In this document: piece after piece, positions 1 through 64,000 of the stretch
Position numbering within the stretch: position 1 is the stretch's first letter
How the letters are laid out: every line of letters begins with the position of its first letter
DNA from: a bacterium (Candidatus Blackallbacteria) CG13_big_fil_rev_8_21_14_2_50_49_14
Lineage (GTDB): Bacteria > Cyanobacteriota > Sericytochromatia > UBA7694
Assembly: GCA_002783405.1 (NCBI GenBank)
Contig: PFGG01000064.1
Span: 62,001 to 126,000, forward strand
Direction: 5' to 3'
DNA: 64,000 bases
Notes under the pieces: model-generated
Database searches by the model: none
What the model saw: only the letters and a program-made list of their open reading frames with translations
What the model was told of the DNA's origin: nothing
Made by a program: the position numbers and the translations under genes

Positions 1-1139
1 CCCGAGCGCGTGGGGCCTGTGACCACGACGATTCCACCTGAAAGGTCCAACATGCGTTGCGTGGTTTTGAGATTGACTGGCGAAAAACCAATCCGCTCAA
101 GATTCAACAGGGTGCTGTGTTTTTCCAGTAAGGAGATCACGATTTTTTCACCCCATTGCCCTGGAAAAGTGGCAATCCTTAAATCCATTTCTTTGCCGCG
201 AATTTCTGCCTGGAGATGGTTACTCTGGGGATTTAAGCTCTCCTCGGGCTTGAGCTTTGCCAGTTTTTTAAAGTGTTGAATTAAGGCGGGGGTTACATGG
301 GCGGGTAAATCGGTCTTGTGATGCATCAGGCCATCAATTCGGAAACGAATGCGCAAATAACGTTGCTGCGGTTCGATATGAATATCTGAAGCCCGGTCGT
401 GGACGGCACTTGAAATAATAAAATTGACAGCCGTGGCTGTGGGGTCTGTGCTCTCACTGGATTCTTCCAATTGAAAGGGATTGCTTTCCTTTTCAATCAC
501 GAAATCTTTTTCTTTGTGAAGTTCTTTGAACAGGCTTTTGAGGCTTTCACGCAATTCTGAAGCAGGTGCGATTGCAGGTAAAATCTGGCATTGAAAACGA
601 CTTCCCAGGCTTTCCAATAAGTCTTGGTTGAGGGGGTCTGCCATCACAACTGTCAGTTGGTTTTCATGGCGGTGCATGGGCAAATAGAGCTGGTTGAGGA
701 GCTCTTCGGGATCCAAGCCTTGAAGCAGGCGGGGATTGATCAGCTCCAGCGAGGGCAACATGCGGGGAATATCCAATTGCAGACTGAGTGCGTCGGTTAA
801 TTGGGATTCATTGATGATCTGATGCTCTATCAAAAGAGAGCCCAAACGTTTATGCTCTATTTTTTGCAGTTGAAGCAGGTGTTCCAATTCGGCCTGGGTA
901 ATCAGACCTAAGTTTTGCAAAAGCTCACCCAGATACATGCGCTTATGGTATTTGCGCAAAAGGGATTGAAGCTCACGGGCTGAGATCAATCCCTTTTCAA
1001 CACAAATCCGCCCCAAGGGAAGGTAGGTTTCCTGTTCGGCCTGAAACTTGAGAATTTTCTCCATTTGAGCAGGCTGAAGAAAACCTTCCTTGACCAGAAG
1101 ATCCCCAATGCGCAGATTGGGTTGAGTGTGCTCACTCAC
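1..1139 (-). CDS. pilB: Type IV pilus / type II secretion assembly ATPase, PilB/GspE-like (3' part outside window)
   Basis: Cytoplasmic hexameric ATPase that powers pilin or pseudopilin polymerisation. I translated the reverse strand from a GTG at 1139. The protein begins with three helical MshEN-type stretches (LRIGDLLVKEGF, YLGELLQNLGL, RLGSLLIEHQI), the c-di-GMP-binding N-terminal domain type of PilB/MshE ATPases. A GspE core follows with the signature ASDIHIEPQ and RIRFRIDGLMHH, and the window edge cuts the gene in the Walker A loop, read as GPTRSG. Family members normally have GPTGSGK; the Arg replaces a usually invariant glycine-rich position but not the two defining Gly. The GTG start overlaps the TGA of the upstream glutathione S-transferase by 4 bases (GTGA), and GGAAG lies upstream, so translation is probably coupled. 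No stop codon is seen in the part that is visible. Confidence 0.88.
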   Translation of the reverse strand, partial: MSEHTQPNLRIGDLLVKEGFLQPAQMEKILKFQAEQETYLPLGRICVEKGLISARELQSLLRKYHKRMYLGELLQNLGLITQAELEHLLQLQKIEHKRLGSLLIEHQIINESQLTDALSLQLDIPRMLPSLELINPRLLQGLDPEELLNQLYLPMHRHENQLTVVMADPLNQDLLESLGSRFQCQILPAIAPASELRESLKSLFKELHKEKDFVIEKESNPFQLEESSESTDPTATAVNFIISSAVHDRASDIHIEPQQRYLRIRFRIDGLMHHKTDLPAHVTPALIQHFKKLAKLKPEESLNPQSNHLQAEIRGKEMDLRIATFPGQWGEKIVISLLEKHSTLLNLERIGFSPVNLKTTQRMLDLSGGIVVVTGPTRS

Positions 1140-1744
1140 TTTGCTTTCTTCCAGCTTTCTCGGGCTTCCATGCGTTCGATCCAAGCTGCTACTGCCGGAA
1201 AGGCTGAAATATCAAGTCCCAGTTGTTGACGGGGAACCAGGGTAGAGGCCAAGGCGAAATCTGCAACAGAAATACGCCCGAGAAGAAACTCACGACCTGT
1301 TAATCCTTGGTTTAAGACCTGGGTCAGACGTAAAAAGTCTTGGGTGAGAGAGGCCACAAGAACCGCATCAGGCTCTTTGCCCGCCATGGGTTTAAACATT
1401 TTTTCGACCGCCAGATTGATAATCGGCGTATAATAGTGGCCACTTTGCCAGAAAAGCCATTGATCCAGGCGTGCCAAAGGGCGTGCGTCTTCTGGCAAAA
1501 GTCCCGCCTCAGGTTTGAGCCGGGCCAGGTATTTGATAATTGCATTGGATTCCCAGAGCACGAACTCCCCGTCTTCAAGTACAGGGACTTTGCCATTGGG
1601 GTTCTTCGCCAGGTATTCAGGGGTTTGCCCCCCTCCTTGCATAATATCGACGGGAATTGTTTCAAAGGGCAGTTCCAATTCATGCAAAACAGCACGTACT
1701 TTAAAGGCGTTGGGGGAGAGATTCAAATCATAAAGTTTAAGCAT
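1136..1744 (-). CDS. Glutathione S-transferase family protein
   Basis: Soluble GST-fold protein of 202 residues, the normal length for the family. Residues 1-80 form the thioredoxin-like domain (MLKLYDLNLSPNAFKVR, then NPNGKVPVLEDG, the cis-Pro region, and LWESNAIIKYLA, the Glu-Ser pair that binds the gamma-glutamyl group in GSTs). The rest is the all-helical C-terminal domain. The start at 1744 is chosen because a perfect AGGAGG lies 8 bases upstream and the conserved fold begins there; a longer reading frame to 1834 adds 30 residues without GST character. Its substrate cannot be told from sequence; stress or dehalogenation roles are both known in the family. It is coupled to the pilus ATPase by a 4-base overlap, an odd partnership. 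Divergent from the thiolase gene. Confidence 0.9.
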   Translation of the reverse strand: MLKLYDLNLSPNAFKVRAVLHELELPFETIPVDIMQGGGQTPEYLAKNPNGKVPVLEDGEFVLWESNAIIKYLARLKPEAGLLPEDARPLARLDQWLFWQSGHYYTPIINLAVEKMFKPMAGKEPDAVLVASLTQDFLRLTQVLNQGLTGREFLLGRISVADFALASTLVPRQQLGLDISAFPAVAAWIERMEARESWKKAK

Positions 1745-1869
1745 GGCAGTAAGCCTCCTGAGGGGATACCTCATTTTACCCCAGACCTGATGATCTCTGA
1801 AGCCCTGACGGCCTTGACTCAAAATCGAGTACACTAATCACAAGAGATTTATTGAATTGAGGTAACTCC

Positions 1870-3063
1870 ATGAGTAAAGAAGTGGTGATTGTCAAAGCCA
1901 AACGCAGTCCGTTTGGTAAATTTGGAGGTTCTTTGGCCTCTTTCAGTGCTGTCGAACTCGGCGGCCATGTCATCAAGTCGATATTAAACGAAACCCCTGA
2001 AATTACTTCAGAGAATTTAGAACAGGTGATTATGGGGATTGTCGTGAATGCTGGCGTGGGTCAGATTCCTTCCCGCCAAGCAGCTGCCAAGGCGGGTTTG
2101 GGAGTACAGGTAAAATCCCTGACCATTAATAAAGTTTGTGCTTCAGGCATGAAGGCTGTGGGCTTGGCGGCTCAATCCATTCGCGCCGGGGATGGCGATA
2201 TTTTTATTGCCGGTGGCATGGAAAGTATGAGCAATACGCCTTATCTCATGCCCAAAGCCCGTTGGGGAGCCCGCATGGGAGATGCTCAACTGGTAGATGC
2301 CATGATTCACGACGGTCTGTGGTGCGCTTTTCATGATGTGCATATGGGCATTCATGGCTCTGCGGTAGCGGCTGAATATAAGGTTTCACGCGAGGCTCAG
2401 GATGAATGGGCACTTCGCAGCCATGAGCGGGCCCACAAAGCAACCGAGTCTGGCCGCTTGGCCCAAGAAATTGCCCCGCTTGTGATTCCTCAGAAAAAAG
2501 GCGATCCCCTGACCGTGGCTCTGGATGAATCCATTCGCCCGGATACGACGCTTGAAAAATTGGCAAAACTCAAACCCGTATTTGATGCCAGTGGCACCGT
2601 GACAGCAGGAAATGCGCCTGGGATCAACGATGGTGCAGCTGCTTTGCTGGTGATGTCACGGGAGAAGGCCGATGCCTTGGGGCTGAAACCGCTGGCCCGG
2701 ATTGTCGCCTATGGCGAAGTGGCCGAAGACTATCCTTACCTGGCAACAGCCCCCGCCCATGCCATTCAGGTTGCTTTGAAAAAAGCTGATTTGACCCTGG
2801 CTCAGTTGGATCGGATTGAAATCAACGAAGCCTTCGCTTCGGTAGCTTTGATCAGCTCACAGATCCTGGGCGCCGATGCTGAAAAAGTCAATGTCCATGG
2901 CGGTGCGATTGCGATGGGGCATCCGATCGGAGCCAGTGGTGCCCGTTTGATTGGCACCTTGGTCTATGAGTTGATGAGCCAGGGGCTGAAATATGGCGCG
3001 GCAGCTATTTGCAGTGGCTCTGCCCAAGGGGATGCCATTATTATCGAAAATCTCTGTCTCTAG
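1870..3063 (+). CDS. Acetyl-CoA acetyltransferase (thiolase)
   Basis: Condenses two acetyl-CoA to acetoacetyl-CoA or runs the reverse thiolytic step; used in polyhydroxyalkanoate, mevalonate or fatty-acid/ketone metabolism. The 397-residue length is typical. The nucleophile Cys90 sits in NKVCASGMKA, the loop motif GGMESMSNTPY follows, and the second catalytic set is NEAFA, GHPIGASGAR (His) and CSGSAQGDA (second Cys). The last motif is usually CGGGGQG, so this copy is a slightly divergent member, still with the Cys and the Gly-Asp. GAGGT stands 6 bases before the ATG. No other beta-oxidation or PHA gene is adjacent, so the pathway is not fixed by context. atoB/phaA-type; I leave the symbol open. 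Confidence 0.93.
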   Translation: MSKEVVIVKAKRSPFGKFGGSLASFSAVELGGHVIKSILNETPEITSENLEQVIMGIVVNAGVGQIPSRQAAAKAGLGVQVKSLTINKVCASGMKAVGLAAQSIRAGDGDIFIAGGMESMSNTPYLMPKARWGARMGDAQLVDAMIHDGLWCAFHDVHMGIHGSAVAAEYKVSREAQDEWALRSHERAHKATESGRLAQEIAPLVIPQKKGDPLTVALDESIRPDTTLEKLAKLKPVFDASGTVTAGNAPGINDGAAALLVMSREKADALGLKPLARIVAYGEVAEDYPYLATAPAHAIQVALKKADLTLAQLDRIEINEAFASVALISSQILGADAEKVNVHGGAIAMGHPIGASGARLIGTLVYELMSQGLKYGAAAICSGSAQGDAIIIENLCL

Positions 3064-3071
3064 CGCAAAGC

Positions 3072-3419
3072 ATGCCGTCGGCAGATCCTGAATCCAGCTC
3101 TCTTTCCCTGAACGTAATTGTTCTGGCTCCCGAATGGGAGAAGGTTTTAGGATCTGCTTTGCAGCCAACGCCTTTGGGTATGGAACTTCAGCTCAATGCC
3201 GCTTTGCATCAGCAATTGAATATCGCTTTAGAGCGTGCGCTGGATTATTGTTGGCAAGAAGGCTTTTACCGCACAGCCCTCTTGGTCGACCCCAGAATCA
3301 GGCGGCATTTACACCGCCTGATTGAAAAAAAATTTCCACGTTTGCCCGTGATCTCTTATCTTGAGGTGGCACCCGGTTATCAGCTGAATATTTTACAGAC
3401 GCTAAATCTCGAAGTTTAA
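3072..3419 (+). CDS. Orphan protein resembling the C-terminal subdomain of FlhA/SctV export-gate proteins
   Basis: Short protein of about 115 residues. Its second half (RTALLVDPRIRRHLHRLIEK, then FPRLPVISYLEVAPG, ending ILQTLNLEV) matches the layout of the last subdomain of FlhA/SctV: the 'LL..P.IRR.L.RL.E..FP.L.VLSY.E..P' stretch that ends these 650-700 residue proteins. No membrane part, no linker and no other flagellar or type III gene is nearby. The start at 3072 is the first ATG after the thiolase stop (8 bases away); an earlier frame opening at 3009 inside the thiolase would add 21 residues. No clear ribosome binding site is seen. It could be a relic, or a stand-alone domain that binds a partner as FlhA-C binds chaperones. 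The match is by eye. Confidence 0.6.
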   Translation: MPSADPESSSLSLNVIVLAPEWEKVLGSALQPTPLGMELQLNAALHQQLNIALERALDYCWQEGFYRTALLVDPRIRRHLHRLIEKKFPRLPVISYLEVAPGYQLNILQTLNLEV

Positions 3420-3580
3420 TCTCATTTTGCGCTTGATCTCAACGTGTAATCTGATTCGTATGAGCGCTTTCCTTTTTTCTGGCCGGGCCGGAAGAGGGCT
3501 AACTTGTTCTGGATCAAGGCAGATTTATGTTTGCGGGTTATACTGAACATAGAAAAGAAATGCAATAAGGGAGTCTGCCC

Positions 3581-4429
3581 ATGAATGCTCAAGCCCGTCC
3601 CTGGTATCAACTTAATCTTTCCCCCGATAAACTCACCAATGCCCGTTTAGAATTACATTGGGCCTCTCAGATTGTTGCGGCAGTGGGGGCCACTTATCTC
3701 CCCTTTCATCCTGATATGTCCCATACGGGCTTGGGGATTGATCCGCAAGGGCATATTTTAGGGCAGGAAGTGAAACCCAGCAAAACTTTTCGCTTGGCAT
3801 TGGATATCCGCAATTTGAAATTGGAATTGCAGGGGCATGGCTTAAAGGGTTTTGAAACGGTAAATAGCTTTAATCTTGCCAATCATAAATTAGACGCTGG
3901 TTTTGATTGGGTGGATCAGGCCCTGCAGGATTATGTTGGCAGTAGCTTGAGCAGAAAAGTGATGCGCAAAGCAGAAATGCCCTGGCAATTGCCTGCTCAT
4001 CCCTTGGGGGGCGGGGCGATTTTTGCGGCTCCCAATCCCAGTTTTGAAGAGTTATACCATTGGTTTGCCAATGCCGAAGGTATTTTGCAGGAAATATTCA
4101 GTTTGCACCCCATGAATGCCACCCGTCTCACACTTTGGCCCAAACATTTTGATATGTTTTTCAGTTTTATTCGCCCTGTCTATTCGGTTGCGATTGGTTT
4201 TTCTGCAGGCGATGCGGTGATGAAAGAACCTTATTTTTATATCAAGCCTTCTCCTTTGCTGCCAGAGCCTCTGCCTACTCTGACCTATGGCGAATGGAAA
4301 AAAGGCAATTGGAATGGCGCAGTTCTGACTGCCGGCGAAATTCTTGCTGCTGGCAATGGCCAAGCGCAACGTGATTTGACCTGGAAGTTTCTCTATTCAA
4401 CGCTGGGTGTTTTGAACTGGCTTGTCTAA
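3581..4429 (+). CDS. Conserved-looking protein of unknown function (possibly DUF5996-like)
   Basis: Soluble 282-residue protein without signal peptide or membrane segment. It opens with LHWASQIVAAVGATYL, carries a Gly-rich turn HPLGGGAIFAAP near residue 140, and ends with a pattern FDMFFSFIRPVYSVAIGFSAGD...EPYFYIKPSP...GEWKKGNWNGAVL. That order (an F-D-x-x-x-x-F stretch, 'GFxxGD', 'EPyFY..P.P', then an aromatic/acidic segment and a closing helix) recalls DUF5996 proteins, but I would not assign it without a profile search. GGGAG lies 9 bases before the ATG. The downstream hydrolase gene starts 8 bases inside this gene, so the two are probably co-translated. It is the first gene of a cluster running to 6330. 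Confidence 0.7.
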   Translation: MNAQARPWYQLNLSPDKLTNARLELHWASQIVAAVGATYLPFHPDMSHTGLGIDPQGHILGQEVKPSKTFRLALDIRNLKLELQGHGLKGFETVNSFNLANHKLDAGFDWVDQALQDYVGSSLSRKVMRKAEMPWQLPAHPLGGGAIFAAPNPSFEELYHWFANAEGILQEIFSLHPMNATRLTLWPKHFDMFFSFIRPVYSVAIGFSAGDAVMKEPYFYIKPSPLLPEPLPTLTYGEWKKGNWNGAVLTAGEILAAGNGQAQRDLTWKFLYSTLGVLNWLV

Positions 4430-5354
4430 GCTCAAGCCTTTCTCGCTACTTTCCTTCAGCCGTCAGGATTTGGCTCGTTTTTGCCTGCAGATAGAGTCTG
4501 AGGGTCTGTTTGAAATAGACAGTGGAAAGCCGGGCCCTGTGGTGGGTATTCTGGCGCATACCCATGGCAATGAACCCGTTGGCTTGGCTGCGATTATGGG
4601 GCTGCTGGCTGAAAATGCCCTGGCTGATCGCCTAAAAGTGGGAAAAGTGTTATTGATTGTCAATAATCTAGAAGCCGCTCGCCGTTTTTATCGCGAAGCA
4701 GAAGGGCAAACCACAACCGCTGCCTGGCGATTTGTCGACCAGGATATGAATCGGGTGCCAGAGGTTCTGGCTGGGGAAAGCTATGAGCTTCAACGGTTGC
4801 GCCAGGTTTTGCCTTATTATCAAAGCTTGACCCATGTGCTGGATCTTCACAGCACCAGTGCCCCATCTGAACCCATGCTGATTCAGAGCGAAAACGCTCC
4901 CGATTTAAGTTTTCCAGGAGTATCTATCCAACTTCAAGGCATCATAGCCTGTTTGCGTGGGAAACCTTTAATTTCACTTTGCAAACAGGCTGCTGGCTAT
5001 GTGGTGGAATGCGGCTCCCATGAAAACCCAGAAAGTTGGCGATTGGCGCAAGCGGTAAGCTGGCATTTCCTTGCAGAATTGGGACTTTTGGATGGCCCTG
5101 TTGTTCTATCCGAACAGGATTTAGAGACCTATGAGATTTATCAGGCAGTGGTTTTTCCCAATGCATCCTACCAGCTCACGAAAATACTCGAAAGTTACGA
5201 ATTTTTGCCGCAAGGCATGGTTTTGGCCCGTGGAGAGGGCGAACCTCTTGTGATTAAGCAGGACAGCTATGCGATCATGCCCTCACCGCGTTTACGGCCT
5301 GTGCATTCCGGCAGTGAGTTTTTGTTTCTAGCCACTCGGAAAGAGCGTCTATGA
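4422..5354 (+). CDS. Succinylglutamate desuccinylase/aspartoacylase-family zinc hydrolase (M14-like)
   Basis: Predicted zinc-dependent amide hydrolase of 310 residues. HTHGNEPVG near residue 46 supplies the first zinc ligands (His and Glu), DLHSTSAPS near 140 the second His, and VECGSHENPE near 205 the catalytic Glu region; QDMNRV is the substrate-carboxylate loop seen in AstE/aspartoacylase. The start is a TTG that overlaps the upstream gene by 8 bases; there is no ATG before the first zinc motif, so a TTG or GTG start is required. The end overlaps the Nudix gene by 4 bases (ATGA). The substrate is not evident: no arginine succinyltransferase genes accompany it, so a role in the AST pathway is not supported. 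Confidence 0.85.
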   Translation: MSKLKPFSLLSFSRQDLARFCLQIESEGLFEIDSGKPGPVVGILAHTHGNEPVGLAAIMGLLAENALADRLKVGKVLLIVNNLEAARRFYREAEGQTTTAAWRFVDQDMNRVPEVLAGESYELQRLRQVLPYYQSLTHVLDLHSTSAPSEPMLIQSENAPDLSFPGVSIQLQGIIACLRGKPLISLCKQAAGYVVECGSHENPESWRLAQAVSWHFLAELGLLDGPVVLSEQDLETYEIYQAVVFPNASYQLTKILESYEFLPQGMVLARGEGEPLVIKQDSYAIMPSPRLRPVHSGSEFLFLATRKERL

Positions 5355-5752
5355 AAACCCTGCGTGTGAGTTGTGCCGTATTGCGGGCCTCAGGTAAAAT
5401 CTTGGCAGCACAACGTTCTGCGCAGATGTCGCATGCCGGTCAGTGGGAGTTTCCGGGGGGTAAAATTGAAGCCGGTGAAAGCCCTGAAGCTGCCCTGATA
5501 CGTGAAATTCGCGAGGAATTGGGGATAGAAATTGAGATTGAATCTGCTTTGCCTGTGGTTGAGCATATGTATCCCGAACGGCAGGTTCAACTTTTTCCCT
5601 TTGTCAGCCGTCTTCTTTCAGGCCGACTTCAACCCCATGAACACAGTGAACTGCGTTGGTGCCAACCTGATGAGTTAAAATCTTTGGATTGGCTGGAAGC
5701 GGATATTCCTGTTGTGGAATGGGTTTTGAAATCTCTGTCTCAGGGGGAATAA
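5351..5752 (+). CDS. MutT-like Nudix hydrolase
   Basis: Pyrophosphohydrolase of 133 residues, the size of MutT, which clears 8-oxo-dGTP from the nucleotide pool. The Nudix box GX5EX7REUXEEXGU is complete: it begins GGKIEAGESPEA at about residue 37 and ends REIREELGI. AAQRS and the GQWEFPGGK strand before it are the usual MutT pattern. Start ATG overlaps the upstream stop (ATGA), which points to translational coupling with the hydrolase gene. Other Nudix substrates are possible, so I do not give the symbol mutT. Confidence 0.9.
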   Translation: MKTLRVSCAVLRASGKILAAQRSAQMSHAGQWEFPGGKIEAGESPEAALIREIREELGIEIEIESALPVVEHMYPERQVQLFPFVSRLLSGRLQPHEHSELRWCQPDELKSLDWLEADIPVVEWVLKSLSQGE

Positions 5753-5754
5753 AG

Positions 5755-6330
5755 ATGCAAATTGAACGGGTTTTAGCGGAGCTTGAAAAAGCCTGGAAAG
5801 AGGTTTTGCCTGACCTGGCTACGGGTTTATTGCTCGGTTTATCGGAAACGGAGTTTGAGGCCCTGCGCCCAGAATTGCCTGTGAATTTTCCAGAAATGCT
5901 CAAAACCCTGTATCTTTGGCACAATGGTCAAAATCCTGAACAGATCAGCTTTTTATATCACCATTTTTACAGTTTGGAAGAAGCCTTGTTTGAATACCAA
6001 CAAAACAGGCAGGTTTCTGAACAGATCAAACAGACCGCAGGTATTGATACCTGGCCTGAAAACTATTGGCCGATTTGGGGGTTTGAAGGGGAGTATTTTT
6101 TGATCGATCTGGATTCAGGGCAGATCTATTTCTTCTTTGTACAAGACAGCCCACGGCTTTGGTATGACAATTTAGGGCAGATGATAACCTGTTTGACTCA
6201 GGCGGTTCAAAATGACATTTTCAGGCAGAATGCTCAGTCTGAATTAGAAACCGATCAACTGGCCTGGGAAAAATTGCGTTTGGCCTTGGTCTGTTCAGAA
6301 GCTGATTCTGGCCCGCTATACGCTGATTAA
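5755..6330 (+). CDS. SMI1/KNR4 (SUKH)-like protein
   Basis: Soluble protein of 191 residues. The region LPVNFPEMLKTLYLWHNGQ, a few residues on a helix, then WPENYWPIWGFEGEYFLIDL and GQIYFF reproduces the SMI1/KNR4 pattern ('LP..y..~~~.~NG', 'w.pi~~~~g.~~~~D'). Family members serve as immunity proteins to polymorphic toxins or as general protein-interaction modules. Start at 5755 is preferred over an upstream frame because GGGGG lies just before it and the Nudix stop is 2 bases upstream. No toxin gene is adjacent, so an immunity role has no support here. Confidence 0.7.
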   Translation: MQIERVLAELEKAWKEVLPDLATGLLLGLSETEFEALRPELPVNFPEMLKTLYLWHNGQNPEQISFLYHHFYSLEEALFEYQQNRQVSEQIKQTAGIDTWPENYWPIWGFEGEYFLIDLDSGQIYFFFVQDSPRLWYDNLGQMITCLTQAVQNDIFRQNAQSELETDQLAWEKLRLALVCSEADSGPLYAD

Positions 6331-6386
6331 ATCTGTTTCAGAATTTACTGTTCAATCCAGGACACAATTGAACCCGAGATTGAAGA

Positions 6387-9257
6387 TTATGGCTGGGGAT
6401 TGAGCGCTTCTGCCAAAACTTCAGCCAGATGCTTTGGAGAACGCTCGCTGAGACCTGCAATTTGCTGCCAGCAGGAGGTGCCACTGATGACGATTTCGGA
6501 CGTTTCGGGTAAATTTCTTAAGGCCGGTAAAAGCCGTTCTTCTGCAATTTGACAGGAAAGCTCATAGTTTTCTTTTTCATAGCCAAAGGTACCCGCCATG
6601 CCACAGCAACCCGTGTTGAGCAAATCAACCTGAATACCAGGAATCAGGTTGAGGGCTTGTATCGAGGTCTCTGCACCCACCAGTGCTTTTTGATGGCAGT
6701 GCTCATGATAGGCCAAAGAGCGGCTCTGTGCTTGAAAAGGCAAGACTTTGCGCTCCGAACATACCTGAAGTAACCATTCCTGCAGGCTAAAGCTTTGTTG
6801 GGCCAAAACTTTGGCTTCAGGCCAAAGATCAGGGTATTCATCGCGAAAACTCAAGATACAGCTGGGTTCACAGCCAATCAAGGGGATTCCCGCCTCCATC
6901 ATCACACGGTGGAAATCTAAAAATCTGCGGGCCTGGGCCTTGGCTTGATCGAGCAAGCCCAAGGAAAGAGAGGGCCTGCCGCAGCAGACGGGCGCAGGAA
7001 TACTAATTTGATATCCCAGCGCTTCGATCACCGAAGCTGCTGCCAGCCCTACGTGGGGGTGGTAATAATTGGTGAAACAATCTGCAAACAAGGCCACCAG
7101 CCCATGGGTGTCTGTTTGCTTGTTTCTTTTGGGCTGCCATTGTGTGTGAAGTGGCTGGGCCGAAAAAATCGGAAATGTGCGGCGGGAATCTAGACCTAAG
7201 CTTTTTTCAAGCAGATTTTTGACAGTTGGGGATTTGAATAGATAATTTGAAAGCGGTGCGCTGGCTGAACCCAGGCGATTGAGCCAATCGAGGCGACTGA
7301 GCAGGCGACTGCGCCAGGGAACGCCCTTTGCTTTTTGCCAATGATCTAAAAACTCCAGTTTAAGTTTGGCCATATCCACTTTTGAGGGGCATTCTGCCTT
7401 GCAGGCTTTACAACCCAGGCAGAGCGCAAAGGTCTTTCTGAGTTCTGCCCGATCTTCCTGACTTAGCTGGGGGTTGAGCATGAGCAAGCGCAGCGCATTG
7501 GCACGGGCACGTGTGCTGTCTCGTTCATCCCGTGTCACCATATAGGGGGGGCACATGGTTCCCGTACTGACTTTTCGGCAGCCGCCGCAGCCATTGCAGA
7601 GCTCAATTTGGGCACGAAAGCTTTCCTGCTGGGAAAAACGCTGCACGGTTTGCCAGGGGGTGGGGGTGTAGTTTGCGCCGTAACGCAGATTCTGATCCAT
7701 CGGCGGGGCGTTTACAATTTTTCCTGGGTTGAGTAAGTTTTGGGGGTCCCATGTGGCTTTTAAAGACTTGAAAAGTGAATAGACCGTGCTGCCAAAGAGT
7801 TTTTGATTGAATTCACTACGCGCCAGGCCATCTCCGTGCTCTCCACTCATGGCTCCGCCATAGTGCATGACCAGATCGAGAATCTGCTCCGAGAGTGAGC
7901 GCATTTTGGCGACATCTTCTCCTGATTGCAAATTCAGCAAGGGACGGATATGAATGCAGCCGACGCTGGCATGGGCATAGTAGGCGGCTTCTGTTTGATG
8001 GGCTTTGACAATCTTGTCGAATTCACGGATAAAGGCTTGGAGCCGCTCGGGGGCGACGGCTGTATCCTCGATAAAGGTCACGGGTTTGCGTTTGCCCGGC
8101 ATGCTCAAGAGCAGTGGTAAACCTGCCTTGCGAATGGCCCAGACATCGGCCTGAACACGTGGGTCACAAAAACGGCTGATTTCGATGCCTTTGATTTCAC
8201 TGCGCGCCTGACGTTCTCCGCGCTCCAAAAGTGCAAGCAGCTCACGTTCTGAACCGGCTTGGTATTCTACCAATAGAATCACTTCTGCAGGATATTCCAT
8301 AAAACTGAGTTTTTGGGCGAAGGCTGGGTTTTCGCGGGTCAGGCGCAGCAACAATTCATCCAAGACCTCACTGGCACAGGGCTGGGTGGTGAGCAGGGCA
8401 TGGCTGCTTTCAAGGGCCTGGTCAAGGCTCTTGCAATAGAGAACCAAGAGACCCCGATAGGCCGGTTTGGGGCTGATTTTGAGTTTTGCGCTGCGCACCA
8501 GGGCCAGGGTGCCCTCTGAACCTGTGACCAGATCTGCCAGATTCCAATCTTGATCTGGATTCAGAAAGGCATCGAGATTATAACCGCTGACTCTGCGCAT
8601 GATTTTGGGGAAACGCGCTTCAATTTCTGTCTGCTGGGTTGCAAGGCTGTGGCTCAGGTTTTGCCAGATTTGGGCTTCAAGCGATTTCCCCTGCATTTTT
8701 TGCCTGCGCATTTCCGGGGAAGTCGGGCAAAATGTAGTTTCAGTTCCGTCTGCCAAGGCCACTTCCAGCTCCAAGACATGATCCAGGGTTTTGCCATAGA
8801 CAATCGAGCGGGCGCCACTTGAATTATTGCCAATCATGCCGCCCAGGGTGGCCCGGTTACTGGGGGCGACATCGGGGCCGAACCAATATCCATGGGGGGC
8901 CAGGGCTGCGTTGAGATGATCGAGCACGACCCCAGGTTCTACCTTCACCCAGGCTTCTTCGGTATTGATCTCAATAATTTTCTGAAAATTTTTGCCCAAA
9001 TCGAGCTGAAGGCCATGCCCAATCGCCTGTCCTCCCAGGCTGGTGCCCCCACCACGGGCGGTGAGGGGAATTTGGTTCTGCTGCATAAAAGTCAGGGTGG
9101 CGAGTACATCCTCCCAAACAGCAGGTATAATCACGGCTTCGGGCATGAGTTGGTAAATCGAAGCATCGCTGCTGTAATTCCAACGTGAGATCTGGTCTGT
9201 GCGAACTTCTCCCTGAATCTGTTTTTGTAAATCGAAAAAGGGCAGTTCAGTGCTCAT
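6387..9257 (-). CDS. FAD-linked oxidase / Fe-S oxidoreductase fusion (Dld/YdiJ/GlcD-GlcF type)
   Basis: Oxidoreductase of 956 residues that probably oxidises a 2-hydroxy acid (D-lactate, glycolate or D-2-hydroxyglutarate) and passes electrons through Fe-S clusters to the quinone pool. Domains in order: FAD_binding_4 (about 40-180; TARGGGTSLGGQAIG, NSSGARSIVYG), FAD-oxidase C (about 240-490; CIHIRPLLN, GGAMSGEHGDG), two Fe-S motifs (CNGCGGCRK and CLGCKACKAECP, near 560-620), then two CCG-type domains (CCGRPSLSLG and CCGMAGTFGYE with YHEHCHQKAL). The start at 9257 overlaps the upstream metallopeptidase stop (ATGA), preferred to the longer frame to 9335. Single-chain fusion of what is GlcD plus GlcF elsewhere; the exact substrate is not shown. 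Confidence 0.92.
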   Translation of the reverse strand: MSTELPFFDLQKQIQGEVRTDQISRWNYSSDASIYQLMPEAVIIPAVWEDVLATLTFMQQNQIPLTARGGGTSLGGQAIGHGLQLDLGKNFQKIIEINTEEAWVKVEPGVVLDHLNAALAPHGYWFGPDVAPSNRATLGGMIGNNSSGARSIVYGKTLDHVLELEVALADGTETTFCPTSPEMRRQKMQGKSLEAQIWQNLSHSLATQQTEIEARFPKIMRRVSGYNLDAFLNPDQDWNLADLVTGSEGTLALVRSAKLKISPKPAYRGLLVLYCKSLDQALESSHALLTTQPCASEVLDELLLRLTRENPAFAQKLSFMEYPAEVILLVEYQAGSERELLALLERGERQARSEIKGIEISRFCDPRVQADVWAIRKAGLPLLLSMPGKRKPVTFIEDTAVAPERLQAFIREFDKIVKAHQTEAAYYAHASVGCIHIRPLLNLQSGEDVAKMRSLSEQILDLVMHYGGAMSGEHGDGLARSEFNQKLFGSTVYSLFKSLKATWDPQNLLNPGKIVNAPPMDQNLRYGANYTPTPWQTVQRFSQQESFRAQIELCNGCGGCRKVSTGTMCPPYMVTRDERDSTRARANALRLLMLNPQLSQEDRAELRKTFALCLGCKACKAECPSKVDMAKLKLEFLDHWQKAKGVPWRSRLLSRLDWLNRLGSASAPLSNYLFKSPTVKNLLEKSLGLDSRRTFPIFSAQPLHTQWQPKRNKQTDTHGLVALFADCFTNYYHPHVGLAAASVIEALGYQISIPAPVCCGRPSLSLGLLDQAKAQARRFLDFHRVMMEAGIPLIGCEPSCILSFRDEYPDLWPEAKVLAQQSFSLQEWLLQVCSERKVLPFQAQSRSLAYHEHCHQKALVGAETSIQALNLIPGIQVDLLNTGCCGMAGTFGYEKENYELSCQIAEERLLPALRNLPETSEIVISGTSCWQQIAGLSERSPKHLAEVLAEALNPQP

Positions 9258-9958
9258 AAAATGCGGGGGGCCAGGGTTTTGATTTCGCGATCGAGTTCCT
9301 TGTAATCGGGAATATACTGATACACCAATTCCCAAAAGCGGGCACCATGATTTTTATGGGGTATATGTGCGAGTTCATGTACCAGAATGCTGTCGATGCA
9401 ACGTGGCGGCAGTTGAATGGCCCGGTAATTCAAATTGATTTCATTGCGAGCAGTGCAACTTCCCCAGCGGCGTTTGTGCCTTTTCAAATAGACCTGGCGG
9501 GGATAAAGTCGCATCGTTTCAGACCAGTATTCCAGGCGGGGAATCATCCAATTCAAGGCTTCCCGACGCAGAAAGTTTTGAATGGCCTCTTCGCGAATAC
9601 TGAGGTGTTCCTGACAGCGAGGCGGCAGTTGCAGAACCAATTCCTGTTCTTCCTGCCAAACTCTGATCAAAGGTTGAAAATTATCCTGTTCGAGCTTCAG
9701 CTGCAGGGCGTTCCCTAAAAGCAGAACCGGGCTGCCATGGGCCAAACGTGGACTGTTCTCCTCGGGCTGAATCTGATCGAGTTTTTTAAAAATCCAGTTG
9801 GCCTTGCGCACCAAGAGCGCTTCAGCATCTTGTTGGGCCATGGCAGGAGAGCGCAGGGTGACCCCCTCCTGGTTCACGACAATATAACTGTGGCGCAGGT
9901 TCTTTTTGACCTCATGGCGCCAGCGCAGGGTTCTGTTTTGTATCAGCAGTTCGGGCAT
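9254..9958 (-). CDS. YgjP-like (DUF45/M48-related) metallopeptidase
   Basis: Predicted zinc metallopeptidase of 234 residues of the YgjP/SprT-like group. The HExxH site is HELAH in the C-terminal third, preceded by the family signature KRRWGSC, and a third ligand is expected in the following NHGARFW segment. N-terminal RHSYIVVNQEGVTLRSP is the usual beta region of this family. I choose the ATG at 9958 (MPELLIQN) because family homology starts there; the frame stays open to 10039 and would run into the divergent yhhQ start. Cellular role of the family is poorly defined. It is coupled by a 4-base overlap to the FAD/Fe-S oxidoreductase. Confidence 0.85.
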   Translation of the reverse strand: MPELLIQNRTLRWRHEVKKNLRHSYIVVNQEGVTLRSPAMAQQDAEALLVRKANWIFKKLDQIQPEENSPRLAHGSPVLLLGNALQLKLEQDNFQPLIRVWQEEQELVLQLPPRCQEHLSIREEAIQNFLRREALNWMIPRLEYWSETMRLYPRQVYLKRHKRRWGSCTARNEINLNYRAIQLPPRCIDSILVHELAHIPHKNHGARFWELVYQYIPDYKELDREIKTLAPRIL

Positions 9959-10030
9959 GGTTTTTCTTGACCTGTGTTTCAGGGTACCATAGGAAAAATC
10001 AGCCGCGTTAAGCTCTAAAGGAAACCAGCA

Positions 10031-10807
10031 ATGATTCATGCGATTGTTCGAGATCGTTCGACGGTACTCTTTCTTCTGCTCTCCTGTTTTTTCGTGACCA
10101 ATGCCCTGATTGCTGAATTCATTGGCGTTAAAATTTTCTCATTGGAGCAAACCCTGGGTTTGCAACCTGTCAATTTTACGCTCTTGGGGCAGTCGGGCTT
10201 GGCCTTTAACCTGACGGCAGGGGTTTTACTCTGGCCTTTTGTTTTTGTTTTTACAGATTTGATCAATGAATACTATGGCAAAAAAGCTGTAAGCTTTCTT
10301 TCCTGGATGACGGCGGGTTTGGTTTTCTATGCCTTTGCTATGTTTTATTTGGGCATGCACCTTCCGCCTGCTGGCTTCTGGCCAGGCAGCAGTAAACTGG
10401 TGCCCGATATGAACAAAGCCTTTCAAGCTGTTTTTGGACAGGGGCTGTGGATTATTATGGGGTCTATGGTGGCTTTTCTATTGGGGCAACTATTAGATAT
10501 CACCGTCTTTCAGCTTTTGAAACACCGTACCGGTGAAAAGGCGCTTTGGCTAAGAGCGACAGGATCGACACTGGTTTCTCAATGGGTTGATAGCTTTGTG
10601 GTTTTGTTTATCGCCTTTTATTTGGGGGCAGGCTGGAGTTTTCAGTTGGTATTGGCGATTGGGCTTGTGAATTATGTCTATAAGGTTCTTTGTGCCCTGG
10701 TGATGATTCCTGTGATCTATGGGGTGCATTTTGCCATGGATCACTATTTGGGGCACGAGGTTGCGCTTAAAATGCGGGCCTCGGCTTTGCACCCGGTGGA
10801 CGAGTAG
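10031..10807 (+). CDS. yhhQ: Queuosine precursor transporter YhhQ
   Basis: Inner-membrane importer of queuosine precursors (preQ0/preQ1), which feed tRNA modification. The 258-residue protein has about six hydrophobic helices and the family marks: ETNALIAEFIGVKIF-like opening (here VTNALIAEFIGVKIF), FTDLINEYYGKKAV after helix 3, and LRATGSTLVSQWVDSFVVLF in the fifth. AAAGGAA lies 9 bases before the ATG. The stop codon shares one base with the GTG start of the next gene. No queuosine synthesis gene is in the window. Confidence 0.92.
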   Translation: MIHAIVRDRSTVLFLLLSCFFVTNALIAEFIGVKIFSLEQTLGLQPVNFTLLGQSGLAFNLTAGVLLWPFVFVFTDLINEYYGKKAVSFLSWMTAGLVFYAFAMFYLGMHLPPAGFWPGSSKLVPDMNKAFQAVFGQGLWIIMGSMVAFLLGQLLDITVFQLLKHRTGEKALWLRATGSTLVSQWVDSFVVLFIAFYLGAGWSFQLVLAIGLVNYVYKVLCALVMIPVIYGVHFAMDHYLGHEVALKMRASALHPVDE

Positions 10808-11316
10808 TGGGGGCCCCCTGTTTGGTTTGGACAGAACTTTTCAGCTTTAAGGCTGAGCCCATCAGGGGCTGGGATTGGTTTTTTTCACCCCTCTCGCTGC
10901 GAGATTGGTTGAAAGATTGGCTTTTGCCTGCAGCAATCGAAAGTCTTTTGCAATCGGGGCATTCTACACGTGATCTTCACAAGCTTTTTGCGCTTGCCGA
11001 AAACTCAGACTGGGCAGCAACCGTTCAGCAAGTGGCGCTGGCTTTGAATGAATTGATGGCCGTGCCCCCCTTGTATCTAAAAGAGGGGTTGAGTGGTTTT
11101 GCACACGACTACGAGCGTATTTTTGCAACGACGCCTCTGCCCCAGCGTTTGCGCTTGCATTTTCACTTGCGCAATGCCGGAGAAATGATACTTCAGGAAG
11201 GGCTTTTGCCTGCTTCCCAGTCAATTGAGCCTGCGTTTCTTTTGGCTTTGTGTGATCGGGCCGAATCTGATCAAGAGGCTTTGCTCAGCCTGCGTCTTTT
11301 GCTTGCGCAGGATTAA
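10807..11316 (+). CDS. Hypothetical protein
   Basis: Protein of 169 residues that I do not recognise. It is Leu-rich and looks all-helical after residue 25 (DWLKDWLLPAAIESLLQ, ALALNELM, LLSLRLLLAQD), with no signal peptide or long membrane helix. It starts at a GTG that shares a base with the yhhQ stop, so it is probably read from the same message. Its end overlaps the end of the convergent ABC permease gene by 4 bases. Compact overlaps on both sides argue that it is a real gene. Confidence 0.6.
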   Translation: MGAPCLVWTELFSFKAEPIRGWDWFFSPLSLRDWLKDWLLPAAIESLLQSGHSTRDLHKLFALAENSDWAATVQQVALALNELMAVPPLYLKEGLSGFAHDYERIFATTPLPQRLRLHFHLRNAGEMILQEGLLPASQSIEPAFLLALCDRAESDQEALLSLRLLLAQD

Positions 11317-12992
11317 CTCATCACGGGTTGGGTGATTTTTTCAAGAATTTCAAGTTTGTGCTCTGTAAAGAGTTCTTCACTTAAACGCAAAAGCTGAAAA
11401 TAGCAAAAAATCATAATGCCGAGAATAGCAAACATGACCAGATTGCGGGGTTGATGTGTCCATTTTCCCAATCCCTGTGCCAAGGCAGGCAGAGCGAGTA
11501 GGATGGAAAGCATCTGAAAAGCCAGTAAAACAGGGGTTGCATTTTGACGGTAGCGGGTTTGATTCAGATCCAGGGGCATGGGAAAACGGATCGAAATAAT
11601 CGTTCCCAAAGGCAGAGCCCCCAATATCACGCAGCTAAAAGCGAGTGCTAAAAAAAGCAGGGTTTCGAGGGGAATGGGTTCGTAAAAAACAGTATAGAGA
11701 TAGAGCACACCTAAAAAACCACTCCCGGTAAAGCAAGCCATGGCCAGATGTTTTCCCTTTAATAAGCGCCTGACAGGCATGGGGCCTGAAAGATAGAGTT
11801 TAAATCCTTCTCCGTCTAAGCCAAAGAGATTGCAGAAAAGAAAGAGTGAGGTCATGAAGATATAAGCCATTGCACTGAGGCAAACCGTAGTTGCGGGCAG
11901 CGGGGCTTGCGAGGTGCTGATCAGCAATAGGCGCATTAAAATAAGCAGAAAAGGGGTTAAAAAGAAGCAGAGTTTACCAATCACACTGCGCGAGAGTGAA
12001 CGCAGCTCTTTTCTGACAATGAGTGCCAAAGGGTATCCGAGAAACCCAAGTAGATGACTTTTTTTCCATGCAAAAGAAACTTGGGCCTGATCGCGAGAGC
12101 CAGACTCTGAGGTGACCATTTGTTTTAAGAGGGAAGTTCCCAGTTGGTTGCCCAAAAGCAACCAGAGAAAGAGTCCACTTAAAGCCGTTCCTGTTTTTAG
12201 TAGGTTATGCTCAAGGCCTCCGGTCAGGGCGAGGGTGGCCATGCCCGGAGGACTCAGGGCCAGCCAATAATTCAGCGGCCCCATGAAACCCAGAAAATAA
12301 CCAGGTTCTCTCAAATTGTTTTGCCAATCGGGATGGTTTTCAAAGGCACTGCTGATAACCGCTGGAAAAAAGGCCAGCAGAATGATGCCTGCCAAAAGAA
12401 CCAACGTGGCGGTTTCTCGCAGTCGCCGATTGGCAAGTACGCTGCTAAGTAAATTGACCAGCAATCGGCTCCAAACCACATGAACCGACCCAAAGAGTAA
12501 GCCCAGTATCAGCAGAGGAGCTAAAACTGAGAAGCCTTCGAGTAAAAAACCGCCTACGATCAGCCCCAGGACCATGGGGTAAAAAAACAGACTCCAGGGT
12601 TCAAGAAACCCCGTCAGGGTATGCAAAACATAGAGGTTTTTAAATGAGAGCGGATAGACCAGCAACTTGTGCAGGTCGAGATGTAAATTTTCATTCTGCA
12701 GTGCAAAAAGCAAGGGAGAGAGTAGCCAGATCAGACTGAAGAGACTGAGCATGAACAAAAGTAAAGTCTGCACCATTAAAGCCTGAAGGCTGCCTACTTG
12801 GCTGAATTGACTTAGGATAACCACCAGATAGCCCATCACCCACCCCAAGGAGCCTGCCATCAGCGTACTGATGATCAAGGTGATGATGACACCTGCTTTT
12901 TGCAGGGTAGACGGATTTTTCCAGGCGCGTTGCAATAATTTAAACTGGAGTTGAAATAGCGCTTTGAATTGGGGGCGTGTTATTGCATCCAT
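11313..12992 (-). CDS. ABC-2 type transporter permease
   Basis: Inner-membrane subunit of an ABC exporter, 559 residues with about twelve hydrophobic segments in two halves (first group about residues 30-290, second about 330-540) joined by a charged cytoplasmic stretch with VRKELRSLSRS near 325-340. The charged start QFKALFQLQFKLLQRAW and internal RKELR are usual for ABC-2 permeases of the ABC-2/YhaP-like kind. Its start lies 13 bases inside the ATPase gene, so the pair forms one exporter. The cargo cannot be told; no biosynthetic genes sit beside it. Confidence 0.87.
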   Translation of the reverse strand: MDAITRPQFKALFQLQFKLLQRAWKNPSTLQKAGVIITLIISTLMAGSLGWVMGYLVVILSQFSQVGSLQALMVQTLLLFMLSLFSLIWLLSPLLFALQNENLHLDLHKLLVYPLSFKNLYVLHTLTGFLEPWSLFFYPMVLGLIVGGFLLEGFSVLAPLLILGLLFGSVHVVWSRLLVNLLSSVLANRRLRETATLVLLAGIILLAFFPAVISSAFENHPDWQNNLREPGYFLGFMGPLNYWLALSPPGMATLALTGGLEHNLLKTGTALSGLFLWLLLGNQLGTSLLKQMVTSESGSRDQAQVSFAWKKSHLLGFLGYPLALIVRKELRSLSRSVIGKLCFFLTPFLLILMRLLLISTSQAPLPATTVCLSAMAYIFMTSLFLFCNLFGLDGEGFKLYLSGPMPVRRLLKGKHLAMACFTGSGFLGVLYLYTVFYEPIPLETLLFLALAFSCVILGALPLGTIISIRFPMPLDLNQTRYRQNATPVLLAFQMLSILLALPALAQGLGKWTHQPRNLVMFAILGIMIFCYFQLLRLSEELFTEHKLEILEKITQPVMS

Positions 12993-13786
12993 GAGAGGCT
13001 CGTCGCTTCGGTCTTTTGCCCCACCAATTGAATAAAGGTTTCTTCAAGCGATGCGGTGCCCAGCGGTTTGTCCTGGTTCATGCGATCGAGAACCTCCTGC
13101 AGCGGGCCAGAGGTCAGGAGTTCTCCCTGGTGAATGATGCCCAAGAAATTACAGAGTTTTTCGACAATTTCCAGAATATGGGAAGTTAGAAAAACGGTGA
13201 CCTGTCGCGAGGTTAAACTCAGCAGTAAATCGCGCAAGATCTTTGCCGAAACGGGGTCTACACCTTCGAAAGGTTCATCCAGAAAAAGGATCCGTGGGCT
13301 GTGAATCAATGCGGCGGCCAAGGCTGTTTTTTTCTTCATGCCATGTGAAAAGTCAGCCAGCAGGGTTTCCTGTTTCTGTTCAAGTTGCATCAGCTCAAGC
13401 AATTCCTGGCTGCGGGCTTGGGCTGTTTTTTGATCCAGGCCATACATGCCCCCAACAAATTCAAGATATTCAGACGCTGTCAAACGTTCAAACAGGCTAA
13501 GTTTTTCAGGCACGACGCCAATCCATTGTTTTACCCTGCCGGGTTTTGCCCAAATATCCTCCCCCAGGAGTTTAATTTGCCCCTGGTGGGGTTGTAAAAG
13601 CCCCGTCAACATTTTCAGGGTTGTGGATTTGCCTGCGCCATTGGGCCCTAAAAAACCAAAAAACGCGCCTTGTGGAACGGTCAGATTGAGATCTTTTACA
13701 GCCTGAAAATCTCCAAAATGACGGCCCAAATTGCGAATTTCAATCGCAGGAAGCTCTGAGGGGGGGAGGGAAAGCATATTCGACAT
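12980..13786 (-). CDS. ABC transporter ATP-binding protein (ABC-2 exporter)
   Basis: ATPase partner of the permease, 268 residues. Walker A is GPNGAGKSTT (near residue 50), the Q-loop region VVPEKLSLFERLT, the signature is a variant DFSHGMKKK in place of LSGGQ (FSxGM is common in ABC-2 exporters of this class), Walker B is ILFLDEPFEGVDP and the switch His lies in LTSHILE. The C-terminal extension LEETFIQLVG is typical of drug or polysaccharide ABC-2 ATPases. It is divergent from the lipoprotein gene across a 163-base gap that contains Pho-box-like repeats. Confidence 0.92.
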   Translation of the reverse strand: MSNMLSLPPSELPAIEIRNLGRHFGDFQAVKDLNLTVPQGAFFGFLGPNGAGKSTTLKMLTGLLQPHQGQIKLLGEDIWAKPGRVKQWIGVVPEKLSLFERLTASEYLEFVGGMYGLDQKTAQARSQELLELMQLEQKQETLLADFSHGMKKKTALAAALIHSPRILFLDEPFEGVDPVSAKILRDLLLSLTSRQVTVFLTSHILEIVEKLCNFLGIIHQGELLTSGPLQEVLDRMNQDKPLGTASLEETFIQLVGQKTEATSLSWMQ

Positions 13787-13891
13787 GACACCAGTATATC
13801 TTAAGCAAATCTAAGTCGCGCAAAATAGTTAAGAAAAGAGTAACCAAACTTTAATTTTGGTTTAATTTTAGTGCTTTTTTCGAAAGCTGTG

Positions 13892-13909
13892 ATGACGATC
13901 CGATGACAA
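13892..13909 (-). promoter_or_regulatory. Pho-box-like direct repeat (tentative)
   Basis: On the minus strand the sequence reads TTGTCAT, four bases, TCGTCAT. Two 7-mers with an 11-base period match the architecture of PhoB-type boxes (CTGTCAT-N4-CTGTCAT), each with one or two mismatches. It lies between the divergent ABC exporter and the lipoprotein gene, about 40 bases before the latter's ATG. Only two half-repeats are seen and regulators of this lineage may use other boxes, so this is a weak call. Confidence 0.3.
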
Positions 13910-13949
13910 AGTAACTATAGATGCAGGAGTAGTAGAGAGGTTTTTAATT

Positions 13950-15107
13950 ATGTCACGGAGAAAATGGTTTTCAGGCTTGATGACTTTATCAGCCCTTTTG
14001 CTGATAACCGCATGTGGCGGGGATCGCAGTGATACGCTGGTTCCCGGTATGCCCTATTATAATCCCAATCAAGACAATCAATACAATCCAAAACCTGATA
14101 CCCATGGCTATAATCCTGCTCAGCCCGGTAGTTCTTCTTTCTCCGTTTTGAAAAATGTTTTTCTGCGTGTGGATCCTGAAATCGGTGTCAATATCTCTCA
14201 TCTGGAAGGCCGCTTGGAGCCCAAACGGGCAGGTGACCCTGTCATTTTTGATGATGTACGCTCTTTTGTATTTAATATTTATGCGGGCCAATTGGCAATC
14301 GATGCCGCCAATATTACACGCTTAAAAAATAAATATACGTTTAATTATCCCGACAGTCCCCTGAAAGATATTGAAATCAGTTTTACCCCTGGCCGTATCA
14401 GCATGAAGGGCAAAATGAAACAGGTGATCTGGGTTCCTTTTGAAATGGAAGGCACCGTCCAGCCCGCACATGATGGCACCTTGATCATGATCCCGGATTC
14501 GATTCGTGTGGCCGGTATTCCCGCCAAAGGCCTGATGGATGCTGTGGGGCTTCAAACCTCCAAACTATTGAAACTGGCTGGCGATCGGGGCGTTCAGCTT
14601 CAGGGCAACAATATTCTCTTGGATTGTACCAAGCTCTTTCCTCCCCCCCAGATCAACGGCAAAATTGTCGCGGTTGATGTTCAGAGCAATCAATTGGTGC
14701 TTCATTTTGACAATGGCCAACGGGCTCCCAAACGTTTGCCTCCCGATATCAGTGCGCGCAGCTATATGCATGTTTATGGCGGCAATTTTCTGATTATGAA
14801 TGAATTGCAACGTGGCGCTGAATTGCAGATGGTGGATATGAACCCTGCTGACCCCTTTGATTTTTATCTGGGTGAATATAAACGCCACTTGAAGGCTGGT
14901 TATGTCAAAGTCATGAATGATATGGGCTCTTTGATTACCCTGATGCCCGATTATTCTAAAATTTCAAGCACCAATGTCTGGGACCAGTATCCTGGGGGTC
15001 AACCCACGACGGTTCCTGGCAGTGCCATGCGTTCAATGAGTGCTTCAACTCGTGGGCGGGCCACTCAGAATTTCATGCCAGCGCTTTCCTATTGGACACA
15101 GAATTAA
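13950..15107 (+). CDS. Lipoprotein of unknown function (possible DUF2993/LmeA-like fold)
   Basis: Predicted lipoprotein of 385 residues: a basic n-region, a hydrophobic stretch and lipobox ITAC with Cys22, then an Asn/Pro/Tyr-rich linker (about 35-60). The body has many beta-type segments in the style 'I.I.FTPGRI.MKGKMK' and 'VPFEMEGTV', followed by DSIRVAGIPAKGLM, which resembles lipid-binding DUF2993/LmeA proteins; this is a guess from pattern. SD is weak (GAGAGG 12 bases upstream). The dprA gene begins 16 bases inside its end, so lipoprotein and dprA are likely co-transcribed. Confidence 0.75.
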   Translation: MSRRKWFSGLMTLSALLLITACGGDRSDTLVPGMPYYNPNQDNQYNPKPDTHGYNPAQPGSSSFSVLKNVFLRVDPEIGVNISHLEGRLEPKRAGDPVIFDDVRSFVFNIYAGQLAIDAANITRLKNKYTFNYPDSPLKDIEISFTPGRISMKGKMKQVIWVPFEMEGTVQPAHDGTLIMIPDSIRVAGIPAKGLMDAVGLQTSKLLKLAGDRGVQLQGNNILLDCTKLFPPPQINGKIVAVDVQSNQLVLHFDNGQRAPKRLPPDISARSYMHVYGGNFLIMNELQRGAELQMVDMNPADPFDFYLGEYKRHLKAGYVKVMNDMGSLITLMPDYSKISSTNVWDQYPGGQPTTVPGSAMRSMSASTRGRATQNFMPALSYWTQN

Positions 15108-16228
15108 CGCTTCAGGAGCAGATTTATCGGGTAGGTTTAAGTGCTTGCCTTGAAATTGGCTCCCGTCGGATGCGATCCCTGCTTCAGCATTTAGGTTCTG
15201 CTGAAGCGGTTTGGTCGGCTTCTTTGCAAACGCTGCAAACACACGCTGGCCTGAGCCCTCGAACGGCTGAAAAAGTACACTCCCATTGCCGTCAGACCGA
15301 TCCCCATACACTCTATGAAAAAACGCTGGAAGCTGGCTATCAGCTTTGTTTTTTTGAAAGCTCAGACTATCCCACCTGGTTGAAAACCATTCATGATCCT
15401 CCTTTTTTACTCTATTGGCAAGGCAATCCAGAGACCTGGAAATCTTTGAACCCTGCGCTGGCGATTGTGGGCACCCGGCAGGCGACTTCTGCTGGGCTGG
15501 AACTGACCCGGAATTTTGCCCGCGAACTTGCCATGGCGGGGGTTACGATTGTCAGTGGCCTGGCAACAGGCATTGATACGGCTGCACATTTGGGGGCCCT
15601 CGATGCTGACGGAAAAACGGTGGCCGTTTTGGGGATGGGCTTGGCACAGATTACACCGGCTGAAAAGCGCCGTCTGGCGCATACGATTCAGCAAAATGGC
15701 TTGGTGATCAGCGAGTTCTCACCTGCGTTTAAAGCCACACGCTGGAGTTTTCCATTGCGCAACCGGATTGTCAGTGGCTTATCTCAAGGACTTTTGGTGG
15801 TAGAAGCGGCCCCCAAAAGTGGCGCGCTGATCACGGCTGATCTGGCGATCGAGCAGGGACGTGAAGTCATGGCTGTTCCTGGGCCTGTCATGGCTCCCCA
15901 AAGTGCAGGGCCGCATGCGTTGATTCAGCAGGGCGCGGCCCTGGTCACCTCGGTGCCTGAGATCTGTCAGGTAATGGGATGGGAAGTGTCCTTGCCAGTA
16001 CTTTCTGAAGCTCAACCTGAAGATAAAGGCTTGACAAACTCCGAAAATGAGGTTTATCTGGTATTGAGTGAGATGCCGCAGACGATTGAATCCTTGACCC
16101 AAAAAATTGAATGGCCCGTGAGTAAACTTTTGACTGTTTTAACCCAACTGGAGATCAAAGGATGGGTTCAAGAATGGCCTGGTTCCCGTTTTAGTCGGTC
16201 AGGTCAAGTTGCGCATCAGAACCCTTAG
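15092..16228 (+). CDS. dprA: DNA-processing protein DprA
   Basis: Cytoplasmic protein that loads RecA on incoming single-stranded DNA in natural transformation. The 378-residue chain has an N-terminal helical (SAM/HhH-like) region, a Rossmann core with AIVGTRQATSAG, VSGLATGIDTAAH and FPLRNRIVSGLSQGLLVVEA, and a C-terminal winged helix (about 310-375). It starts at TTG 15092, overlapping the lipoprotein gene by 16 bases; no ATG precedes the core motif. With the type IV pilus genes at both ends of the window it is compatible with DNA uptake, though DprA also occurs in non-competent bacteria. Confidence 0.94.
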   Translation: MDTELTLQEQIYRVGLSACLEIGSRRMRSLLQHLGSAEAVWSASLQTLQTHAGLSPRTAEKVHSHCRQTDPHTLYEKTLEAGYQLCFFESSDYPTWLKTIHDPPFLLYWQGNPETWKSLNPALAIVGTRQATSAGLELTRNFARELAMAGVTIVSGLATGIDTAAHLGALDADGKTVAVLGMGLAQITPAEKRRLAHTIQQNGLVISEFSPAFKATRWSFPLRNRIVSGLSQGLLVVEAAPKSGALITADLAIEQGREVMAVPGPVMAPQSAGPHALIQQGAALVTSVPEICQVMGWEVSLPVLSEAQPEDKGLTNSENEVYLVLSEMPQTIESLTQKIEWPVSKLLTVLTQLEIKGWVQEWPGSRFSRSGQVAHQNP

Positions 16229-16251
16229 CAGTAAATAAGAAAGCAACAGAA

Positions 16252-18846
16252 ATGCCAACCAAGAGCCCCCGGGCAAGCAAGACCCCGGCCAAGACGCGCA
16301 AGACAAATTCTGATTCCGCAGCCAATTTGGTAATTGTCGAATCTCCCGCCAAGGCCAAGACCATTGAAAAATATTTAGGAGAAGGCTACCGAGTCGTTTC
16401 CTGTTATGGTCATGTGCGCGATCTTCCCAAAAATAACAAAGCCATTGATATTCAAAATGGTTTTGCACCTACCTATGTCGTTTCAGACGATAAAAAAGAT
16501 GTCATAAAAGAATTAAAAAGTCTGGCGAAAAAAGCTTCGTTGGTTTACCTGGCCTCAGACGACGACCGCGAAGGAGAAGCTATTTCTTGGCATTTAAAAG
16601 AATCCCTCAATTTAAAAGATGAAGCTGTGCGCCGGATTGTTTTTCATGAAATTACGAAAAACGCCATTCTCAAAGCGATTGATAACCCGCGTACGATCAA
16701 TACCCATCTGGTCAATGCCCAGCAGGCCCGACGCATTCTCGACCGTTTGGTCGGCTTTGAACTCTCTCCCATTCTGTGGCGAAAGATCAAAACAGGTCTT
16801 TCTGCAGGCCGGGTTCAGTCTGTGGCTGTACGCATGGTGGTGGAGCGTGAGCGTGAAATTGAGCAGTTTCAGTCTCAGTCTGCCTTTCGGGTTGTGGCTT
16901 TGCTGGAGGTAGAGCCCGGCAAAACGCTCAAGGCTGAATTGAACAAACGCTTTGCCGATCTGGCCAGTGCCCGCGCCTTTCTTGAAAAGTGCCGCGAGGC
17001 AGCTTTTACCATTTCAGACCTTCAGGTGAAAGAGGGCAAACGTTCGCCTGCGCCTCCGTTTACCACTTCGACTCTGCAACAGGAAGCCAGCCGGCGTTTG
17101 AATTTTTCAGTGGCGCAAACCATGCAATTGGCGCAACGCCTGTATGAGGCCGGTAAAATCACCTATATGCGTACGGATTCTTTGAATCTTTCTGAAGAAG
17201 CCATTCAGCGTGCTGCCAGCCGGATAAAATCTGAATATGGCCCAGAATACGCTCAGACCCGCCAGTATAAAACCAAGAATCAATCTGCTCAAGAGGCGCA
17301 CGAAGCGATTCGTCCCACAGATTTTGCGGTCGAATCAACGGGCACGGATCGAGCGGAAAAGGCTTTGTATGAAATGATCTGGAAGCGTTCGATTGCTTCA
17401 CAGATGTCAGATGCCCGGATTGAAAAAACCACAGCCTCGATTGCCATTTCTGGCGTGCCCGACGAAAAACTGGTGGCCACAGGCGAAGTGATCAAGTTTG
17501 AAGGCTTTCTTAAGGTCTATCTTGAGAGCAGCGACGATGAAGATTCTGAAGAGAGTAAAATGCTTCCCCCCTTGAAAAAAGGGCAATTACTGGCGCTTGA
17601 AAGCATGCAGGCCCGCCAGACATTTTCCAAGCCGCCAGCGCGCTATACCGAAGCCTCTTTGGTTAAACAGCTTGAAGAACAAGGCATCGGCCGCCCTTCT
17701 ACCTATGCCCCTACGATTTCGACGATTCAGAAACGGGATTATGTTATCAAAGAAACCCGTGAAGGCAAAGAACGCATCTATTCTGAGCTTCTTTTGAAAG
17801 CGGGCAAGATTACAGAGAGTCAAAAGACTGAAATTTACGGCAGCGAAAAAAGCAAGCTTTTCCCCACTTCGATTGGCAAAGTGGTTACTGATTTTTTAGT
17901 GGAATACTTTGACAATGTGATTGATTATTCCTTTACCGCTTCCGTTGAAAAAGAATTTGATGATATTTCACGCGGCAATAAAAATTGGAATGATATGATT
18001 GCCCGTTTCTATTTTGATGATTTTCATCCCAAAGTAGAGAAAACTCAGGATGTCGATCGTTCTCAGGTGGGAACGGTGCGCGAGTTGGGCGTAGATCCCA
18101 AATCCGGTCAGAAGGTGATTGCCCGCTTGGGGCGTTTTGGCCCGCTGGTTCAAATTGGGGAAACCACTGAAGAGGGAACCAAGCCTCGCTTTGCCTCCTT
18201 GGAACGCGATCAGTTCCTGGATACAATCACCCTTGAGCAAGCGCTTGATCTGTTTAAACTGCCGCAAACCGTGGGTTCCTTTGAAGATCAGGAGTTGATT
18301 GTGGGCAAAGGGCGTTTTGGCCCCTATATTAAACATGGGGATAAGTTTGTTTCAATCCCCAAGGGTGAAGACCCCCTCTCAATTACCCAGGAAAGAGCCA
18401 CTGAATTGGTTTTGGCTAAGCGCAAAGCCGATGCTGAGAAGTTTATCAAGGGCTTTGATCAGGACCCGGATATTCAGGTTCTGAATGGCCGCTGGGGCCC
18501 TTATCTCAAGGCGCATGGTGAAAATTACAAGATTCCCAAAGATTTGGTGGCTGCCGATTTAAGCTATGAACAGTGTCTGAAACTGGTGGCTGAAGCTCCG
18601 CCTAAAAAGCCCCGTAAGGGAGCCCCTGTTGCCAAGGCCAGTGCTAAAACAGCTGCCAAAACGACTGCGAAAAAAGCGCCAGCGAAAAAGGTGGCCACTG
18701 GCAAAGCCAAGACCGCCACGAAGACGCCAGCGAAAAAAACGGCCTCCAAAACAGCCTCTAAATTGGATTTGAAAACTACAAAAGAAGCTGTTAAAAAATC
18801 AGTTTCAAAGAAAAGTTCAGCAAAGACCACTCCAAAAACAAAATAA
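16252..18846 (+). CDS. topA: DNA topoisomerase I
   Basis: Type IA topoisomerase, 864 residues, which relaxes negative supercoils by cutting one strand. The Toprim domain starts VIVESPAKAKTIEKYL with the DDDREGEAISWHL metal site; the active-site Tyr305 is in ITYMRTDSLNLS. In place of Cys4 zinc ribbons the C-terminus has three GRFGP/GRWGP repeats (from about residues 620, 685, 740) and ends in about 85 residues rich in Lys, Ala and Thr (e.g. KKAPAKKVATGKAKTATK), like histone-H1 tails. The ending is like that of cyanobacterial and actinobacterial TopA. The N-terminus is also basic. Gene follows dprA by 23 bases, the classic dprA-topA order. Confidence 0.96.
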   Translation: MPTKSPRASKTPAKTRKTNSDSAANLVIVESPAKAKTIEKYLGEGYRVVSCYGHVRDLPKNNKAIDIQNGFAPTYVVSDDKKDVIKELKSLAKKASLVYLASDDDREGEAISWHLKESLNLKDEAVRRIVFHEITKNAILKAIDNPRTINTHLVNAQQARRILDRLVGFELSPILWRKIKTGLSAGRVQSVAVRMVVEREREIEQFQSQSAFRVVALLEVEPGKTLKAELNKRFADLASARAFLEKCREAAFTISDLQVKEGKRSPAPPFTTSTLQQEASRRLNFSVAQTMQLAQRLYEAGKITYMRTDSLNLSEEAIQRAASRIKSEYGPEYAQTRQYKTKNQSAQEAHEAIRPTDFAVESTGTDRAEKALYEMIWKRSIASQMSDARIEKTTASIAISGVPDEKLVATGEVIKFEGFLKVYLESSDDEDSEESKMLPPLKKGQLLALESMQARQTFSKPPARYTEASLVKQLEEQGIGRPSTYAPTISTIQKRDYVIKETREGKERIYSELLLKAGKITESQKTEIYGSEKSKLFPTSIGKVVTDFLVEYFDNVIDYSFTASVEKEFDDISRGNKNWNDMIARFYFDDFHPKVEKTQDVDRSQVGTVRELGVDPKSGQKVIARLGRFGPLVQIGETTEEGTKPRFASLERDQFLDTITLEQALDLFKLPQTVGSFEDQELIVGKGRFGPYIKHGDKFVSIPKGEDPLSITQERATELVLAKRKADAEKFIKGFDQDPDIQVLNGRWGPYLKAHGENYKIPKDLVAADLSYEQCLKLVAEAPPKKPRKGAPVAKASAKTAAKTTAKKAPAKKVATGKAKTATKTPAKKTASKTASKLDLKTTKEAVKKSVSKKSSAKTTPKTK

Positions 18847-19386
18847 AAATGCAGCTGATACCTAATCGGGGCTCTATTATTAGCTGTCGGTATTCTCTTA
18901 AATTTGATGATTAACCAGTGATCCCCTGGATTGCAAGGCACACACAAATACAGTGCCTTGCAATCCAGATTTCCTGGCATTTGAATAGCTGCTATAGGAA
19001 CCTTTAAACTCAGTATGCTTCGTTAGAAGTCTCTCCAAATTCTGTATTATGGTTTGTAATTTTTGCATAGATACAGACTTGATTCATGAAAAAAACTAAA
19101 TTGTAAATTAATTGTAAATATTATTAGACTATTAATGACAATATGAACTTGTTTTTGTAAAAATAATGTAAAAATCACCTAAAGACTTATTCTTCTTATT
19201 AAAAAGTTCTTGTCAATTGTATCTTCGGAGAATAAAATGCCTCCATCGGTGTAATTCAGGCGAGTAAGCTTTAAATTTTTAATCCAAATTAGCGCCTGAA
19301 AAATCTAAATAATTAAAATTACTCCTTCATCGGAGTCTGTTTTGCTGCTTATTTTTATATGATGACAAAGGGTTAAAAATATTAAC
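18847..19386. other. 540-base AT-rich intergenic region before the giant lipoprotein gene
   Basis: No reading frame here looks coding. It holds the long hairpin at 18926-18968 near the topA end, a very AT-rich stretch (about 19040-19200), and then short inverted repeats in the 150 bases before the next start: TTCAGGCG at 19255-19262 pairs with CGCCTGAA at 19293-19300, and ACTCC/GGAGT at 19321-19336. This could be a structured 5' leader of the 2483-residue protein gene. It matches no riboswitch I know. Confidence 0.5.
18926..18968. repeat. 16-bp perfect inverted repeat (hairpin) downstream of topA
   Basis: CTGGATTGCAAGGCAC at 18926-18941 is followed by an 11-base loop and the exact reverse complement at 18953-18968. 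It starts 80 bases after the topA stop. There is no T-run on either side, so if it ends transcription it does so without the usual U-tract; it could also stabilise the topA mRNA 3' end or be a dispersed REP-like unit. I saw no second copy in the window. Confidence 0.8.
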
Positions 19387-22300
19387 ATGATGTATTCCAA
19401 CGCTCCACTCCAACGTGGTCTTAAAATTTCAATTCAATTGGGCTTGGCGACTTCTCTCTTAATGACGACGGCTTGTGGTGTGGGGGGCTTTGGGGTTGGC
19501 CGAAATCCTTTGGGCAGTGATGCTCGTAGTTTTATTACCCAAGCAGCAAAAGATATTGCTACTCGAAATTTTACAGGTAATCCTGATCAGCTCAGAGCGC
19601 TGTTTCTCCGGCCGATGGTGAAAGGCCAATTGACCTTGGATGATAGTTTTCCCTTGGAAGTGATTGCCTTAGACAATCAAGGTCGTTTGATCGACCCGCT
19701 TTTGCTGAAGTTAAAATTCAGCAGTGCCAAGCCTGGCACAATTACGGTTGACCAGAATGGCGTTTTAAAAGGGGTTGAACCCTTTGAGCCTGTTTTAATT
19801 AAAGTGATTGATGAAAAAAGCAATACCAGTGCAGAAGTTGAATTCACTGCGACTTTGACTAAATTTACAGGCAACCCCCGGGCGCTTGCTTCTTTGCAAT
19901 TGGTTCAGCGCTCTCAGGTTACCCCTGGCCTGGGTGAAATGGCCCAGTTTTATATCGTAGCCCGTGATACCTTGGGCAATCCCATCGACCCCACCCGCCT
20001 GCAATTGGATTGGAGTGTATCAGATCCCAATGCCTTTGCAATTGATAAGAATGGTTTGGTCAAAGCTCTTTCTTCAAATGGAGATGCGCAGGTGATCGTG
20101 CGTGACCCTGTCTCTGGCCGGATTGCAACAGGTACGGTTCAAAACATCTTTTCCAGCAAAAATCCACAAACCAGTTTACCCACTCAGACCTCTGGAAATG
20201 CGGTGACTTCTCGGCCAGAGCCGATTCCTGCAGGGCAACCCGGTGTACCGGTGAGTCCTGTTACTCTCAGCCAGGGTGAAACCAATCCGCTTCAACCCCC
20301 TGCTCAAAATACTGGAACACCGGGCAATCCTCGCTCCCTGATCCTGACCCCGTCTTTGTCTTATCTTTCACCCGGTGACCGCGTTCAACTGGCTGTGGCC
20401 CTGACCGATGATCAGGGGCGTCCGATCAATCCTGCGACCGTGCCTTTGCAATGGACCAGTTCCGATGCTGGTTTGCCTGTAGACCAAAAGGGTTTGGTCT
20501 CAGGCAATTATGCTAATTCTGAGACCAAAGTGACAGTATCCGTGCCCGGCACTCAACTCTCTGCTACAGCCTTGGTGAGAACCTATGCCAGTTCTTCTGG
20601 TGGAGGCGGCGGTGGCGGTGGCGGTGGCGGTGGAACTGCAGTGGCCCCCACACCTCAAATTTTGGTTCCTGCAACCCCCAAAACTTCTGCCACACCTTTG
20701 AGTACGAGCAGCTTCACCGTTAAGGTTTTTCCGCCGACCTTTACCCAAACTCCGATTGTTGAGTATCAAGTTACAATTGGGAATGCTCCCGGCTCAAAGA
20801 CCTTTACGATTCCTGCCGGAGCCGGTGGGACGGTCACTGCAGATGTGCCTGCCGGAGCAAATTTGCTTGCGGATACTACCTATCCCTATTCTGTTGTGGC
20901 GCTAGGCCAAAATGGCCAAATTTCACCCGTTGTTAACTCTTTTGGTACGACCCTTTTGGCCAATAATGCACCTACCAATATGATCGGGGGGTCAAAGAGT
21001 TTTACCGGAGTTGTTTCTGTACCCGCCAATACTGCGGTGAGTTTAAATGACCAAAATGGCAATGCCCTCTCTGCAGGCGATGGCTCAAATGCTGAAACGC
21101 TAACGATTAAATTTGAGCCTACGGCAGGTAATTTTGGCACGATCAGTTTTTCAAACAATCCGGCTCTACCTGGAACCGTTACGGTAACAGGGGGCGGGAT
21201 CAATGGCAATCCTATTCAGATTTCAGGCCCCAAAGATGCGGTCAATACAGCCTTAAACAATTTTGTGTATACACCCCAAAATGGTTTTATTGGCAACGCC
21301 ACAGTCACCATGACGGCGATCGATACGGTTGAAGGGGCTGGCACACCTGATGATATCGATACGATTGTCTTCAGTGTCAACAGCGCAACCCCCTCAGCAC
21401 CACGCAATCTAATGAATAACAATCCAAGCTTCAGTACGCTCTTGACCGCTGTGAACAGTCCCATCACGCTTAAGCCCTTGAATAATTCAGGTTTGACTGT
21501 TGAAGACACCAATGGGGATACCCTGACCACGGTGCTGACCCCCACGAATGGTACGCTGGCATTGGTCAGCATTCCGGCAGGAGTCACCGTTACAGGAACA
21601 GGTACCAATGCGGATCCCTTTAAATTGGTTGGGCCCCCTCATTTTATCAATGCCGCTTTAAATGGGGGGCTGACACTTACCCCCACTGCCAATTTTAATG
21701 GTGCTGCCACCATTCAGATGGTGACTACCGCAACGGATGGAACAGATACAGATCTTCTGACTGTGAATGTGGTCGCACCTTCAAATCTTTTCAATGGTTC
21801 CAATGTCTTCCCAACGTCAGCTCAGCGGATGGCGAAAGCTGCAACCACGACGCTGAACGGAGCCAGTAACAAAGCTTTGACGGTACTCTACCCACCCACG
21901 TCTACGGTGAAAGTCAATCTTGATTTGCAAGACAGTGCTGGAAACAATACCGGTGCGGCAGCCAATGGTTCGTTGACACTTGCTGGCATTGTGCCGGGTA
22001 CGGTCACGGTTACGGGCGGTGGGACTGCTGCCTTACAACTTCAAGGGCCGATTGCGGATGTCAATACACTGCTGACGGCAGGGGTGATTTACTCACCCCA
22101 GGGCAATAATACCGGTACCTATAAACTGCGCATGAACAGTGTCGATGTGAACAATAATGTGCTGACGGATACCAATGATGTGGTGACGCTCGAAGTTTCA
22201 GAGCCCCCGGTCAATAAATACAATAACAGCGCCACTTCCTTTCCGCCTGTTGGCGCGCCTGTGGAATTGGGCTTTAATACCCCTTTGACCTTTGCCTCCT

Positions 22301-25300
22301 TTTTCGGAACCGCTCTTTCGGTCACCGATGCTGACAGTGCGACAGTGACGACAACTTTGACACCCAGCAACAATGGCACTTTGAGTCGAGCCAATTTAAA
22401 TGCGATTCCTGCTGGGGTTACTGTTACGGTGGGAACTACCGTGGCCAGTTCAACCAATAATGTCTCCGTGACAGCGACCAATGCTCAACCAATGGTGATT
22501 GCGGGGTCTCCCACCAATATCAACCTCTTTTTGAACAATGGGATTGTGTTTTCACCTACCACCAATTTTTCAGGTGCAGCTACAGTGACCATGGCCACGA
22601 ACGATGGCGGAGCAACGGACACAGATATTGTCCATATCAATGTTCTGCCCACTCCTGAAAACCGCCGCAATGACAACGCAACCTTTACCACGACGGCCAT
22701 TCCTGCTGCGCCAGGGGTTCAGGAAAACCTCGGAACGCCCGCAACCAGGCTCTTGACCATCAAAAACTATCCCTCTGCAGCCAATGTAGATGTGACCCTG
22801 AGTGTGCCCACAGGCAAAGGTACTCTCCTTCTGAACGGCTTTCCAGCTCCCAATGGCACGCAAGGGGGGGTCACCTTTACGGGCAATGGCACCACCAGCT
22901 TGAGTATGACCGGAACCCAGGCCAATATCAATACGGCCTTGACCAATCTGCGTTATACGCCTGCCGCAGGCGTTGTGGCTGCACCTGAAACGGTGACTAT
23001 GACCATGAGCAGTACAGGGGGAACCTTGGGCGATTCGGGTGATACCGTGCCTTTCTCGATCTCCAACCCGCCGCGCAATATTTACAATACCCAAGATGGC
23101 AATCCCGTGGCCGATGATACGGCTGAAAATGCCAGTTTCCCCTCTGCGGGTGCCCGTTTGGATATCTTTGGCAATCAGGCTTTGATTCTAAACAATACAG
23201 CCACGGCCACCCAACCGGCCGTCAAACTAGATGTTATTGATGACAGCTCCCTTGTCACAGTAACGCTCACTCCAGCCAATACTGGAGGCAATACCAATGC
23301 CATAATTGACTTGACCGGAGCTGCTCCAGGAACCGTCAGCAATACCGGAGCCGGAACCAATGCCTCTCCACGGGTCATCAGTGGGCCTTTGGCCGATGTC
23401 AAAACGGCCCTGACTTTGCTGCGCTATACCCCGCAAACAGGATTTACAGGGGCTACCAGTTTTGACATCAAAGTTGACGATGGTGGGCCTTCACCCGATA
23501 CCAATACTGTTAATCTGAATGTTAAAGTCCGGCCGCAGAATGCCTTTAATAATAATGCAACCTTCCCTAACACCAATGTGTTGATCTTTGATTTTGCTGG
23601 GATAGCCAATCCGCTCAAGAACGACACGGCCAATTCAGATGTCAATACCGCGCCGCAGCTCCATATCAACGAAACAGTACACCCACTCTCGGTTCTCAAC
23701 CTGAGTGCGTATACACAGCCGACAGATACGGCCACGGTGCGTCTGCAGATTCCCAGCGGTGTTCTCAATGTAACCCTCTCGGGTAGCGTGACCATCAGTG
23801 CTGGCGCAAATGGTTCTGGAGATCTAACCCTCTCGGCAACGGGCGCTAATATCCCCAATATCAATACCGTCCTGGGTACTTTGACTTGGACACCGCCTCA
23901 CCTGAATGACGGTGCTCCCTTAGCTGCTCCTGCCGTATTAACCATGACCAGTGGTCCGATCCCCGATACCGACACCCTTAACCTGTTGTCTACCCGTACA
24001 CCGCGTAATCTCTATGGTGGCAATTTGGTCTTTACGACGACTGCTTTACAGGTGAACGAAGGGCAGCAAATGCTCTTCGACGGAGGCGGTGGTCACGGCC
24101 TGGTTTTGAGCGTAGGTTCCCAGAGTTCTGAAACAGTTGAGGACAGTCCGCAGATTCGTGTCAAGCTGATTCCTTCTCTGGTCGGTGGTACCAACAGTGG
24201 AACAGTTAACGTAACCCTTTCTGGAGCCGCCACCAAGACGGGGTCGGGTACCAATGCCTCGCCCTTGATCATCACCGGTACACCGGTTGATGTCAACGCT
24301 ACCTTGGCAACGATGACTTTCAATTCCACTGCTGGGGTTAACGGCAGCGCTTCGATTGCTGTAAAGACCACAGACTTCGCTGCCGAAGACGCTACTGGGC
24401 CTACGGCTGACAGTATTGTGCTGGATATTCGTGCCAAACCCGCCAATCGCTGGAATGTAGGCACTGGCAGCGAAACCAATACCTTTCCAGGTACAGGTTC
24501 GCCAATTAATGTCGGTTTGAATGCGACATTTGCGATGAATACCGCAAATAATCGTCAATTAGGTGCTAAATTTTACCAGAATGGCGACACCATTGATGTC
24601 ACCCTCAAGTTGAGCAATGCCACCCATGGCAATCTTACCGCCAGCAGCAGTGGGGGGGCTATTGTCAGCAACAGCGGCACAGACACAATCACAATACACA
24701 GCACCGGAGCCAACAGTCTGACGGATCTCAACGCGGCCTTGGCGACCCTGGTCTTCAACTCAGTGAATAGTGGTGGCGTTGTAGATCTGGAAATGACCAG
24801 TACCAATGGCACAGCCAGTGACAGCACAGTGGGTCAGGATGTGATTCGTTTCAATGTCCAAAACAGTACACCCGTCAACAGTCTGACCGGTACCACCAGT
24901 GGTTTTACTACAGGCGCCACAGCTTTGCCCTTGAATCTGGTCAGTGATACCACCACGGTCGATGATCGGCTGGACTTTGGCCAGAGCGATCCAACTTCAG
25001 CGGCTGCCGGAACCTTTACTGTGACTGGGAATACTTGGCCGACCCTAAGCGTCAGCGATGATGATTCCTCTGTGACAAGTACTCTGACCCCCCCCATTTT
25101 TGGAACCCTGAGTGACCGATTGGGTACCAATTTTGCAGGTTCAGGTGCAGGTATTGCTGGTTCGGGAACCAATGCGGATCCCTTTGTCTTTACAGGAACT
25201 CCGGCTCAGATCAATGCAGCCTTGCTGCGCCTGCGCTTTACCCCCAATGCCAATGTCACAGATGGGACGGTTGGAAATCTGGTGATTTCAACCAAAGATG

Positions 25301-26838
25301 GTGCAAATCAGACGGATACTGATAATATCGCCCTGAAGGTCGAACGACCCACTCTGCCCTCTACTTTTGGCGGCAATCCCAACCCCGCAGGAACCATCTT
25401 CAGAGCTGTTTACCAATTTGGCCGTGACAAACTGCCCCAGATAGTGGTCAATGATATCACCGTCAGCGGACCCGAAATTCAAGCCGGTGCCCAGATCGAG
25501 ATCATCCGTTATAACGACAATGATCCAACCACCGCAGCTGATGACAATACGACGGTACTGCGTACGGTTACCTTGAATAACCCCAATACAGCACTTGGTG
25601 AAAGCGTCAGCTTTAACAATCTCACCAACCGGGCCACCGTAACGGTCAACTTCTCTGCGGCGGGATCTCCTGTACTGGCCGTACCTCCAGCCGCTCCGAA
25701 TCTGAAAGACGGTACAGGTAAAATTGGCGGTCGCCTGGTGAATGGGAACGTGGATACGCCGTCCACTTCTTCAGTAACTGCCGCGAATCATCCCTGGTTC
25801 TTCTTTGTCTATCCTGAGCGAGCACAATATGCAGTAGAAGATTATTTATCGGGAGCCAATAACCGGGGCCGCTGGTATTTGATCAATACAAGTACCTCAA
25901 TCGGGGCTGGTTTGGGCAGACTCTCAATGGTCTTCGACTCTAACGGTGCCCTGAATATTCAGAATGGTTTGAACAATACCTCTGATGTAACGGCTGGTTT
26001 AGCCAAGAACCCGATCAATGGCGATGTCTATTATGTCGACCAACAGGGTACTTCGCCGAACTTCAGCGGCCGCCTGATTCGCTGGATTCCTTCTCTTGGG
26101 ATTCAAGACGGGGCAAGCACGGGAGATCCCTTCCTGGTCAGAGGCAACCTCTCGGTCAATAATGGTCTGGGTCTGAGCTATAATTTTGGTGATAAACCCG
26201 CCCGACTGGTCTTTAATTCAACCATCAATGGAGCAACCAAAACAGCGACCCTCTATGCCGGGGCGGCTTACGATACAGTAGATGGTCAAGGCTCTCTCTC
26301 TGGCTTTTACCGGGTTCGCAACTTTGAAAGTGGCACCCCAGCGATAGACCATATTAAATTGATGCTGAATGCTGAAGAATTTGGTCTGAATGTCTCCTAC
26401 CTGAACAATGGCGACTTTGTCTTTGAGCCGGATACAGATAATACTGCTGCGGCCAATAACCGCATGTTCCTGACCAATAACAACAAGCTCTATGTCACCA
26501 CCGCACCTGTACCCGATACAGGCACGGCAGATGTAGCTATTCAGGAGTTGAGTCTCGCAGGGGTTGCCAATACACTGAAATCAGCGGGTGGCACAACAGC
26601 CAATCAGTTGGTGGGCTTGTCTATTGATGGGGAATGGGCTGCAGGAAGCCGTTCTCTGTTGGTGATTGCACGCTATCCTGCCCCGGATGCAAATATTGCC
26701 CGCCTCTATCGTCTGACTTACAGTTCAGCGGATTACTCCATCACCGGAGCAACTCTGCTGGCCAATGGGAATTTTGCTACAGCCAACTATGGCAGTGATA
26801 TCCCACTGGTAGACATCACTGCAGCACACCTGCCCTAA
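19387..26838 (+). CDS. Giant surface lipoprotein with Ig-like and ten tandem beta-type domains
   Basis: Protein of 2483 residues. N-terminal hydrophobic segment ends in MTTAC (Cys30), an imperfect lipobox. Three Big-type Ig-like domains follow (about 60-150, 165-255, 315-400; each has 'D.NG.VKG' turns such as DQNGVLKG), then a run of twelve Gly (about 406-417) and a fibronectin-like domain to about 520. From about 529 to 1988 there are ten tandem domains of 125-155 residues, starting near 529, 670, 798, 940, 1089, 1228, 1383, 1538, 1684 and 1828. Each opens with a motif like PRNLYNNNATF and carries 'LTP.NGTL', 'PGTVTVTGxGTN', 'IxGP..DVNTAL..L.YTP' and 'TDTV...V'. The C-terminal 490 residues differ and contain beta-propeller-like strands (RWYLINTSTS, NGDVYYVDQQG). 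Likely an exposed adhesin or cell-surface filament; this is inference. Confidence 0.88.
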   Translation: MMYSNAPLQRGLKISIQLGLATSLLMTTACGVGGFGVGRNPLGSDARSFITQAAKDIATRNFTGNPDQLRALFLRPMVKGQLTLDDSFPLEVIALDNQGRLIDPLLLKLKFSSAKPGTITVDQNGVLKGVEPFEPVLIKVIDEKSNTSAEVEFTATLTKFTGNPRALASLQLVQRSQVTPGLGEMAQFYIVARDTLGNPIDPTRLQLDWSVSDPNAFAIDKNGLVKALSSNGDAQVIVRDPVSGRIATGTVQNIFSSKNPQTSLPTQTSGNAVTSRPEPIPAGQPGVPVSPVTLSQGETNPLQPPAQNTGTPGNPRSLILTPSLSYLSPGDRVQLAVALTDDQGRPINPATVPLQWTSSDAGLPVDQKGLVSGNYANSETKVTVSVPGTQLSATALVRTYASSSGGGGGGGGGGGGTAVAPTPQILVPATPKTSATPLSTSSFTVKVFPPTFTQTPIVEYQVTIGNAPGSKTFTIPAGAGGTVTADVPAGANLLADTTYPYSVVALGQNGQISPVVNSFGTTLLANNAPTNMIGGSKSFTGVVSVPANTAVSLNDQNGNALSAGDGSNAETLTIKFEPTAGNFGTISFSNNPALPGTVTVTGGGINGNPIQISGPKDAVNTALNNFVYTPQNGFIGNATVTMTAIDTVEGAGTPDDIDTIVFSVNSATPSAPRNLMNNNPSFSTLLTAVNSPITLKPLNNSGLTVEDTNGDTLTTVLTPTNGTLALVSIPAGVTVTGTGTNADPFKLVGPPHFINAALNGGLTLTPTANFNGAATIQMVTTATDGTDTDLLTVNVVAPSNLFNGSNVFPTSAQRMAKAATTTLNGASNKALTVLYPPTSTVKVNLDLQDSAGNNTGAAANGSLTLAGIVPGTVTVTGGGTAALQLQGPIADVNTLLTAGVIYSPQGNNTGTYKLRMNSVDVNNNVLTDTNDVVTLEVSEPPVNKYNNSATSFPPVGAPVELGFNTPLTFASFFGTALSVTDADSATVTTTLTPSNNGTLSRANLNAIPAGVTVTVGTTVASSTNNVSVTATNAQPMVIAGSPTNINLFLNNGIVFSPTTNFSGAATVTMATNDGGATDTDIVHINVLPTPENRRNDNATFTTTAIPAAPGVQENLGTPATRLLTIKNYPSAANVDVTLSVPTGKGTLLLNGFPAPNGTQGGVTFTGNGTTSLSMTGTQANINTALTNLRYTPAAGVVAAPETVTMTMSSTGGTLGDSGDTVPFSISNPPRNIYNTQDGNPVADDTAENASFPSAGARLDIFGNQALILNNTATATQPAVKLDVIDDSSLVTVTLTPANTGGNTNAIIDLTGAAPGTVSNTGAGTNASPRVISGPLADVKTALTLLRYTPQTGFTGATSFDIKVDDGGPSPDTNTVNLNVKVRPQNAFNNNATFPNTNVLIFDFAGIANPLKNDTANSDVNTAPQLHINETVHPLSVLNLSAYTQPTDTATVRLQIPSGVLNVTLSGSVTISAGANGSGDLTLSATGANIPNINTVLGTLTWTPPHLNDGAPLAAPAVLTMTSGPIPDTDTLNLLSTRTPRNLYGGNLVFTTTALQVNEGQQMLFDGGGGHGLVLSVGSQSSETVEDSPQIRVKLIPSLVGGTNSGTVNVTLSGAATKTGSGTNASPLIITGTPVDVNATLATMTFNSTAGVNGSASIAVKTTDFAAEDATGPTADSIVLDIRAKPANRWNVGTGSETNTFPGTGSPINVGLNATFAMNTANNRQLGAKFYQNGDTIDVTLKLSNATHGNLTASSSGGAIVSNSGTDTITIHSTGANSLTDLNAALATLVFNSVNSGGVVDLEMTSTNGTASDSTVGQDVIRFNVQNSTPVNSLTGTTSGFTTGATALPLNLVSDTTTVDDRLDFGQSDPTSAAAGTFTVTGNTWPTLSVSDDDSSVTSTLTPPIFGTLSDRLGTNFAGSGAGIAGSGTNADPFVFTGTPAQINAALLRLRFTPNANVTDGTVGNLVISTKDGANQTDTDNIALKVERPTLPSTFGGNPNPAGTIFRAVYQFGRDKLPQIVVNDITVSGPEIQAGAQIEIIRYNDNDPTTAADDNTTVLRTVTLNNPNTALGESVSFNNLTNRATVTVNFSAAGSPVLAVPPAAPNLKDGTGKIGGRLVNGNVDTPSTSSVTAANHPWFFFVYPERAQYAVEDYLSGANNRGRWYLINTSTSIGAGLGRLSMVFDSNGALNIQNGLNNTSDVTAGLAKNPINGDVYYVDQQGTSPNFSGRLIRWIPSLGIQDGASTGDPFLVRGNLSVNNGLGLSYNFGDKPARLVFNSTINGATKTATLYAGAAYDTVDGQGSLSGFYRVRNFESGTPAIDHIKLMLNAEEFGLNVSYLNNGDFVFEPDTDNTAAANNRMFLTNNNKLYVTTAPVPDTGTADVAIQELSLAGVANTLKSAGGTTANQLVGLSIDGEWAAGSRSLLVIARYPAPDANIARLYRLTYSSADYSITGATLLANGNFATANYGSDIPLVDITAAHLP

Positions 26839-26845
26839 GATTTAC

Positions 26846-26876
26846 TTCAGGCCCCCCCCAACCGGGGGGGCCTGAA
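26846..26876 (+). terminator. Strong GC hairpin after the giant lipoprotein gene
   Basis: A 13-bp perfect stem TTCAGGCCCCCCC / GGGGGGGCCTGAA with a 5-base loop begins 8 bases after the stop codon. It lacks a following T-run. Probably terminates or attenuates transcription, or protects the long mRNA, before the porin gene. Confidence 0.7.
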
Positions 26877-26879
26877 CTT

Positions 26880-26904
26880 GCTGAGCTATGATGCTGAGCT
26901 ATGA
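26880..26904. repeat. 13-base tandem direct repeat
   Basis: GCTGAGCTATGA occurs at 26880-26891 and again at 26893-26904 with one T between. It lies between the hairpin and the porin start (26940). It may be replication slippage or a binding-site pair spaced by just over one helical turn. Confidence 0.6.
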
Positions 26905-26939
26905 ATTAGAAGATTATTGATGAAATTAAAGGACAACCC

Positions 26940-29081
26940 ATGAAAGCAAATCATATTCTCTTTCTCGCTTCCACGCTGACTCTGGGGCTTGCGTTACCCG
27001 TTTTGGCTCAGGAAGCCACTGAGCCTGTTTCAGAGACTGCTGCGCCTTCTGAAACCCGTTTGAAGGCCAAGCATGAAGCAGATAAGGAAAATACCTACCA
27101 AGAACTGCTGAAAGAAAACGGGGGGGATCATGCGTCAGAACATTGGGCTTCTGAAGCGATTGAAAACCTGATTCAAAAATACTGCGGCATCATGGTGGGC
27201 TACCCCAACAATACTTTTCGGGGCCCGCAAGAGATGACCCGTTATGAAATGGCTGCTGCCCTGTATAAGCTGATGCAGTGCATGGAAGAACCCCTGAAAA
27301 ATGTGGCGCAACAGGAACCCATAGATACCCGTCATTTGGCGACCAAAGATGAGCTTGCAAAATTGCAGGCTCTGCAAACCCTTTTAAACAAAGAACTGAA
27401 AGAAATCCAATTGGCTAAATTGCAGTCGCGGGTGGACGAACTTGAAAAAATTCAGGTCACAGGCAGTTTTGATATCCGTTACCGTGAACGTTTGGTTACG
27501 ACCGATGGAACAGATCCCCAATCTCCTTTGTTTGCTGGTAAGAATACCAGTCCTGAAAATCGGGTTGAGTTGGATGGGACTGTGACCAAGCGTGATTCAG
27601 CTACAGAAAATACAAAAACATTTAATAATAATGTGAACCAGTTTGGGCGGGATGAATTTGGCATTCCCAATCTTTATCACAGCCCATCTGAAGCCAATAT
27701 CACCCCCGATGATTTGGTTCCCTTTCGTTTTCGAACCCATTTACAGGTAGATGCCCATTGGAGCAAATGGATTCGCTCGCAAATGGTTTTGGATATCTTT
27801 GATTTGGCCCAGGCCAGTTCTGCATTGACCAAAACACCCTTGATAGTAAGTAATGGCGGCCATGATGTCAATGAAGGGCTTTATGATGGCAACCCCTTTG
27901 TTTTTCGAACAGCTCTGACCGAAGTGATGATCCCCGATTCTACCCATCGTCTGCGGGTGGGTTTAATGAATTTTCAGGACAATCTGAAAACAGGAACGAA
28001 ATTTACCAGTTTGTTCAATCAAGGCAATTGGAATGGTCGCGGCTATGGTTTGGTTGGTTGGGGGGGCTCAGAAGTGGCGCTTTCAAACAATGGCGTATCA
28101 AATTATCTCAACAGCATTTACCGTTACTGGACCGGTGGCATTGATGTCAGTATGGTCGACCCCGACAGCATGGTTTATAATCAGGCCTCCTCGCCTGCTC
28201 TTTCCTATGATTCAGATTGGGGCTGGGGCAGCTTTATGGTGGGTATGAATGCTGGCTCAACCCAGACCAATCGCTTGTTGGCGGCTAATATAGGCGGAAA
28301 TCTTTCTTCTGGCTCTCCTGTCAAAGGTTCAAATGCTAATTTTGAGGGTTCAGGAATTTATCCTGGCGCACAGTTGCAAGGCTTGGATACCAAAGAAGGT
28401 TCTGGGCGTAAGCTGGTGAGTAATCAACTGGCTTTGCCCTCTCAATATGGCGATGGTTATGGTGTGATGGGCCTTGAAACCCGCTTTTTTCAGGAAAGCT
28501 TTCCCGTGCGCCTGCAATTGGCTGCGATGCACTATTTCAATGACAGCTTGACAGATTTCTCTGGCGCAACCCGCAAAGAGGTTTCGGCTACCCTTGATTT
28601 GGGCTGGAATAAAAATTTTGGAATCACTTTACAGGCCAATAAATCTTTTATTGGCTATGATCGTCAAAGCATTGGCGTTTTCTTCAACAATATCAATGAT
28701 TCTGACATTGATTTTCAATTGGGGGCAAATTTTGCGACCCGGGGTCTGTTTCAAATGGCAGATCTTTCAGCGGGTTCCTTTGGCGCGGCGTTTGCTTTCC
28801 CGCTTTGGCGGCCTGAAAAAGACAAACCCCAGCATATTCGTTTGATGCTGGCTGCTCGTCAGTCGATGGGCGATCGCTGGGGGATCTTGCCTGTGGGTTC
28901 TACAACTCCCAATCAACTCTGGAAAGAGTCAGGGGTGACTGTGGGAATTCCTTGGAAACATGTCTACAATACAAATCTAGATATGACGCTTCAATACAGC
29001 ATGATGCTGGCTGATGCGATCTGGAGTTTACGTCAGCCTTTGGCCCACGATATCTCGATCATTACCCGCTATAATTTTTAA
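26940..29081 (+). CDS. SLH-domain OprB-like outer-membrane porin
   Basis: Outer-membrane protein of 713 residues. Signal peptide with cleavage after VLA (residue 23). One SLH domain at about 64-112 (HWASEAIENLIQKY, GYPNNTFRGPQEMTRYEMAAALYKLMQ), which binds peptidoglycan-linked polymer; a coiled-coil stretch (about 130-172, LAKLQALQTLLNKELKE); then a beta-barrel to the terminal Phe (SIITRYNF), the signal read by the BAM machinery. This order is that of cyanobacterial SLH porins, which anchor the outer membrane to the cell wall and pass small solutes or inorganic ions. It lies just after the giant lipoprotein, behind a hairpin, and ends at a good terminator. Confidence 0.9.
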   Translation: MKANHILFLASTLTLGLALPVLAQEATEPVSETAAPSETRLKAKHEADKENTYQELLKENGGDHASEHWASEAIENLIQKYCGIMVGYPNNTFRGPQEMTRYEMAAALYKLMQCMEEPLKNVAQQEPIDTRHLATKDELAKLQALQTLLNKELKEIQLAKLQSRVDELEKIQVTGSFDIRYRERLVTTDGTDPQSPLFAGKNTSPENRVELDGTVTKRDSATENTKTFNNNVNQFGRDEFGIPNLYHSPSEANITPDDLVPFRFRTHLQVDAHWSKWIRSQMVLDIFDLAQASSALTKTPLIVSNGGHDVNEGLYDGNPFVFRTALTEVMIPDSTHRLRVGLMNFQDNLKTGTKFTSLFNQGNWNGRGYGLVGWGGSEVALSNNGVSNYLNSIYRYWTGGIDVSMVDPDSMVYNQASSPALSYDSDWGWGSFMVGMNAGSTQTNRLLAANIGGNLSSGSPVKGSNANFEGSGIYPGAQLQGLDTKEGSGRKLVSNQLALPSQYGDGYGVMGLETRFFQESFPVRLQLAAMHYFNDSLTDFSGATRKEVSATLDLGWNKNFGITLQANKSFIGYDRQSIGVFFNNINDSDIDFQLGANFATRGLFQMADLSAGSFGAAFAFPLWRPEKDKPQHIRLMLAARQSMGDRWGILPVGSTTPNQLWKESGVTVGIPWKHVYNTNLDMTLQYSMMLADAIWSLRQPLAHDISIITRYNF

Positions 29082-29091
29082 ATATATACAG

Positions 29092-29124
29092 AAAAAAGCC
29101 CCTTGCTGCAGGGGGCTTTTTTTT
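29092..29124 (+). terminator. Rho-independent terminator, bidirectional
   Basis: AAAAAAGCCCC, 8-base loop region, GGGGGCTTTTTTTT. The GC stem is flanked by A-run on the left and T-run on the right, so it can serve both the porin gene (plus) and the convergent dehydratase gene that ends at 29138 (minus). Confidence 0.93.
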
Positions 29125-29137
29125 GAGCGCTCAGAAC

Positions 29138-30124
29138 TCAGTGCTTGTGAACATAGCTCAGTGGCTCGTTTTGAATGGTTTCCCAGTGTTTTTCAATCCA
29201 GTCACGGGTTTCGTCAATACCGGCCTGAAGTGAAATTTCTGGCTGCCAATTGAGTAAACTGCGCGAATCACTGTCATCAAGCCAGTAATGGGCATCCTGG
29301 CCCAGGCGTTCACCCACTGTTTCAACATGATCTTCCCAGCGCAAGCCTGCACTTTCCAAACTCATGCGCACAATATCTGCGACTGTTTCAGGGCCATTTT
29401 GGGTGAAATGCCAGGTGCGATGCTCGGGATAATTCAGGGTCTTCAGCAGACCTGCAATCACATCTTTGACATGGATGAAGGATTTCTTGGCGGTTCCCCC
29501 CCCATGCAGCTCAATTTTTTTACCCATTCGGGCGTAAATCAGGGTGCGGGGAATAATCTTAAAGAGTTGTTGGTGTTTGCCAAAAACATTGGTAGAGCGA
29601 ATCAGGCTGACAGGGTAATTGAAGTTTTGGCGCAGGGTTTCAAGATACAAATCGGCTGCAAGTTTAGAGACTGCATAGGGAGTGCTGGGACGAAACTCAT
29701 GGCTGTCAGCGCTTTGAGCCCCTTGACAAGAACCGAAAATCTCAGCTGAAGAGATGTGAATATGCCGTTTCAGCCAGGATTTGTCTTTAAGCCAATGGGC
29801 CAGCCGGGCCATGCTTTGGGTATTGGTGGCAAAATATTCAAGCGGTATTTGATGGCTGAGGGCCACTTCACTGAAGGCTGCCACCGTAAAAATCAAGGGG
29901 GGTTGCCACTTGTCCAAGAGCGTAAACAGACTGGCAGGATTGTGTAAATCATTCTGATGAAAAAAGAAATTATCTTTTTCAGGCAGATCTGCATAGGGTA
30001 AATAGAGGGGAGCGTATTCTCTTGAACGGCTGAGGCCATGCACCTCATATCCTGCTTGAAGCAGAGCGGCTACCAAATGGCTGCCTGTAAAACAATTGGA
30101 TCCCAGTACGAGCGCGCGTTGCAT
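29138..30124 (-). CDS. NAD-dependent epimerase/dehydratase (GDP-mannose 4,6-dehydratase-like)
   Basis: Extended short-chain dehydrogenase of 328 residues acting on a nucleotide sugar. The nucleotide-binding loop is LGSNCFTGSHL; family members normally have GxxGxxG, and here Cys takes the place of the middle Gly. The catalytic motif SSAEIFG (Ser/Glu pair as in GMD, where dTDP-glucose dehydratases have TDE) and YAVSK (Tyr and Lys) are intact, as is RSTNVFGKHQQ. It is closer to GMD by the SAEIFG motif, but I cannot exclude another 4,6-dehydratase or epimerase. It stands alone: no glycosyltransferase or sugar-nucleotide gene is next to it. Terminated by the shared hairpin at 29092. Confidence 0.8.
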   Translation of the reverse strand: MQRALVLGSNCFTGSHLVAALLQAGYEVHGLSRSREYAPLYLPYADLPEKDNFFFHQNDLHNPASLFTLLDKWQPPLIFTVAAFSEVALSHQIPLEYFATNTQSMARLAHWLKDKSWLKRHIHISSAEIFGSCQGAQSADSHEFRPSTPYAVSKLAADLYLETLRQNFNYPVSLIRSTNVFGKHQQLFKIIPRTLIYARMGKKIELHGGGTAKKSFIHVKDVIAGLLKTLNYPEHRTWHFTQNGPETVADIVRMSLESAGLRWEDHVETVGERLGQDAHYWLDDSDSRSLLNWQPEISLQAGIDETRDWIEKHWETIQNEPLSYVHKH

Positions 30125-30190
30125 AATGTCTTCCTCCAGGTTTGGGCTGAATTCAGCTTAACCGGCCATGACGGCGATCGTCCAGGAGGA

Positions 30191-30934
30191 TCAGAATTTG
30201 TGAGGGGCGACCAGGCCTCGATCTTCGAGGTAGGTTTGAACGGTCCAATAGATTTCATCCCGCTCCGTGATTCCCAGTTTTTGGTTCACGGCATTTTGAT
30301 GGAGATAGGCACGATCTTCAACGGGATCTCCCCATTCAATCCCTTTGACTTTGTTGTAAATCGTGCCAAAGAGCTTTTCAAAATTGGAAATGACAGGGGT
30401 GTCTTTGGAGTGAACCATTTCATGGATGATCACCGAGGCCTTTTCGGCATCGCGCATTTTCCAGAAACGATCATCGAGTACCATATCGCGAAAATGGAGA
30501 TGGGCAGTGCCTTTTTCGCGGGCAACGGCGACCCAGGCTGCATAGATATCATGTTTGGCAAACAGGTCGTGAATGCCGTCATCAGCCAGGACAAAATCTG
30601 AATCATCCATTTTACGGAGTGCCTTGCCGATCTCAGGATCCACAGCCTCTACGATTTTAAAGGTAGGCTCAAGCGCAGCTTTGATCGAGGCTGGGCGGTT
30701 GGCCTTTGAAACTTGTGGAGTGGTATTGGCTTTGCCTGCCTCTTTGGGGTCAAAGGCGGAGAATAAATTCAAGGGCGCTTGGGGGACACGTGGATCGTGC
30801 TTGAGCTGGCGTTGGAGGGTGTCTTGAACCGTGGGGGCTTGTGCAGGAAGTGTTTTTGCCCGTTGAAGCGCAGGCGCTTGAGGTTTCGTGACTGTTTGAA
30901 GGGGTTGAACTGAAAAATTAATTGCGCCGACCAT
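30191..30934 (-). CDS. HExxH putative metallopeptidase with P/Q/A-rich N-terminal leader
   Basis: Protein of 247 residues without signal peptide. The first 65 or so residues are low in complexity and rich in Pro, Gln, Ala and Thr; the leader has the same layout as the protein at 47702-48349 (LQT.T..P.AP, then QD.L..Q, then a short FS). The C-terminal two-thirds is globular with IIHEMVHSKDTP (H171, E172, H175), a zincin-type site, and a possible third ligand in the acidic segment EWGDPVEDRAYLHQNA, where 'ED.AY' follows the pattern of other Met-zincins. Target unknown. Divergent from the phoD operon across a region with a 16-bp palindrome. Confidence 0.7.
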   Translation of the reverse strand: MVGAINFSVQPLQTVTKPQAPALQRAKTLPAQAPTVQDTLQRQLKHDPRVPQAPLNLFSAFDPKEAGKANTTPQVSKANRPASIKAALEPTFKIVEAVDPEIGKALRKMDDSDFVLADDGIHDLFAKHDIYAAWVAVAREKGTAHLHFRDMVLDDRFWKMRDAEKASVIIHEMVHSKDTPVISNFEKLFGTIYNKVKGIEWGDPVEDRAYLHQNAVNQKLGITERDEIYWTVQTYLEDRGLVAPHKF

Positions 30935-30987
30935 CCTAAAACTCCTTGATGAACCAAATGTATAAAGGTTATATCGTGGTTAATTCC

Positions 30988-31022
30988 TTAACTCTTTCTT
31001 TAATAGTTAAAGAAAGAGTTAA
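30988..31022. promoter_or_regulatory. 16-bp perfect palindrome with 3-base centre between divergent genes
   Basis: TTAACTCTTTCTTTAA, TAG, TTAAAGAAAGAGTTAA. It lies 53 bases before the start of the HExxH gene (minus) and 131 bases before the phoD-like gene (plus). The AT-rich arms and lack of a GC stem make a terminator unlikely; a dimeric or tetrameric repressor site controlling one or both genes is plausible. Confidence 0.6.
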
Positions 31023-31153
31023 ATTTTGGTTAATTAATGATTAATGTTGTCGCTGAGCACTGGACTGACCTGTGCTTTGGATTCGCCATGTGGCATAAAA
31101 TGTTTTACACTGAGACTCAACTGAAGATTGTCTTTTGATTTGGAGGAGCTTAT

Positions 31154-32512
31154 ATGGCACTGAATTTTTTGAAATCCTCCCTCTGGAAAACAGCCCTGAT
31201 CTCTTTGCTTTTTACCTCGCCGGTCTGGGCCGAAGCCGACTTGATTGCCGGTCCAATGGTGGGGCATACGGATACCCGGAGCAGCCAAATCTGGGTTCAA
31301 ACCGATGAACCTGGAAAAGTTCAGATCGAGTATTGGCTAAAAGGCTCTTCTAAATTGATGCGAAGCCCAGAAATGCTGACTTCTGAACAGAGCTGGTATA
31401 CAGCCCTTTTGCCGCTTTCGGGTCTGGAACCCAACCAAAACTACGAATACCGTCTGCTTTTAGATGGGGTGCCGATCAAGAAAGACTATTCCTTGCGTTT
31501 TCATACCCCAATCGAGTGGGCACCGGGTCAAACAGCACCTGATTTTGAAGTCATTACAGGTTCCTGCTATTACGTTAACGATGAATGGATGAAAATGCTG
31601 GGCATCGAATATGGTGGGCCTTTGCAGATTTTTACCACGATGGAAAAACATCCGGCAGACTTTATGCTCTGGTTGGGTGACAATATCTACCTGGCTCCTT
31701 TGGATGTCTCCAACCGCTGGCGCATGAATTCCCGCTATCGCAAACAGCGCTCCCAGACCTTGATTCAGCCTCTTTTAGGCAGAATGCCACAATATGCAAT
31801 TTGGGATGACCATGATTTTGGCCCCAATAATTCGACGAAAAATTTTCCGCTGAAAGATGTTTCGCTTGAATTGTTCAAAGCCTATTGGGCCAATCCCCGC
31901 TATGGGCTATTAACTGAAAACGGCACCTGGTCGCGGTTTCGCTGGAATGATATAGACTTTTTTCTGACCGATGGTCGTTATTATCGCGATGCCTTAAAGG
32001 TGCCTGAAGATCAACGAAGGATGCTGGGCTCCGTTCAAATGGCCTGGCTCAAAAATGAATTGAAGGCCAGCCGCTCTCCCTTTAAGATGGTTGTGGTGGG
32101 TAGCCCTGTTTTTAACCCCTATTATGATGAAAGTTTTGCGATGTACCCGCTGGAGTATCAAGAATTGCTGGAGTTTATCCGCCAGGAAAAAATTGAAGGT
32201 GTTGTCTTTCTTTCAGGTGATCGGCATCACTCAGATTTGCATGTTTTGAAACTGCCCGGTGTGTATACCCTTTATAATTACACCAATTCTCCCCTGACCA
32301 GCTCTCCGACCAAAATCATGAACAGCCAGGAATTGAATGATCCTGAGCGCGTGCCTGGAACGCTTGTAAAAGAACGCAACTATGGGGTTTTAAAATTTTC
32401 GGGGCCCGCAGGCCAACGTGTTTTGACGCTCGAAACCCGAGATGGTTCAGGCAAACTCTTTTGGGCCCACGAGATTAAAGAAGAAGATCTGCGGTTTCAG
32501 CCAACTCCATGA
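31154..32512 (+). CDS. PhoD-like alkaline phosphatase/phosphodiesterase
   Basis: Exported metallophosphoesterase of 452 residues. Signal peptide with cleavage in VWAEA near residue 27; N-terminal fibronectin-like domain (about 35-125; SSQIWVQTDEPGKVQIEYW); then the PhoD core with GSCYYVNDEW, WLGDNIY (Asp-x-Asn), WDDHDFGPNNS (metal-binding Asp and His) and FLSGDRHHSDLH. PhoD enzymes use Ca/Fe and split phosphodiesters and monoesters, releasing phosphate outside the cytoplasm. GGAGGAGC gives a strong ribosome binding site. The stop overlaps the next start (ATGA), so it is coupled to the nucleotide-carrier-like gene, which suggests use of external nucleotides or phosphate. Confidence 0.88.
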   Translation: MALNFLKSSLWKTALISLLFTSPVWAEADLIAGPMVGHTDTRSSQIWVQTDEPGKVQIEYWLKGSSKLMRSPEMLTSEQSWYTALLPLSGLEPNQNYEYRLLLDGVPIKKDYSLRFHTPIEWAPGQTAPDFEVITGSCYYVNDEWMKMLGIEYGGPLQIFTTMEKHPADFMLWLGDNIYLAPLDVSNRWRMNSRYRKQRSQTLIQPLLGRMPQYAIWDDHDFGPNNSTKNFPLKDVSLELFKAYWANPRYGLLTENGTWSRFRWNDIDFFLTDGRYYRDALKVPEDQRRMLGSVQMAWLKNELKASRSPFKMVVVGSPVFNPYYDESFAMYPLEYQELLEFIRQEKIEGVVFLSGDRHHSDLHVLKLPGVYTLYNYTNSPLTSSPTKIMNSQELNDPERVPGTLVKERNYGVLKFSGPAGQRVLTLETRDGSGKLFWAHEIKEEDLRFQPTP

Positions 32513-34065
32513 GAGAGGCTTCGGATTTTGAGCGTTTCTTCAGTTTGGTAACTGGGGCCCGCAAAAATGAACGGCTGAAAACCATTGCCAGTTTTTTGGC
32601 GATGTTTCTTCTGCTTTTGTCCTATTATATGGTCAAGCCCCTTCGTAATTCTCAGTTTCTAAAAGAATTCAATACAGATTATTTGCCTTTTTTCTTTTTG
32701 TTTACTGCTTTCGTCTCTGTGATTGTCACCAAGATTTTCAATTCTTTTTACAATAAAATTGAAGTTTTTCGCCTGGTGGCCTATTCGTTTTTTGTCATGA
32801 TGGCGTGTAAGCTTTGTTTTCATTTCTATTTGCCGGTGGGCGGTAAGACGGCCATTGTCCTGTTCTATATTTTTGCCTCGGTTTATTTTCTTTTGGCGAC
32901 TGCGGTTCTCTGGGGCTGCATCAACTATATCTTTACCTCAGAAGAAGGTGAACGCTGCTACAGTTTTATTGCCATTGGCAGTATGATCGGGGGCCTGGTG
33001 GGTTCTGAGATTTCAGCTGTTTTTTCACGCGGAACGCTCAGAAGTTATGCTTTGGTCTTTTCTGCTTTGGTGATGGGCAGTGTTTTGCTGTTTTTACTCT
33101 TGGCAGTTAAATCCAACCGCTCCCCGCTGCGAAAAAAAACTGAGCGAAAAAACAAATCGGAGCCGCAAGCCGGATTCTTTTCAGACTTTCAGGAAATTTG
33201 GGCCAATCGCTATGTGCGTTCTTTGGCAGTGATGATGTACGCGATTGCAGCCTTTAATACCGTACTTGAGTTTCAAAGCCAGAAACTGATTGATCAGCAT
33301 ATGGCAACCCAGGCCTATCAACAGAATTTTCAATTCCTGGAAAAGGCTTTGATGCAGTCTGGCAAACAGGTTTCAAAGGAGACGGGGTTTGAATTCGTCT
33401 TTGGGCTGAAGGATCAGCCTGAAGCACAGCGACCTGCGCTCATTTCAGCTTTTGTACAAAGCCACGATCTGAATTTGAAACCGGATCTGCTGTTTAAAAC
33501 CTATCTAAGTTACCAGGATAAATTGGAAGCTCAAACCCGCGAAGTTTTCTCAAAAATATATTTGTTTCAAAATATTTTAGGCATTGCTCTGCTCTTTTTC
33601 GTTTCCCGTTGGCTCTTTCAACGGATGGGCGTACGTTTCACGGTTATGATTCTGCCCAGTTTTTATACGGTGGTGATTTTGGCTTTGTTTTTTCCGATCA
33701 ATCTCTTGATGATTGAATCGTTTTTGGTAATTGGATATGGCTTGAATTATTCTTTAAATCGCGCGACCCGCGAACTCTTATTTACAAAAACCAGCGATTC
33801 CACCATTTTCCGACTTAAACCCATGATAGATGGGCCTGTTCGTCGCCTGGGAGATGTGACCATGGCACTTCTTAAACTGGCACTTACGGTTTTCTTTGTT
33901 CAATTCTTACATTTACCCAGTGTGCGGGCTGATCAGATTTTTTTCGTGACCAGCCTCGCGATTTTGGGTTTTTGGATCTACTCTGTCTGGTATGTCGGTG
34001 GACGCTATGACCAACTCAAACGTGAAAGCGCCGCCGGTTTGAACACAGAAAGCGAAGCCGATTAA
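32509..34065 (+). CDS. Npt/Tlc-like (NTP/NDP carrier superfamily) membrane protein
   Basis: Inner-membrane protein of 518 residues with about eleven hydrophobic helices. The opening FLAMFLLLLSYYMVKPLRNSQFL corresponds to the first helix of Tlc/Npt ATP:ADP carriers and their free-living relatives ('SYY..KP.R...'), and GLNYSLNRATRELLFT to the conserved late motif; a soluble insert of about 110 residues (about 245-355) separates the two halves. Obligate intracellular bacteria use Tlc to take up host ATP; relatives in free-living bacteria carry other or unknown substrates. It is translationally coupled (ATGA) to the PhoD-like gene and its end overlaps the convergent cytochrome gene by 4 bases. 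Confidence 0.75.
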   Translation: MREASDFERFFSLVTGARKNERLKTIASFLAMFLLLLSYYMVKPLRNSQFLKEFNTDYLPFFFLFTAFVSVIVTKIFNSFYNKIEVFRLVAYSFFVMMACKLCFHFYLPVGGKTAIVLFYIFASVYFLLATAVLWGCINYIFTSEEGERCYSFIAIGSMIGGLVGSEISAVFSRGTLRSYALVFSALVMGSVLLFLLLAVKSNRSPLRKKTERKNKSEPQAGFFSDFQEIWANRYVRSLAVMMYAIAAFNTVLEFQSQKLIDQHMATQAYQQNFQFLEKALMQSGKQVSKETGFEFVFGLKDQPEAQRPALISAFVQSHDLNLKPDLLFKTYLSYQDKLEAQTREVFSKIYLFQNILGIALLFFVSRWLFQRMGVRFTVMILPSFYTVVILALFFPINLLMIESFLVIGYGLNYSLNRATRELLFTKTSDSTIFRLKPMIDGPVRRLGDVTMALLKLALTVFFVQFLHLPSVRADQIFFVTSLAILGFWIYSVWYVGGRYDQLKRESAAGLNTESEAD

Positions 34066-35075
34066 GACCCCTGTTGACCGCTCATCATGGGCTTGAAGGG
34101 GCCATATTTGTGCTGCTCAGCAGGGAAATTACCAGGCCAGGGTGCAAATGCTGCATCGACCGGTTTTTTGCTGCGATCGGGGAAATCATTTTCCAGGCCC
34201 GATTTCTGAGGACGTTCCAGGCTGTTGATATAGGCAGCCAGGTCAAAGGCCTCTTCGTTGGTTAAATTGGGGGTGCCAAAGGGCATATTGGCTTTGATAT
34301 ATTTGGCTGCTGTGATCACGCGTCCCATGCCCGCCCCATTGTTAAAGCTGTCCTTGCCCCACAATGCCGGATAAAGATAGCCTTCTTCAGGTTTGCTGGC
34401 ATTGGTTGGCAATCCAGCGCCTGTGGGTTGATGGCACATGGCACACTTCGCAGTGTATAGCGCCTTGCCCTTTTCTGGGCTGGCAGCACGCTCGAGAAGT
34501 TCAATATCTGGTAAACCTTGGCCTTCGATTTTGGCCCCTTTGGGAATATCCTGGCTTAACCATTGCATATAGGCCAGGATGGCTTTCATTTCTTTGCTGT
34601 CTTCGGCCAGGGCTTTGCCATTCAGACTGCGTTCAAAACAACCATTGATACGTTCCGAGAGTTTGATCTCACGGTTTTCACGGCCCCGGTAACGGGGGTA
34701 ACGCGCTGTGATTCCCACAAAGCCAAGTGCATTGGCCTGTTTGCCGGCATTTAGGTGGCAACTTTTACAGGATAAATGGTTCCCTGCAATGCGTTTGCTG
34801 GGATCCGCCATTTCTGGGCCCAGGTATTTTGCGGTATGGGTGATAATTTCTTCTCCCCACTTGATTTCTTCTCCAGCTGAACCTTCAGGCAAGGCTGCGG
34901 GCAGTTTCCAGGGAAGCGCTTGGCTGGTTGTGGGGGCTTGTTTTTCTTTTTGTGTGGTTGAATTTTTGGTCTCTGCCTGTTTTGTTTCTTCTTTGGGGGC
35001 GCAGGCCACCAGACTTAAAAACAGGGTGAGACTGATGATCGGTAGGGACTTCGGGATCATTGCCATTTGAAACAT
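34062..35075 (-). CDS. TsdA-like dihaem cytochrome c lipoprotein (thiosulfate dehydrogenase family)
   Basis: Predicted dihaem cytochrome c of about 337 residues, anchored by a lipobox (SLVAC, Cys25) and a Pro/Thr/Lys-rich linker to about residue 60. Haem 1 is CKSCH (C103, C106, H107); haem 2 is CAMCH (C211, C214, H215). RYPRYR followed by RINGCFERSLNGK is a TsdA mark, and Cys146 in it corresponds to the cysteine axial ligand of haem 1 in TsdA. ANMPFG (Met264) is the likely second ligand of haem 2. TsdA enzymes couple two thiosulfate to tetrathionate. Lipid anchoring is unusual for the family. The start may be any of three nearby ATG codons. Three bases separate it from the upstream DUF2490 gene. 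Confidence 0.83.
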   Translation of the reverse strand: MFQMAMIPKSLPIISLTLFLSLVACAPKEETKQAETKNSTTQKEKQAPTTSQALPWKLPAALPEGSAGEEIKWGEEIITHTAKYLGPEMADPSKRIAGNHLSCKSCHLNAGKQANALGFVGITARYPRYRGRENREIKLSERINGCFERSLNGKALAEDSKEMKAILAYMQWLSQDIPKGAKIEGQGLPDIELLERAASPEKGKALYTAKCAMCHQPTGAGLPTNASKPEEGYLYPALWGKDSFNNGAGMGRVITAAKYIKANMPFGTPNLTNEEAFDLAAYINSLERPQKSGLENDFPDRSKKPVDAAFAPWPGNFPAEQHKYGPFKPMMSGQQGS

Positions 35076-35078
35076 AAC

Positions 35079-35774
35079 TTACTCTCCTCCATGTACATCT
35101 TTCGCATAATCAGGGGGCGCAAAGAACAAAAAGAGCATCAAAATATGATCGGCGGTCCAGGTGTTGTCATTGCCCTTACGCCAGCGCTGCATATAGCCCA
35201 TGTCCATTTGCAAGGAACGATCGAACACATGACGAACCCCCAGAATGCTACGATTTTGGTTAAACCCTTGCGGGTACTCGATAAACACCTCGTTGGCAAG
35301 GTAGGGAATCCACGCTTCAGAGAACCCTGTCCAATTTAAACGCAACAGATTGCGTACGCGCCAGTTGGAGCGGGTGGGGAAATAGCGGTATTCAATCCGG
35401 GTGCGATCAATCCATTTCAATTCAGGCATGAATTTGCCCCGAAAAACCGGCTCAATATTGAATCGGTATTCCTGGGTGCTCTTTCCGCCAGGTATGCCTA
35501 CATAAATAATATCTCCCAAAAGCCCCAGCGAAAAGCCAGGGGTAAAATCCCATTGCGGACCCAGACTGAATCTGAGAATTCCCAGCCCGCCATCAAAGCG
35601 TGGGGCCAACTGAGAGACAGTAAAGGTATCAAAGCGAGAGGGCAACCAAATATTTTCTTTTTGTAAAGGAATACGTACATCGACTGCATTCCAAAGCTCT
35701 GTATCAGCATTTGCTGGCAAGTTCAGGGTTGTAAGCATGAAGATTGAAATTATGAGCGTTTTGAGAAAATCCAT
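35079..35774 (-). CDS. DUF2490-like outer-membrane protein
   Basis: Exported protein of 231 residues: signal peptide with cleavage after ANA (about residue 23), then regularly spaced amphipathic beta strands (LGILRFSLGPQW, TRIEYRYFP, RNLLRLNWT, NEVFIEYP, LQMDMGYMQRW), the layout of DUF2490 beta-barrels. It ends in a hydrophobic stretch and an acidic tail. AGGA is 8 bases before the ATG. It is the first gene of a two-gene unit with the TsdA-like cytochrome, so a role in outer-membrane passage or anchoring linked to thiosulfate oxidation is possible, not shown. Confidence 0.75.
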   Translation of the reverse strand: MDFLKTLIISIFMLTTLNLPANADTELWNAVDVRIPLQKENIWLPSRFDTFTVSQLAPRFDGGLGILRFSLGPQWDFTPGFSLGLLGDIIYVGIPGGKSTQEYRFNIEPVFRGKFMPELKWIDRTRIEYRYFPTRSNWRVRNLLRLNWTGFSEAWIPYLANEVFIEYPQGFNQNRSILGVRHVFDRSLQMDMGYMQRWRKGNDNTWTADHILMLFLFFAPPDYAKDVHGGE

Positions 35775-35790
35775 GGTTTAAATCCTAATT

Positions 35791-35832
35791 TACTATACCC
35801 TGTATAGTATATTAATTCGGGGGATTTTGCAA
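35791..35832 (-). promoter_or_regulatory. Promoter with dyad operator over the -10 box (DUF2490-tsdA unit)
   Basis: On the minus strand a -35 box TTGCAA (35827-35832), 17-base spacer and -10 box TACTAT (35804-35809). A perfect 8-bp dyad, TACTATAC-CCT-GTATAGTA at 35791-35809, covers the -10 box and start site. A dimeric repressor bound here would block transcription. The start codon is 17 bases downstream of the dyad. Confidence 0.6.
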
Positions 35833-35974
35833 GTCTTCCTGTTGAAATTGTAGATAACCTAAAATTTACCGCTACTTAATTAAATGTTGCAATAAAGATA
35901 AGAATATTTCACCATTTCTTCACGATATAGAAGATATAAATCAAAATTAATTCGTAGAGAGTGAGACTTTAAAA

Positions 35975-37378
35975 ATGGGAAATATTTCTTCCACAAATAA
36001 TCAACCCTTGGTGAATACCCAGAATCTGCAAAAACCAGCAGCAGCGAAGCCTGAACTGGGCAAAACCACCTTAGAAAAATTCGGAGAAACCAAACTTGGT
36101 ACTTTTTACAAAGACAGCCCCGTACTTTCTGGGGTCGCAACCGGCATCACCGCCTTGGGTGTGGTGGGCTTGGGTCTGAAAAATCATGGACTGGGTGAAT
36201 TGCTTTTCAGCCGGGGAACTGGCGGTATTCTGGCCGGAGGTACTGGCGCGGTTCTACTCGAAGACGGCATTAAAGACATCCGTGAAGGAAGTGAGCTGAA
36301 AGGCAGTATTAAAGCCGGCGTGGGTGGTATTGGGGTGCTCGGCGGAGCTGAACTTTTGACCAAAGTTCCTGTCTTGAGCAAACCTGTTGAAGTGGTATTT
36401 AAAAATGGCTATGCCACAGGTGGTACGGCTTTGGCTGCTGGAGCTGCTTATATGATTAAAGACGGCGTAGAAGATCTCGCCAATGGCGACAAATTAGCGG
36501 GTGGTCTGAAGACGGCTGCTGGTGTCGCTGGTGGACTGGGTGCAACTGAACTGGTGGGCCGTCAATTTGGAAAAAGCCTTATCATTGAGCCCTTGGTCAA
36601 ACTTTCCTCAACCAAGGCTGCTCAAGGTTCTGGAGCGGTTCTCGGTGGAGCAGCCGCAGCAGGCCTGGTCACTGATGGTGCCCAGCGTCTGGCTGAAAAT
36701 GGTTCTTTCTTAAACGATGCTGCGGGTCTGGCTGAAGTCGCTGGTGGCGCACTCTTGGCCACAGGCAGTACCAGTCTGGCTGGACACGCTTTGGGTTCTG
36801 AAGCCCTGAAAACTGTGATGCCCAAAACTGCCAAACAACTCGGTGGCGCAGCCTTGGTTGGCACCTCTTATGTACTGGGCAAAGAAGCCGTTAAAAACCT
36901 AAGTAAAAATGGTGTGACCTATTTGGGCACTGCCGCTGCCACGGGCGCTGCCCTCTCTGCACTGGGTGCAGCTGAAACCTTTGGCGTCAACCGGGCGTTT
37001 AGCAAAGGCGGCCAATTTGCTGCCGCCGCAGGCGTTGGCGTCGCTTCAGGCTTGCTCGCCAAAAGCGCAATTGAAGACTTGAGTGATGGCAAACTGCACG
37101 AAGGCGCGCTGAAAGGTTTTGGCGCAGTCGTGGGCGGTGGCGCAGCTTTGGCTCTGGCCGATGTTCCAGGTGTTCGCCAAGTGGGTGAAAAAGTGCTCAA
37201 GGGCGCATGGGAAGGCGTCATTGCTCCAGTAGGTGAGTTTGCAGTAAAGAATCCCTTGGTGGCAATTCCCTTGGCTGTAGGGGGTGCATATGCCGTCTAC
37301 AAGCTGACCGACAAAGGTGGCAAAGCAGAGCAGGCTGAAGCTCCTCAAGCCGAAGCCAAGCCCGCCACTGAAAAATAA
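35975..37378 (+). CDS. Gly/Ala-rich tandem-repeat protein, unknown
   Basis: Protein of 467 residues with no signal peptide; the first 35 are polar. From about 50 to 440 there are about six repeats of 60-70 residues, each a pair of hydrophobic Gly/Ala segments joined by a polar helix: e.g. LLEDGIKDIREGSELKGSIK, then MIKDGVEDLANGDKLAGGLK, GLVTDGAQRLAENGSFL, VLGKEAVKNLSKNGVTYL, LAKSAIEDLSDGKLHEGALK. The constant part is 'x.xDGxxDL.xGxxLxGxLK.G.GxxGxLGxxEL'. Small-residue spacing is like glycine-zipper membrane proteins. C-terminus Lys/Glu/Ala-rich. Monocistronic with a good terminator. I know no family for it; membrane insertion or compartment-like assembly are both conceivable. Confidence 0.75.
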   Translation: MGNISSTNNQPLVNTQNLQKPAAAKPELGKTTLEKFGETKLGTFYKDSPVLSGVATGITALGVVGLGLKNHGLGELLFSRGTGGILAGGTGAVLLEDGIKDIREGSELKGSIKAGVGGIGVLGGAELLTKVPVLSKPVEVVFKNGYATGGTALAAGAAYMIKDGVEDLANGDKLAGGLKTAAGVAGGLGATELVGRQFGKSLIIEPLVKLSSTKAAQGSGAVLGGAAAAGLVTDGAQRLAENGSFLNDAAGLAEVAGGALLATGSTSLAGHALGSEALKTVMPKTAKQLGGAALVGTSYVLGKEAVKNLSKNGVTYLGTAAATGAALSALGAAETFGVNRAFSKGGQFAAAAGVGVASGLLAKSAIEDLSDGKLHEGALKGFGAVVGGGAALALADVPGVRQVGEKVLKGAWEGVIAPVGEFAVKNPLVAIPLAVGGAYAVYKLTDKGGKAEQAEAPQAEAKPATEK

Positions 37379-37391
37379 AGCTTGAAATCGC

Positions 37392-37426
37392 AGGCCCCGT
37401 TTGTAGAAATACGAACGGGGCCTTTT
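37392..37426 (+). terminator. Rho-independent terminator
   Basis: AGGCCCCGTTTGT / ACGAACGGGGCCT (13-bp stem, one G-T pair) with a 6-base loop, followed by TTT. It begins 13 bases after the stop of the Gly/Ala-rich gene. Confidence 0.88.
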
Positions 37427-37539
37427 GCTGAAAGGGGTTTTTCTGCCTGGATTTCAGGCTGAAGCCTGTGCTATTCTGGACTTGTGACAGTCGCATCATC
37501 TCAAGCAACGATTGCAAGCCAAGCCTGGGGGCAAAAGAA

Positions 37540-39486
37540 GTGAAACTGGTCTTTTATTACCCTTGTGAATTTGCCCATGCCCACGCCACGATCCATGGGC
37601 CGATGGGACTGACCTATATCGCAGCGCATCTTCAAAAAGAACTGGGTGTTGAAGACATCAAGATAGAAGTGGATATTGACAGGGTCATTGCACACAAGCC
37701 TGATCTGGTCGGTGTTTCATCTTATACCCAAACCTATCCCAAAGCCTTGGCCGGAGCTTGGCGGGTCAAAAAAGAATTGGGGGTTCCTGTGATCTTGGGG
37801 GGGCCCCATATGAACGCCATGCCTGAACTTTTTCCTGAAAAGGGCCCCTTTGATCTGGGAGCCTATGGCGAAGGTGAGCATACCTCGGTTGAATTGGTGC
37901 GGCGTTTTCTGCAGGATCGTTGGGAACCCACGCAATTTAAAGATATTCCTGGCCTGGTGTTTTATGATGAGACCCATCAATTGGTGAAAACACCCCGCGC
38001 AGCAGATATTGAAGATCTCGACAGCCTCTGCCTGCCGCGACGGGAATTGCTTGAGGCCTGGTTTCCCAATCATGGCAAAATAGGGCAATGGCGTCAGGGG
38101 CTTTATACCTCTCGGGATTGCCCGTTTCGTTGCCGCTTCTGTATTCACAGCGTGATTCAGGGCATGCCCCGTTACCACAGTGTAGAACGGGTGATCAGTG
38201 AATTGGAGCAGATTATTCGCGAGTACCCACAGCAAAAAATCGTCACCATTTATGACGATATTTTCGTGGTTTCAAAAAAACGACTGATCGAATTGGTTGA
38301 AGGGATTCGGGCGGCGGGTATTCACAAGCGCTTGGGTTTTGTTGCCATGATCAAAACCAGTACCTTTAATGCAGAAATTGCCTTCTTGCTGAAGGATATG
38401 AATGTCAAACTGATTTCTTTTGGCTTTGAAACGGGCAGTGCCGAAGTACTTAAGTATCTGAAGGGCCGGGGGGCCCGTCTCAGCCAGCACCAGGAAGCGC
38501 TTGATATCTGCCGCAATCTGAATTTAAGAACCACTGGCTATTTTATTATGGGCAGCCCGATTGAAAGCTCCCAGGACTTGGCTAAAACCTATTGGTTTAT
38601 TCGCCACAATATTCTGCAATTGCATACCGCAGGTATGTTTTGCCTGATCCCTTTTCCGGGCACCCGTTTTTGGGAAGATTACCGTGAAGTGACGGGCCAT
38701 ACCCCGGATACCTTGGGGTGGGAAGTCTTTGACCATAAATTTATGGATTGGGATGAGGGCTACCCCTTCTTTATTAACCAGCACTATACCCCCGAGTTTT
38801 TGAATTCAGCTTACCGTCAGTTTGCCAAACTGAGGCCTCGTTTGGCCTCAGCTCCGCATTGGGAACGAGAAGAAGAACGCGTGATGGGGTATAAACGCGC
38901 GTTGTATCAATATCTTCAGCCGGTTTTGGCAGCGAATCAAAGTTTGCTTGAAGTTGCCCCTTTTGCCAATTCATATTTTGAATGGAGTATGTTTGATACG
39001 GATCAGGTCAAACTCTTTGCTTTGAATGATCCTGAATCTCTGCTTCCAGAAGTGCCTGGAGCCGCGCTTTATTTTAATCATTGTCTCGAGCTGAAGCCTG
39101 ATCCCCTCTCATTTTTGCGTGAGGTTTTGAGCCAGCATCCCTCACAAGCCCCAGTCTATCTCAGTTTTTACAATGCTCTGTTTTTGCCCTTGCTGCAGCG
39201 TTTGCTTTCGGGTGAAACCCCTGAAGGTTTTTTTGAGCCCCCTTATTGGCTCAATCCAGCCAAGCTTTTTAGTTTAGCCCAAATGCAAAACCTGCTTCGC
39301 GCTGCGGGGCTGGAAATTCTTGAGGTTTATCGCAATCCCCAACCTGTTGAAAATCAATCTGAGTTTTCACGTTTGGTTCCTCCGCTATTGGAACAAATGG
39401 CGCACCCTGATTTGGCCCGCGAGTTCAAGATCTACAGCTATTTTCTGATTTTAAAGCGGGTGGGCATGAGCTTATCTTTAGCCTAA
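37540..39486 (+). CDS. B12-binding radical SAM protein with C-terminal methyltransferase-like remnant
   Basis: Protein of 648 residues. Domains: B12-binding Rossmann domain (about 1-130; VGVSSYTQTYPKA, PVILGGPHMNAMPELFP), radical SAM core (about 170-400) with the CxxxCxxC cluster motif CPFRCRFC, and FGFETGSAEVLKYLKG. From about 450 a third region looks like a class I methyltransferase that has lost its SAM-binding Gly-rich loop: LLEVAPFANSYFEWSMF, then YFNHCLELKPDPLSFLREVL in the place of 'HVLEH..dP..~L~e', and MQNLLRAAGLEILEVYRN as the usual 'L..aGF.i'. The GTG at 37540, with GGGGG upstream, is preferred over the frame from 37468. Such B12-radical SAM enzymes often methylate unactivated carbon or modify lipids and natural products. 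No other biosynthetic gene is adjacent. Confidence 0.85.
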   Translation: MKLVFYYPCEFAHAHATIHGPMGLTYIAAHLQKELGVEDIKIEVDIDRVIAHKPDLVGVSSYTQTYPKALAGAWRVKKELGVPVILGGPHMNAMPELFPEKGPFDLGAYGEGEHTSVELVRRFLQDRWEPTQFKDIPGLVFYDETHQLVKTPRAADIEDLDSLCLPRRELLEAWFPNHGKIGQWRQGLYTSRDCPFRCRFCIHSVIQGMPRYHSVERVISELEQIIREYPQQKIVTIYDDIFVVSKKRLIELVEGIRAAGIHKRLGFVAMIKTSTFNAEIAFLLKDMNVKLISFGFETGSAEVLKYLKGRGARLSQHQEALDICRNLNLRTTGYFIMGSPIESSQDLAKTYWFIRHNILQLHTAGMFCLIPFPGTRFWEDYREVTGHTPDTLGWEVFDHKFMDWDEGYPFFINQHYTPEFLNSAYRQFAKLRPRLASAPHWEREEERVMGYKRALYQYLQPVLAANQSLLEVAPFANSYFEWSMFDTDQVKLFALNDPESLLPEVPGAALYFNHCLELKPDPLSFLREVLSQHPSQAPVYLSFYNALFLPLLQRLLSGETPEGFFEPPYWLNPAKLFSLAQMQNLLRAAGLEILEVYRNPQPVENQSEFSRLVPPLLEQMAHPDLAREFKIYSYFLILKRVGMSLSLA

Positions 39487-39616
39487 GCAAATTATCCCCA
39501 GTCTAAACTGATTAAAGAAAATTCAAACTCTGTTCAAGAAATGACTAAACCCTGCAAGCTTTGGTCATGCTGGCGCTATAACCTTCTTATCAAAAGCGTA
39601 ATTGAGGTAGAGAAAA

Positions 39617-40426
39617 ATGACTGAGATTAAAATCGGAAATGCAAGTTTAAGCGTTGAAGGCATTCGCCCCCTGAAAAAAGATGTTCAAGTCGATGAAAAA
39701 CTGAAAAATCAATTGGCCAAAGATGGCTTTGATTCCATTATCTTCAAAAAAGGCGACGAACTTTTCATTGCCTATCAAAAAAATATGAAGCTCGATGATT
39801 TGAAATTGAATCTGGATGTCAACACCTTTGATGTCAATTCTGCCTATGATGCAGGCCAACTGTCTGTAGACGGCGATGCCGTTCAGGTTTTGCATGTCGA
39901 TGATGAAAACAGAGATTCTTTCTGGGTTGCACCCTATAAAACCGCAGCCAGCGGTGTGAAGAGCCTGATCAACCATCCCTTTGGTAAATCTGCCATTCTG
40001 GGTTTTGTCGGGGGTGTGGTGACTTCAGTGGCGGGTCAGCATCTCAATATTGAAAAAAGTTACAAAACAAATTACAATGGTGCTCCAGTGAATCCCTCTC
40101 AGTACCGTATCTTTATGGGTACCTTGCTGGGGACTGCCGGTGGTGCAGTAGCGGGTGGTCTGAAAGCCGGTGCAGAACACAATGAACCTAAATTCTGGGA
40201 TACGGGTGCTGGGATTGGCACTGCTGCCGTCGGTTATGGCGCTGGTGCCTTGGCGGGTTGGGGTGGAAATGCCCTGGTCAATGTGGCCAAAGAAAATCCC
40301 AAAGTAACGGCAATGGCCGTAGGGGTTGCTGCTGTTGTGATTGGCACAGGTATTGCCTTGGATGCCATGTCAGACAACAACAAACCTGCTACCTACCGCG
40401 TGATCAATCAAATCTCTCAAAAATAG
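39617..40426 (+). CDS. Gly-rich protein with polar N-terminal domain, unknown
   Basis: Protein of 269 residues. Residues 1-105 form a soluble domain of alternating strands and helices (IKIGNASLSVEGIRPLKK, DGFDSIIFKKGDELFIAYQK); the rest has four hydrophobic Gly/Ala segments (FVGGVVTSVAG, LLGTAGGAVAGGLKAGA, GIGTAAVGYGAGALAG, MAVGVAAVVIGTGIALDAM) of glycine-zipper kind. No signal peptide. The start follows TAGAG within a weak SD (GAGGTAGAG). The protein ends at a good terminator, so it is monocistronic. Shares style with 35975-37378 and 51405-52295, not clear sequence identity. Confidence 0.7.
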   Translation: MTEIKIGNASLSVEGIRPLKKDVQVDEKLKNQLAKDGFDSIIFKKGDELFIAYQKNMKLDDLKLNLDVNTFDVNSAYDAGQLSVDGDAVQVLHVDDENRDSFWVAPYKTAASGVKSLINHPFGKSAILGFVGGVVTSVAGQHLNIEKSYKTNYNGAPVNPSQYRIFMGTLLGTAGGAVAGGLKAGAEHNEPKFWDTGAGIGTAAVGYGAGALAGWGGNALVNVAKENPKVTAMAVGVAAVVIGTGIALDAMSDNNKPATYRVINQISQK

Positions 40427-40454
40427 TTTTTAGTTTCCACTCTCTCATTACGCT

Positions 40455-40486
40455 GCCCGTGGTTTTTACCACGGGCTTTTTGTTTT
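40455..40486 (+). terminator. Rho-independent terminator
   Basis: GCCCGTGGT, TTTT loop, ACCACGGGC followed by TTTTTGTTTT; begins 28 bases after the stop of the Gly-rich gene. The next gene on the other strand ends at 40492. Confidence 0.95.
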
Positions 40487-40491
40487 GAGCT

Positions 40492-41004
40492 TTAATGAAT
40501 CCAATGGTGGATCTGGCCGAGAAAAGAACGGCCATCGCCATTTTTGATCCCTTTCTGAGCTGAACGCAAAACCTGACGCAGGGCCTGGCGAACATCGCCC
40601 CGCCCAAAATCACGCAGACTGAGTTCCAGCCGCAAGACGGCTTGAAGGGTGCCTGCCAAACCCGATTGCGGGGGTTCGGGTTTAAGCGAAAGCACTTCGA
40701 GGGCTGTGACCGCATCTTGATCCCGCAGGCCATGGTTGCTCATATGATCCTGCAATGCGAGTATAAATTCGATGCTGGTGACCAAGCCCTGCAGGGCTTC
40801 TTGCGAAGCGGGTTTTTGTTCTAAATAGAGGTTCTCAAGCGGCAATAAACCATAACGTAAATTATCAGGGCAAACCACTTGATCCGCGAGTAAGCCTGTG
40901 CCCTCTTGGCTGAGCAGACCCATGGCATAGGATTGACTGGCTTTTGCAGGGGGGGAGAAGAGACCTTTTTCAGTCAGGGTATTGAGTAAAGCTGAATCTG
41001 ACAT
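40492..41004 (-). CDS. Hypothetical protein beside response regulator
   Basis: Soluble, probably all-helical protein of 170 residues that I do not recognise. It lies 20 bases downstream of the OmpR-type regulator, so they are likely co-transcribed. Its segments LLTEKGLF-like start (MSDSALLNTLTEKGLF) and the mid part ENLYLEQKPASQEALQGL, with LRLELSLRDFGRGDVRQALR, give no motif for kinase or phosphatase. It could serve as a partner of the regulator, but this is only context. Confidence 0.6.
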   Translation of the reverse strand: MSDSALLNTLTEKGLFSPPAKASQSYAMGLLSQEGTGLLADQVVCPDNLRYGLLPLENLYLEQKPASQEALQGLVTSIEFILALQDHMSNHGLRDQDAVTALEVLSLKPEPPQSGLAGTLQAVLRLELSLRDFGRGDVRQALRQVLRSAQKGIKNGDGRSFLGQIHHWIH

Positions 41005-41024
41005 GCTTGATTCGAATTTCCTTT

Positions 41025-41750
41025 TTAAGTTTCTAGCGGTTTAAATTGGTAGCCAATGCTGCGCAGGGTCAAAAATTGACGGCTGAATTCAGGGGCGTGT
41101 TTCTGGATTTTTGTACGAATATGACTCATGTGTGAATCCACAACACGGTCATTTACATCCAAACTCTCACTCCAGACTCTGTCGAGAATCTGTTGCCGCG
41201 AAAATACCTGTTTGGGGTGTCTGAGTAGAAGTTCAAGTAAATCGAATTCTTTTTGGGTCAGATCAATTTCGTGCTCATGAACTTTTACCTCGCGGCTGAT
41301 GGCGTTCAAACTGATTGGGCCAGAGATCAGAAGATCCTGTTCGCTGACTTTGGGAGTGGAAGGGGTGGGGGGATCTATTTGTCGGTTCAGCACTTTTTTA
41401 ACTCTTGCAATCAACTCTCTGGCACGAAAAGGTTTTGCGATATAGTCTTCTGCCCCCAATTCCAAACCCAAGACCACATCCATTTCTTCATTCCTGGCGG
41501 AGAGAAAAATAATCGGAAGCTGAGGGTGTTCTTTTCGGATCAATTGCGAGAGATCCAAACCATTGATATCGGGCAGGTTGATATCTGAGAGAATCAAATC
41601 AAAAGGGCCTGAACTGGAGAGAAGAGCGAGGGCTTCCTGGCCTGTTTGTGCAATTTTAATTTTGTGGGCAATAAATCCCAAGGTGTCTGAAATGACGGGG
41701 CCAAGGCTGGTATCATCTTCAATAACGAGAATGGAGTACTGAGGAATCAT
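41025..41750 (-). CDS. OmpR/PhoB-family response regulator
   Basis: Two-component regulator of 241 residues. Receiver domain 1-120: acidic pocket EDD (11-13), phospho-acceptor Asp56 in LILSDINLP, Thr/Ser switch in FLSARN, Lys in AKPFRA. Winged-helix DNA-binding domain 140-238 with LTQKEFDLLELLLRHP, VFSRQQILDRVW and VVDSHMSHIRTKI, ending RSIGYQF. No histidine kinase is in the window, so it is an orphan here. Direct repeats of the kind such factors bind are seen at 13892. Confidence 0.93.
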   Translation of the reverse strand: MIPQYSILVIEDDTSLGPVISDTLGFIAHKIKIAQTGQEALALLSSSGPFDLILSDINLPDINGLDLSQLIRKEHPQLPIIFLSARNEEMDVVLGLELGAEDYIAKPFRARELIARVKKVLNRQIDPPTPSTPKVSEQDLLISGPISLNAISREVKVHEHEIDLTQKEFDLLELLLRHPKQVFSRQQILDRVWSESLDVNDRVVDSHMSHIRTKIQKHAPEFSRQFLTLRSIGYQFKPLET

Positions 41751-41856
41751 GTTCTTTGCTGAGATTTTCTACACCTTGAATTGATTCCTCTATTGTAACA
41801 GATTCATCCTGAGGTATTTTTTGAATTGAAGTCACAGGGCCAAGCAGGAAACCTTT

Positions 41857-43227
41857 TCAGTGGGGATCCTGTCTCAAGATCAAGCTGAGCGTTTGTGCTT
41901 GCGTTTTGGCGCTCTGAATGTTGACCGTTAACGTGTTCTTTAATTCAAGCAATTGCATGATTTCTTGGCTTGAAAAACTGAGTTTCTGTTGATTCAAGCC
42001 TGTTTGAGACTTTATGTTTAAGGTGTTTAGGCTTTGGGGCGTTTGAACTGCAAAGCGAATGGATTCTTGGGGGGCTTGTTGATAAATCAATTCAAGCGTT
42101 CTGGTCTTGGGGGTGACAGAGCCTTGTGTTTCAGCATCAAGAATTCTGATTCTCTGCTGAATGGCTTTCAAACCTGATTTTTCATGTCCTTGAAGATCGA
42201 GCAGCCCCAGATGGTGATTGTTGGATTCTTGTTGGAGCACAGAGGTACCTTTGAGATTCAGGGGATAGTCGTACAAACACCAAACCATGGAGCCTGCCAA
42301 TTGGGCCCGTTCAGCCTGCGCTAAAATTGAATTGTAATAATTGAACTGATGCGCTTCAGGATGTGGATCCCGGGGGTTGTTTGCCCAAGTATGGTAGCCG
42401 AATTCGCCCAAAACCAGTTTTTGATTTGGAAAACGCCATTGAAGTGCTTTGACGGTTTGGCTGAAAGCTTCTTCACGGCCATAATAGTGGAAAGTAAGAT
42501 AGTCGAGTTCACGCGCTTCTTCGCCGATCTGATTGGAGTCTGCATAGGAGGCAGTAATGGGTTGCGGAACCAGATTTTGCAGGGTTTGGTGCATGGTTTG
42601 AATCCATTGTTTTACGGTTTCTCTGCCCGCGTGTGGATAATCCAAATCACTTTCATTTTTCAAATCCCAGGCCAAAATGGCGGGGTGTTGGCCCAGATTT
42701 TGGCTCAAAGCGATTAAATGCGCTTGGGCTTGGGCATAGTGTTCTGGGGCATAATCGCTGTATTGATCAAAAAGGGTGATCACCACTTTCAGATTGAGTG
42801 ATTCTGCCTGATTGAGAAAGTTAGACAATTTGTTGAGCATGGCTGCTTGTGGTTTATCTTTGCCGAAAATATCATAAAAAACAAAAATCCGAACAGTATT
42901 GAAACCAAGATTTGAAATTTTTGCTAAATCGCGATGCACTGTGGATTCAGAATATTCAAGCCAGAATTTTTCCCAAGGTGCTGCTTGGGGATAGTAATTG
43001 ATGCCTTTGATTTGATTCAGGCTCAGTTGCCGGTTTTCATGGAGCGGCATGGCAATGGCAGAGGCTGGCAGCATTTGGGTTGAAAACAGAAGCGGAGGCT
43101 TTGTCTGGCAGGCACTCAGGGCCAACATACCCAGCAAGCTAGAGAGAAATATACTGTCACTGTGACCCATAAATTTACAAACCCAATGGATGATTAGATT
43201 GTGAGAGTGGCATTTGAGTCTGTACAT
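41857..43227 (-). CDS. Glycoside hydrolase family 5-like lipoprotein
   Basis: Predicted exported glycosidase of 456 residues (437 if the ATG at 43170 is used). A lipobox LSAC follows a hydrophobic segment (near residue 40 of the long form). The TIM-barrel shows GINYYP, FNTVRIFVFYD, AILAWDLKNESD (Asn-Glu acid/base) and LVLGEFGYHTW (nucleophile Glu), the order found in GH5/clan A enzymes that cut beta-mannans or beta-glucans. The region after 355 is a separate beta-type domain. The long form has AAGG before its ATG; the short form gives a more normal signal peptide but no SD, so the start is unsure. Confidence 0.8.
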   Translation of the reverse strand: MYRLKCHSHNLIIHWVCKFMGHSDSIFLSSLLGMLALSACQTKPPLLFSTQMLPASAIAMPLHENRQLSLNQIKGINYYPQAAPWEKFWLEYSESTVHRDLAKISNLGFNTVRIFVFYDIFGKDKPQAAMLNKLSNFLNQAESLNLKVVITLFDQYSDYAPEHYAQAQAHLIALSQNLGQHPAILAWDLKNESDLDYPHAGRETVKQWIQTMHQTLQNLVPQPITASYADSNQIGEEARELDYLTFHYYGREEAFSQTVKALQWRFPNQKLVLGEFGYHTWANNPRDPHPEAHQFNYYNSILAQAERAQLAGSMVWCLYDYPLNLKGTSVLQQESNNHHLGLLDLQGHEKSGLKAIQQRIRILDAETQGSVTPKTRTLELIYQQAPQESIRFAVQTPQSLNTLNIKSQTGLNQQKLSFSSQEIMQLLELKNTLTVNIQSAKTQAQTLSLILRQDPH

Positions 43228-43388
43228 GGTCTTTGCCTTGCCTTTCTCTTTCTGAAAAAAGCATACAAAACGAAGGTGTGATTATTTCGCGCTCAATGTG
43301 AAAACTATGTCAGAAATGTGTTTTTGTAAAAAATAAAAAACCAAGAAAGAAATTAAGGAGGGGCCCACAGGCGTTAGGCCTTTTGTGC

Positions 43389-44192
43389 TCAGGCCTGTTC
43401 CAGGTACTGATCCAGCATGGCGAGACTTTCGCGCATTTTATCGCGTGTGCGGGCCAGGGTTTCGAGTTCGAATTGGTCAATATTTTCTTCGAGCATGCGC
43501 AATTGGTGCAAAAGTGAGCCCGGAACCCCTTTGATCAGGTTCTCGCGGTAGCTCGGATTTTTGTGTTTTTGAACCACGCGTCCCAATTCCCGTGTGGTCA
43601 TGTCGATGACATTTTTGTATTCATTTTCATGCACCGGATACCGCTTGGCCAGAATATCTTTGCGTTCTTCCTGATCGAGTTGGGCGATCATCATCATTTT
43701 GGTGGTGCCCAAGGGTTCAAGGGTTTTAATTTCATCGGGCGACATATACGCGATGCGTTTGAGCCGGGTTAAATACGAATACTCAAGTTCATTGAAATAA
43801 TTCAGGGCATAATCTTTAAAACTGCGGTAACCCAAGGCCAGGTAGAGCTTTTTTTCTTCAAGATAACGCAAATAAAAAGCGACCAGGGTGTTTTTCTTGA
43901 CAAGATCCTGGGCCATGGAGCGAATTTCAAACGAAAGCCCCAAGGCATCACGCTGCTTCTTTTCGAGAAAATGCCCAAACAGGGTACGGGCCTGTTCTGG
44001 AATATCCACTCTTTGAAGCGTGGGCAAAGCCTGGGCGATCAGGCTTCTGTGGCGATCGAGAATTTCAGGAATGCGTTTTTTGACCTCGCGATAGGAATAC
44101 AGCGAGATCGGGCGATCAGGCATGGCCAAACTGCCGGCTTCAATAAAGCTCAATTGTGTGGGTTCTTCAAGCGGAAGGGGTTCTGCACTCAT
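43389..44192 (-). CDS. Helical protein of unknown function
   Basis: Protein of 267 residues, highly charged and helical. The middle, YLALGYRSFKDYALNYFNELEYSYLTRLKRIA, then PLGTTKMMMIAQLDQEE, has the pattern 'LY...GY.SF.~Y.~~..' and 'LG..K..~~A.L' found in some phage and mobile-element DNA-binding proteins that sense nucleotide or plasmid partition; I cannot name a family. It ends in a long charged helix (EENIDQFELETLARTRDKMRE cut here to its key heptads). Not in an obvious operon. Confidence 0.6.
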   Translation of the reverse strand: MSAEPLPLEEPTQLSFIEAGSLAMPDRPISLYSYREVKKRIPEILDRHRSLIAQALPTLQRVDIPEQARTLFGHFLEKKQRDALGLSFEIRSMAQDLVKKNTLVAFYLRYLEEKKLYLALGYRSFKDYALNYFNELEYSYLTRLKRIAYMSPDEIKTLEPLGTTKMMMIAQLDQEERKDILAKRYPVHENEYKNVIDMTTRELGRVVQKHKNPSYRENLIKGVPGSLLHQLRMLEENIDQFELETLARTRDKMRESLAMLDQYLEQA

Positions 44193-44252
44193 GCAAATAT
44201 TGTAACAAATGCCAGGATCTGCGCATAGTGTCTGTTTTGTCTGTATTAAAAA

Positions 44253-44720
44253 TCAAGTGGAACGCTGATAGGTTCCGATCAGTTCTGTGTTGCCGAGTAA
44301 AACAGGTTGCATAGCCTGTTCCACTTGGGCGGCAGGGATTCCCGCTGCCAATTTAAGCGGGCGTGAAAGGGCGTATAGCTTGAAGAAATAACGGTGATTC
44401 TGGCCTTTGGGGGGAAAAGGGCCGTCGTAGCCCAGGGTGCGGTAGCTGTTGACGCCCTGGTTTGTGCCACTCATGGAGCGCAGGCGAGGAAAGCGTTCGG
44501 GCAATTCAGCCCATTGCACGGGGATATTGTAAAGTACCCAATGAATCCAAGTGCCACCTGGGGCATCGGGATCTGAGCAGATCAAGGCCAGGTGGGTGGT
44601 TCCTGCCGGTGGGTTTTTCCAGCGCAAAGGGGGTGAGAGATTTGCGCCCTCGCGTGTATAGTCAATGGGGAGTGGGGCTCCTGAGACAAAGGCTGGAGAT
44701 TCAAGTAAAAAGGCTTGCAT
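44253..44720 (-). CDS. YbhB/YbcL-type phosphatidylethanolamine-binding (PEBP/RKIP-like) protein
   Basis: Small cytoplasmic protein of 155 residues. It has the family marks NLSPPLRW, LICSDPDAPGGTWIHWVLYNIP (part of the ligand pocket: DPDAP and HW) and GPFPPKGQNHRYFFKLYAL. Bacterial PEBP-like proteins have no firmly known role. The GPxPP motif is FPPK. Length is normal. It is not overlapped by its neighbours. Confidence 0.92.
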   Translation of the reverse strand: MQAFLLESPAFVSGAPLPIDYTREGANLSPPLRWKNPPAGTTHLALICSDPDAPGGTWIHWVLYNIPVQWAELPERFPRLRSMSGTNQGVNSYRTLGYDGPFPPKGQNHRYFFKLYALSRPLKLAAGIPAAQVEQAMQPVLLGNTELIGTYQRST

Positions 44721-44890
44721 AGGGGTATTTTAGCATAGCTGTTCTGGGGGCGATTGCCTGCTGGATTGCGTTTATAAAAAAATTTCCATCCATTCAATTT
44801 TTTCCAGTGGTTTGAATTTTTCGTTGCGTATGATGAGTAAGACAGGCCGGAAAGGCTGTTTCGATCAATTCAGAAAAGAGCGTTTTGAAC

Positions 44891-45148
44891 ATGGCTAAAT
44901 TGAATCCTGCGACTGAAACCCTGAGCACATCTTCACAGGCAGCCCATCTGCAAGTGGAACAACTCTTTGTTTTGGGGCATCAACTGCTTGAAATGGGAGC
45001 CTATTCGCTGGCCCGTGAGTATTTACAAGCCCTGAAAATTCAGCAACCGCAGCAGGGCCGTGTCGAATCACTCTTGGAAGAAGCGATTCGGCGTGAATCC
45101 ATGGTGCATGCGCAAGCTGAAAGAACCTGCCCGAGTTTTGAGTGTTAA
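44891..45148 (+). CDS. Small TPR-like protein
   Basis: Protein of 85 residues starting at ATG 44891 (an upstream TTG at 44885 adds two). FVLGHQLLEMGAYSLAREYLQALKIQQP is a single TPR-type helix pair ('LG..L...G.Y..A..~L..AL...P'). A second half-repeat follows. Cys residues end the protein (CPSFEC). No target or partner is visible. Next gene starts about 100 bases later from its own promoter. Confidence 0.6.
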   Translation: MAKLNPATETLSTSSQAAHLQVEQLFVLGHQLLEMGAYSLAREYLQALKIQQPQQGRVESLLEEAIRRESMVHAQAERTCPSFEC

Positions 45149-45187
45149 ACGGCTGAATTTCTTTTGCTGATTTTGCAAGTCTTTGGC

Positions 45188-45216
45188 TTGGTCTGCTTGA
45201 AAAGGCCTTGTATACT
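45188..45216 (+). promoter_or_regulatory. Sigma-70 type promoter for the GH15 gene
   Basis: TTGGTC (45188-45193), a 17-base spacer, TATACT (45211-45216). It lies 35 bases before the ATG at 45252. The best sigma-70-like match that I could find in the window. Confidence 0.7.
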
Positions 45217-45251
45217 ATAAACAATCAGCAATTTATTCAGGTTATCTGCCC

Positions 45252-47297
45252 ATGAATTCCAGAATCCGTCTTCTGACCTGCTTGGCCTTTGTTTTAGCAG
45301 GTTGCAGTACTGCTTCACCGCCTCTGACCCCGCCGCTTTCACAGGCTCCCGCAGCCCTCACGGCTCAGCGTGAAGCGATTTCAGCGATTGTGGGCGATGC
45401 TCCCAATTTTGCCGCCAGTTCCAATGGCGACTTCTTAACCGTTGTTTCAGGGCCCGATGGCCGTGGCGCAAAAGCAGGCGCTTTGGTGGAACTGTATTGG
45501 CCCAATCTGGGCGAGGATCATCTCTGGGATGCCTATAGCGGCGTGCGCTATAACGGAAAATTTTATTGGCTGCATCAGTTCAAGCTCGAAAAGCAATGGG
45601 TAGAGCCCGATAGCGATATTGTGGTCAGTCGTTTTCTCAGCCCCGATGGTAAATTGCAGGCCGAAAGCCGGGATTTGGTGCTGCGTGACCAGCCTGTGCA
45701 TACCCGCAATTTGACCCTGAGGAATCTTTCAGGTCAAGCACTTGAAGACCTCTCCGTTTATTTTTATGAGTTTTTAACGGCCAATCTTTTGCCCCAGGGC
45801 GATCATCTTGCGTTTTTACCTGCTTCGGGCAGTCTGCATCATTATGACCAAAACAGCCATTTCGCGATCGGCCTGGAAAAAGCCCCTGCTCAGTTTCAGT
45901 GTGGGGGTGTGCAGAATCTTCTGACCCGCGCGAAAGATGCCCGTCAAGATGCACAAGATGGCAAACTGACAGGGAACTCCCAAGTCTCGGCCTATGTGGG
46001 CTTGGGCGTGAATGGAACTCTGGCGACGGCTCCTGTGCGTCTCGAGGCTGGACAAAGCTTAAGCGAACGCAGTTTTATCACGGCTGGAAACTCGGTAGAA
46101 GCAGCGCAAGAGGCCCTGCAAAGAGCGCGGCAAACGCCTTGGCCGGCCATGGTTCAGCAAAATCAGGTTTTCTGGCGGGATTATCTAGCCAAAACCCGCA
46201 TGCCCGCCCATCTCAGTGTTGAAGAGCAAGCGGTTTATCGCCGTGCCCTGATTGTGCTGCAACAAAATTCAGCCCGGACAGGCGCTCATATCGCCGCTCC
46301 CACCAGCACCAGTCCTCCCTACCGTTTTTCCTGGCCACGGGATGGCAGTTTTATTGCCTTGACACAGTTGCAAACCGGGCACCCGGAAGAAACCCGCCGG
46401 TTTCTTGAATTCATGGCCAAGGCGCAAAAAAGCAATGGGGGCTGGGCGATCAATTACCGAACCGATGGTCGTCCCTGGTATGATTTTGGCGATCGCCAAA
46501 ATGAGCACGATGAAGTGGGAACCATCCCCTGGATGATGGTGGAATATGCCCGCCAGACAGGTGAGTGGGCCTGGCTTCAGACCCAATGGCCTGTGATTCA
46601 GAAAGCCTGTGAGTTTTTGCTGCGTTTTCAAGACAGCCGCACGGGTTTGATTGGCCCCACACGCGATTTGTGGGAATTGTCGACCTCTGATTCCTGGACC
46701 TATAGCAATGCCGCTGTTTTTGCCGGTTTCAAAGCCGGAGCAGAGGCTGCCCGTCGCAGGGGCGAAAATGCAGCAGCACAGCGCTATGAGGCTGCTGCTG
46801 AGCGGGTCAAACAGGGAATTTATCAGTATCTTTGGGTGGAGCAGGGCGGTTATTATGGCCGGGGGTATCACCTCGACAGCCGCCGTCAGGATCTCAAAGT
46901 AGAAGCTGCCAATCTGGCCTTGGTCTGGCCTTTTGGGGTTTTTGAGGCCCAGGACGTGCGCATGCAGAAAATGGCTGAAAAAATTATGACCGATTTATCC
47001 TCTGCGCAGGGGGGGATCCGGCGCTATACCGGCGATCGCTATTACGATGGTCAGCCCTGGCCCGTGACCACTTCCTGGATGGCAATTTATTATGCGCGTT
47101 TGGGCAAACCCGAACTGGCGCGTAAGCTTCAAGCTGTCAATACCCGGTATGCACAAATGACAGGTTCCCTGCAATTGGGGGAACAATACGATGAGAAATT
47201 ACAGCGCTGGGTTTCTGCCACGCCTTTAACCTGGAGTGAAGCCAAGTATATTCTCTCGGCCCTGGCGCTTGAAAATCCAGCCGGACTGAAACCCTGA
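45252..47297 (+). CDS. GH15 glucoamylase-like lipoprotein
   Basis: Predicted exported alpha-glucan hydrolase of 681 residues. Lipobox VLAGC (Cys18). N-terminal beta domain (about 45-290; LVELYWPNLGEDHLWDAYSG) and a C-terminal (alpha/alpha)6 barrel with GH15 marks FSWPRDGSF, GGWAINYRTDG, QNEHDEVGTIPW, the acid Glu in RDLWELSTSDSWTYSN, and a closing GEQYDE...TPLTWSEA containing the base Glu. It would release glucose from starch or similar glucans. The GH5-like lipoprotein lies a few kilobases away, so the cell may feed on polysaccharide. Own sigma-70-like promoter. Confidence 0.88.
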   Translation: MNSRIRLLTCLAFVLAGCSTASPPLTPPLSQAPAALTAQREAISAIVGDAPNFAASSNGDFLTVVSGPDGRGAKAGALVELYWPNLGEDHLWDAYSGVRYNGKFYWLHQFKLEKQWVEPDSDIVVSRFLSPDGKLQAESRDLVLRDQPVHTRNLTLRNLSGQALEDLSVYFYEFLTANLLPQGDHLAFLPASGSLHHYDQNSHFAIGLEKAPAQFQCGGVQNLLTRAKDARQDAQDGKLTGNSQVSAYVGLGVNGTLATAPVRLEAGQSLSERSFITAGNSVEAAQEALQRARQTPWPAMVQQNQVFWRDYLAKTRMPAHLSVEEQAVYRRALIVLQQNSARTGAHIAAPTSTSPPYRFSWPRDGSFIALTQLQTGHPEETRRFLEFMAKAQKSNGGWAINYRTDGRPWYDFGDRQNEHDEVGTIPWMMVEYARQTGEWAWLQTQWPVIQKACEFLLRFQDSRTGLIGPTRDLWELSTSDSWTYSNAAVFAGFKAGAEAARRRGENAAAQRYEAAAERVKQGIYQYLWVEQGGYYGRGYHLDSRRQDLKVEAANLALVWPFGVFEAQDVRMQKMAEKIMTDLSSAQGGIRRYTGDRYYDGQPWPVTTSWMAIYYARLGKPELARKLQAVNTRYAQMTGSLQLGEQYDEKLQRWVSATPLTWSEAKYILSALALENPAGLKP

Positions 47298-47310
47298 CAG
47301 GAGCAAATCG

Positions 47311-47694
47311 ATGATTATTCGCAATGTATTAGGCACCAATCTTGAACCCTGTTGCATGAATCCCATGACGGGTTTTTACCGAGATGGTTTTTGCCAGACC
47401 GGCTCAGAAGATATGGGCAGTCACGTGATTTGTGTAGAAATGAGTGAAGAATTTCTTGCCTTTTCTCAATCACGGGGCAATGATTTGAGTACCCCCGCTC
47501 CGGCTTTTCAATTTCCGGGGCTTAAGGCGGGGGATCGTTGGTGCCTCTGTGCCCTGCGTTGGCGTGAAGCGCTGGAAGCTGGTTTTGCGCCCAAGGTTGT
47601 CTTGGAATCGACCCATGAATCGGCACTGGAATATGTCAGCCTGGATGAGTTAAAAGCCTATGCCGTGCCGCGGCATGAAAAGTCTCAGCCCTAA
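47311..47694 (+). CDS. DUF2237 family protein
   Basis: Small soluble protein of 127 residues. The pattern NVLGTNLEPCCMNPMTGFYRDGFC, read in short: 'NVLG..L..C...P.TG..RDG.C', then GDRWCLCALRWREALEAG, 'P.V.LE.TH..AL..V.L..L', is that of DUF2237. Conserved Cys pairs suggest a metal or redox site. AGGAG is 8 bases before the ATG. 13 bases after the GH15 gene, so it may be in the same transcript, though its function is unknown. Confidence 0.88.
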   Translation: MIIRNVLGTNLEPCCMNPMTGFYRDGFCQTGSEDMGSHVICVEMSEEFLAFSQSRGNDLSTPAPAFQFPGLKAGDRWCLCALRWREALEAGFAPKVVLESTHESALEYVSLDELKAYAVPRHEKSQP

Positions 47695-47701
47695 GCCGGG
47701 C

Positions 47702-48349
47702 TTACCACTGAACGTGATCACCTTTTGAGGTGAAACGTTTGACGCTTGAATCCTGACCGGTATAACCGACATTAAAATGCTCACCTGCTTCATCTGGGAA
47801 AAACTGGATTTGAAAGGGGCCTTCTTTTAAGACCTGTCCATTTTCACGATCAAAGATTGCAAAATCGCCATTGGGAAGATCCACGCGCACGTGATGTTCT
47901 GGCGTAAAGCTGATTTGACTGGGTTTTTCACCTTGGATATGAAAAAATACGTTTGGAAATTTTCCGGGCGAGGGGATATTAAAGTTCATATCCGTAAAAT
48001 TCAAAGTATCGCGTTTGCCCTCGTGCTGACGCAGCATGATCGCCAAACCCTGGTCTGAGAGCAAATAGTAATAATTGCCTTCTTCCATTTTGACATGGGT
48101 AATTTGCACGCCAAAGGCATTGCGTGAATAGGTATAGTTCTCACGTTGTACCACTTCAATCGGGGGCAATTCAGGTTCAGCCTTTGAGAAAACCGCCGCC
48201 AAAGCCGGAATTGAACCTGTCTTTGCTGATTGCTTGAGCTGATCCTGGGGGGCCGCCTGAGAGGGGGCAAGGGGCTGAGGGGCAAGGGGACGGACGGTTT
48301 GGGTCTGCAGCGCAGAAATGGGAGCGCTTCTCAAGGCTTGAATCTGCAT
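47702..48349 (-). CDS. P/Q/A-leader protein, unknown
   Basis: Protein of 215 residues. The first 62 are low-complexity Pro/Gln/Ala/Thr, with the same order of words as the HExxH protein at 30191-30934 (LQTQT, P.AP, QD.L, VFS). The remainder is a beta-rich globular domain (NYYYLLSDQGLAIML, HHVRVDLPNGDFAIFDRENG, HFNVGYTGQD) with no catalytic motif that I see. No signal peptide. Divergent from menD-side genes by 90 bases, with a candidate promoter at 48372-48401. The shared leader in two different proteins suggests a sorting or tethering tag. Confidence 0.65.
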   Translation of the reverse strand: MQIQALRSAPISALQTQTVRPLAPQPLAPSQAAPQDQLKQSAKTGSIPALAAVFSKAEPELPPIEVVQRENYTYSRNAFGVQITHVKMEEGNYYYLLSDQGLAIMLRQHEGKRDTLNFTDMNFNIPSPGKFPNVFFHIQGEKPSQISFTPEHHVRVDLPNGDFAIFDRENGQVLKEGPFQIQFFPDEAGEHFNVGYTGQDSSVKRFTSKGDHVQW

Positions 48350-48371
48350 AAAATAACCTCAGCTTTGCGAT

Positions 48372-48401
48372 ATCTTAATCCTATTTTAACTTATCGTTCA
48401 A
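48372..48401 (-). promoter_or_regulatory. Weak candidate promoter of the P/Q-leader gene
   Basis: On the minus strand TTGAAC (48396-48401), an 18-base spacer, TAAGAT (48372-48377). The start codon lies about 22 bases further. Match to consensus is only fair. Confidence 0.35.
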
Positions 48402-48443
48402 GAGAGGTTTTTCTTGCTTGTTTATGCAAAATCTATTCAGGTT

Positions 48444-50198
48444 TTAGGTTTCACCGCGTAAGCGTTCACCAATTTGGCGATGAATTTCCTGGTGAAGGCG
48501 GAAATTGGCCTCGCGCTTGGTCTGGATTTCGATCAGGGTATGTTGTCGCGTTTCAACAGCGGTTAAATAAGCGGTCTTGAAATCTTCAAGGGTCTGAGGC
48601 TGTACATAGTTCAAGCCAAACATTTCAGCGGCCCCTTTGAACTGAAAGCCGTGGGGGGTTCCAAAATGGCTTTCAAAAACATCCTCTGCCTGGGCAATCG
48701 GTAAAAAGGAGAAAATGCCACCGCCATCGTTGTTGATCACGATCAGAATCAAGGGCTCTTGGGCTGTCTTGACCAGGCTGAGGGCATTGAGATCATGCAA
48801 AAGTGCGAGATCTCCCAGCAAAAGCGTGGTGAGGGCTTGGTTGCCTTCTCCCAGACCGAGGGCTGTCGCCAGATTGCCATCAATACCACTGGCGCCCCGG
48901 TTGCCAAAGATGCAGGCTTGGGCAGGCATGGCAGAAGCGAACATATCGAAGTCCCGAATGGGCATGCTGTTTCCAATCATTAAAGCCGAATGGGAGGGCA
49001 AAATCTGTGAAAGCTGGCGTACCAAGGCGGGTTCGCTGAGCATATTGTTTTGATCCAAATGCTCGCTTAAAACCATTTCAGCTGCTGCTGAACGGTTTTG
49101 TAAGGTTTTGACCCAAATCCGGTTGATACTGGGTTCCAGTTGTTTTGCAAGTGCCTCACAAAAACTTGGCAAATCCGCAATTAGGCGTTGGCTGATTTGG
49201 TGCAAACTGTCGTTTCGTTCAGAATGGTTGCAGACACGGAGATATTCTTCCTGGCGGTAAGATGAAATATATTCATTCAGTCGGGCTGAAGTCATTTCAC
49301 CGCCCAGGTGCAGAATGACCTCTGGGCGGCATAGGTTTTGAAATTCTGGGTGCACCAGCAGGGGGTCAAAATGATTGACTTTTTCAGTTACGCGTGGGTT
49401 GTGTGCCAAGCCTGAAAGTATGTCCGCAAAGACAGGCCAGCCCAAGGTTTGAGAGAATTGAAGGATGGCTTCTTTTTCCTGATTGTTTTTGAGGCGACCC
49501 ACCAATAAGAGCCCTGTCCGGGCGGGGTTTAATTTCTCAGCTAATTTTTCTAATTCGGCCGGATTTAAATGTAAATGCCCCCCCTGGTACTGGGTATAGG
49601 GGAAAGTACCTTGGGTCCACGGCAGAATAGAATCCAGGTAATGTACTGGAATCGGGCTGGGCAGGGGAGCCAAGGGCTCTCGAAAATGACAGTTGATTTG
49701 AACAGGCCCGGTTTGGGCCTGAAACAGTGCTTGATCGAGGGTGGTTAAAACCATTTCAGGTGGGATTTCTAAATTGGGGCAGGGAAGGTCAAAGGACCAG
49801 CGCAGATAATCTGAAAAAATGCCGATTTGTTGGATGGCTTGATTGGCCCCTGTATGGAGCAGTTCTGGTGGGCGATCTGCGCTTAAAATCAAGAGCGGCA
49901 CCCTGTCCTGAGAGGCCTCAATCACAGCTGGTAAATAATGGGCAAGCGCACTGCCAGAGGTGCAAATCAGAACTGCGGGCCGACCGGTGGCGCGAGCATA
50001 CCCCAGAGCATAAAAAGCAGCAGCGCGTTCATCCAAACAGATTTTGCTTGTGAATTTTTCATGCCGTGCTGTGGCGACTGTTAAGGGGGTGGAACGAGAA
50101 CCGGGTGAAATACAGGCGTACTCACACCCCCAACGCGCAAGTTCCTCAATCAGGAGGTTGGCCCAGGTCAGATTTAAATTTTCAGTTTGCAGGTTCAT
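48444..50198 (-). CDS. menD: 2-succinyl-5-enolpyruvyl-6-hydroxy-3-cyclohexene-1-carboxylate synthase (MenD)
   Basis: ThDP-dependent enzyme that joins isochorismate with 2-oxoglutarate (losing CO2) in menaquinone synthesis; 584 residues, the typical size. N-terminal Pyr domain: ISPGSRSTPL, DERAAAFYALGYARATGRPA (the ThDP-activating Glu) and CTSGSA; middle DHP domain; C-terminal PP domain with GNRGASGIDGNLATALG, LLGDLALLHDLNAL and NNDGGGIFSFLP, the ThDP-Mg binding run. The other men genes are not here. It is preceded 10 bases upstream by the His-rich membrane protein, so the two form a unit. Confidence 0.96.
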   Translation of the reverse strand: MNLQTENLNLTWANLLIEELARWGCEYACISPGSRSTPLTVATARHEKFTSKICLDERAAAFYALGYARATGRPAVLICTSGSALAHYLPAVIEASQDRVPLLILSADRPPELLHTGANQAIQQIGIFSDYLRWSFDLPCPNLEIPPEMVLTTLDQALFQAQTGPVQINCHFREPLAPLPSPIPVHYLDSILPWTQGTFPYTQYQGGHLHLNPAELEKLAEKLNPARTGLLLVGRLKNNQEKEAILQFSQTLGWPVFADILSGLAHNPRVTEKVNHFDPLLVHPEFQNLCRPEVILHLGGEMTSARLNEYISSYRQEEYLRVCNHSERNDSLHQISQRLIADLPSFCEALAKQLEPSINRIWVKTLQNRSAAAEMVLSEHLDQNNMLSEPALVRQLSQILPSHSALMIGNSMPIRDFDMFASAMPAQACIFGNRGASGIDGNLATALGLGEGNQALTTLLLGDLALLHDLNALSLVKTAQEPLILIVINNDGGGIFSFLPIAQAEDVFESHFGTPHGFQFKGAAEMFGLNYVQPQTLEDFKTAYLTAVETRQHTLIEIQTKREANFRLHQEIHRQIGERLRGET

Positions 50199-50208
50199 GT
50201 TTTATTCT

Positions 50209-51336
50209 CTAGCATTCATTTTTCCCCAACGGGATCTCTTCCCTCAGTGTACCCGAAACGGGGAGTTCGGTCACCCTACCGGGCTTAAACAGCAGGCTCA
50301 ATTCAGGAGATTGGCTGAATTTCCAAATCTTGCCATCAATATAATAATGGAAGAGGGTCAGCATGCTGAAGGGGGTGAACAGCAAATAAAAGAGAGATTG
50401 AGTATAGCCTAAAATTTCGATACAGCCTGCAATCAGGCCATAGAGCAGGGCGGCTCCAAGCCAACGCCAGGCAATCCAGCGTATTTCAGGAAAGCGTCTT
50501 TGCTGGTAAATGGCGATAAAACCATGGTACTGCACATTGTGATAGGCCGTCTCGAGTGCTTCAGCCACTAAAAAAGGCACACTGGCGATCACGAAAATAC
50601 AAAAATGGGTCAAGAGTGCCATGCCCATCACCAGCAATTTGGGCAGGTTGAGGGCCTCTCCCTGGCTGGCGAGATGCAATTGTCTCAAAATAAAAATCCC
50701 AAAGGCCATCCACCCCAAGGCGATTGCCAGATTGCCGATTTCTTCAGGAACAACCGGAAAATAACCAAAATGGGAACCATACACCGTCAGACGGGTGAGG
50801 GGCTCATCGCTCAACTCCACATAGTCATAGACCACACAGGCCAAAAGGGCAATTTGCAGGCAAAGACTGTCAAGTCGGTGATCCAGGCTGCGTTCAGGTT
50901 CATTCAGACTGTGGTATAAGCGTACAAACCCATGGTGTTGGCGTACAATATGCCAGGAACCATAGAGTGAAACCAAGCCAATTGCCCAGGGCTCAAAGCC
51001 ACTGGATTCAAAGAAAAATCCTGATAATAGTATCAGGGCCAGACCCCAGGTATACAAATGGGGATGGCGTTTAAATTCAATCGGGTCGGCATGGGTGCGA
51101 GAGAAGGTTTGAAAAATATGGGGTAAATCGAGCAGGGCCGTAAAAATAAAATAGGTCATCAAGACGGCTTGCCCCGTGGGATGGTAGCCCCAGCGCTTGA
51201 AGAGCTCATACAGTCCCCAGAAAGCAAAACTGAGTAAACCAGAAAAAACAAACAAACTCAAGTCATAGCGGGCATTGACCAGCCATTGTGCTTGAAAACG
51301 CAGTTTAGATTTTGCTTGCGGCAGCTGTTCAGGCAT
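50209..51336 (-). CDS. His-rich polytopic membrane protein, unknown
   Basis: Inner-membrane protein of 375 residues with about nine hydrophobic helices. Conserved-looking His/Arg clusters sit at helix ends: YGSWHIVRQHHGFVRLYHSL, ETAYHNVQYHGFIAIYQQRR and LFHYYIDGKIWKF. Such patterns are common in membrane di-iron oxygenases, desaturases and carotenoid dioxygenase-like proteins, and I do not recognise the family. It is the first gene of a unit with menD (10-base gap). A role in quinone or lipid oxidation is one guess. Start and family are not proved. Confidence 0.75.
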   Translation of the reverse strand: MPEQLPQAKSKLRFQAQWLVNARYDLSLFVFSGLLSFAFWGLYELFKRWGYHPTGQAVLMTYFIFTALLDLPHIFQTFSRTHADPIEFKRHPHLYTWGLALILLSGFFFESSGFEPWAIGLVSLYGSWHIVRQHHGFVRLYHSLNEPERSLDHRLDSLCLQIALLACVVYDYVELSDEPLTRLTVYGSHFGYFPVVPEEIGNLAIALGWMAFGIFILRQLHLASQGEALNLPKLLVMGMALLTHFCIFVIASVPFLVAEALETAYHNVQYHGFIAIYQQRRFPEIRWIAWRWLGAALLYGLIAGCIEILGYTQSLFYLLFTPFSMLTLFHYYIDGKIWKFSQSPELSLLFKPGRVTELPVSGTLREEIPLGKNEC

Positions 51337-51355
51337 GCGACCTCAATCTATTCAC

Positions 51356-51387
51356 AAAAAAGGCTGCACCTGGGGAAGATGCAGCCT
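51356..51387 (-). terminator. Rho-independent terminator for the Gly-rich gene
   Basis: On the minus strand: AGGCTGCA, 11-base loop, TGCAGCCT, TTTTTG. It lies 17 bases after the stop of the gene at 51405. Confidence 0.88.
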
Positions 51388-51404
51388 GTAGAGCTAAAAC
51401 AAAT

Positions 51405-52295
51405 TTAGTTGTCTTGGGGTTTGTGGCTGGCGATCAGATTGAATCCTGAGAGGAATTCCTGGCCAACAAAACTTTCTTTGACCTGTTTGCCTGTCCAGGC
51501 GGCTCCACGGTAAACACCGTAGCCAACTGCGGCGACACCACCAGCAGCGACACCGGCTGCTTTGGCAGTGAGTTCGAGACCTGCCAGCGGCGCATAGACC
51601 ACCATACCGGCTGCGCCTTCAATCGACTGAGCTGCGCCATCAATCACGGTGCCCATGCCTTGCCCAGCTTGAGCAAAGCCTTCGCCCATATTCTGCATGG
51701 GGGTTTTGCTGTCATAAACCACGCGGCCGCCGGTTAAGGCGATTGCGGCACGACCTGTGCCTTCCAGAGCACCGGCAGGTGCATAAACTGCAGCTTTGCC
51801 AACACCGTAAAGGGTTTCGCCCATGCCTTGCGCTTGGGTGGCAGAACCTTGCCAGAAGCGGTTAAAAGAACCTGCAAATCTTTCAGTAAAACGAACCCGG
51901 CCATTATTGGCGGGAGGGTTGTTGACCGGGCCATTGACAGGGGGTTGAAAAGGTTGGTCAAAGACGGGAGCTGTGCCATTGGGAGCGCCATGAGCGGGTT
52001 GACCGGGGCAAGGCATTCCGGGCTTGGTGGGGATCGGGAAAAAGGGCTGAGGAGCGGCTGAAGGGCCTCCCATGAAATATTCGTCTTGGCCCACTTTGAC
52101 AAAATGAATTTCTTCTTTGGGAACACGGGGAGAAACATTCAAACGGCCCGTGTCGAACTGCATATGAGAGACATCGCGTTGAATCTGGGTATAAACGGGA
52201 TTGTTGCCACGTGCCAAAGTCTGAACAGTCTGAGGTGTATATCTGAACTGAAAATTCCCTGTTTCGGAGGGTCTGTAAGCGGCTACGGCTGTCAT
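51405..52295 (-). CDS. Gly/Ala-rich amphipathic-segment protein, unknown
   Basis: Protein of 296 residues without signal peptide. Residues 1-120 are Pro/Gln/Asn-rich with a central PPVNGPVNNPPANNG. Thereafter come several Gly/Ala-rich segments (GMGETLYGVGKAAVYAPAGA, GTGRAAIALTGGRVVYD, GAAGMVVYAPLAGLEL, GVAAGGVAAVGYGVYRG), with two near-copies of 'AAVYAPAGALEGT / GMVVYAPLAGLELT', so a duplicated unit of about 85 residues. The last 30 residues are mixed. Monocistronic with a good terminator. I know no family; it belongs in style with the two Gly-rich proteins at 35975 and 39617. Confidence 0.68.
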   Translation of the reverse strand: MTAVAAYRPSETGNFQFRYTPQTVQTLARGNNPVYTQIQRDVSHMQFDTGRLNVSPRVPKEEIHFVKVGQDEYFMGGPSAAPQPFFPIPTKPGMPCPGQPAHGAPNGTAPVFDQPFQPPVNGPVNNPPANNGRVRFTERFAGSFNRFWQGSATQAQGMGETLYGVGKAAVYAPAGALEGTGRAAIALTGGRVVYDSKTPMQNMGEGFAQAGQGMGTVIDGAAQSIEGAAGMVVYAPLAGLELTAKAAGVAAGGVAAVGYGVYRGAAWTGKQVKESFVGQEFLSGFNLIASHKPQDN

Positions 52296-52394
52296 GGTTA
52301 TTTTCCTTCCCCAATTTAAACGCTTCTAAATCTTGAGTTAGTCTCTACATATACTCTATAGACAAATATTGATTTAACTTACGTCAACATTGGT

Positions 52395-53177
52395 TTAAGA
52401 ATCAGTTAACTCACGCCAGAGGATTTGGGCCAGTGTTGCCAGCCAAAGATCAGATGTCGCCTCGTTTTTGAGCTGATCTGTGAACAAAGCCATGACGATT
52501 TCATGCTGAGCATTGTGAAGGTAGCCCACATCGCTGCGGGTACCCGGTAGCTCACCGGGCTTATTGGCCACCAGGATCGGGGCAGAAAAAAAATGGGGAA
52601 TTTTTTCGAGATCCTGCTGTTGGTGCAGGGTTTGAAGAATGGCCTGAAGGCCCTGGGAGCCAGGTTCTGTGACCTCGCCTTTGACCAGTTTTTTCATTAA
52701 GCGACACATTTCTGAAGGGCTTGTCCAATTGTCGATGCCTTGGGCCCGTGCTTCAAGATCCATCATGTAGCGTTCGATTCGGGTTGTTTTGAAGCCGTTG
52801 GCATTCAGCCAGGCTTGAATCCGTTTCAGACCCAAGCGCTGAATCAAGAGATTGGTGGCTGTATTGTCGCTGATAATGATCATTTGCCGTGCAATTTCAT
52901 CCCAGGGAATGGCACTGCCAGGGGCGATGTTTTCAAAATAAGGAGAATCTTCAACCCAGTCTTGGCTTTGATAAAGATACTCAGTTTCAGCAAAGTGACC
53001 CTTTTCACGATCGGCCCAGTAGAGTGCCAGTACAGGGATTTTGATCGTGCTGGCTGATAAGAAGCGGCGATCTCCATGGCATATTTTTTGGCCCGTATGC
53101 AGGTTTTCAGCGCAAAATCCGGCTTGACCCTCAAGTTTTTCAAGATGTGCACGCAGGCAGGCAGACAAAGGGCTCAT
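52395..53177 (-). CDS. Class A beta-lactamase-like serine hydrolase, without signal peptide
   Basis: Serine hydrolase of 260 residues of the PBP-type fold. Ser43-Thr-Ile-Lys46 is the SxxK site, Ser103-Asp-Asn105 the SDN motif, a Glu in MDLEARAQG (Glu142) could be the deacylating base, and KPGE (Lys206) replaces KTG. Length is that of class A enzymes minus the leader. There is no signal peptide, so unless an upstream start exists the protein would stay in the cytosol, which is not usual for a beta-lactamase; an esterase or cell-wall-derived peptide hydrolase is a fair alternative. Its ATG overlaps the AI-2E transporter's stop by 4 bases (ATGA). Confidence 0.75.
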   Translation of the reverse strand: MSPLSACLRAHLEKLEGQAGFCAENLHTGQKICHGDRRFLSASTIKIPVLALYWADREKGHFAETEYLYQSQDWVEDSPYFENIAPGSAIPWDEIARQMIIISDNTATNLLIQRLGLKRIQAWLNANGFKTTRIERYMMDLEARAQGIDNWTSPSEMCRLMKKLVKGEVTEPGSQGLQAILQTLHQQQDLEKIPHFFSAPILVANKPGELPGTRSDVGYLHNAQHEIVMALFTDQLKNEATSDLWLATLAQILWRELTDS

Positions 53178-54313
53178 GATTCGTTGGGGGGGCTCTCTGT
53201 TTCAGGGCTGTTCAGTCTCACGATTAAACGTATGCCATCATGGTAGCCCAACCCAATCTGAAGCAGTTCCAAGAGGGTCAGAGTCAGCACTATCAGCAGC
53301 GGAGCCAGCACGATGCCTAAAAAGCCAAAAACTTTCAAGCCGCCCAGCACGGAGAGAAAGAGCACCAGGGTATTCAAGCGGTTGTCTTCACTGCTGACTG
53401 AACTGATCAAGATCGGGCGCAGGATATTGTCGATCGTGCCCACGACCAGAACGCCCCAAACCACCAGTATAATTGCTTTGACAGGGTGTCCATTGAAAAA
53501 GAGCCAGAGGGCGGCGGGCCCCCAAACCACCGGTGGGCCGATCAGGGGCAGGAAAGACAGCACAGACATGACCACACCCCAAAGAATAGCAGAAGGCACC
53601 CCTAGAACCAGAAAGGCCAGCCCGCCCAAAAAACCTTGTGCACAAGCCGTACCCACCGAGCCAAAGATCGAAGCCTGAATCACTTCACGCATGCGGCTCA
53701 ATACCAGATTTTTATACTCTGCTTCAATCGGGATCAGCGATTTGATAAATTCAAGAAAACGTTTGCCATCACGAAACAGAAAAAACAGATTAATCTCGAT
53801 GAGGGCCAAAAGTACGAAAATGCCAGAAAAAGCTTTGAAAAAACCTTTCGAACTCTCCAGCATGATTTGACTCAGACTTTTCAAAGCGTTCATGGCAGTG
53901 GCTTTAAAATCGAGATTTTCAATCCTGACATATTGGTTAAATAAAGCTTGGGCTTTGAGCCAGAGGGGGGTTTGCAAAAGGGGATGTTGCAGCAGGGTTT
54001 CTATATCTGTGGTTTGCACTGTTTTAGAAAGATTGATTGCGCCTTCGCTCAAATCCTGAAAGAGCAAAATCAGCAATAATGTCGATGGCAAGACCAAACC
54101 CAGCGTTATGCCCAAACACATACTGAGAGAGACCAGTTCAGGTTTTTGGGGGAATTTTCCCAGCAGTTTGGCATAGAGAGGATAGCTAAGAATGACGAGA
54201 ATGCCAGCCCATAGCAGAGATTGAACAAAGGGTTCAAAAATCAGATAAAGCTGCCAGAGCAAAAAGCCGAGCAACAGGCTGACAAAGAGGGTAAAAAAGA
54301 GTTTGCGATCCAT
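53174..54313 (-). CDS. AI-2E family (PerM/TqsA-like) transporter
   Basis: Inner-membrane protein of 379 residues with about eight helices: two in the first 60, a soluble loop (about 100-160), and a C-terminal group with GFLGGLAFLVLGVPSAILWG, LPLIGPPVVWGPAALWLF and DNILRPILIS, the PerM/AI-2E family marks. Substrates of the family vary: autoinducer-2 export, sodium or lithium antiport have been reported. I use ATG 54313; an upstream TTG would add 15 residues. Coupled to the beta-lactamase-like gene. Confidence 0.88.
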   Translation of the reverse strand: MDRKLFFTLFVSLLLGFLLWQLYLIFEPFVQSLLWAGILVILSYPLYAKLLGKFPQKPELVSLSMCLGITLGLVLPSTLLLILLFQDLSEGAINLSKTVQTTDIETLLQHPLLQTPLWLKAQALFNQYVRIENLDFKATAMNALKSLSQIMLESSKGFFKAFSGIFVLLALIEINLFFLFRDGKRFLEFIKSLIPIEAEYKNLVLSRMREVIQASIFGSVGTACAQGFLGGLAFLVLGVPSAILWGVVMSVLSFLPLIGPPVVWGPAALWLFFNGHPVKAIILVVWGVLVVGTIDNILRPILISSVSSEDNRLNTLVLFLSVLGGLKVFGFLGIVLAPLLIVLTLTLLELLQIGLGYHDGIRLIVRLNSPETESPPNES

Positions 54314-54417
54314 GATTGAGATTATAGCCAGTTTAAAATAAATCGTCTGTTGAAACAATCACAAGCCCGATTTTGCTTGTCGAATCTGTCTGATATGCGA
54401 TAATCAGGGCATTTTGC

Positions 54418-54591
54418 CTACTTCTGCTTGCGGCTGGCTTTGTTGGATGACCAGCATTTGGTTCGGTACCGGATGCGATTCAGAGCTTCGAGCACCATCA
54501 AACGACGCTTGATTTTTTCCCCAAGTGTAAGAGTTAACTTGAGTTTGGCTGTTATACTTGTAGCTGAGTGGTTTTCAGACTGCTTAGACAT
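54418..54591 (-). CDS. Small basic protein candidate, 57 residues
   Basis: Reading frame on the minus strand: MSKQSENHSATSITAKLKL..., then GEKIKRRLMVLEALNRIRYR and a Lys/Arg/Ser-rich tail ending KASRKQK. It is strongly basic, with one helical amphipathic stretch, one Cys and one Trp. Start has only a weak SD (TAGAG). It fills most of a 356-base gap (54314-54670) between divergent genes, otherwise without feature. It could be a small DNA- or RNA-binding protein, or chance; the codon choice looks like that of its neighbours. Confidence 0.4.
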   Translation of the reverse strand: MSKQSENHSATSITAKLKLTLTLGEKIKRRLMVLEALNRIRYRTKCWSSNKASRKQK

Positions 54592-54670
54592 ACTCTATTT
54601 AGTACAACAAGCATCTCAATCATCACCTCTAAAACCAAGGTCAACTACCCCGCTATTAAGGTGCCACGCA

Positions 54671-55822
54671 ATGAAAATCTATACTCGCTTTACTCTCGCT
54701 CAGGTGCCTTGGCCAGCAACGGCTGACGGGGATTATGCCCGGCGCTTTTTGACGCCCTTGATGTGCGATGGCACGATCAAATATTTCGACAATATTGATG
54801 CCGAGATTCAACTGCTTGAGGCCGATGGGCAGATTTTTCCGCTGGTGTTGGGTAATCTCAGGCCCGCGAGCCGGAATTCCTATGTTGCTTCGCCGATGTC
54901 GCATTATGTTGACTATGGCCGCGAAGAGATGGAAATCGAACTCAAAAATTACCCTTTGCTCAAGGCATTGCTCAAGCCCCTTGTCAATGTGCTGGAGCAG
55001 GCCTTTCGGGCCTTAAAGCTCGAACAGGTTGTGCTGGTCAATAACTGGCTGCTCTCGACCAATCTTTACCCGGCCTTTGAGCCAAGTAAACTCAAGGCCA
55101 TGACGCAAATGCTGATCGCGGCTTTTCCTGATCGGCCAATCATCTTTCGTTCAGTCAATATCGCCCTCAATCAGACGATTTTTCAGCAATTGAGGGCCCT
55201 CGATTACGAACCTGTCTTCAGCCGCCAGGTCTATATTCTCGATCCGGCTAAAAAAACCTATCTCAACAAAGATTCCTACAAGCGCGATCTGCGCATTCAG
55301 CGTCGCAGCGACTATGTCTGGGAACATCGTAAAGATCTGTCGGGCCGCGAAATCGCCCATCTGCGCCTGCTCTATGACGATCTGTATCTGCACAAATATT
55401 CCAGTCTCAATCCCCAGTTTAATACGCGATTTATTACCGCAGCGCTGGAGCATGACTGGCTGCAGATGGCCTGGCTGCGCAAACCCGACCAGGAATTGCC
55501 GGATGCGATGATCGGCTGGTTTGAACGCGATGGGGTGATGACTGCTCCGCTGGTTGGTTATGATCGCGACTTGCCCGAAAAAGTAGGCCTCTTCAGGCTC
55601 TGTACGCTCAAATTGTTGCAGGAAGCCGTGCAACATGGCTGGATTCTGCATCAAAGCTCAGGGGTTTCAAAGTATAAAATGCATCGTGGGGCCGAACCTT
55701 CGATGGAGTATAATATGGTCTATTTCAAACATTGCCTCCGGTTGCGCCAGATCCCCTGGCAAACCCTGCGGCTGCTGACCGACAAGTTGTTGATTCCGAT
55801 GATGGAGAAGTTGGAATTGTAA
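54671..55822 (+). CDS. GNAT/FemAB-like acyltransferase, probable
   Basis: Soluble protein of 383 residues. The central part (about 175-340) has the layout of FemAB/GNAT acyltransferases: KRDLRIQRRSDYVWEHR, LRLLYDDLYLHKYSSLNPQF, WLRKPDQELPDAMIGWF, APLVGYDRDLP, LCTLKLLQEAVQHGWILHQSSG and KMHRGAEPSMEYNMVYF. The substrate is unknown. The ATG at 54671 is used; the same frame is open 81 codons upstream but that part is without protein character and lies over the small ORF on the opposite strand. The next gene, a methyltransferase with zinc ribbon, may be a partner. Confidence 0.62.
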   Translation: MKIYTRFTLAQVPWPATADGDYARRFLTPLMCDGTIKYFDNIDAEIQLLEADGQIFPLVLGNLRPASRNSYVASPMSHYVDYGREEMEIELKNYPLLKALLKPLVNVLEQAFRALKLEQVVLVNNWLLSTNLYPAFEPSKLKAMTQMLIAAFPDRPIIFRSVNIALNQTIFQQLRALDYEPVFSRQVYILDPAKKTYLNKDSYKRDLRIQRRSDYVWEHRKDLSGREIAHLRLLYDDLYLHKYSSLNPQFNTRFITAALEHDWLQMAWLRKPDQELPDAMIGWFERDGVMTAPLVGYDRDLPEKVGLFRLCTLKLLQEAVQHGWILHQSSGVSKYKMHRGAEPSMEYNMVYFKHCLRLRQIPWQTLRLLTDKLLIPMMEKLEL

Positions 55823-55944
55823 AGGGGGTAGGAAGCATGGGTTAGGGAAGAAGGAGGGCGACTCAAGTGCCCCTTTTGAGGAACAGGATTCATTTGGTGG
55901 TTTAGTGAATAAATGGATGGGAGACTGGGAATATTCAGCCTAAT

Positions 55945-56934
55945 TTGTTAGATATGCTCTGTTGTCCGGCTTGTCCGGGTGAGGCGGATTTGCTGTTGCA
56001 GGTTCAGGAGCGAGATGATCGGGAGGTTAGAATGGGGGCGTTGCTTTGTTCGCGTTGTGGGCAGAGCTTTCCGATTGTGGATGGGATTCCCCGATTGTTG
56101 ATTGGCAAGGAGTCGCAGGAAGTCAAACAGGCTTTTAGTGAACAGTGGAAGTTGCGCTATGGCGGGTGTTTTGAAAAGGAATCACGGGTATTTTGGCTAG
56201 AGAACAGCGAATCAGTCAAATATCTGAGTGAGAGCCTGATTCAGGCTGTTCAGCCGGGCGACTGGCTGCTCGATGGGGGCTGTGGCAGCGGCGAAAAATC
56301 CCGTGAACTGGCCCGTTTACATCCCCAGGCGCAAGTTCTGGCAATGGATATTTCTGAGACTTTGCCGGTTTTGGCCGGGAAGTCACGCGATCTAGCCAAT
56401 TTGCATATTATCCAGGCCGATGTCAGCCACCCACCGCTTAAAAGTGGCCGCTTTGCCCATATCGTATCGATCGGCGTATTGCACCATACGCCAGACACGG
56501 CCAAAGCCTTCCGAGCCCTGGCACCATGCGTTAGGCCGGGCGGCAATTTGGTGATCTGGCTTTACCCGCATCCGACCGAAAGCCCTCTGTATCAGAGGTT
56601 TTATTATTTTGTGCGCGATCGCCTGTTTCGAAAGCAGGGCCATGCAATGCCTGCGCTCAAACGCCTGACCCTGCTGCGGCTTCTCTGCCTGCCGGTGTTT
56701 TTGCTCTTGCCCTTGTTTTTATTGTCCACAACGATTCAGAAGGGTTTTTACCAAAAATTGAGTCTGCGAGATCTGTACCATGGCCTGGTATTTTTGCTCT
56801 ATGACGATCTGGCACCGCTCTATCAGCATCGCCATTCGCGTCTGGAAGTTCGCAACTGGTATTACGAGAGCCAGTTTGAAAAAGTCAGCGAGCTGCAGCT
56901 TGGGTTGTATGTGGGGCGAAGAGTAGCTGCTTGA
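55945..56934 (+). CDS. Trm112-like zinc-ribbon plus class I SAM methyltransferase
   Basis: Protein of 329 residues. The N-terminal 60 residues are a Trm112-like module (LDMLCCPACPGEADLLL, CSRCGQSFPIVDGIPRLL), the rest a Rossmann methyltransferase: WLLDGGCGSGEKSRELA (SAM loop), VLAMDISE, IIQADVSHPPLKSGRF, VLHHTPDTAKAFRALAPCVRPGG. It ends in a hydrophobic region (LLCLPVFLLLPLFLLS, about 250-265) that may dip into the membrane. A TTG start is used because the 'LLD.L.CP.C' opening of the Trm112 family includes the residues before the ATG at 55954; the ATG could still be the true start. Acceptor unknown; lipid or quinone or cell-surface sugar methylation are possible. Confidence 0.83.
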   Translation: MLDMLCCPACPGEADLLLQVQERDDREVRMGALLCSRCGQSFPIVDGIPRLLIGKESQEVKQAFSEQWKLRYGGCFEKESRVFWLENSESVKYLSESLIQAVQPGDWLLDGGCGSGEKSRELARLHPQAQVLAMDISETLPVLAGKSRDLANLHIIQADVSHPPLKSGRFAHIVSIGVLHHTPDTAKAFRALAPCVRPGGNLVIWLYPHPTESPLYQRFYYFVRDRLFRKQGHAMPALKRLTLLRLLCLPVFLLLPLFLLSTTIQKGFYQKLSLRDLYHGLVFLLYDDLAPLYQHRHSRLEVRNWYYESQFEKVSELQLGLYVGRRVAA

Positions 56935-57141
56935 TTTATTTTTAGGCATTTTCCGGTTCTAGAACAGTTGCCTTGCTTGGGCTTGAAAGCTTTGTTCAAG
57001 GCGTTAATTGCCCCCTTGGTTCAAAAAATGGAGCTTGAGTTAAGTAAAGCTTGAGCCATCCTTATTCTTTCCTTAAATTTTGTCACGGCATGGCCTTTTC
57101 ACGATCCCCTATAATAAAGAACATGGAGAGGTGTGTCGACC

Positions 57142-58419
57142 ATGCGTTTAGAGCAAAGTTATTTTGTTGAGGAAGATTATTACGATGTCTTGCTCATTCG
57201 GCCTGAAGCAACGCAGCTTGAGGTCAAAGAAGCTTTTGAGCATTTATCTAAGGGCTTGAATCTCACCGAGCCAAATCTTGCTTTGCGCGTCATGGCTGCT
57301 GAAAAAATGTTGGTTTTGACCCAGGCCTATGAAGTACTCAGTGATCCCATTCAACGCAGCCATTATGATTTGCGCCACCTGGGCCGAAAAAATCTTCCGG
57401 TCAGCGATCAGGTCGATGGTTTGTTTCGTGAAGCTGTCAAAGCTTATAAACAACATCAACTTGAGATGGCTCTGCGCTTTTTTAAAGAAATTTCTTTGCT
57501 TTATCCACATCGCCCTTTGTACCGTGTGCATTTGGCCATCTCCTATGCCGAAAAAAATTGGATGACTTTTGCCGAAGCAGAGTTAGAAACCGCTTTGCGT
57601 CTTGACCCCGATTTTACTTTTGCCAAAGAAACTGTCGCGCATCTTTTGTTTCAACTGCCTGATAAAACCGTCAAATCGCATAACAATCAGCTTAACCGCG
57701 AAGTGGCGCTGCTGGCTGCGGGTTTTGTGGGGCTGGGCTTTTTATTGCTCTCAGGGGTTCCGCAAAAGTTTTTGGGCGGCGTAGTTGGGAAAGTCCAACA
57801 GGCCACCGAGGAGATCATGGATCCCATGAAAAAGGCCGCGCGGAAAGCGGGTAAAAATGGGGCGAATAACGATGTCTCCAGCCAATTACCCCAGGATATG
57901 GTACAGGAGCTTGAAGCAAAAAATGCTCAAAAATCCAGTCAGGTCAATATTCCTGAGTTGGGGCCTGATTTTAAACCCGAGGGTCAGACCTATGACTATC
58001 GCAAACAAAAGGCCAAGGCCAAGACCTTTTACCCTGAACAGGGCATTGTGGTGGTCACCTACGAAGATGGCAGTATTTTGACTTATCGCCCGGCTGAATT
58101 GCAGGGTTGGCAAAATGATCCCGAGACCAAACAGGCTGTGATGGTGACCCGCCAGAATGAATTGATTCCCGCACCCGCCAGTCTGCCTCTGAAACTGCCC
58201 GATGGGTCGGATGCCAATCTCAAAGCTCCTGATTTTCCAAGTCAGCTTTTTCCTGAATATGAAACAGAAAAATCTTCCTCGATTGGCAAGCCCATTGCTC
58301 CCAATTCAGTCATAACACCTCCGCCTGCTCAAGCAACGGGACAAGCAAATCCAACGGGTACATCAACCGCTTCTCAAGGGGGGAATCCTTATACCCCCTA
58401 TGCAGGCGCAGGGAGATAA
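57142..58419 (+). CDS. Degenerate J-domain / TPR / membrane protein
   Basis: Protein of 425 residues. Residues about 10-75 fold like a J domain (DYYDVLLIRPEATQLEVKEAF, AYEVLSDPIQRSHYD), but the HPD tripeptide needed to fire DnaK is replaced by a GLNLT-type loop. A TPR-like helical part follows (about 90-190; AVKAYKQHQLEMALRFFKEI, AELETALRLDPDF), one membrane helix (about 195-215; LLAAGFVGLGFLLLSGV), and a long disordered, Pro/Ser/Thr-rich tail. GGAGAGG lies 10 bases before ATG 57142. Its stop overlaps the start of the PilV-like gene (TAATG), so it belongs to the pseudopilin operon. It may organise the minor-pseudopilin complex. Confidence 0.82.
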   Translation: MRLEQSYFVEEDYYDVLLIRPEATQLEVKEAFEHLSKGLNLTEPNLALRVMAAEKMLVLTQAYEVLSDPIQRSHYDLRHLGRKNLPVSDQVDGLFREAVKAYKQHQLEMALRFFKEISLLYPHRPLYRVHLAISYAEKNWMTFAEAELETALRLDPDFTFAKETVAHLLFQLPDKTVKSHNNQLNREVALLAAGFVGLGFLLLSGVPQKFLGGVVGKVQQATEEIMDPMKKAARKAGKNGANNDVSSQLPQDMVQELEAKNAQKSSQVNIPELGPDFKPEGQTYDYRKQKAKAKTFYPEQGIVVVTYEDGSILTYRPAELQGWQNDPETKQAVMVTRQNELIPAPASLPLKLPDGSDANLKAPDFPSQLFPEYETEKSSSIGKPIAPNSVITPPPAQATGQANPTGTSTASQGGNPYTPYAGAGR

Positions 58420-58898
58420 TGCCCATGCGCAAGAAGCAGGAGCAAGGGTTTGGCCTTGTAGAGGTCATGGTCTCTGCTGTCCTGCTGGCCTTGGGGATTC
58501 TATTGATCAGTCCCATGTTGGGGCTGGGTTTTCGTTCCACCCACCAAACCAAAGAAAAAGCGGGAGCGATTCAGGCGGGGCAGCGGATTGTTGAACAAAT
58601 TCGTGACCGGGGCTTTGCGGCTGCTTCCAGTATCGTGACACCCAGCAGCACCACAGCTTATGTGGCCGATGACGTCAATGGCCAGAAATTATATGTGCGA
58701 GCCGATGGGAAGGTCTTAACCCAGCCTGAGCCACGCGCCAAGCTCTTACAGGTACAGCGGATCTATTCCTTTGATGATGGCGGAACGATCAATTTGACAG
58801 ATGATAAAATTCAGGTCACCGTAAAAATTACCTGGCCAGGTGGCGGAAGCCAAAATGTAACCATGGGGGTCACACTGGTTCGTGAAGGCGTACAATAA
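58419..58898 (+). CDS. PilV-like type IV minor pseudopilin
   Basis: Protein of 159 residues with a class III signal: KKQEQG|FGLVEVM, where cleavage precedes Phe and Glu+5 sits inside a hydrophobic helix (VSAVLLALGILLISPML). The helix and polar head are those of PilV/PilI family minor pilins. Start ATG overlaps the J-like gene's stop by one base. Prepilin peptidase (PilD) would process it. It lies in an operon with two further pseudopilin-like genes. Confidence 0.88.
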   Translation: MPMRKKQEQGFGLVEVMVSAVLLALGILLISPMLGLGFRSTHQTKEKAGAIQAGQRIVEQIRDRGFAAASSIVTPSSTTAYVADDVNGQKLYVRADGKVLTQPEPRAKLLQVQRIYSFDDGGTINLTDDKIQVTVKITWPGGGSQNVTMGVTLVREGVQ

Positions 58899-59748
58899 GA
58901 CTCCTTTCTATCAGCATGTTCAGCAGGGTTTTACCCTGATCGAGGCTTTGGTTGCTTTGACGATCGGTTTAACCTTGCTTTCGATTCTGATTGGCTTTTT
59001 ACTGAATACCTCTAAGAATATTCAATTGGGCCAAGAACAGGCACGCAGTACTTCTGTTGCACAATTGGCGTTATCACGGATCACCAAAGAAATCAAAGGT
59101 TCTTCGATTGAAGCTCCCTCTTTGTTTGCCTTAACCCCTAATTGGCCCCAATTGCCAGCTTTGCCCTATACGGCTGTGGAGGTCTACCCTTACCCGACCA
59201 CTGCCGGTACCCTCACCGATCCAACGGTTCCTGCGGCCCGAAAGTTTTTTTCTCAAGCTACCCCCAGTGATATTTACCATAAGTGGTATCCCAACAGTGC
59301 AGATGAAAGCAATTCGCTTGTTTATTATGCTGTACCTGCACCAGGTGTGGGCAATACGGCCACTGTAGAAAGAATTTCCTATCGTTTGGATACGGCAAAT
59401 CCAGCCAATTATAAACTGGTGCGTGAAGTTCAAAGACCGATCATCGCTTCCAGTTTTAATTTTCAAAGTTCGCCTGCGCCGATCCGTTCGGTTTTGGCGG
59501 AAAGAGTTCAGTTACTGCAATTTACTTACCCTGAGTTTGAACGCGCGATGCAGGCCCAGGGGGCAGCATTGGATACGCTGCTCACGAATATTCAGACCAA
59601 TCAAGGCAATGCCGCCTTGATCAGTTATATTAACAGCCGTTACCGGCAGGTAATTGGGATTCGGTTGATCATTGGGGGGTCTCCTTTGAACGCTACCAGT
59701 TTTCGCAAAGGCATAGAGTTGACGACAGAAGTGAGGTTACGCAGCTGA
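58882..59748 (+). CDS. PilW-like type IV minor pseudopilin
   Basis: Protein of 288 residues with class III signal VQQG|FTLIEALVAL and a long polar domain with many Tyr/Pro/Thr (EVYPYPTTAGTL, YHKWYPNSADESN). It starts with GTG inside the pilV-like gene (17-base overlap). Size and TLIEAL helix fit PilW, a large minor pilin needed for pilus assembly and adhesion. Its stop codon overlaps the following start (TGATG). Confidence 0.9.
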   Translation: MKAYNKTPFYQHVQQGFTLIEALVALTIGLTLLSILIGFLLNTSKNIQLGQEQARSTSVAQLALSRITKEIKGSSIEAPSLFALTPNWPQLPALPYTAVEVYPYPTTAGTLTDPTVPAARKFFSQATPSDIYHKWYPNSADESNSLVYYAVPAPGVGNTATVERISYRLDTANPANYKLVREVQRPIIASSFNFQSSPAPIRSVLAERVQLLQFTYPEFERAMQAQGAALDTLLTNIQTNQGNAALISYINSRYRQVIGIRLIIGGSPLNATSFRKGIELTTEVRLRS

Positions 59749-62693
59749 TGAAGAAGTATCGCAGCGAGCGCGGGGTCTCGATTCCCCCCGTTCTCATGGT
59801 CATAGGTATTTTGGTCGTTCTGTCCGTTACTTTTTTAGCCGTGGTCAGATTTCAGGTGCAACGCACGGGCTATGAACAGGCTACGATTACGGCAGGCTAT
59901 GTTGCTGAGATTGGTTTTCAGCAATTGCGGGCCGAACTGGCCGCTGCCAATGGAGATTGGACCCAAATCAATGGCGTGGTCAGTGCCTGTCAAACCACAG
60001 ATCCCTTCTATACACGCTGCCAGCGTTTGCCCAGTACCAACAGCTACGCTGCTTTTCGCCCCGTTCGTGAAAATCCTTTGGATGTAAATTCTCGCATTAT
60101 TGGGGTTTACGAAGCTGCGATTGAAACCGGTGAAAAACGGGCAATATTCAGCAATAAAACCCTGACAGGAGCCACTGTAGGTTTTGTGCCGAACAGTGTC
60201 AGCAGCTCTGAAAAAAAGGGCTATGATATTTATGGCAATCAACTCTGTGATGCCGATGCCGGAGGCTGCCCTGGGCGCTTTATGGGCGTGAAGGTCACGG
60301 CCTGGCTGACCGATTCTCAGGGCAAATTATTGCCCAAAGGTCGCAGTCAGAGCGTTTATGGTGTTTTGCAGCTCAATTCTGGGAATTTGGATCCAGGCCC
60401 TTCGGGGTATTTATTGGAGTCTGACCAGCCGATTATTATTGACCAAAATACAGCCTGGAATTTTATCAGCAAGCAATTTGACGAGGTCGGTGCTTTTTAT
60501 GGCCCGCTTCACACCAATCAAAGGTTTAAATTCCGCTGGGAAAGCATCGATACTGAGACTCCCACACGCGGTGGGGTGCCCAATGCTTCTGATATGTTGA
60601 CCTATGCCCGTCCTTATCCCGGGGTTTTACAGGTTGATACGGGTTTACAAGGGCTGTTTGTGAATGTCTATAATCCGGGTACTGATTTTGTCTATTTTCC
60701 CTGGAGCATGTTTTACCAGATTCAATGGAGCCCTGCTGGGCCAGAACCTGCCGCTGGCAGCACCTATACCGTTGAATACAATAATAACCCTGGCCCTGGT
60801 ACTTCGACCTATACCGTCACCAAAGGGGCCCTGAATGGGAGTGATCCCGTGCCTGGCCCCACTGAGAATGGCATTGTTCAGATTCGTCAGGGAGCTACGG
60901 TCTATAATGTGGGCACCAGTTACCAGCTGAGAACAGACGGTTTTATCGTCTGGTCAGTTCCCGATGGCATGGGCGGCTGGTTGGTAGGTGGCAGTGAGCC
61001 CAGCTCAGGTAATTCCTACCGGGTCAGATATATAGCCCATACCCCGATTCGGGTCTTTGACAAGATGAACTATGCGGGTGCAATACCGCAGTTTCAATAC
61101 GAGCATGAGCACGCAATGGGATCGAGTTGGCCGCTGTATCAATCGGGGCATGCCCATACCAATATTGCTGGGGTTAACCTTTCTGCCAATTCAACCACTG
61201 TGGGGGCTGACCCTGGCTATGTTGGTGCGTCTTGGCTTCATCGGCACTATATAACCGATGATCTGATCAATCTTATTAATCCTGATTTTCTTTGGTTTGC
61301 AAATTCAGCCTATTCGCCACAAAGTGCAACTAGTCACTATACTCCACTTTTGCGTCCCAGTTCCGATCTCACGAATTATAAAAATCAACTGGAGCAGTTG
61401 AATAAATACCTGCAACTCAGTTTGGGCTTTTCTATGCCGAGAAACCCTGATGAATCTTTAAACCCCACCACCTTGCCCGCGTCTTCGGATTATCTTTATG
61501 GCTATTTGGTGGGAACCAATGTGGATAACCATTTGGTCTATAATTTGCCCGCCATCGACAGCGATGACAAAATTGTCGATTTTCGTTCTGTTTATTTTGG
61601 CAGGGACTTAAAATATTCTGCCGGCAGTCAAATTGGAGCCGATGTGGTCTTAACTCAACCCTCGGCTCAGCCTGCCGACAAACGTTACTATGCCTGGATT
61701 TGGGTCAATGACAATGCCCATTCTTCTGACTATATGAAAGTGGCTGATTCCCAGGTTTCATCGGATTACCGCATGTACCGCTATGTTCTGATTCCTGAAA
61801 GCAAGGTGGTGGTGGTTCGCGACGCGGTGGTTTTGATTGGCAACCGCGAACCCAATGGCGGTTCCGGTGCCTGTCCAACCTTAAAAGCAGACTGTCTGCC
61901 GCTTTTGAATGGGAATGCTCCGGGCCGTGCCACTATTATCGATGGTCAATTGACCCTACTTTCCTTTACCACTTCACCTCCAGGGCCAGGTTTGGATTAT
62001 AAATATTCCAAAGGCGATATTGTCGTGGTGGGCGATGTCCGCTACCGCAATGCTTTTTATACGCAGTACAATTCGGGTTCTGCCAAAATGGAAGTCCGTC
62101 AGTTGGATCCTCAACCCGGTGTGGGGCATAACCATTTAACAACGACCAGTATTACAGATGGTCAGACAAAGTGGATTACCAATATTGATGGCACACGTGC
62201 ACGGGATACGAATGGAGCCTTTGTTGGAAATTTATGTGGTTTGGGTTTATTCGCAACCCATGATGTAAAAATTTCGGTCACAGGACTGATGCCGGATCCC
62301 TCCCCAGATAGTTCACCAGACAGCACAGATGATCGCTTGATTCTTCATGGCCAACTTGTGGCCGGTAATCGCGTAGCGGTTCATGCGAAAGACACATCAG
62401 GAAATGAATTGCTGAATGACCCTGATGCTCAGTATTATGATGATATTTGGAAAAACAGAAATTCGTTTACCGATAGGCTCGAATTCTTTGGCACCATCTA
62501 CAGTTTTGAAAAAACTGCATTTACCTCCTATTTTAAATTGCTCAGAAATTATTTTTACGATCGCTCCTTGTATATGAACCCCTTGATCGGAGCTCCTGCT
62601 TATCCCAAAACTGCAGGGGATTATCGCGATCAAGCCGTTTTTAATAATTACCCCAGTTTGGTACAAGGATCCTGGAAAATGGGCGCTCGATGA
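59748..62693 (+). CDS. Very large PilX-like pilus-associated protein
   Basis: Protein of 981 residues. Residues 1-40 (RGVSIPPVLMVIGILVVLSV) are a PilX-type N-terminal helix, where Glu+5 of true pilins is missing and prolines sit at the start. The body has mostly beta character and repeats of Asn/Pro/Gly/Tyr (YNPGTDFVYFPWSM, GSTYTVEYNNNPGPGTS) with His/Asp clusters (YEHEHAMGSSW, HRHYITDD) that could bind metal. PilX proteins are normally 150-300 residues, so this one is more than three times larger, which fits a large exposed adhesin or tip protein. Co-translated with pilW-like gene (TGATG). Nothing like a PilY1 gene is seen. Confidence 0.72.
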   Translation: MKKYRSERGVSIPPVLMVIGILVVLSVTFLAVVRFQVQRTGYEQATITAGYVAEIGFQQLRAELAAANGDWTQINGVVSACQTTDPFYTRCQRLPSTNSYAAFRPVRENPLDVNSRIIGVYEAAIETGEKRAIFSNKTLTGATVGFVPNSVSSSEKKGYDIYGNQLCDADAGGCPGRFMGVKVTAWLTDSQGKLLPKGRSQSVYGVLQLNSGNLDPGPSGYLLESDQPIIIDQNTAWNFISKQFDEVGAFYGPLHTNQRFKFRWESIDTETPTRGGVPNASDMLTYARPYPGVLQVDTGLQGLFVNVYNPGTDFVYFPWSMFYQIQWSPAGPEPAAGSTYTVEYNNNPGPGTSTYTVTKGALNGSDPVPGPTENGIVQIRQGATVYNVGTSYQLRTDGFIVWSVPDGMGGWLVGGSEPSSGNSYRVRYIAHTPIRVFDKMNYAGAIPQFQYEHEHAMGSSWPLYQSGHAHTNIAGVNLSANSTTVGADPGYVGASWLHRHYITDDLINLINPDFLWFANSAYSPQSATSHYTPLLRPSSDLTNYKNQLEQLNKYLQLSLGFSMPRNPDESLNPTTLPASSDYLYGYLVGTNVDNHLVYNLPAIDSDDKIVDFRSVYFGRDLKYSAGSQIGADVVLTQPSAQPADKRYYAWIWVNDNAHSSDYMKVADSQVSSDYRMYRYVLIPESKVVVVRDAVVLIGNREPNGGSGACPTLKADCLPLLNGNAPGRATIIDGQLTLLSFTTSPPGPGLDYKYSKGDIVVVGDVRYRNAFYTQYNSGSAKMEVRQLDPQPGVGHNHLTTTSITDGQTKWITNIDGTRARDTNGAFVGNLCGLGLFATHDVKISVTGLMPDPSPDSSPDSTDDRLILHGQLVAGNRVAVHAKDTSGNELLNDPDAQYYDDIWKNRNSFTDRLEFFGTIYSFEKTAFTSYFKLLRNYFYDRSLYMNPLIGAPAYPKTAGDYRDQAVFNNYPSLVQGSWKMGAR

Positions 62694-62769
62694 ATTCAGT
62701 TCAAATATTCGGTGTTTTTTTGAAATTGCGTGTGTTCTAATAAGGTAAACCCTGTCTCTCGGAGGACCT

Positions 62770-63816
62770 ATGAAGCGTTTGCATCCTGGCTTTTTGGCGA
62801 CGATACTGTCATTGAGCGCAATGGGCTGTAGCCCCACTGTGCCCGGCAGTTTTACACTGAAACCCGAAATGAGTGTTTCTCAGATCCACAATTTTGGTTT
62901 TCGTATCCAGTCAGGATTTCAAATAGCGGCGAGTTCAGGGGAACAGGCGCAGCTAGAAACTACACGTCAAACCTTTGAGGCGGATCTGCGTTCCGGTAAC
63001 CTTGAAAGTTATCGTCAGGCAAAGCATTTTTCGATTCAGCTTTTGGCGGGGTCTGAGGGCAATTATTTCGTAAGCCCCGATATCTTGCAGGCGCTTACAC
63101 AGAAAGTTTTGGCAACCTTGGTGGTTGTTTTACCGAACGATCAATTTTCTGTGTTTAAAGGAGAATTTGAAAATCAACGTTTCTATTTTGCTGATCCTGC
63201 TCAGCAACTCAGTCTGGATACTTCTACCAAGGCTTATCTGCTGACAGCCAATGCTGATTTTACAATTCAGACCACTTTGGGTGAAATTTTGCCACAAGCA
63301 GCAGACAATTCGACGCCTGTGGTTGAAGCCTCCCCCAGTGCGATGCCTGTTCAAACCGAACCCCTTGCTCAGCCTGCGAGTGAGCAAAGCGCTGCCGAAT
63401 TTTCAGAGTCAGATGAACATCATGAAGATGAATCTGAGTCAGATGAACATCATGAAGATGATTTTGACTTTGACAGTGAAAGCTTCGAATATTCAAGATT
63501 CAATCCAGAATATAGGATGAATCCGGCTTTTGGGCCTGCTCCTGTGCGAATGGAATTTAAGCCTGGATTTAATTCCAGAGTGGGAGTCCCTCTTCCCCCC
63601 TATCTTTCGCGTGCCCAGCAGCGTCCCGTGAATCTTCAATACGCTCAAGCCCCGATGTTTATGTTTGATCGAAACGGTGAGAAGATCGCTGTGCGTGTTG
63701 GAGATCGGGAAAATTTTCAAAAACCTTTCCCTGCTCAGGCGCCGCGTATTCGTGTGGAACGCGCGCCAGCGACCCGTTGGAATGAAACTCATCTTTTGCC
63801 TGGTTCGCGGCCATGA
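62770..63816 (+). CDS. Lipoprotein with acidic/His repeat
   Basis: Predicted lipoprotein of 348 residues: hydrophobic start and AMGC (imperfect lipobox, Cys20). N-terminal region 25-175 globular; then a Pro/Ala/Gln linker (about 178-210) followed by two copies of SDEHHEDE, a run rich in Asp, Glu, Ser and His (about 213-232), and a Pro/Arg-rich end. The His/Asp repeat could bind metals. GGAGG gives a strong ribosome binding site. Its stop is overlapped by the next gene (ATGA). Follows the PilX-like gene by 76 bases, so probably in the same operon. Confidence 0.7.
   Translation: MKRLHPGFLATILSLSAMGCSPTVPGSFTLKPEMSVSQIHNFGFRIQSGFQIAASSGEQAQLETTRQTFEADLRSGNLESYRQAKHFSIQLLAGSEGNYFVSPDILQALTQKVLATLVVVLPNDQFSVFKGEFENQRFYFADPAQQLSLDTSTKAYLLTANADFTIQTTLGEILPQAADNSTPVVEASPSAMPVQTEPLAQPASEQSAAEFSESDEHHEDESESDEHHEDDFDFDSESFEYSRFNPEYRMNPAFGPAPVRMEFKPGFNSRVGVPLPPYLSRAQQRPVNLQYAQAPMFMFDRNGEKIAVRVGDRENFQKPFPAQAPRIRVERAPATRWNETHLLPGSRP
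63406..63461. repeat. Imperfect tandem repeat, 30-base period, inside lipoprotein gene
   Basis: A 26-base unit (GAGTCAGATGAACATCATGAAGATGA) occurs at 63406-63431 and 63436-63461. It encodes the Ser-Asp-Glu-His-His-Glu-Asp motif twice. The exact copy shows a recent duplication in frame. Confidence 0.85.
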
Positions 63817-64000
63817 AACCCTCGCTTAGCACCTGGGAACAAGCCAATATTCAGCGTGCCAAAGGGATTTTAAGAAGACTTTGGGAAGCCAGTGGTATTC
63901 AACAGAAAGCTTTGTTGAAAGCTCTGGAAGAACGTGGGATTCCCCTGAAAAAAACCACACTTTCGATGTGGTTGACGGTTAATGGGAATTTTATCAGACC
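63813..64000 (+). CDS. Helix-turn-helix-like protein (start only)
   Basis: First 62 residues of a gene cut by the window edge, read from ATG 63813 (overlap ATGA with the lipoprotein). The text starts MKPSLSTWEQANIQRAKGIL, then RLWEASGIQQKALLKALEE and KKTTLSMWLTVNG, with the look of an XRE-like HTH (helix, 'GIQQKALLKAL', turn, recognition helix 'TTLSMWL'). The rest lies outside. Confidence 0.6.
   Translation, partial: MKPSLSTWEQANIQRAKGILRRLWEASGIQQKALLKALEERGIPLKKTTLSMWLTVNGNFIR

Follow-up and report, generated by a model that had tools for sequence, protein, structure and literature searches.

Gene content of the locus

The window, that is, the whole stretch of 64,000 nucleotides that was analysed, contains two forward open reading frames (ORFs), at 31154-32512 (+, 452 aa) and 32509-34065 (+, 518 aa), both of which were confirmed. 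Pfam, alignment and modelling assign the first to a PhoD-type phosphoesterase with an N-terminal DUF7800 domain, and profile, model, alignment and tree assign the second to a 12-helix carrier of the NTT fold that belongs to a non-canonical clade. The stop codon of phoD (TGA, last base 32512) and the start codon of the carrier gene (ATG, first base 32509) share the bases ATGA at 32509-32512 (+). An earlier note on this DNA had described a PhoD-like enzyme coupled by ATGA to a nucleotide-carrier-like protein, and both ORFs and the 4-base overlap exist as it said. Nevertheless, the overlap says little by itself, because exact 4-base overlaps occur in 3 of the 34 same-strand neighbour pairs in the window, this pair included (counted on a crude gene list). 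Given the common strand and the overlap, the two genes probably form one transcript. Furthermore, a GGAGGAG site was seen by eye ahead of the phoD ORF, while no motif resembling a ribosome site was seen by eye at the usual distance upstream of the carrier ORF, which makes coupled translation plausible. The G+C content is 0.43 for the carrier gene, 0.472 for phoD and 0.487 for the window. A TTAA-rich palindrome at 30988-31022, upstream of phoD, was considered as an operator and rejected, being only partly kept in a same-genus relative.

The phosphoesterase matched two Pfam families, PF09423 (1.1e-19; 71.2 bits vs a cut-off of 27) and PF25077 (1.5e-13), both above the curated cut-off, and did not reach the cut-off of the NCBIfam PhoD equivalog model (22.3 of 1000 bits). 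Its structural model (pLDDT 84.5) had 2yeq as best structural match (Z 32.9), followed by purple acid phosphatases from 31.7 downward. Changes of the metal ligands C180, D207, D265, D266, N271, N272 and D436 of Bacillus subtilis PhoD are reported to abolish or drastically reduce activity (PMC4223295). Their counterparts in the window enzyme are C138, D176, D218, D219, N225, N226 and D356, as mapped by alignment with an inferred numbering shift of 56, except for D176, which was placed by motif. The ligand motifs were kept in 8 homologues, save for a change to Asp of the second Asn in 3 and of the first Asn in 1. With the Pfam matches, the fold and the ligands in agreement, the PhoD-like label of the earlier note was borne out. 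A putative Sec-like signal peptide was noticed by eye at the N-terminus, and we infer that the enzyme cleaves phosphate esters outside the cytoplasm.

Fold and functional residues of the carrier

The window carrier alone had no match to the TLC/NTT family (PF03219), even at E-values up to 1, and matched only MFS_1, under its cut-off. On the other hand, 7 of 8 aligned homologues matched PF03219 at E-values up to 1 (best 1.3e-8), a model on which a canonical NTT protein scores 518 bits. A profile built from 8 rows and searched against solved structures found Arabidopsis NTT1 (AtNTT1) first (2.8e-12) and CpNTT1 at 7.5e-4. The AlphaFold2 model made from an 8-row alignment reached a mean pLDDT of 87.7, and the five NTT entries occupied rows 1-5 of the Foldseek search with it. 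In a second structural comparison, AtNTT1 (9j3m) gave Z 37.5 (rmsd 3.0, 414 aligned), three other NTT entries gave 32.9, 31.1 and 30.9, and the fifth NTT (27.2) fell just below LacY (27.6), the best non-NTT structure. As modelled, the carrier has the fold of the NTT (Tlc/Npt) nucleotide carriers, which include the ATP/ADP carriers of chloroplasts and of Chlamydia.

Four charged residues of AtNTT1, namely K155, E245, E385 and K527, have been named as functionally important (PMC4256464, PMC3306366). Among the AtNTT1 mutants, K155E is reported to have bound neither ADP nor ATP, K527E to have bound no ATP, and E245K to have bound and hardly exchanged (PMC3306366); the residue roles used here rest on these older mutant data. 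The sites were compared in a 57-row alignment, in which fusion-size and badly started frames were trimmed by hand, and an inferred numbering shift of 84 puts the four sites on K, E, E and K of the solved chain. All four residues were present in three canonical rows, i.e., the ADP,ATP carrier of a Candidatus Megaera plasmid, AtNTT1 and CpNTT1. By alignment, the window carrier has F63 (32695-32697, +) in the K155 column, S124 (32878-32880, +) in the E245 column, E254 (33268-33270, +) in the E385 column and D449 (33853-33855, +) in the K527 column, so that one of the four residues is kept (E385).

The same pattern ran through the 20-row clade to which the carrier belongs (see below). No clade row has Lys or Arg in the K155 column (0/20; 1/20 within four columns), none has Glu or Asp in the E245 column or within four columns of it (0/20), and none has Lys or Arg in the K527 column or within two columns of it (0/20; Asp in 19, Asn in 1), whereas Glu or Asp fills the E385 column in 18 of 20. 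Shifts of a few positions have been described for two microsporidian NTTs, in which three of the four sites differ and the right residues lie 3 or 4 places away (PMC4256464), a caution against reading too much into single columns. The loss of K155 is not special to the clade, because this residue is also absent from 10 of the 16 rows of the Lys527-keeping group and from all fusions (8/8). It is the replacement of E245 by Ser, Ala or Thr together with that of K527 by Asp that, in the alignment, marks the clade and its short relatives. Polar residues that do not vary among the clade members are Y39, Y40, K43, R46, Y126, W135, E422, K437, R446 and W489. Two of them form the motif K43-x-x-R46 in TM1 (32635-32646, +), which aligns with R133 and K136 of AtNTT1 and is invariant in the clade rows covering it.

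A further feature specific to the clade is an insert at residues 275-318 (33331-33462, +), modelled as three short helices between TM7 and TM8. From the E385 column to the TM8 glycine, clade members have 87-105 residues (n=20; 101 in the window carrier) vs 29 in AtNTT1, i.e., 58-76 residues more across the clade and 72 more in the window carrier. The same interval measured 27-46 in 36 of 37 non-clade rows and 66 in the remaining one, a fusion-size row. Given the usual MFS topology and a Lys/Arg-rich loop (202-233) on the opposite side, the insert probably lies outside the cytoplasm.

Phylogeny and distribution of the carrier

In the tree, the clade (support 100/100, stem 1.26) comprises the window carrier, 7 more copies from genomes of its family, and 12 copies from 7 other genomes, which are recorded as Eremiobacterota, Cloacimonadota or just bacterium. 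Together with nine short carriers, which share the Asp at the K527 column, it forms a 29-row group (99/97). The other side of the tree holds the canonical NTTs, the Lys527-keeping carriers and the fusions, plus L099, which has Asp in the K527 column. A constrained tree that unites the clade with the three canonical rows was rejected (lnL 41.8 lower, p-AU 0.00018), in a test that is weakened by the clade having been named after inspection of the tree; the tree itself has long branches and only three canonical rows. Rows left out of it were the duplicates L109, L110, L115 and L117, L132 (no match), L137 (match in two frames), L139 and L140 (obtained after the alignment), and, to keep the set short, L128 and the fusion-size L076, L078 and L080.

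These results bear on the label of nucleotide carrier in the earlier note, which had proposed a tree against Tlc/Npt and a look at the conserved Lys and Glu of the ATP/ADP site, and which had named grouping with another family and loss of the site residues as what would speak against it. The nucleotide-carrier-like label stands as far as the fold goes and fails on kinship and site: the carrier groups with an uncharacterised clade apart from Tlc/Npt, and E385 alone is kept, three of the four functional residues being replaced, so that both contrary observations were largely made. Given these replacements, the separate clade and the added residues between TM7 and TM8, the window carrier is unlikely to exchange ATP and ADP in the canonical way.

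The clade was present in all genomes of the window's family (5/5) and in none of the 13 other genomes of the class, one of which (G010) has only a fusion-size NTT-like frame of 1,073 aa. Across the phylum, PF03219, a model that misses some clade members (e.g., that of G002), matched at 1e-4 in 11 of 339 genomes, the frames being either of the clade (516 and 536 aa) or fusion-size (941-1,072 aa). No canonical single-domain NTT was found among the 339 genomes by this search. In the genome from which the window comes, there are three copies of the clade, besides one NTT-like frame of fusion size. The two other clade copies are 45% identical to the window carrier, and its origin as a recent duplicate of a present paralogue was rejected. 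The two carriers of the same-genus relative (G001) pair with these two paralogues (100/99 each). Scanning genome contigs with the single carrier returned 153 pattern stretches and no relatives, scanning them with the carrier alignment returned 17 loci, and scanning viral contigs with the Megaera NTT returned no relative.

Conservation of the gene pair

The genes to the left of the carrier (29138-32512), namely an epimerase-like gene, the gene at 30191-30934, and phoD, lie on one contig of G001, with identities of 79%, 70% and 66%, respectively. The carrier is absent there, and an unrelated convergent ORF stands in its place downstream of phoD. The block to the right (34062-41004), six genes starting with a cytochrome c gene, lies together on another G001 contig, with 68-93% identity. 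Since the left and right neighbours are on different contigs in this relative, phoD might have been falsely joined to the carrier during assembly. We consider such an artefact very improbable, as the carrier frame is intact and has a 4-base overlap with its neighbour on each side, which a false join would hardly give, and the junction lies on a contig of 373,569 bases.

In two other genomes (G002 and G004), the gene ahead of phoD encodes a GDSL lipase. A PhoD profile search of 39 other carrier loci found no match; they represent 36 distinct places, one being the canonical Megaera locus, and their flanks usually span 3-5 kb per side, with a minimum of 22 bases at contig ends. As phoD stands without the carrier in G001 and the carrier stands without PhoD at these loci, the pairing has so far been met in this species only. 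The neighbours of the carrier elsewhere were varied. An ECF transporter S-component gene lies upstream of five copies (Pfam was run on one of the five), and a long gene of 1,322-1,593 aa, truncated in two cases, lies upstream of four others and has a faint ABC1-kinase likeness at best. Furthermore, a Fapy-DNA-glycosylase gene lies downstream of two copies, and an oxidoreductase-type gene adjoins the carrier in four of five annotated plasmid copies, a sixth plasmid record being without annotation. The gene neighbours of relatives suggest no common substrate.

Such variety, together with the carrier standing where two blocks meet and with phoD behind a lipase gene elsewhere, would fit a carrier that moves an unrelated solute, such as a vitamin, a cofactor precursor or a sugar acid, next to a PhoD that separately serves phosphate supply, the adjacency being a by-product of rearrangement. 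The same strand and the overlap, with a probable common transcript, argue against it, as does the apparent auxotrophy described below, which gives a reason for nucleotide-related uptake. We regard this explanation as possible and take it seriously, while doubting it on balance.

Nucleotide synthesis in the genome

The window comes from a genome of 5.65 Mb that is 96% complete. In the whole of it, purH and pyrB had no match, while 13 and 14 of 14 control genomes, respectively, matched. In a sample of about one third of the genome, 17 de novo nucleotide genes searched with E. coli queries had no true match. The sole match at 1e-6, to purF, was rejected as a true purF, being a GlmS-like protein that combines SIS and glutamine-amidotransferase. 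Weaker matches of carA, purD and purF were short, and that of carA overlies a partial guaA match. By comparison, 9 of 22 other E. coli queries matched in the sample, the partial guaA match left out. The difference (Fisher p 0.0023) is only indicative, as operon linkage is ignored and some controls (mgtA, ppiB) are family-level matches. Genes for uracil phosphoribosyltransferase (PF14681), CTP synthase and adenylosuccinate lyase were present in the sample. Judging from these searches, the organism may lack de novo synthesis of purines and pyrimidines. This result was a surprise, as the pathways had been expected.

Given that purH and pyrB were unmatched and that the 17 genes lacked true matches, it gains support that the cell must obtain bases, nucleosides or nucleotides from its surroundings, with no particular carrier singled out. 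In this general sense, the suggestion of the earlier note that the pair scavenges outside nucleotides or nucleic acids gains ground. It loses ground in particular, as even the same-genus relative does not share the pairing and the canonical nucleotide site is mostly replaced. A specific version of the idea is that a rewired site lets the carrier import nucleotides (ATP/ADP, other NTP/NDP, or NAD), and that dead or attached cells are the source from which it and PhoD together scavenge nucleotides or nucleic acids. The NTT fold, the basic pair in TM1, the kept E385, the unmatched purH and pyrB, and the three clade copies beside a fusion-size NTT-like gene would all agree with it. Nevertheless, K155, E245 and K527 are replaced throughout the clade, canonical NTTs lie on the other side of the tree, and the carrier occurs elsewhere without PhoD, and we think this version unlikely.

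Proposed function and significance

The reading that we prefer, with a probability of about 0.6, is that the locus encodes a PhoD-type enzyme and an NTT-fold carrier, and that this carrier does not exchange ATP and ADP by the canonical mechanism. The enzyme would cut phosphate esters outside the cytoplasm, and the carrier in the inner membrane would move some small solute that is neither ATP nor ADP. The carrier keeps the basic pair K43/R46 along with K437 and R446, and it has D449 and E254 at the places of K527 and E385 of NTT1. Because de novo synthesis of purines and pyrimidines may be lacking, the solute might be a nucleotide breakdown product, i.e., a nucleoside, a base or a monophosphate, from which PhoD would first have removed phosphate. 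This is a guess, and one that we hold to be rather doubtful.

A bolder proposal concerns the clade as a whole, whose members come from Sericytochromatia and from genomes recorded as Cloacimonadota and Eremiobacterota. It may have converted an exchanger of ATP and ADP to the import of nucleotide products that are dephosphorylated or monophosphates, by losing the lysines on the phosphate side (now uncharged residues and a carboxylate) and by gaining a helical lid outside the membrane. Such an importer would feed a nucleotide-auxotrophic relative of Cyanobacteria with a large genome, and its substrate would here be prepared by the PhoD to which it is coupled. We offer this as speculation that is quite unlikely to hold in full.

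The presence of NTT carriers is often taken to indicate an intracellular lifestyle. A clade with the NTT fold that lacks most of the functional residues and occurs in multi-megabase genomes is a warning against telling an energy-parasite story from family likeness, and it is a natural test of the residues that set NTT specificity. If the absence of purine and pyrimidine genes is confirmed, Cyanobacteria would have a non-photosynthetic sister lineage that relies on the nucleotides of other cells in spite of a 5.65-Mb genome, and feeding on or beside other cells would become directly testable.

Comparison with known systems

The window PhoD resembles that of Bacillus subtilis (2yeq; PMC4223295) in fold (rmsd 3.1 over 400 aligned residues at the Z given above) and in having counterparts of the seven ligands, whereas only 19% of its sequence is identical. 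The carrier shares with the ATP:ADP carriers of the NTT/Tlc/Npt family (PF03219; AtNTT1, 9j3j/9j3l/9j3m; Chlamydia pneumoniae NTT1, 9j3n/9j3o) the 12-helix fold (Z up to 37.5), the kept E385, a basic pair in TM1 (R133/K136 in AtNTT1, K43/R46 here) and a weak family-level sequence likeness. It differs from them in being about 15% identical, in belonging to a separate clade, and in having no match to the TLC model by itself.

Its nearest relatives outside the clade, within the common group supported at 99/97, are short 'GD' carriers, annotated as MFS transporters, from plasmid records of free-living Pseudomonadota. They have Ser in the E245 column and Asp in the K527 column, as the window carrier does, but no insert between TM7 and TM8 (27-29 residues vs 101), mostly Tyr in the E385 column, and different gene neighbours. 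Wide NTT diversity in free-living bacteria, cyanobacterial fusions included, has already been published (PMC5381601). The NTT-HEAT and NTT-HEAT-cNBD fusions of Cyanobacteria and others, as described by Major et al. 2017 (PMC5381601), have an NTT-like domain as well, and fusion-size relatives occur in the same genome and phylum as the window carrier. These fusions differ from it in size, with frames of about 940-1,070 aa vs 518, and in forming a tree group of their own (100/98).

Nucleotide synthesis genes in the genome of the carrier

The 5.65 Mb assembly containing the window has an estimated completeness of 95.99%, and a search of the whole of it returned no match for purH or pyrB. Furthermore, 17 genes of de novo purine and pyrimidine synthesis had no true matches in a search of one third of the assembly, while uracil phosphoribosyltransferase was found. 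Given this gene content, the organism is possibly auxotrophic for nucleotides.

Gene neighborhoods of the carrier and its relatives

Upstream of phoD, the divergent promoter region harbors a near-perfect, TTAA-rich palindrome (window 30988-31022), which is conserved only partly in the same-genus relative (G001). Elsewhere in the window, a 2,483-aa ORF (19387-26838) had no Pfam matches at 1e-3, and a 981-aa ORF (59748-62693) matches DUF4815.

Other genes precede the carrier relatives of other genomes. A long homologous gene (1,322-1,593 aa) lies immediately before the carrier in four of them (L061:180-4961 and L143:2065-6717, and, truncated, L141:1-3969 and L142:6205-10500); its C-terminal side bears at best a sub-threshold likeness to ABC1 kinases. 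At five further loci, labelled Eremiobacterota or simply bacterium, the preceding gene encodes an ECF transporter S-component (L067:4379-4981, where PF12822 was tested and matched, with homologues in L068, L069, L070, and L071).

Additional NTT-like genes

One genome labelled 'Deltaproteobacteria' (G348) has six NTT-like genes, detected as 12 matches, two halves each, and including locus L074. In the assembly containing the window itself, contig C9 carries a frame of 1,046 aa (L053:1708-4848) whose N-terminal part is NTT-like and which, on inspection by eye, also has HEAT-like and cyclic-nucleotide-binding-like parts. As judged by eye, this frame resembles the NTT-HEAT-cNBD fusions described in PMC5381601.

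Follow-up and report, generated by a model that had tools for sequence, protein, structure and literature searches.

The window, i.e. the whole stretch of 64,000 nucleotides analysed here, holds an open reading frame at 35975-37378 (+) that encodes a protein of 467 amino acids. The ortholog L025 (MAG_89) is 93% identical, and the two genes gave a dN of 0.037 and a dS of 0.95 (dN/dS = 0.04), from which we conclude that the protein is real and constrained by purifying selection. It belongs to a repeat family that comprises three ortholog groups (A, B and C) in its own taxonomic family, along with additional members elsewhere in the class Sericytochromatia. The features of the gene are as follows.

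35975-37378, +: whole gene, founding example of the repeat family, group A (open reading frame, homologues, dN/dS)
35975-36115, +: polar N-terminal segment, residues 1-47, rich in Gln/Pro/Ala/Lys, by eye without a signal-peptide-like stretch (sequence)
36116-36220, +: N-terminal half repeat, residues 48-82, including the most hydrophobic stretch, 50-68 (paralog alignment, hydrophobicity)
36221-36418, +: repeat 1, residues 83-148 (repeat HMM)
36419-36631, +: repeat 2, residues 149-219, with DGVEDLANG (repeat HMM)
36632-36841, +: repeat 3, residues 220-289, counterpart of the paralogs' third-from-last repeat (HMM, repeat identities)
36842-37018, +: repeat 4, residues 290-348 (HMM, repeat identities)
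37019-37201, +: repeat 5, residues 349-409, the most divergent (HMM, repeat identities)
37238-37306, +: C-terminal 'FAVKNPLVAIPLAVGGAYAVYKL' segment, residues 422-444, a candidate tail anchor that family members conserve (family alignment, motif search)
37307-37375, +: C-terminal tail, residues 445-467, rich in Lys/Glu/Ala/Pro (sequence)
37393-37426, +: intrinsic-terminator-like hairpin with a 13 bp stem and a GAAA loop, plus UUUU (folding)

A divergent DUF2490 gene and a SoxA/TsdA-type cytochrome c gene lie upstream of this gene; its downstream neighbour is a B12-binding radical SAM gene. The first-pass annotation, made by a model from the letters alone, had called a strong terminator behind the gene, in agreement with the hairpin found by folding at 37393-37422 (z = -5.5; folded stretch, -27.1 kcal/mol) and the four U that follow it; a generic terminator scanner missed this hairpin because it demands five T. 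Family genes stand alone, without conserved operon partners, and a comparison of gene neighbourhoods in groups B and C did not reveal a conserved operon. A protein with an N-terminal 'GIRPL' domain is encoded near the group A gene (two genes downstream in the source genome, G000, and in G001; adjoining in G002), which is a loose association at best. Gly-rich proteins with this common 'GIRPL...' domain are encoded at 39617-40426 (+) of the window, at L031:7473-8384 and at L070:931-1848, and a Pfam search with the window and L031 copies yielded no match. In G004, the 'GIRPL...' protein adjoins a protein rich in beta-strands, which contains a KDNP-type helix as well. A group B gene of the family sits beside a flagellin gene and a short three-repeat relative at L033:5764-9839 (G003:C449).

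Several other proteins were noticed in the window and in related genomes. A short window frame at 3099-3377 (+) matches FHIPEP at its C-terminal end (E = 7e-11) and represents a stand-alone FlhA C-terminal piece, as is also present in other class genomes. Full-length FlhA/SctV-type genes of the source genome lie at G000:C55:46084-48096 (L117:8977-11151) and G000:C57:15383-17353 (L118:9339-11426), one within a flagellar cluster and the other an orphan with no flagellar genes beside it. Two copies are also carried by most of the remaining well-assembled genomes of the class. The products of the window frames 30191-30934 (-), 47702-48349 (-) and 51405-52295 (-) had no Pfam match, and their Gln/Pro/Ala-rich N-termini, which are not signal-peptide-like, resemble in style the N-terminal segment of the repeat family. 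L102:2128-3963 (-) and L101:3968-5794 (+) encode proteins of about 610 amino acids without an obvious signal peptide, with beta-strand-like repeats ending in FDW/FNW, similar to an outer-membrane beta signal; a Gly/Ala helix separates their strand-rich parts. The same genome encodes a LysM-domain protein (L103:6248-7924 (-); PF01476, E = 1e-9), likewise without an obvious signal peptide, that combines a Pro/Gln-rich N-terminus with a Gly/Ala-rich helix.

Repeat architecture

Comparison of the protein with itself resulted in a peak at an offset of 66 residues (score 79, versus 37 ± 5 and a maximum of 55 in 200 shuffles), and the offsets 137 and 201, near two and three times 66, were also in the top four. 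A repeat HMM was built from the repeats of the paralogs, with the ortholog group of the window protein left out of training. It detected the stretches 83-134, 149-199, 221-287, 290-337 and 350-409 in the window protein, at 35.5, 44.5, 34.3, 31.0 and 17.2 bits, respectively, versus 9.6 bits for the best shuffled stretch (1000 shuffles). Internal repeats, on which the first-pass annotation had made its reading depend, are therefore present (17-44 bits versus at most 9.6 in shuffles). About six of them, of 60-70 residues, had been described; we find five full repeats of 59-71 residues each, a half repeat before them and a helix-like tail after them. In the paralogs, the stretch ahead of repeat 1 aligns with the latter half of the repeat model, indicating that the row begins with a half repeat. 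The unit 'DGxxDLxxG' noted earlier occurs literally in repeat 2 only (DGVEDLANG), with DGIKDIREG in repeat 1 and looser versions in the other repeats (DGAQRLAENG, KEAVKNLSKNG and KSAIEDLSDG).

The repeat consensus comprises 64 positions: GGAALAAAGAALGKDGVEDLKEGNTLKGAAEATGGALAALGGAELVGRALGIPVLEKALSKPAK. Charged residues are absent from columns 1-6 and nearly absent up to column 13, columns 14-25 are polar, columns 32-43 carry no or almost no charge, and columns 48-61 contain charges together with an IPVL motif. Glu is conserved at columns 31 and 44. AlphaFold2 outputs for the window protein with two orthologs (mean pLDDT 32) and for a two-repeat fragment with six rows (pLDDT 50) were all helix, with turns at EGS and NGD sites, and are both too low in confidence to serve as a fold. 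An all-helical fold is partly supported by these models.

Distribution and history of the family

Searches of Pfam, NCBIfam, PHROGs, PADLOC and PDB sequences gave no match for the window protein, in keeping with the annotation, to which the family was unfamiliar, and the other family members had no match in Pfam, NCBIfam, PADLOC or PDB sequences. At E <= 1, Pfam returned 0 families for the window protein and one unrelated match only for 11 family members. Weak matches (E 0.004-0.3) to AIRC, PglX, MyrrCad and tail fibre models were mutually unrelated and inconsistent, and we regard them as composition effects. Judged by its sequences, this is an undescribed family with no counterpart in the family libraries searched. 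A phage-derived origin was rejected, with no relatives in phages, plasmids or viral contigs and a best PHROGs match of E = 0.25, as was a role as contractile injection cargo, the sheath gene being distributed differently from the family.

The source genome encodes three family proteins, one each on C64 (the window protein), C7 and C74. The search for homologues that the annotation had proposed found relatives in 7 of 18 Sericytochromatia genomes, namely all five of the own taxonomic family and two of family f4, and in 0 of the 368 phylum genomes outside the class (386 genomes searched, top three candidates per genome scored). As far as tested, the family appears to be restricted to Sericytochromatia, which are non-photosynthetic relatives of cyanobacteria. 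In the unrooted tree, the proteins of family f1 fall with high support into group A (window protein, G001 and G002) and group B, and the longer group C proteins stand beside them. There is also a further diverged set of shorter relatives (264-324 residues). Five full repeats are found per member in groups A and B and six in group C (eight in G001), while the G011 members have six and three and the G017 member has three.

Within the window protein, the identity from repeat to repeat does not exceed 36%, whereas the identity between its repeats 3 and 4 and the same-position repeats of groups B and C is 44-45%. The repeats of B and C in turn pair by position, at 41-70% identity. Repeat 5 of the window protein is the exception, with its best match at other positions. 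Since most repeats are more similar to the repeat at the same position in paralogs than to adjacent repeats, the row predates the paralog split. It is thus old and ordered, with the order fixed before the paralogs separated. The copy number changed later, both among the central group C repeats and, in the longest member, close to the C-terminus.

Possible membrane association and scaffold role

Gly and Ala make up 34% of the window protein, so that the Gly/Ala-rich character described earlier stands. The proposed glycine zipper does not: GxxxG pairs are not enriched (12 observed versus 14.5 ± 3.1 in shuffles), while the pattern small-xxx-small-xxx-small was counted 25 times versus 18.7 ± 4.5 in shuffles. 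Helices were scored on a simplified scale, with residue values of the Hessa biological scale and a simplified position weighting of our own. On this scale the G/A helices range from +1.8 to +5.3, including the first helix at +1.8, and the tail reaches +2.9, compared to -2.9 for glycophorin A, while in the transporter-like neighbour 32509-34065 the ten best segments lie between -3.2 and +1.1; several helices of transmembrane-grade hydrophobicity are thus not found in the window protein. The first helix (residues 50-68) has the highest mean Kyte-Doolittle value of the chain, 1.89.

A polytopic integral membrane protein, in which each A-B hairpin provides two crossings (about 12 in total with the first helix and the tail) and Gly/Ala mediates helix packing, would be consistent with the two uncharged stretches per repeat and the acidic turn between them, as well as with a GRAVY of 0.19-0.39 in 15 of 15 members. 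Of the five turns in the window protein, four have a net charge of -2, and the linkers carry 0 to +2, which would suit a positive-inside arrangement. However, this charge asymmetry is weak across 81 family repeats (turn mean -0.58, linker mean +0.30, with the expected sign in 53% and 40%), the uncharged stretches span only 12-14 residues, and the two conserved Glu as well as the absence of a GxxxG excess count against such a protein. The G/A helices moreover score +2.4 to +5.3 versus -3.2 to +1.1 in the neighbour 32509-34065. Because all candidate helices are marginally hydrophobic, a classical polytopic protein is not supported, and we consider this topology unlikely. The membrane protein suggested by the annotation is thereby weakened in its polytopic form, while the first helix and the tail stand as plausible anchors.

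The same marginal hydrophobicity, the varying repeat number and the long polar N- and C-terminal tails would fit a soluble cytosolic alpha-helical repeat protein, a solenoid or bundle without a membrane role that uses Gly/Ala for tight helix packing. The first 47 residues are polar and, by eye, free of any signal-peptide-like stretch, as the annotation had stated. We nevertheless doubt that the protein is simply soluble, since it would be unusual for a soluble solenoid to have a positive GRAVY and a C-terminal segment such as the conserved KNP...AYAYYKNK. Groups A, B and C all conserve the corresponding KNP...AYAVYK segment, with a looser version in f4. A search with the KNP tail motif covered 17 genomes; in the own genome, only the 39617 neighbour and the three proteins of the family matched strongly, and a genome-wide anchoring module was rejected.

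Membrane proteins secreted by type III/IV systems are described as having helices of weak hydrophobicity, which insert yet avoid inner-membrane targeting (PMC6110835). Many moderately hydrophobic helices without a signal-peptide-like segment could likewise belong to a protein exported by a non-Sec route and inserting into a membrane later, its helices being just hydrophobic enough for this and too weak for inner-membrane targeting. A FlhA/SctV-type protein is encoded by 17 of 18 class genomes, the G003 family gene neighbours flagellin and a three-repeat relative, and Cys occurs once in 7324 family residues versus 134 times in the 18846 residues of window ORFs of at least 200 amino acids. The low Cys content may reflect selection against Cys or simply composition. 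We regard non-Sec export as improbable: FlhA-type proteins are near-universal in the class and the family is found in only 7 of 18 genomes, the export apparatus copy on C57 is flagellar, the flagellin neighbourhood is confined to one genome, and neither a secretion signal nor neighbouring machinery was found. It is highly improbable that the family consists of Sericytochromatia-specific repeat proteins exported without a signal peptide, whose weakly hydrophobic, Cys-free G/A hairpins escape inner-membrane targeting and insert into a membrane, that of their own envelope or of another cell.

The annotation had also called the protein shell-like, and a shell, vesicle or compartment-forming protein has little to recommend it beyond a general likeness of small hydrophobic repeated units. 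Pfam and NCBIfam gave no match to any family of shells, encapsulins or gas vesicles, there is no conserved gene cluster, and the repeats are unequal and ordered; we regard this reading as very improbable. We drop the shell and glycine-zipper labels and keep the membrane label as a possibility.

We tentatively favor an elongated scaffold of helical-hairpin repeats, amphitropic or tail-anchored at the membrane, a reading in which the stacking, the membrane association and the scaffold role are inferred. In each repeat, helix A would consist of 13 uncharged G/A-rich positions and a polar end (e.g., KDGVEDL), and a polar turn (EGN/NGD) would lead to the G/A-rich helix B ending in AELVGRQ and then to a linker helix C (NIPVLKEAL). 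The hairpins could pack side by side via small residues into an elongated helical stack, which the hydrophobic first helix and the C-terminal segment might hold at the membrane, where the protein, adjustable in length, would act as a scaffold or organise the surface. The internal repeats are significant, and their number varies among homologs from 3 to 8. This variation, together with position-matched repeats, is usual for repeat scaffolds and unusual for channels, which argues for the scaffold reading. Membrane contact via the first helix and the C-terminal tail is plausible from their sequences, although both (+1.8 and +2.9) fall short of a clear transmembrane helix.

The analysis defines an undescribed, expanded repeat-protein family in a poorly known sister lineage of cyanobacteria, and a real structural role in these cells is suggested by three ancient paralogs that have a fixed repeat order and are under strong purifying selection. 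If the hairpins bind membranes despite their weak hydrophobicity, they would provide a case for Gly/Ala helices choosing between soluble, peripheral and inserted states.

Among known systems, glycine-zipper and DUF883-type small membrane proteins share Gly/Ala-rich helices with the window protein, which differs by the lack of a Pfam match at E <= 1 and of a GxxxG excess, by a much longer repeat unit with polar halves, and by its linker helix. Gly/Ala helices and a KENP/KDNP-type helix are also present in the 39617-40426 protein, two genes downstream, and in relatives of about 300 amino acids (L093, L095 and L087). The former differs in its N-terminal domain and gave no match to the repeat; the latter, shorter and diverged compared to the window protein, contain about three repeat-like units and match the family weakly. 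Alpha-helical tandem-repeat (solenoid-type) scaffolds differ from the window protein, which is Gly/Ala-rich and net hydrophobic, has a hydrophobic first helix and a tail segment, and matches no Pfam repeat family, but they resemble it in their helical repeats of about 65 residues, which are variable in number, ordered and divergent within the chain.
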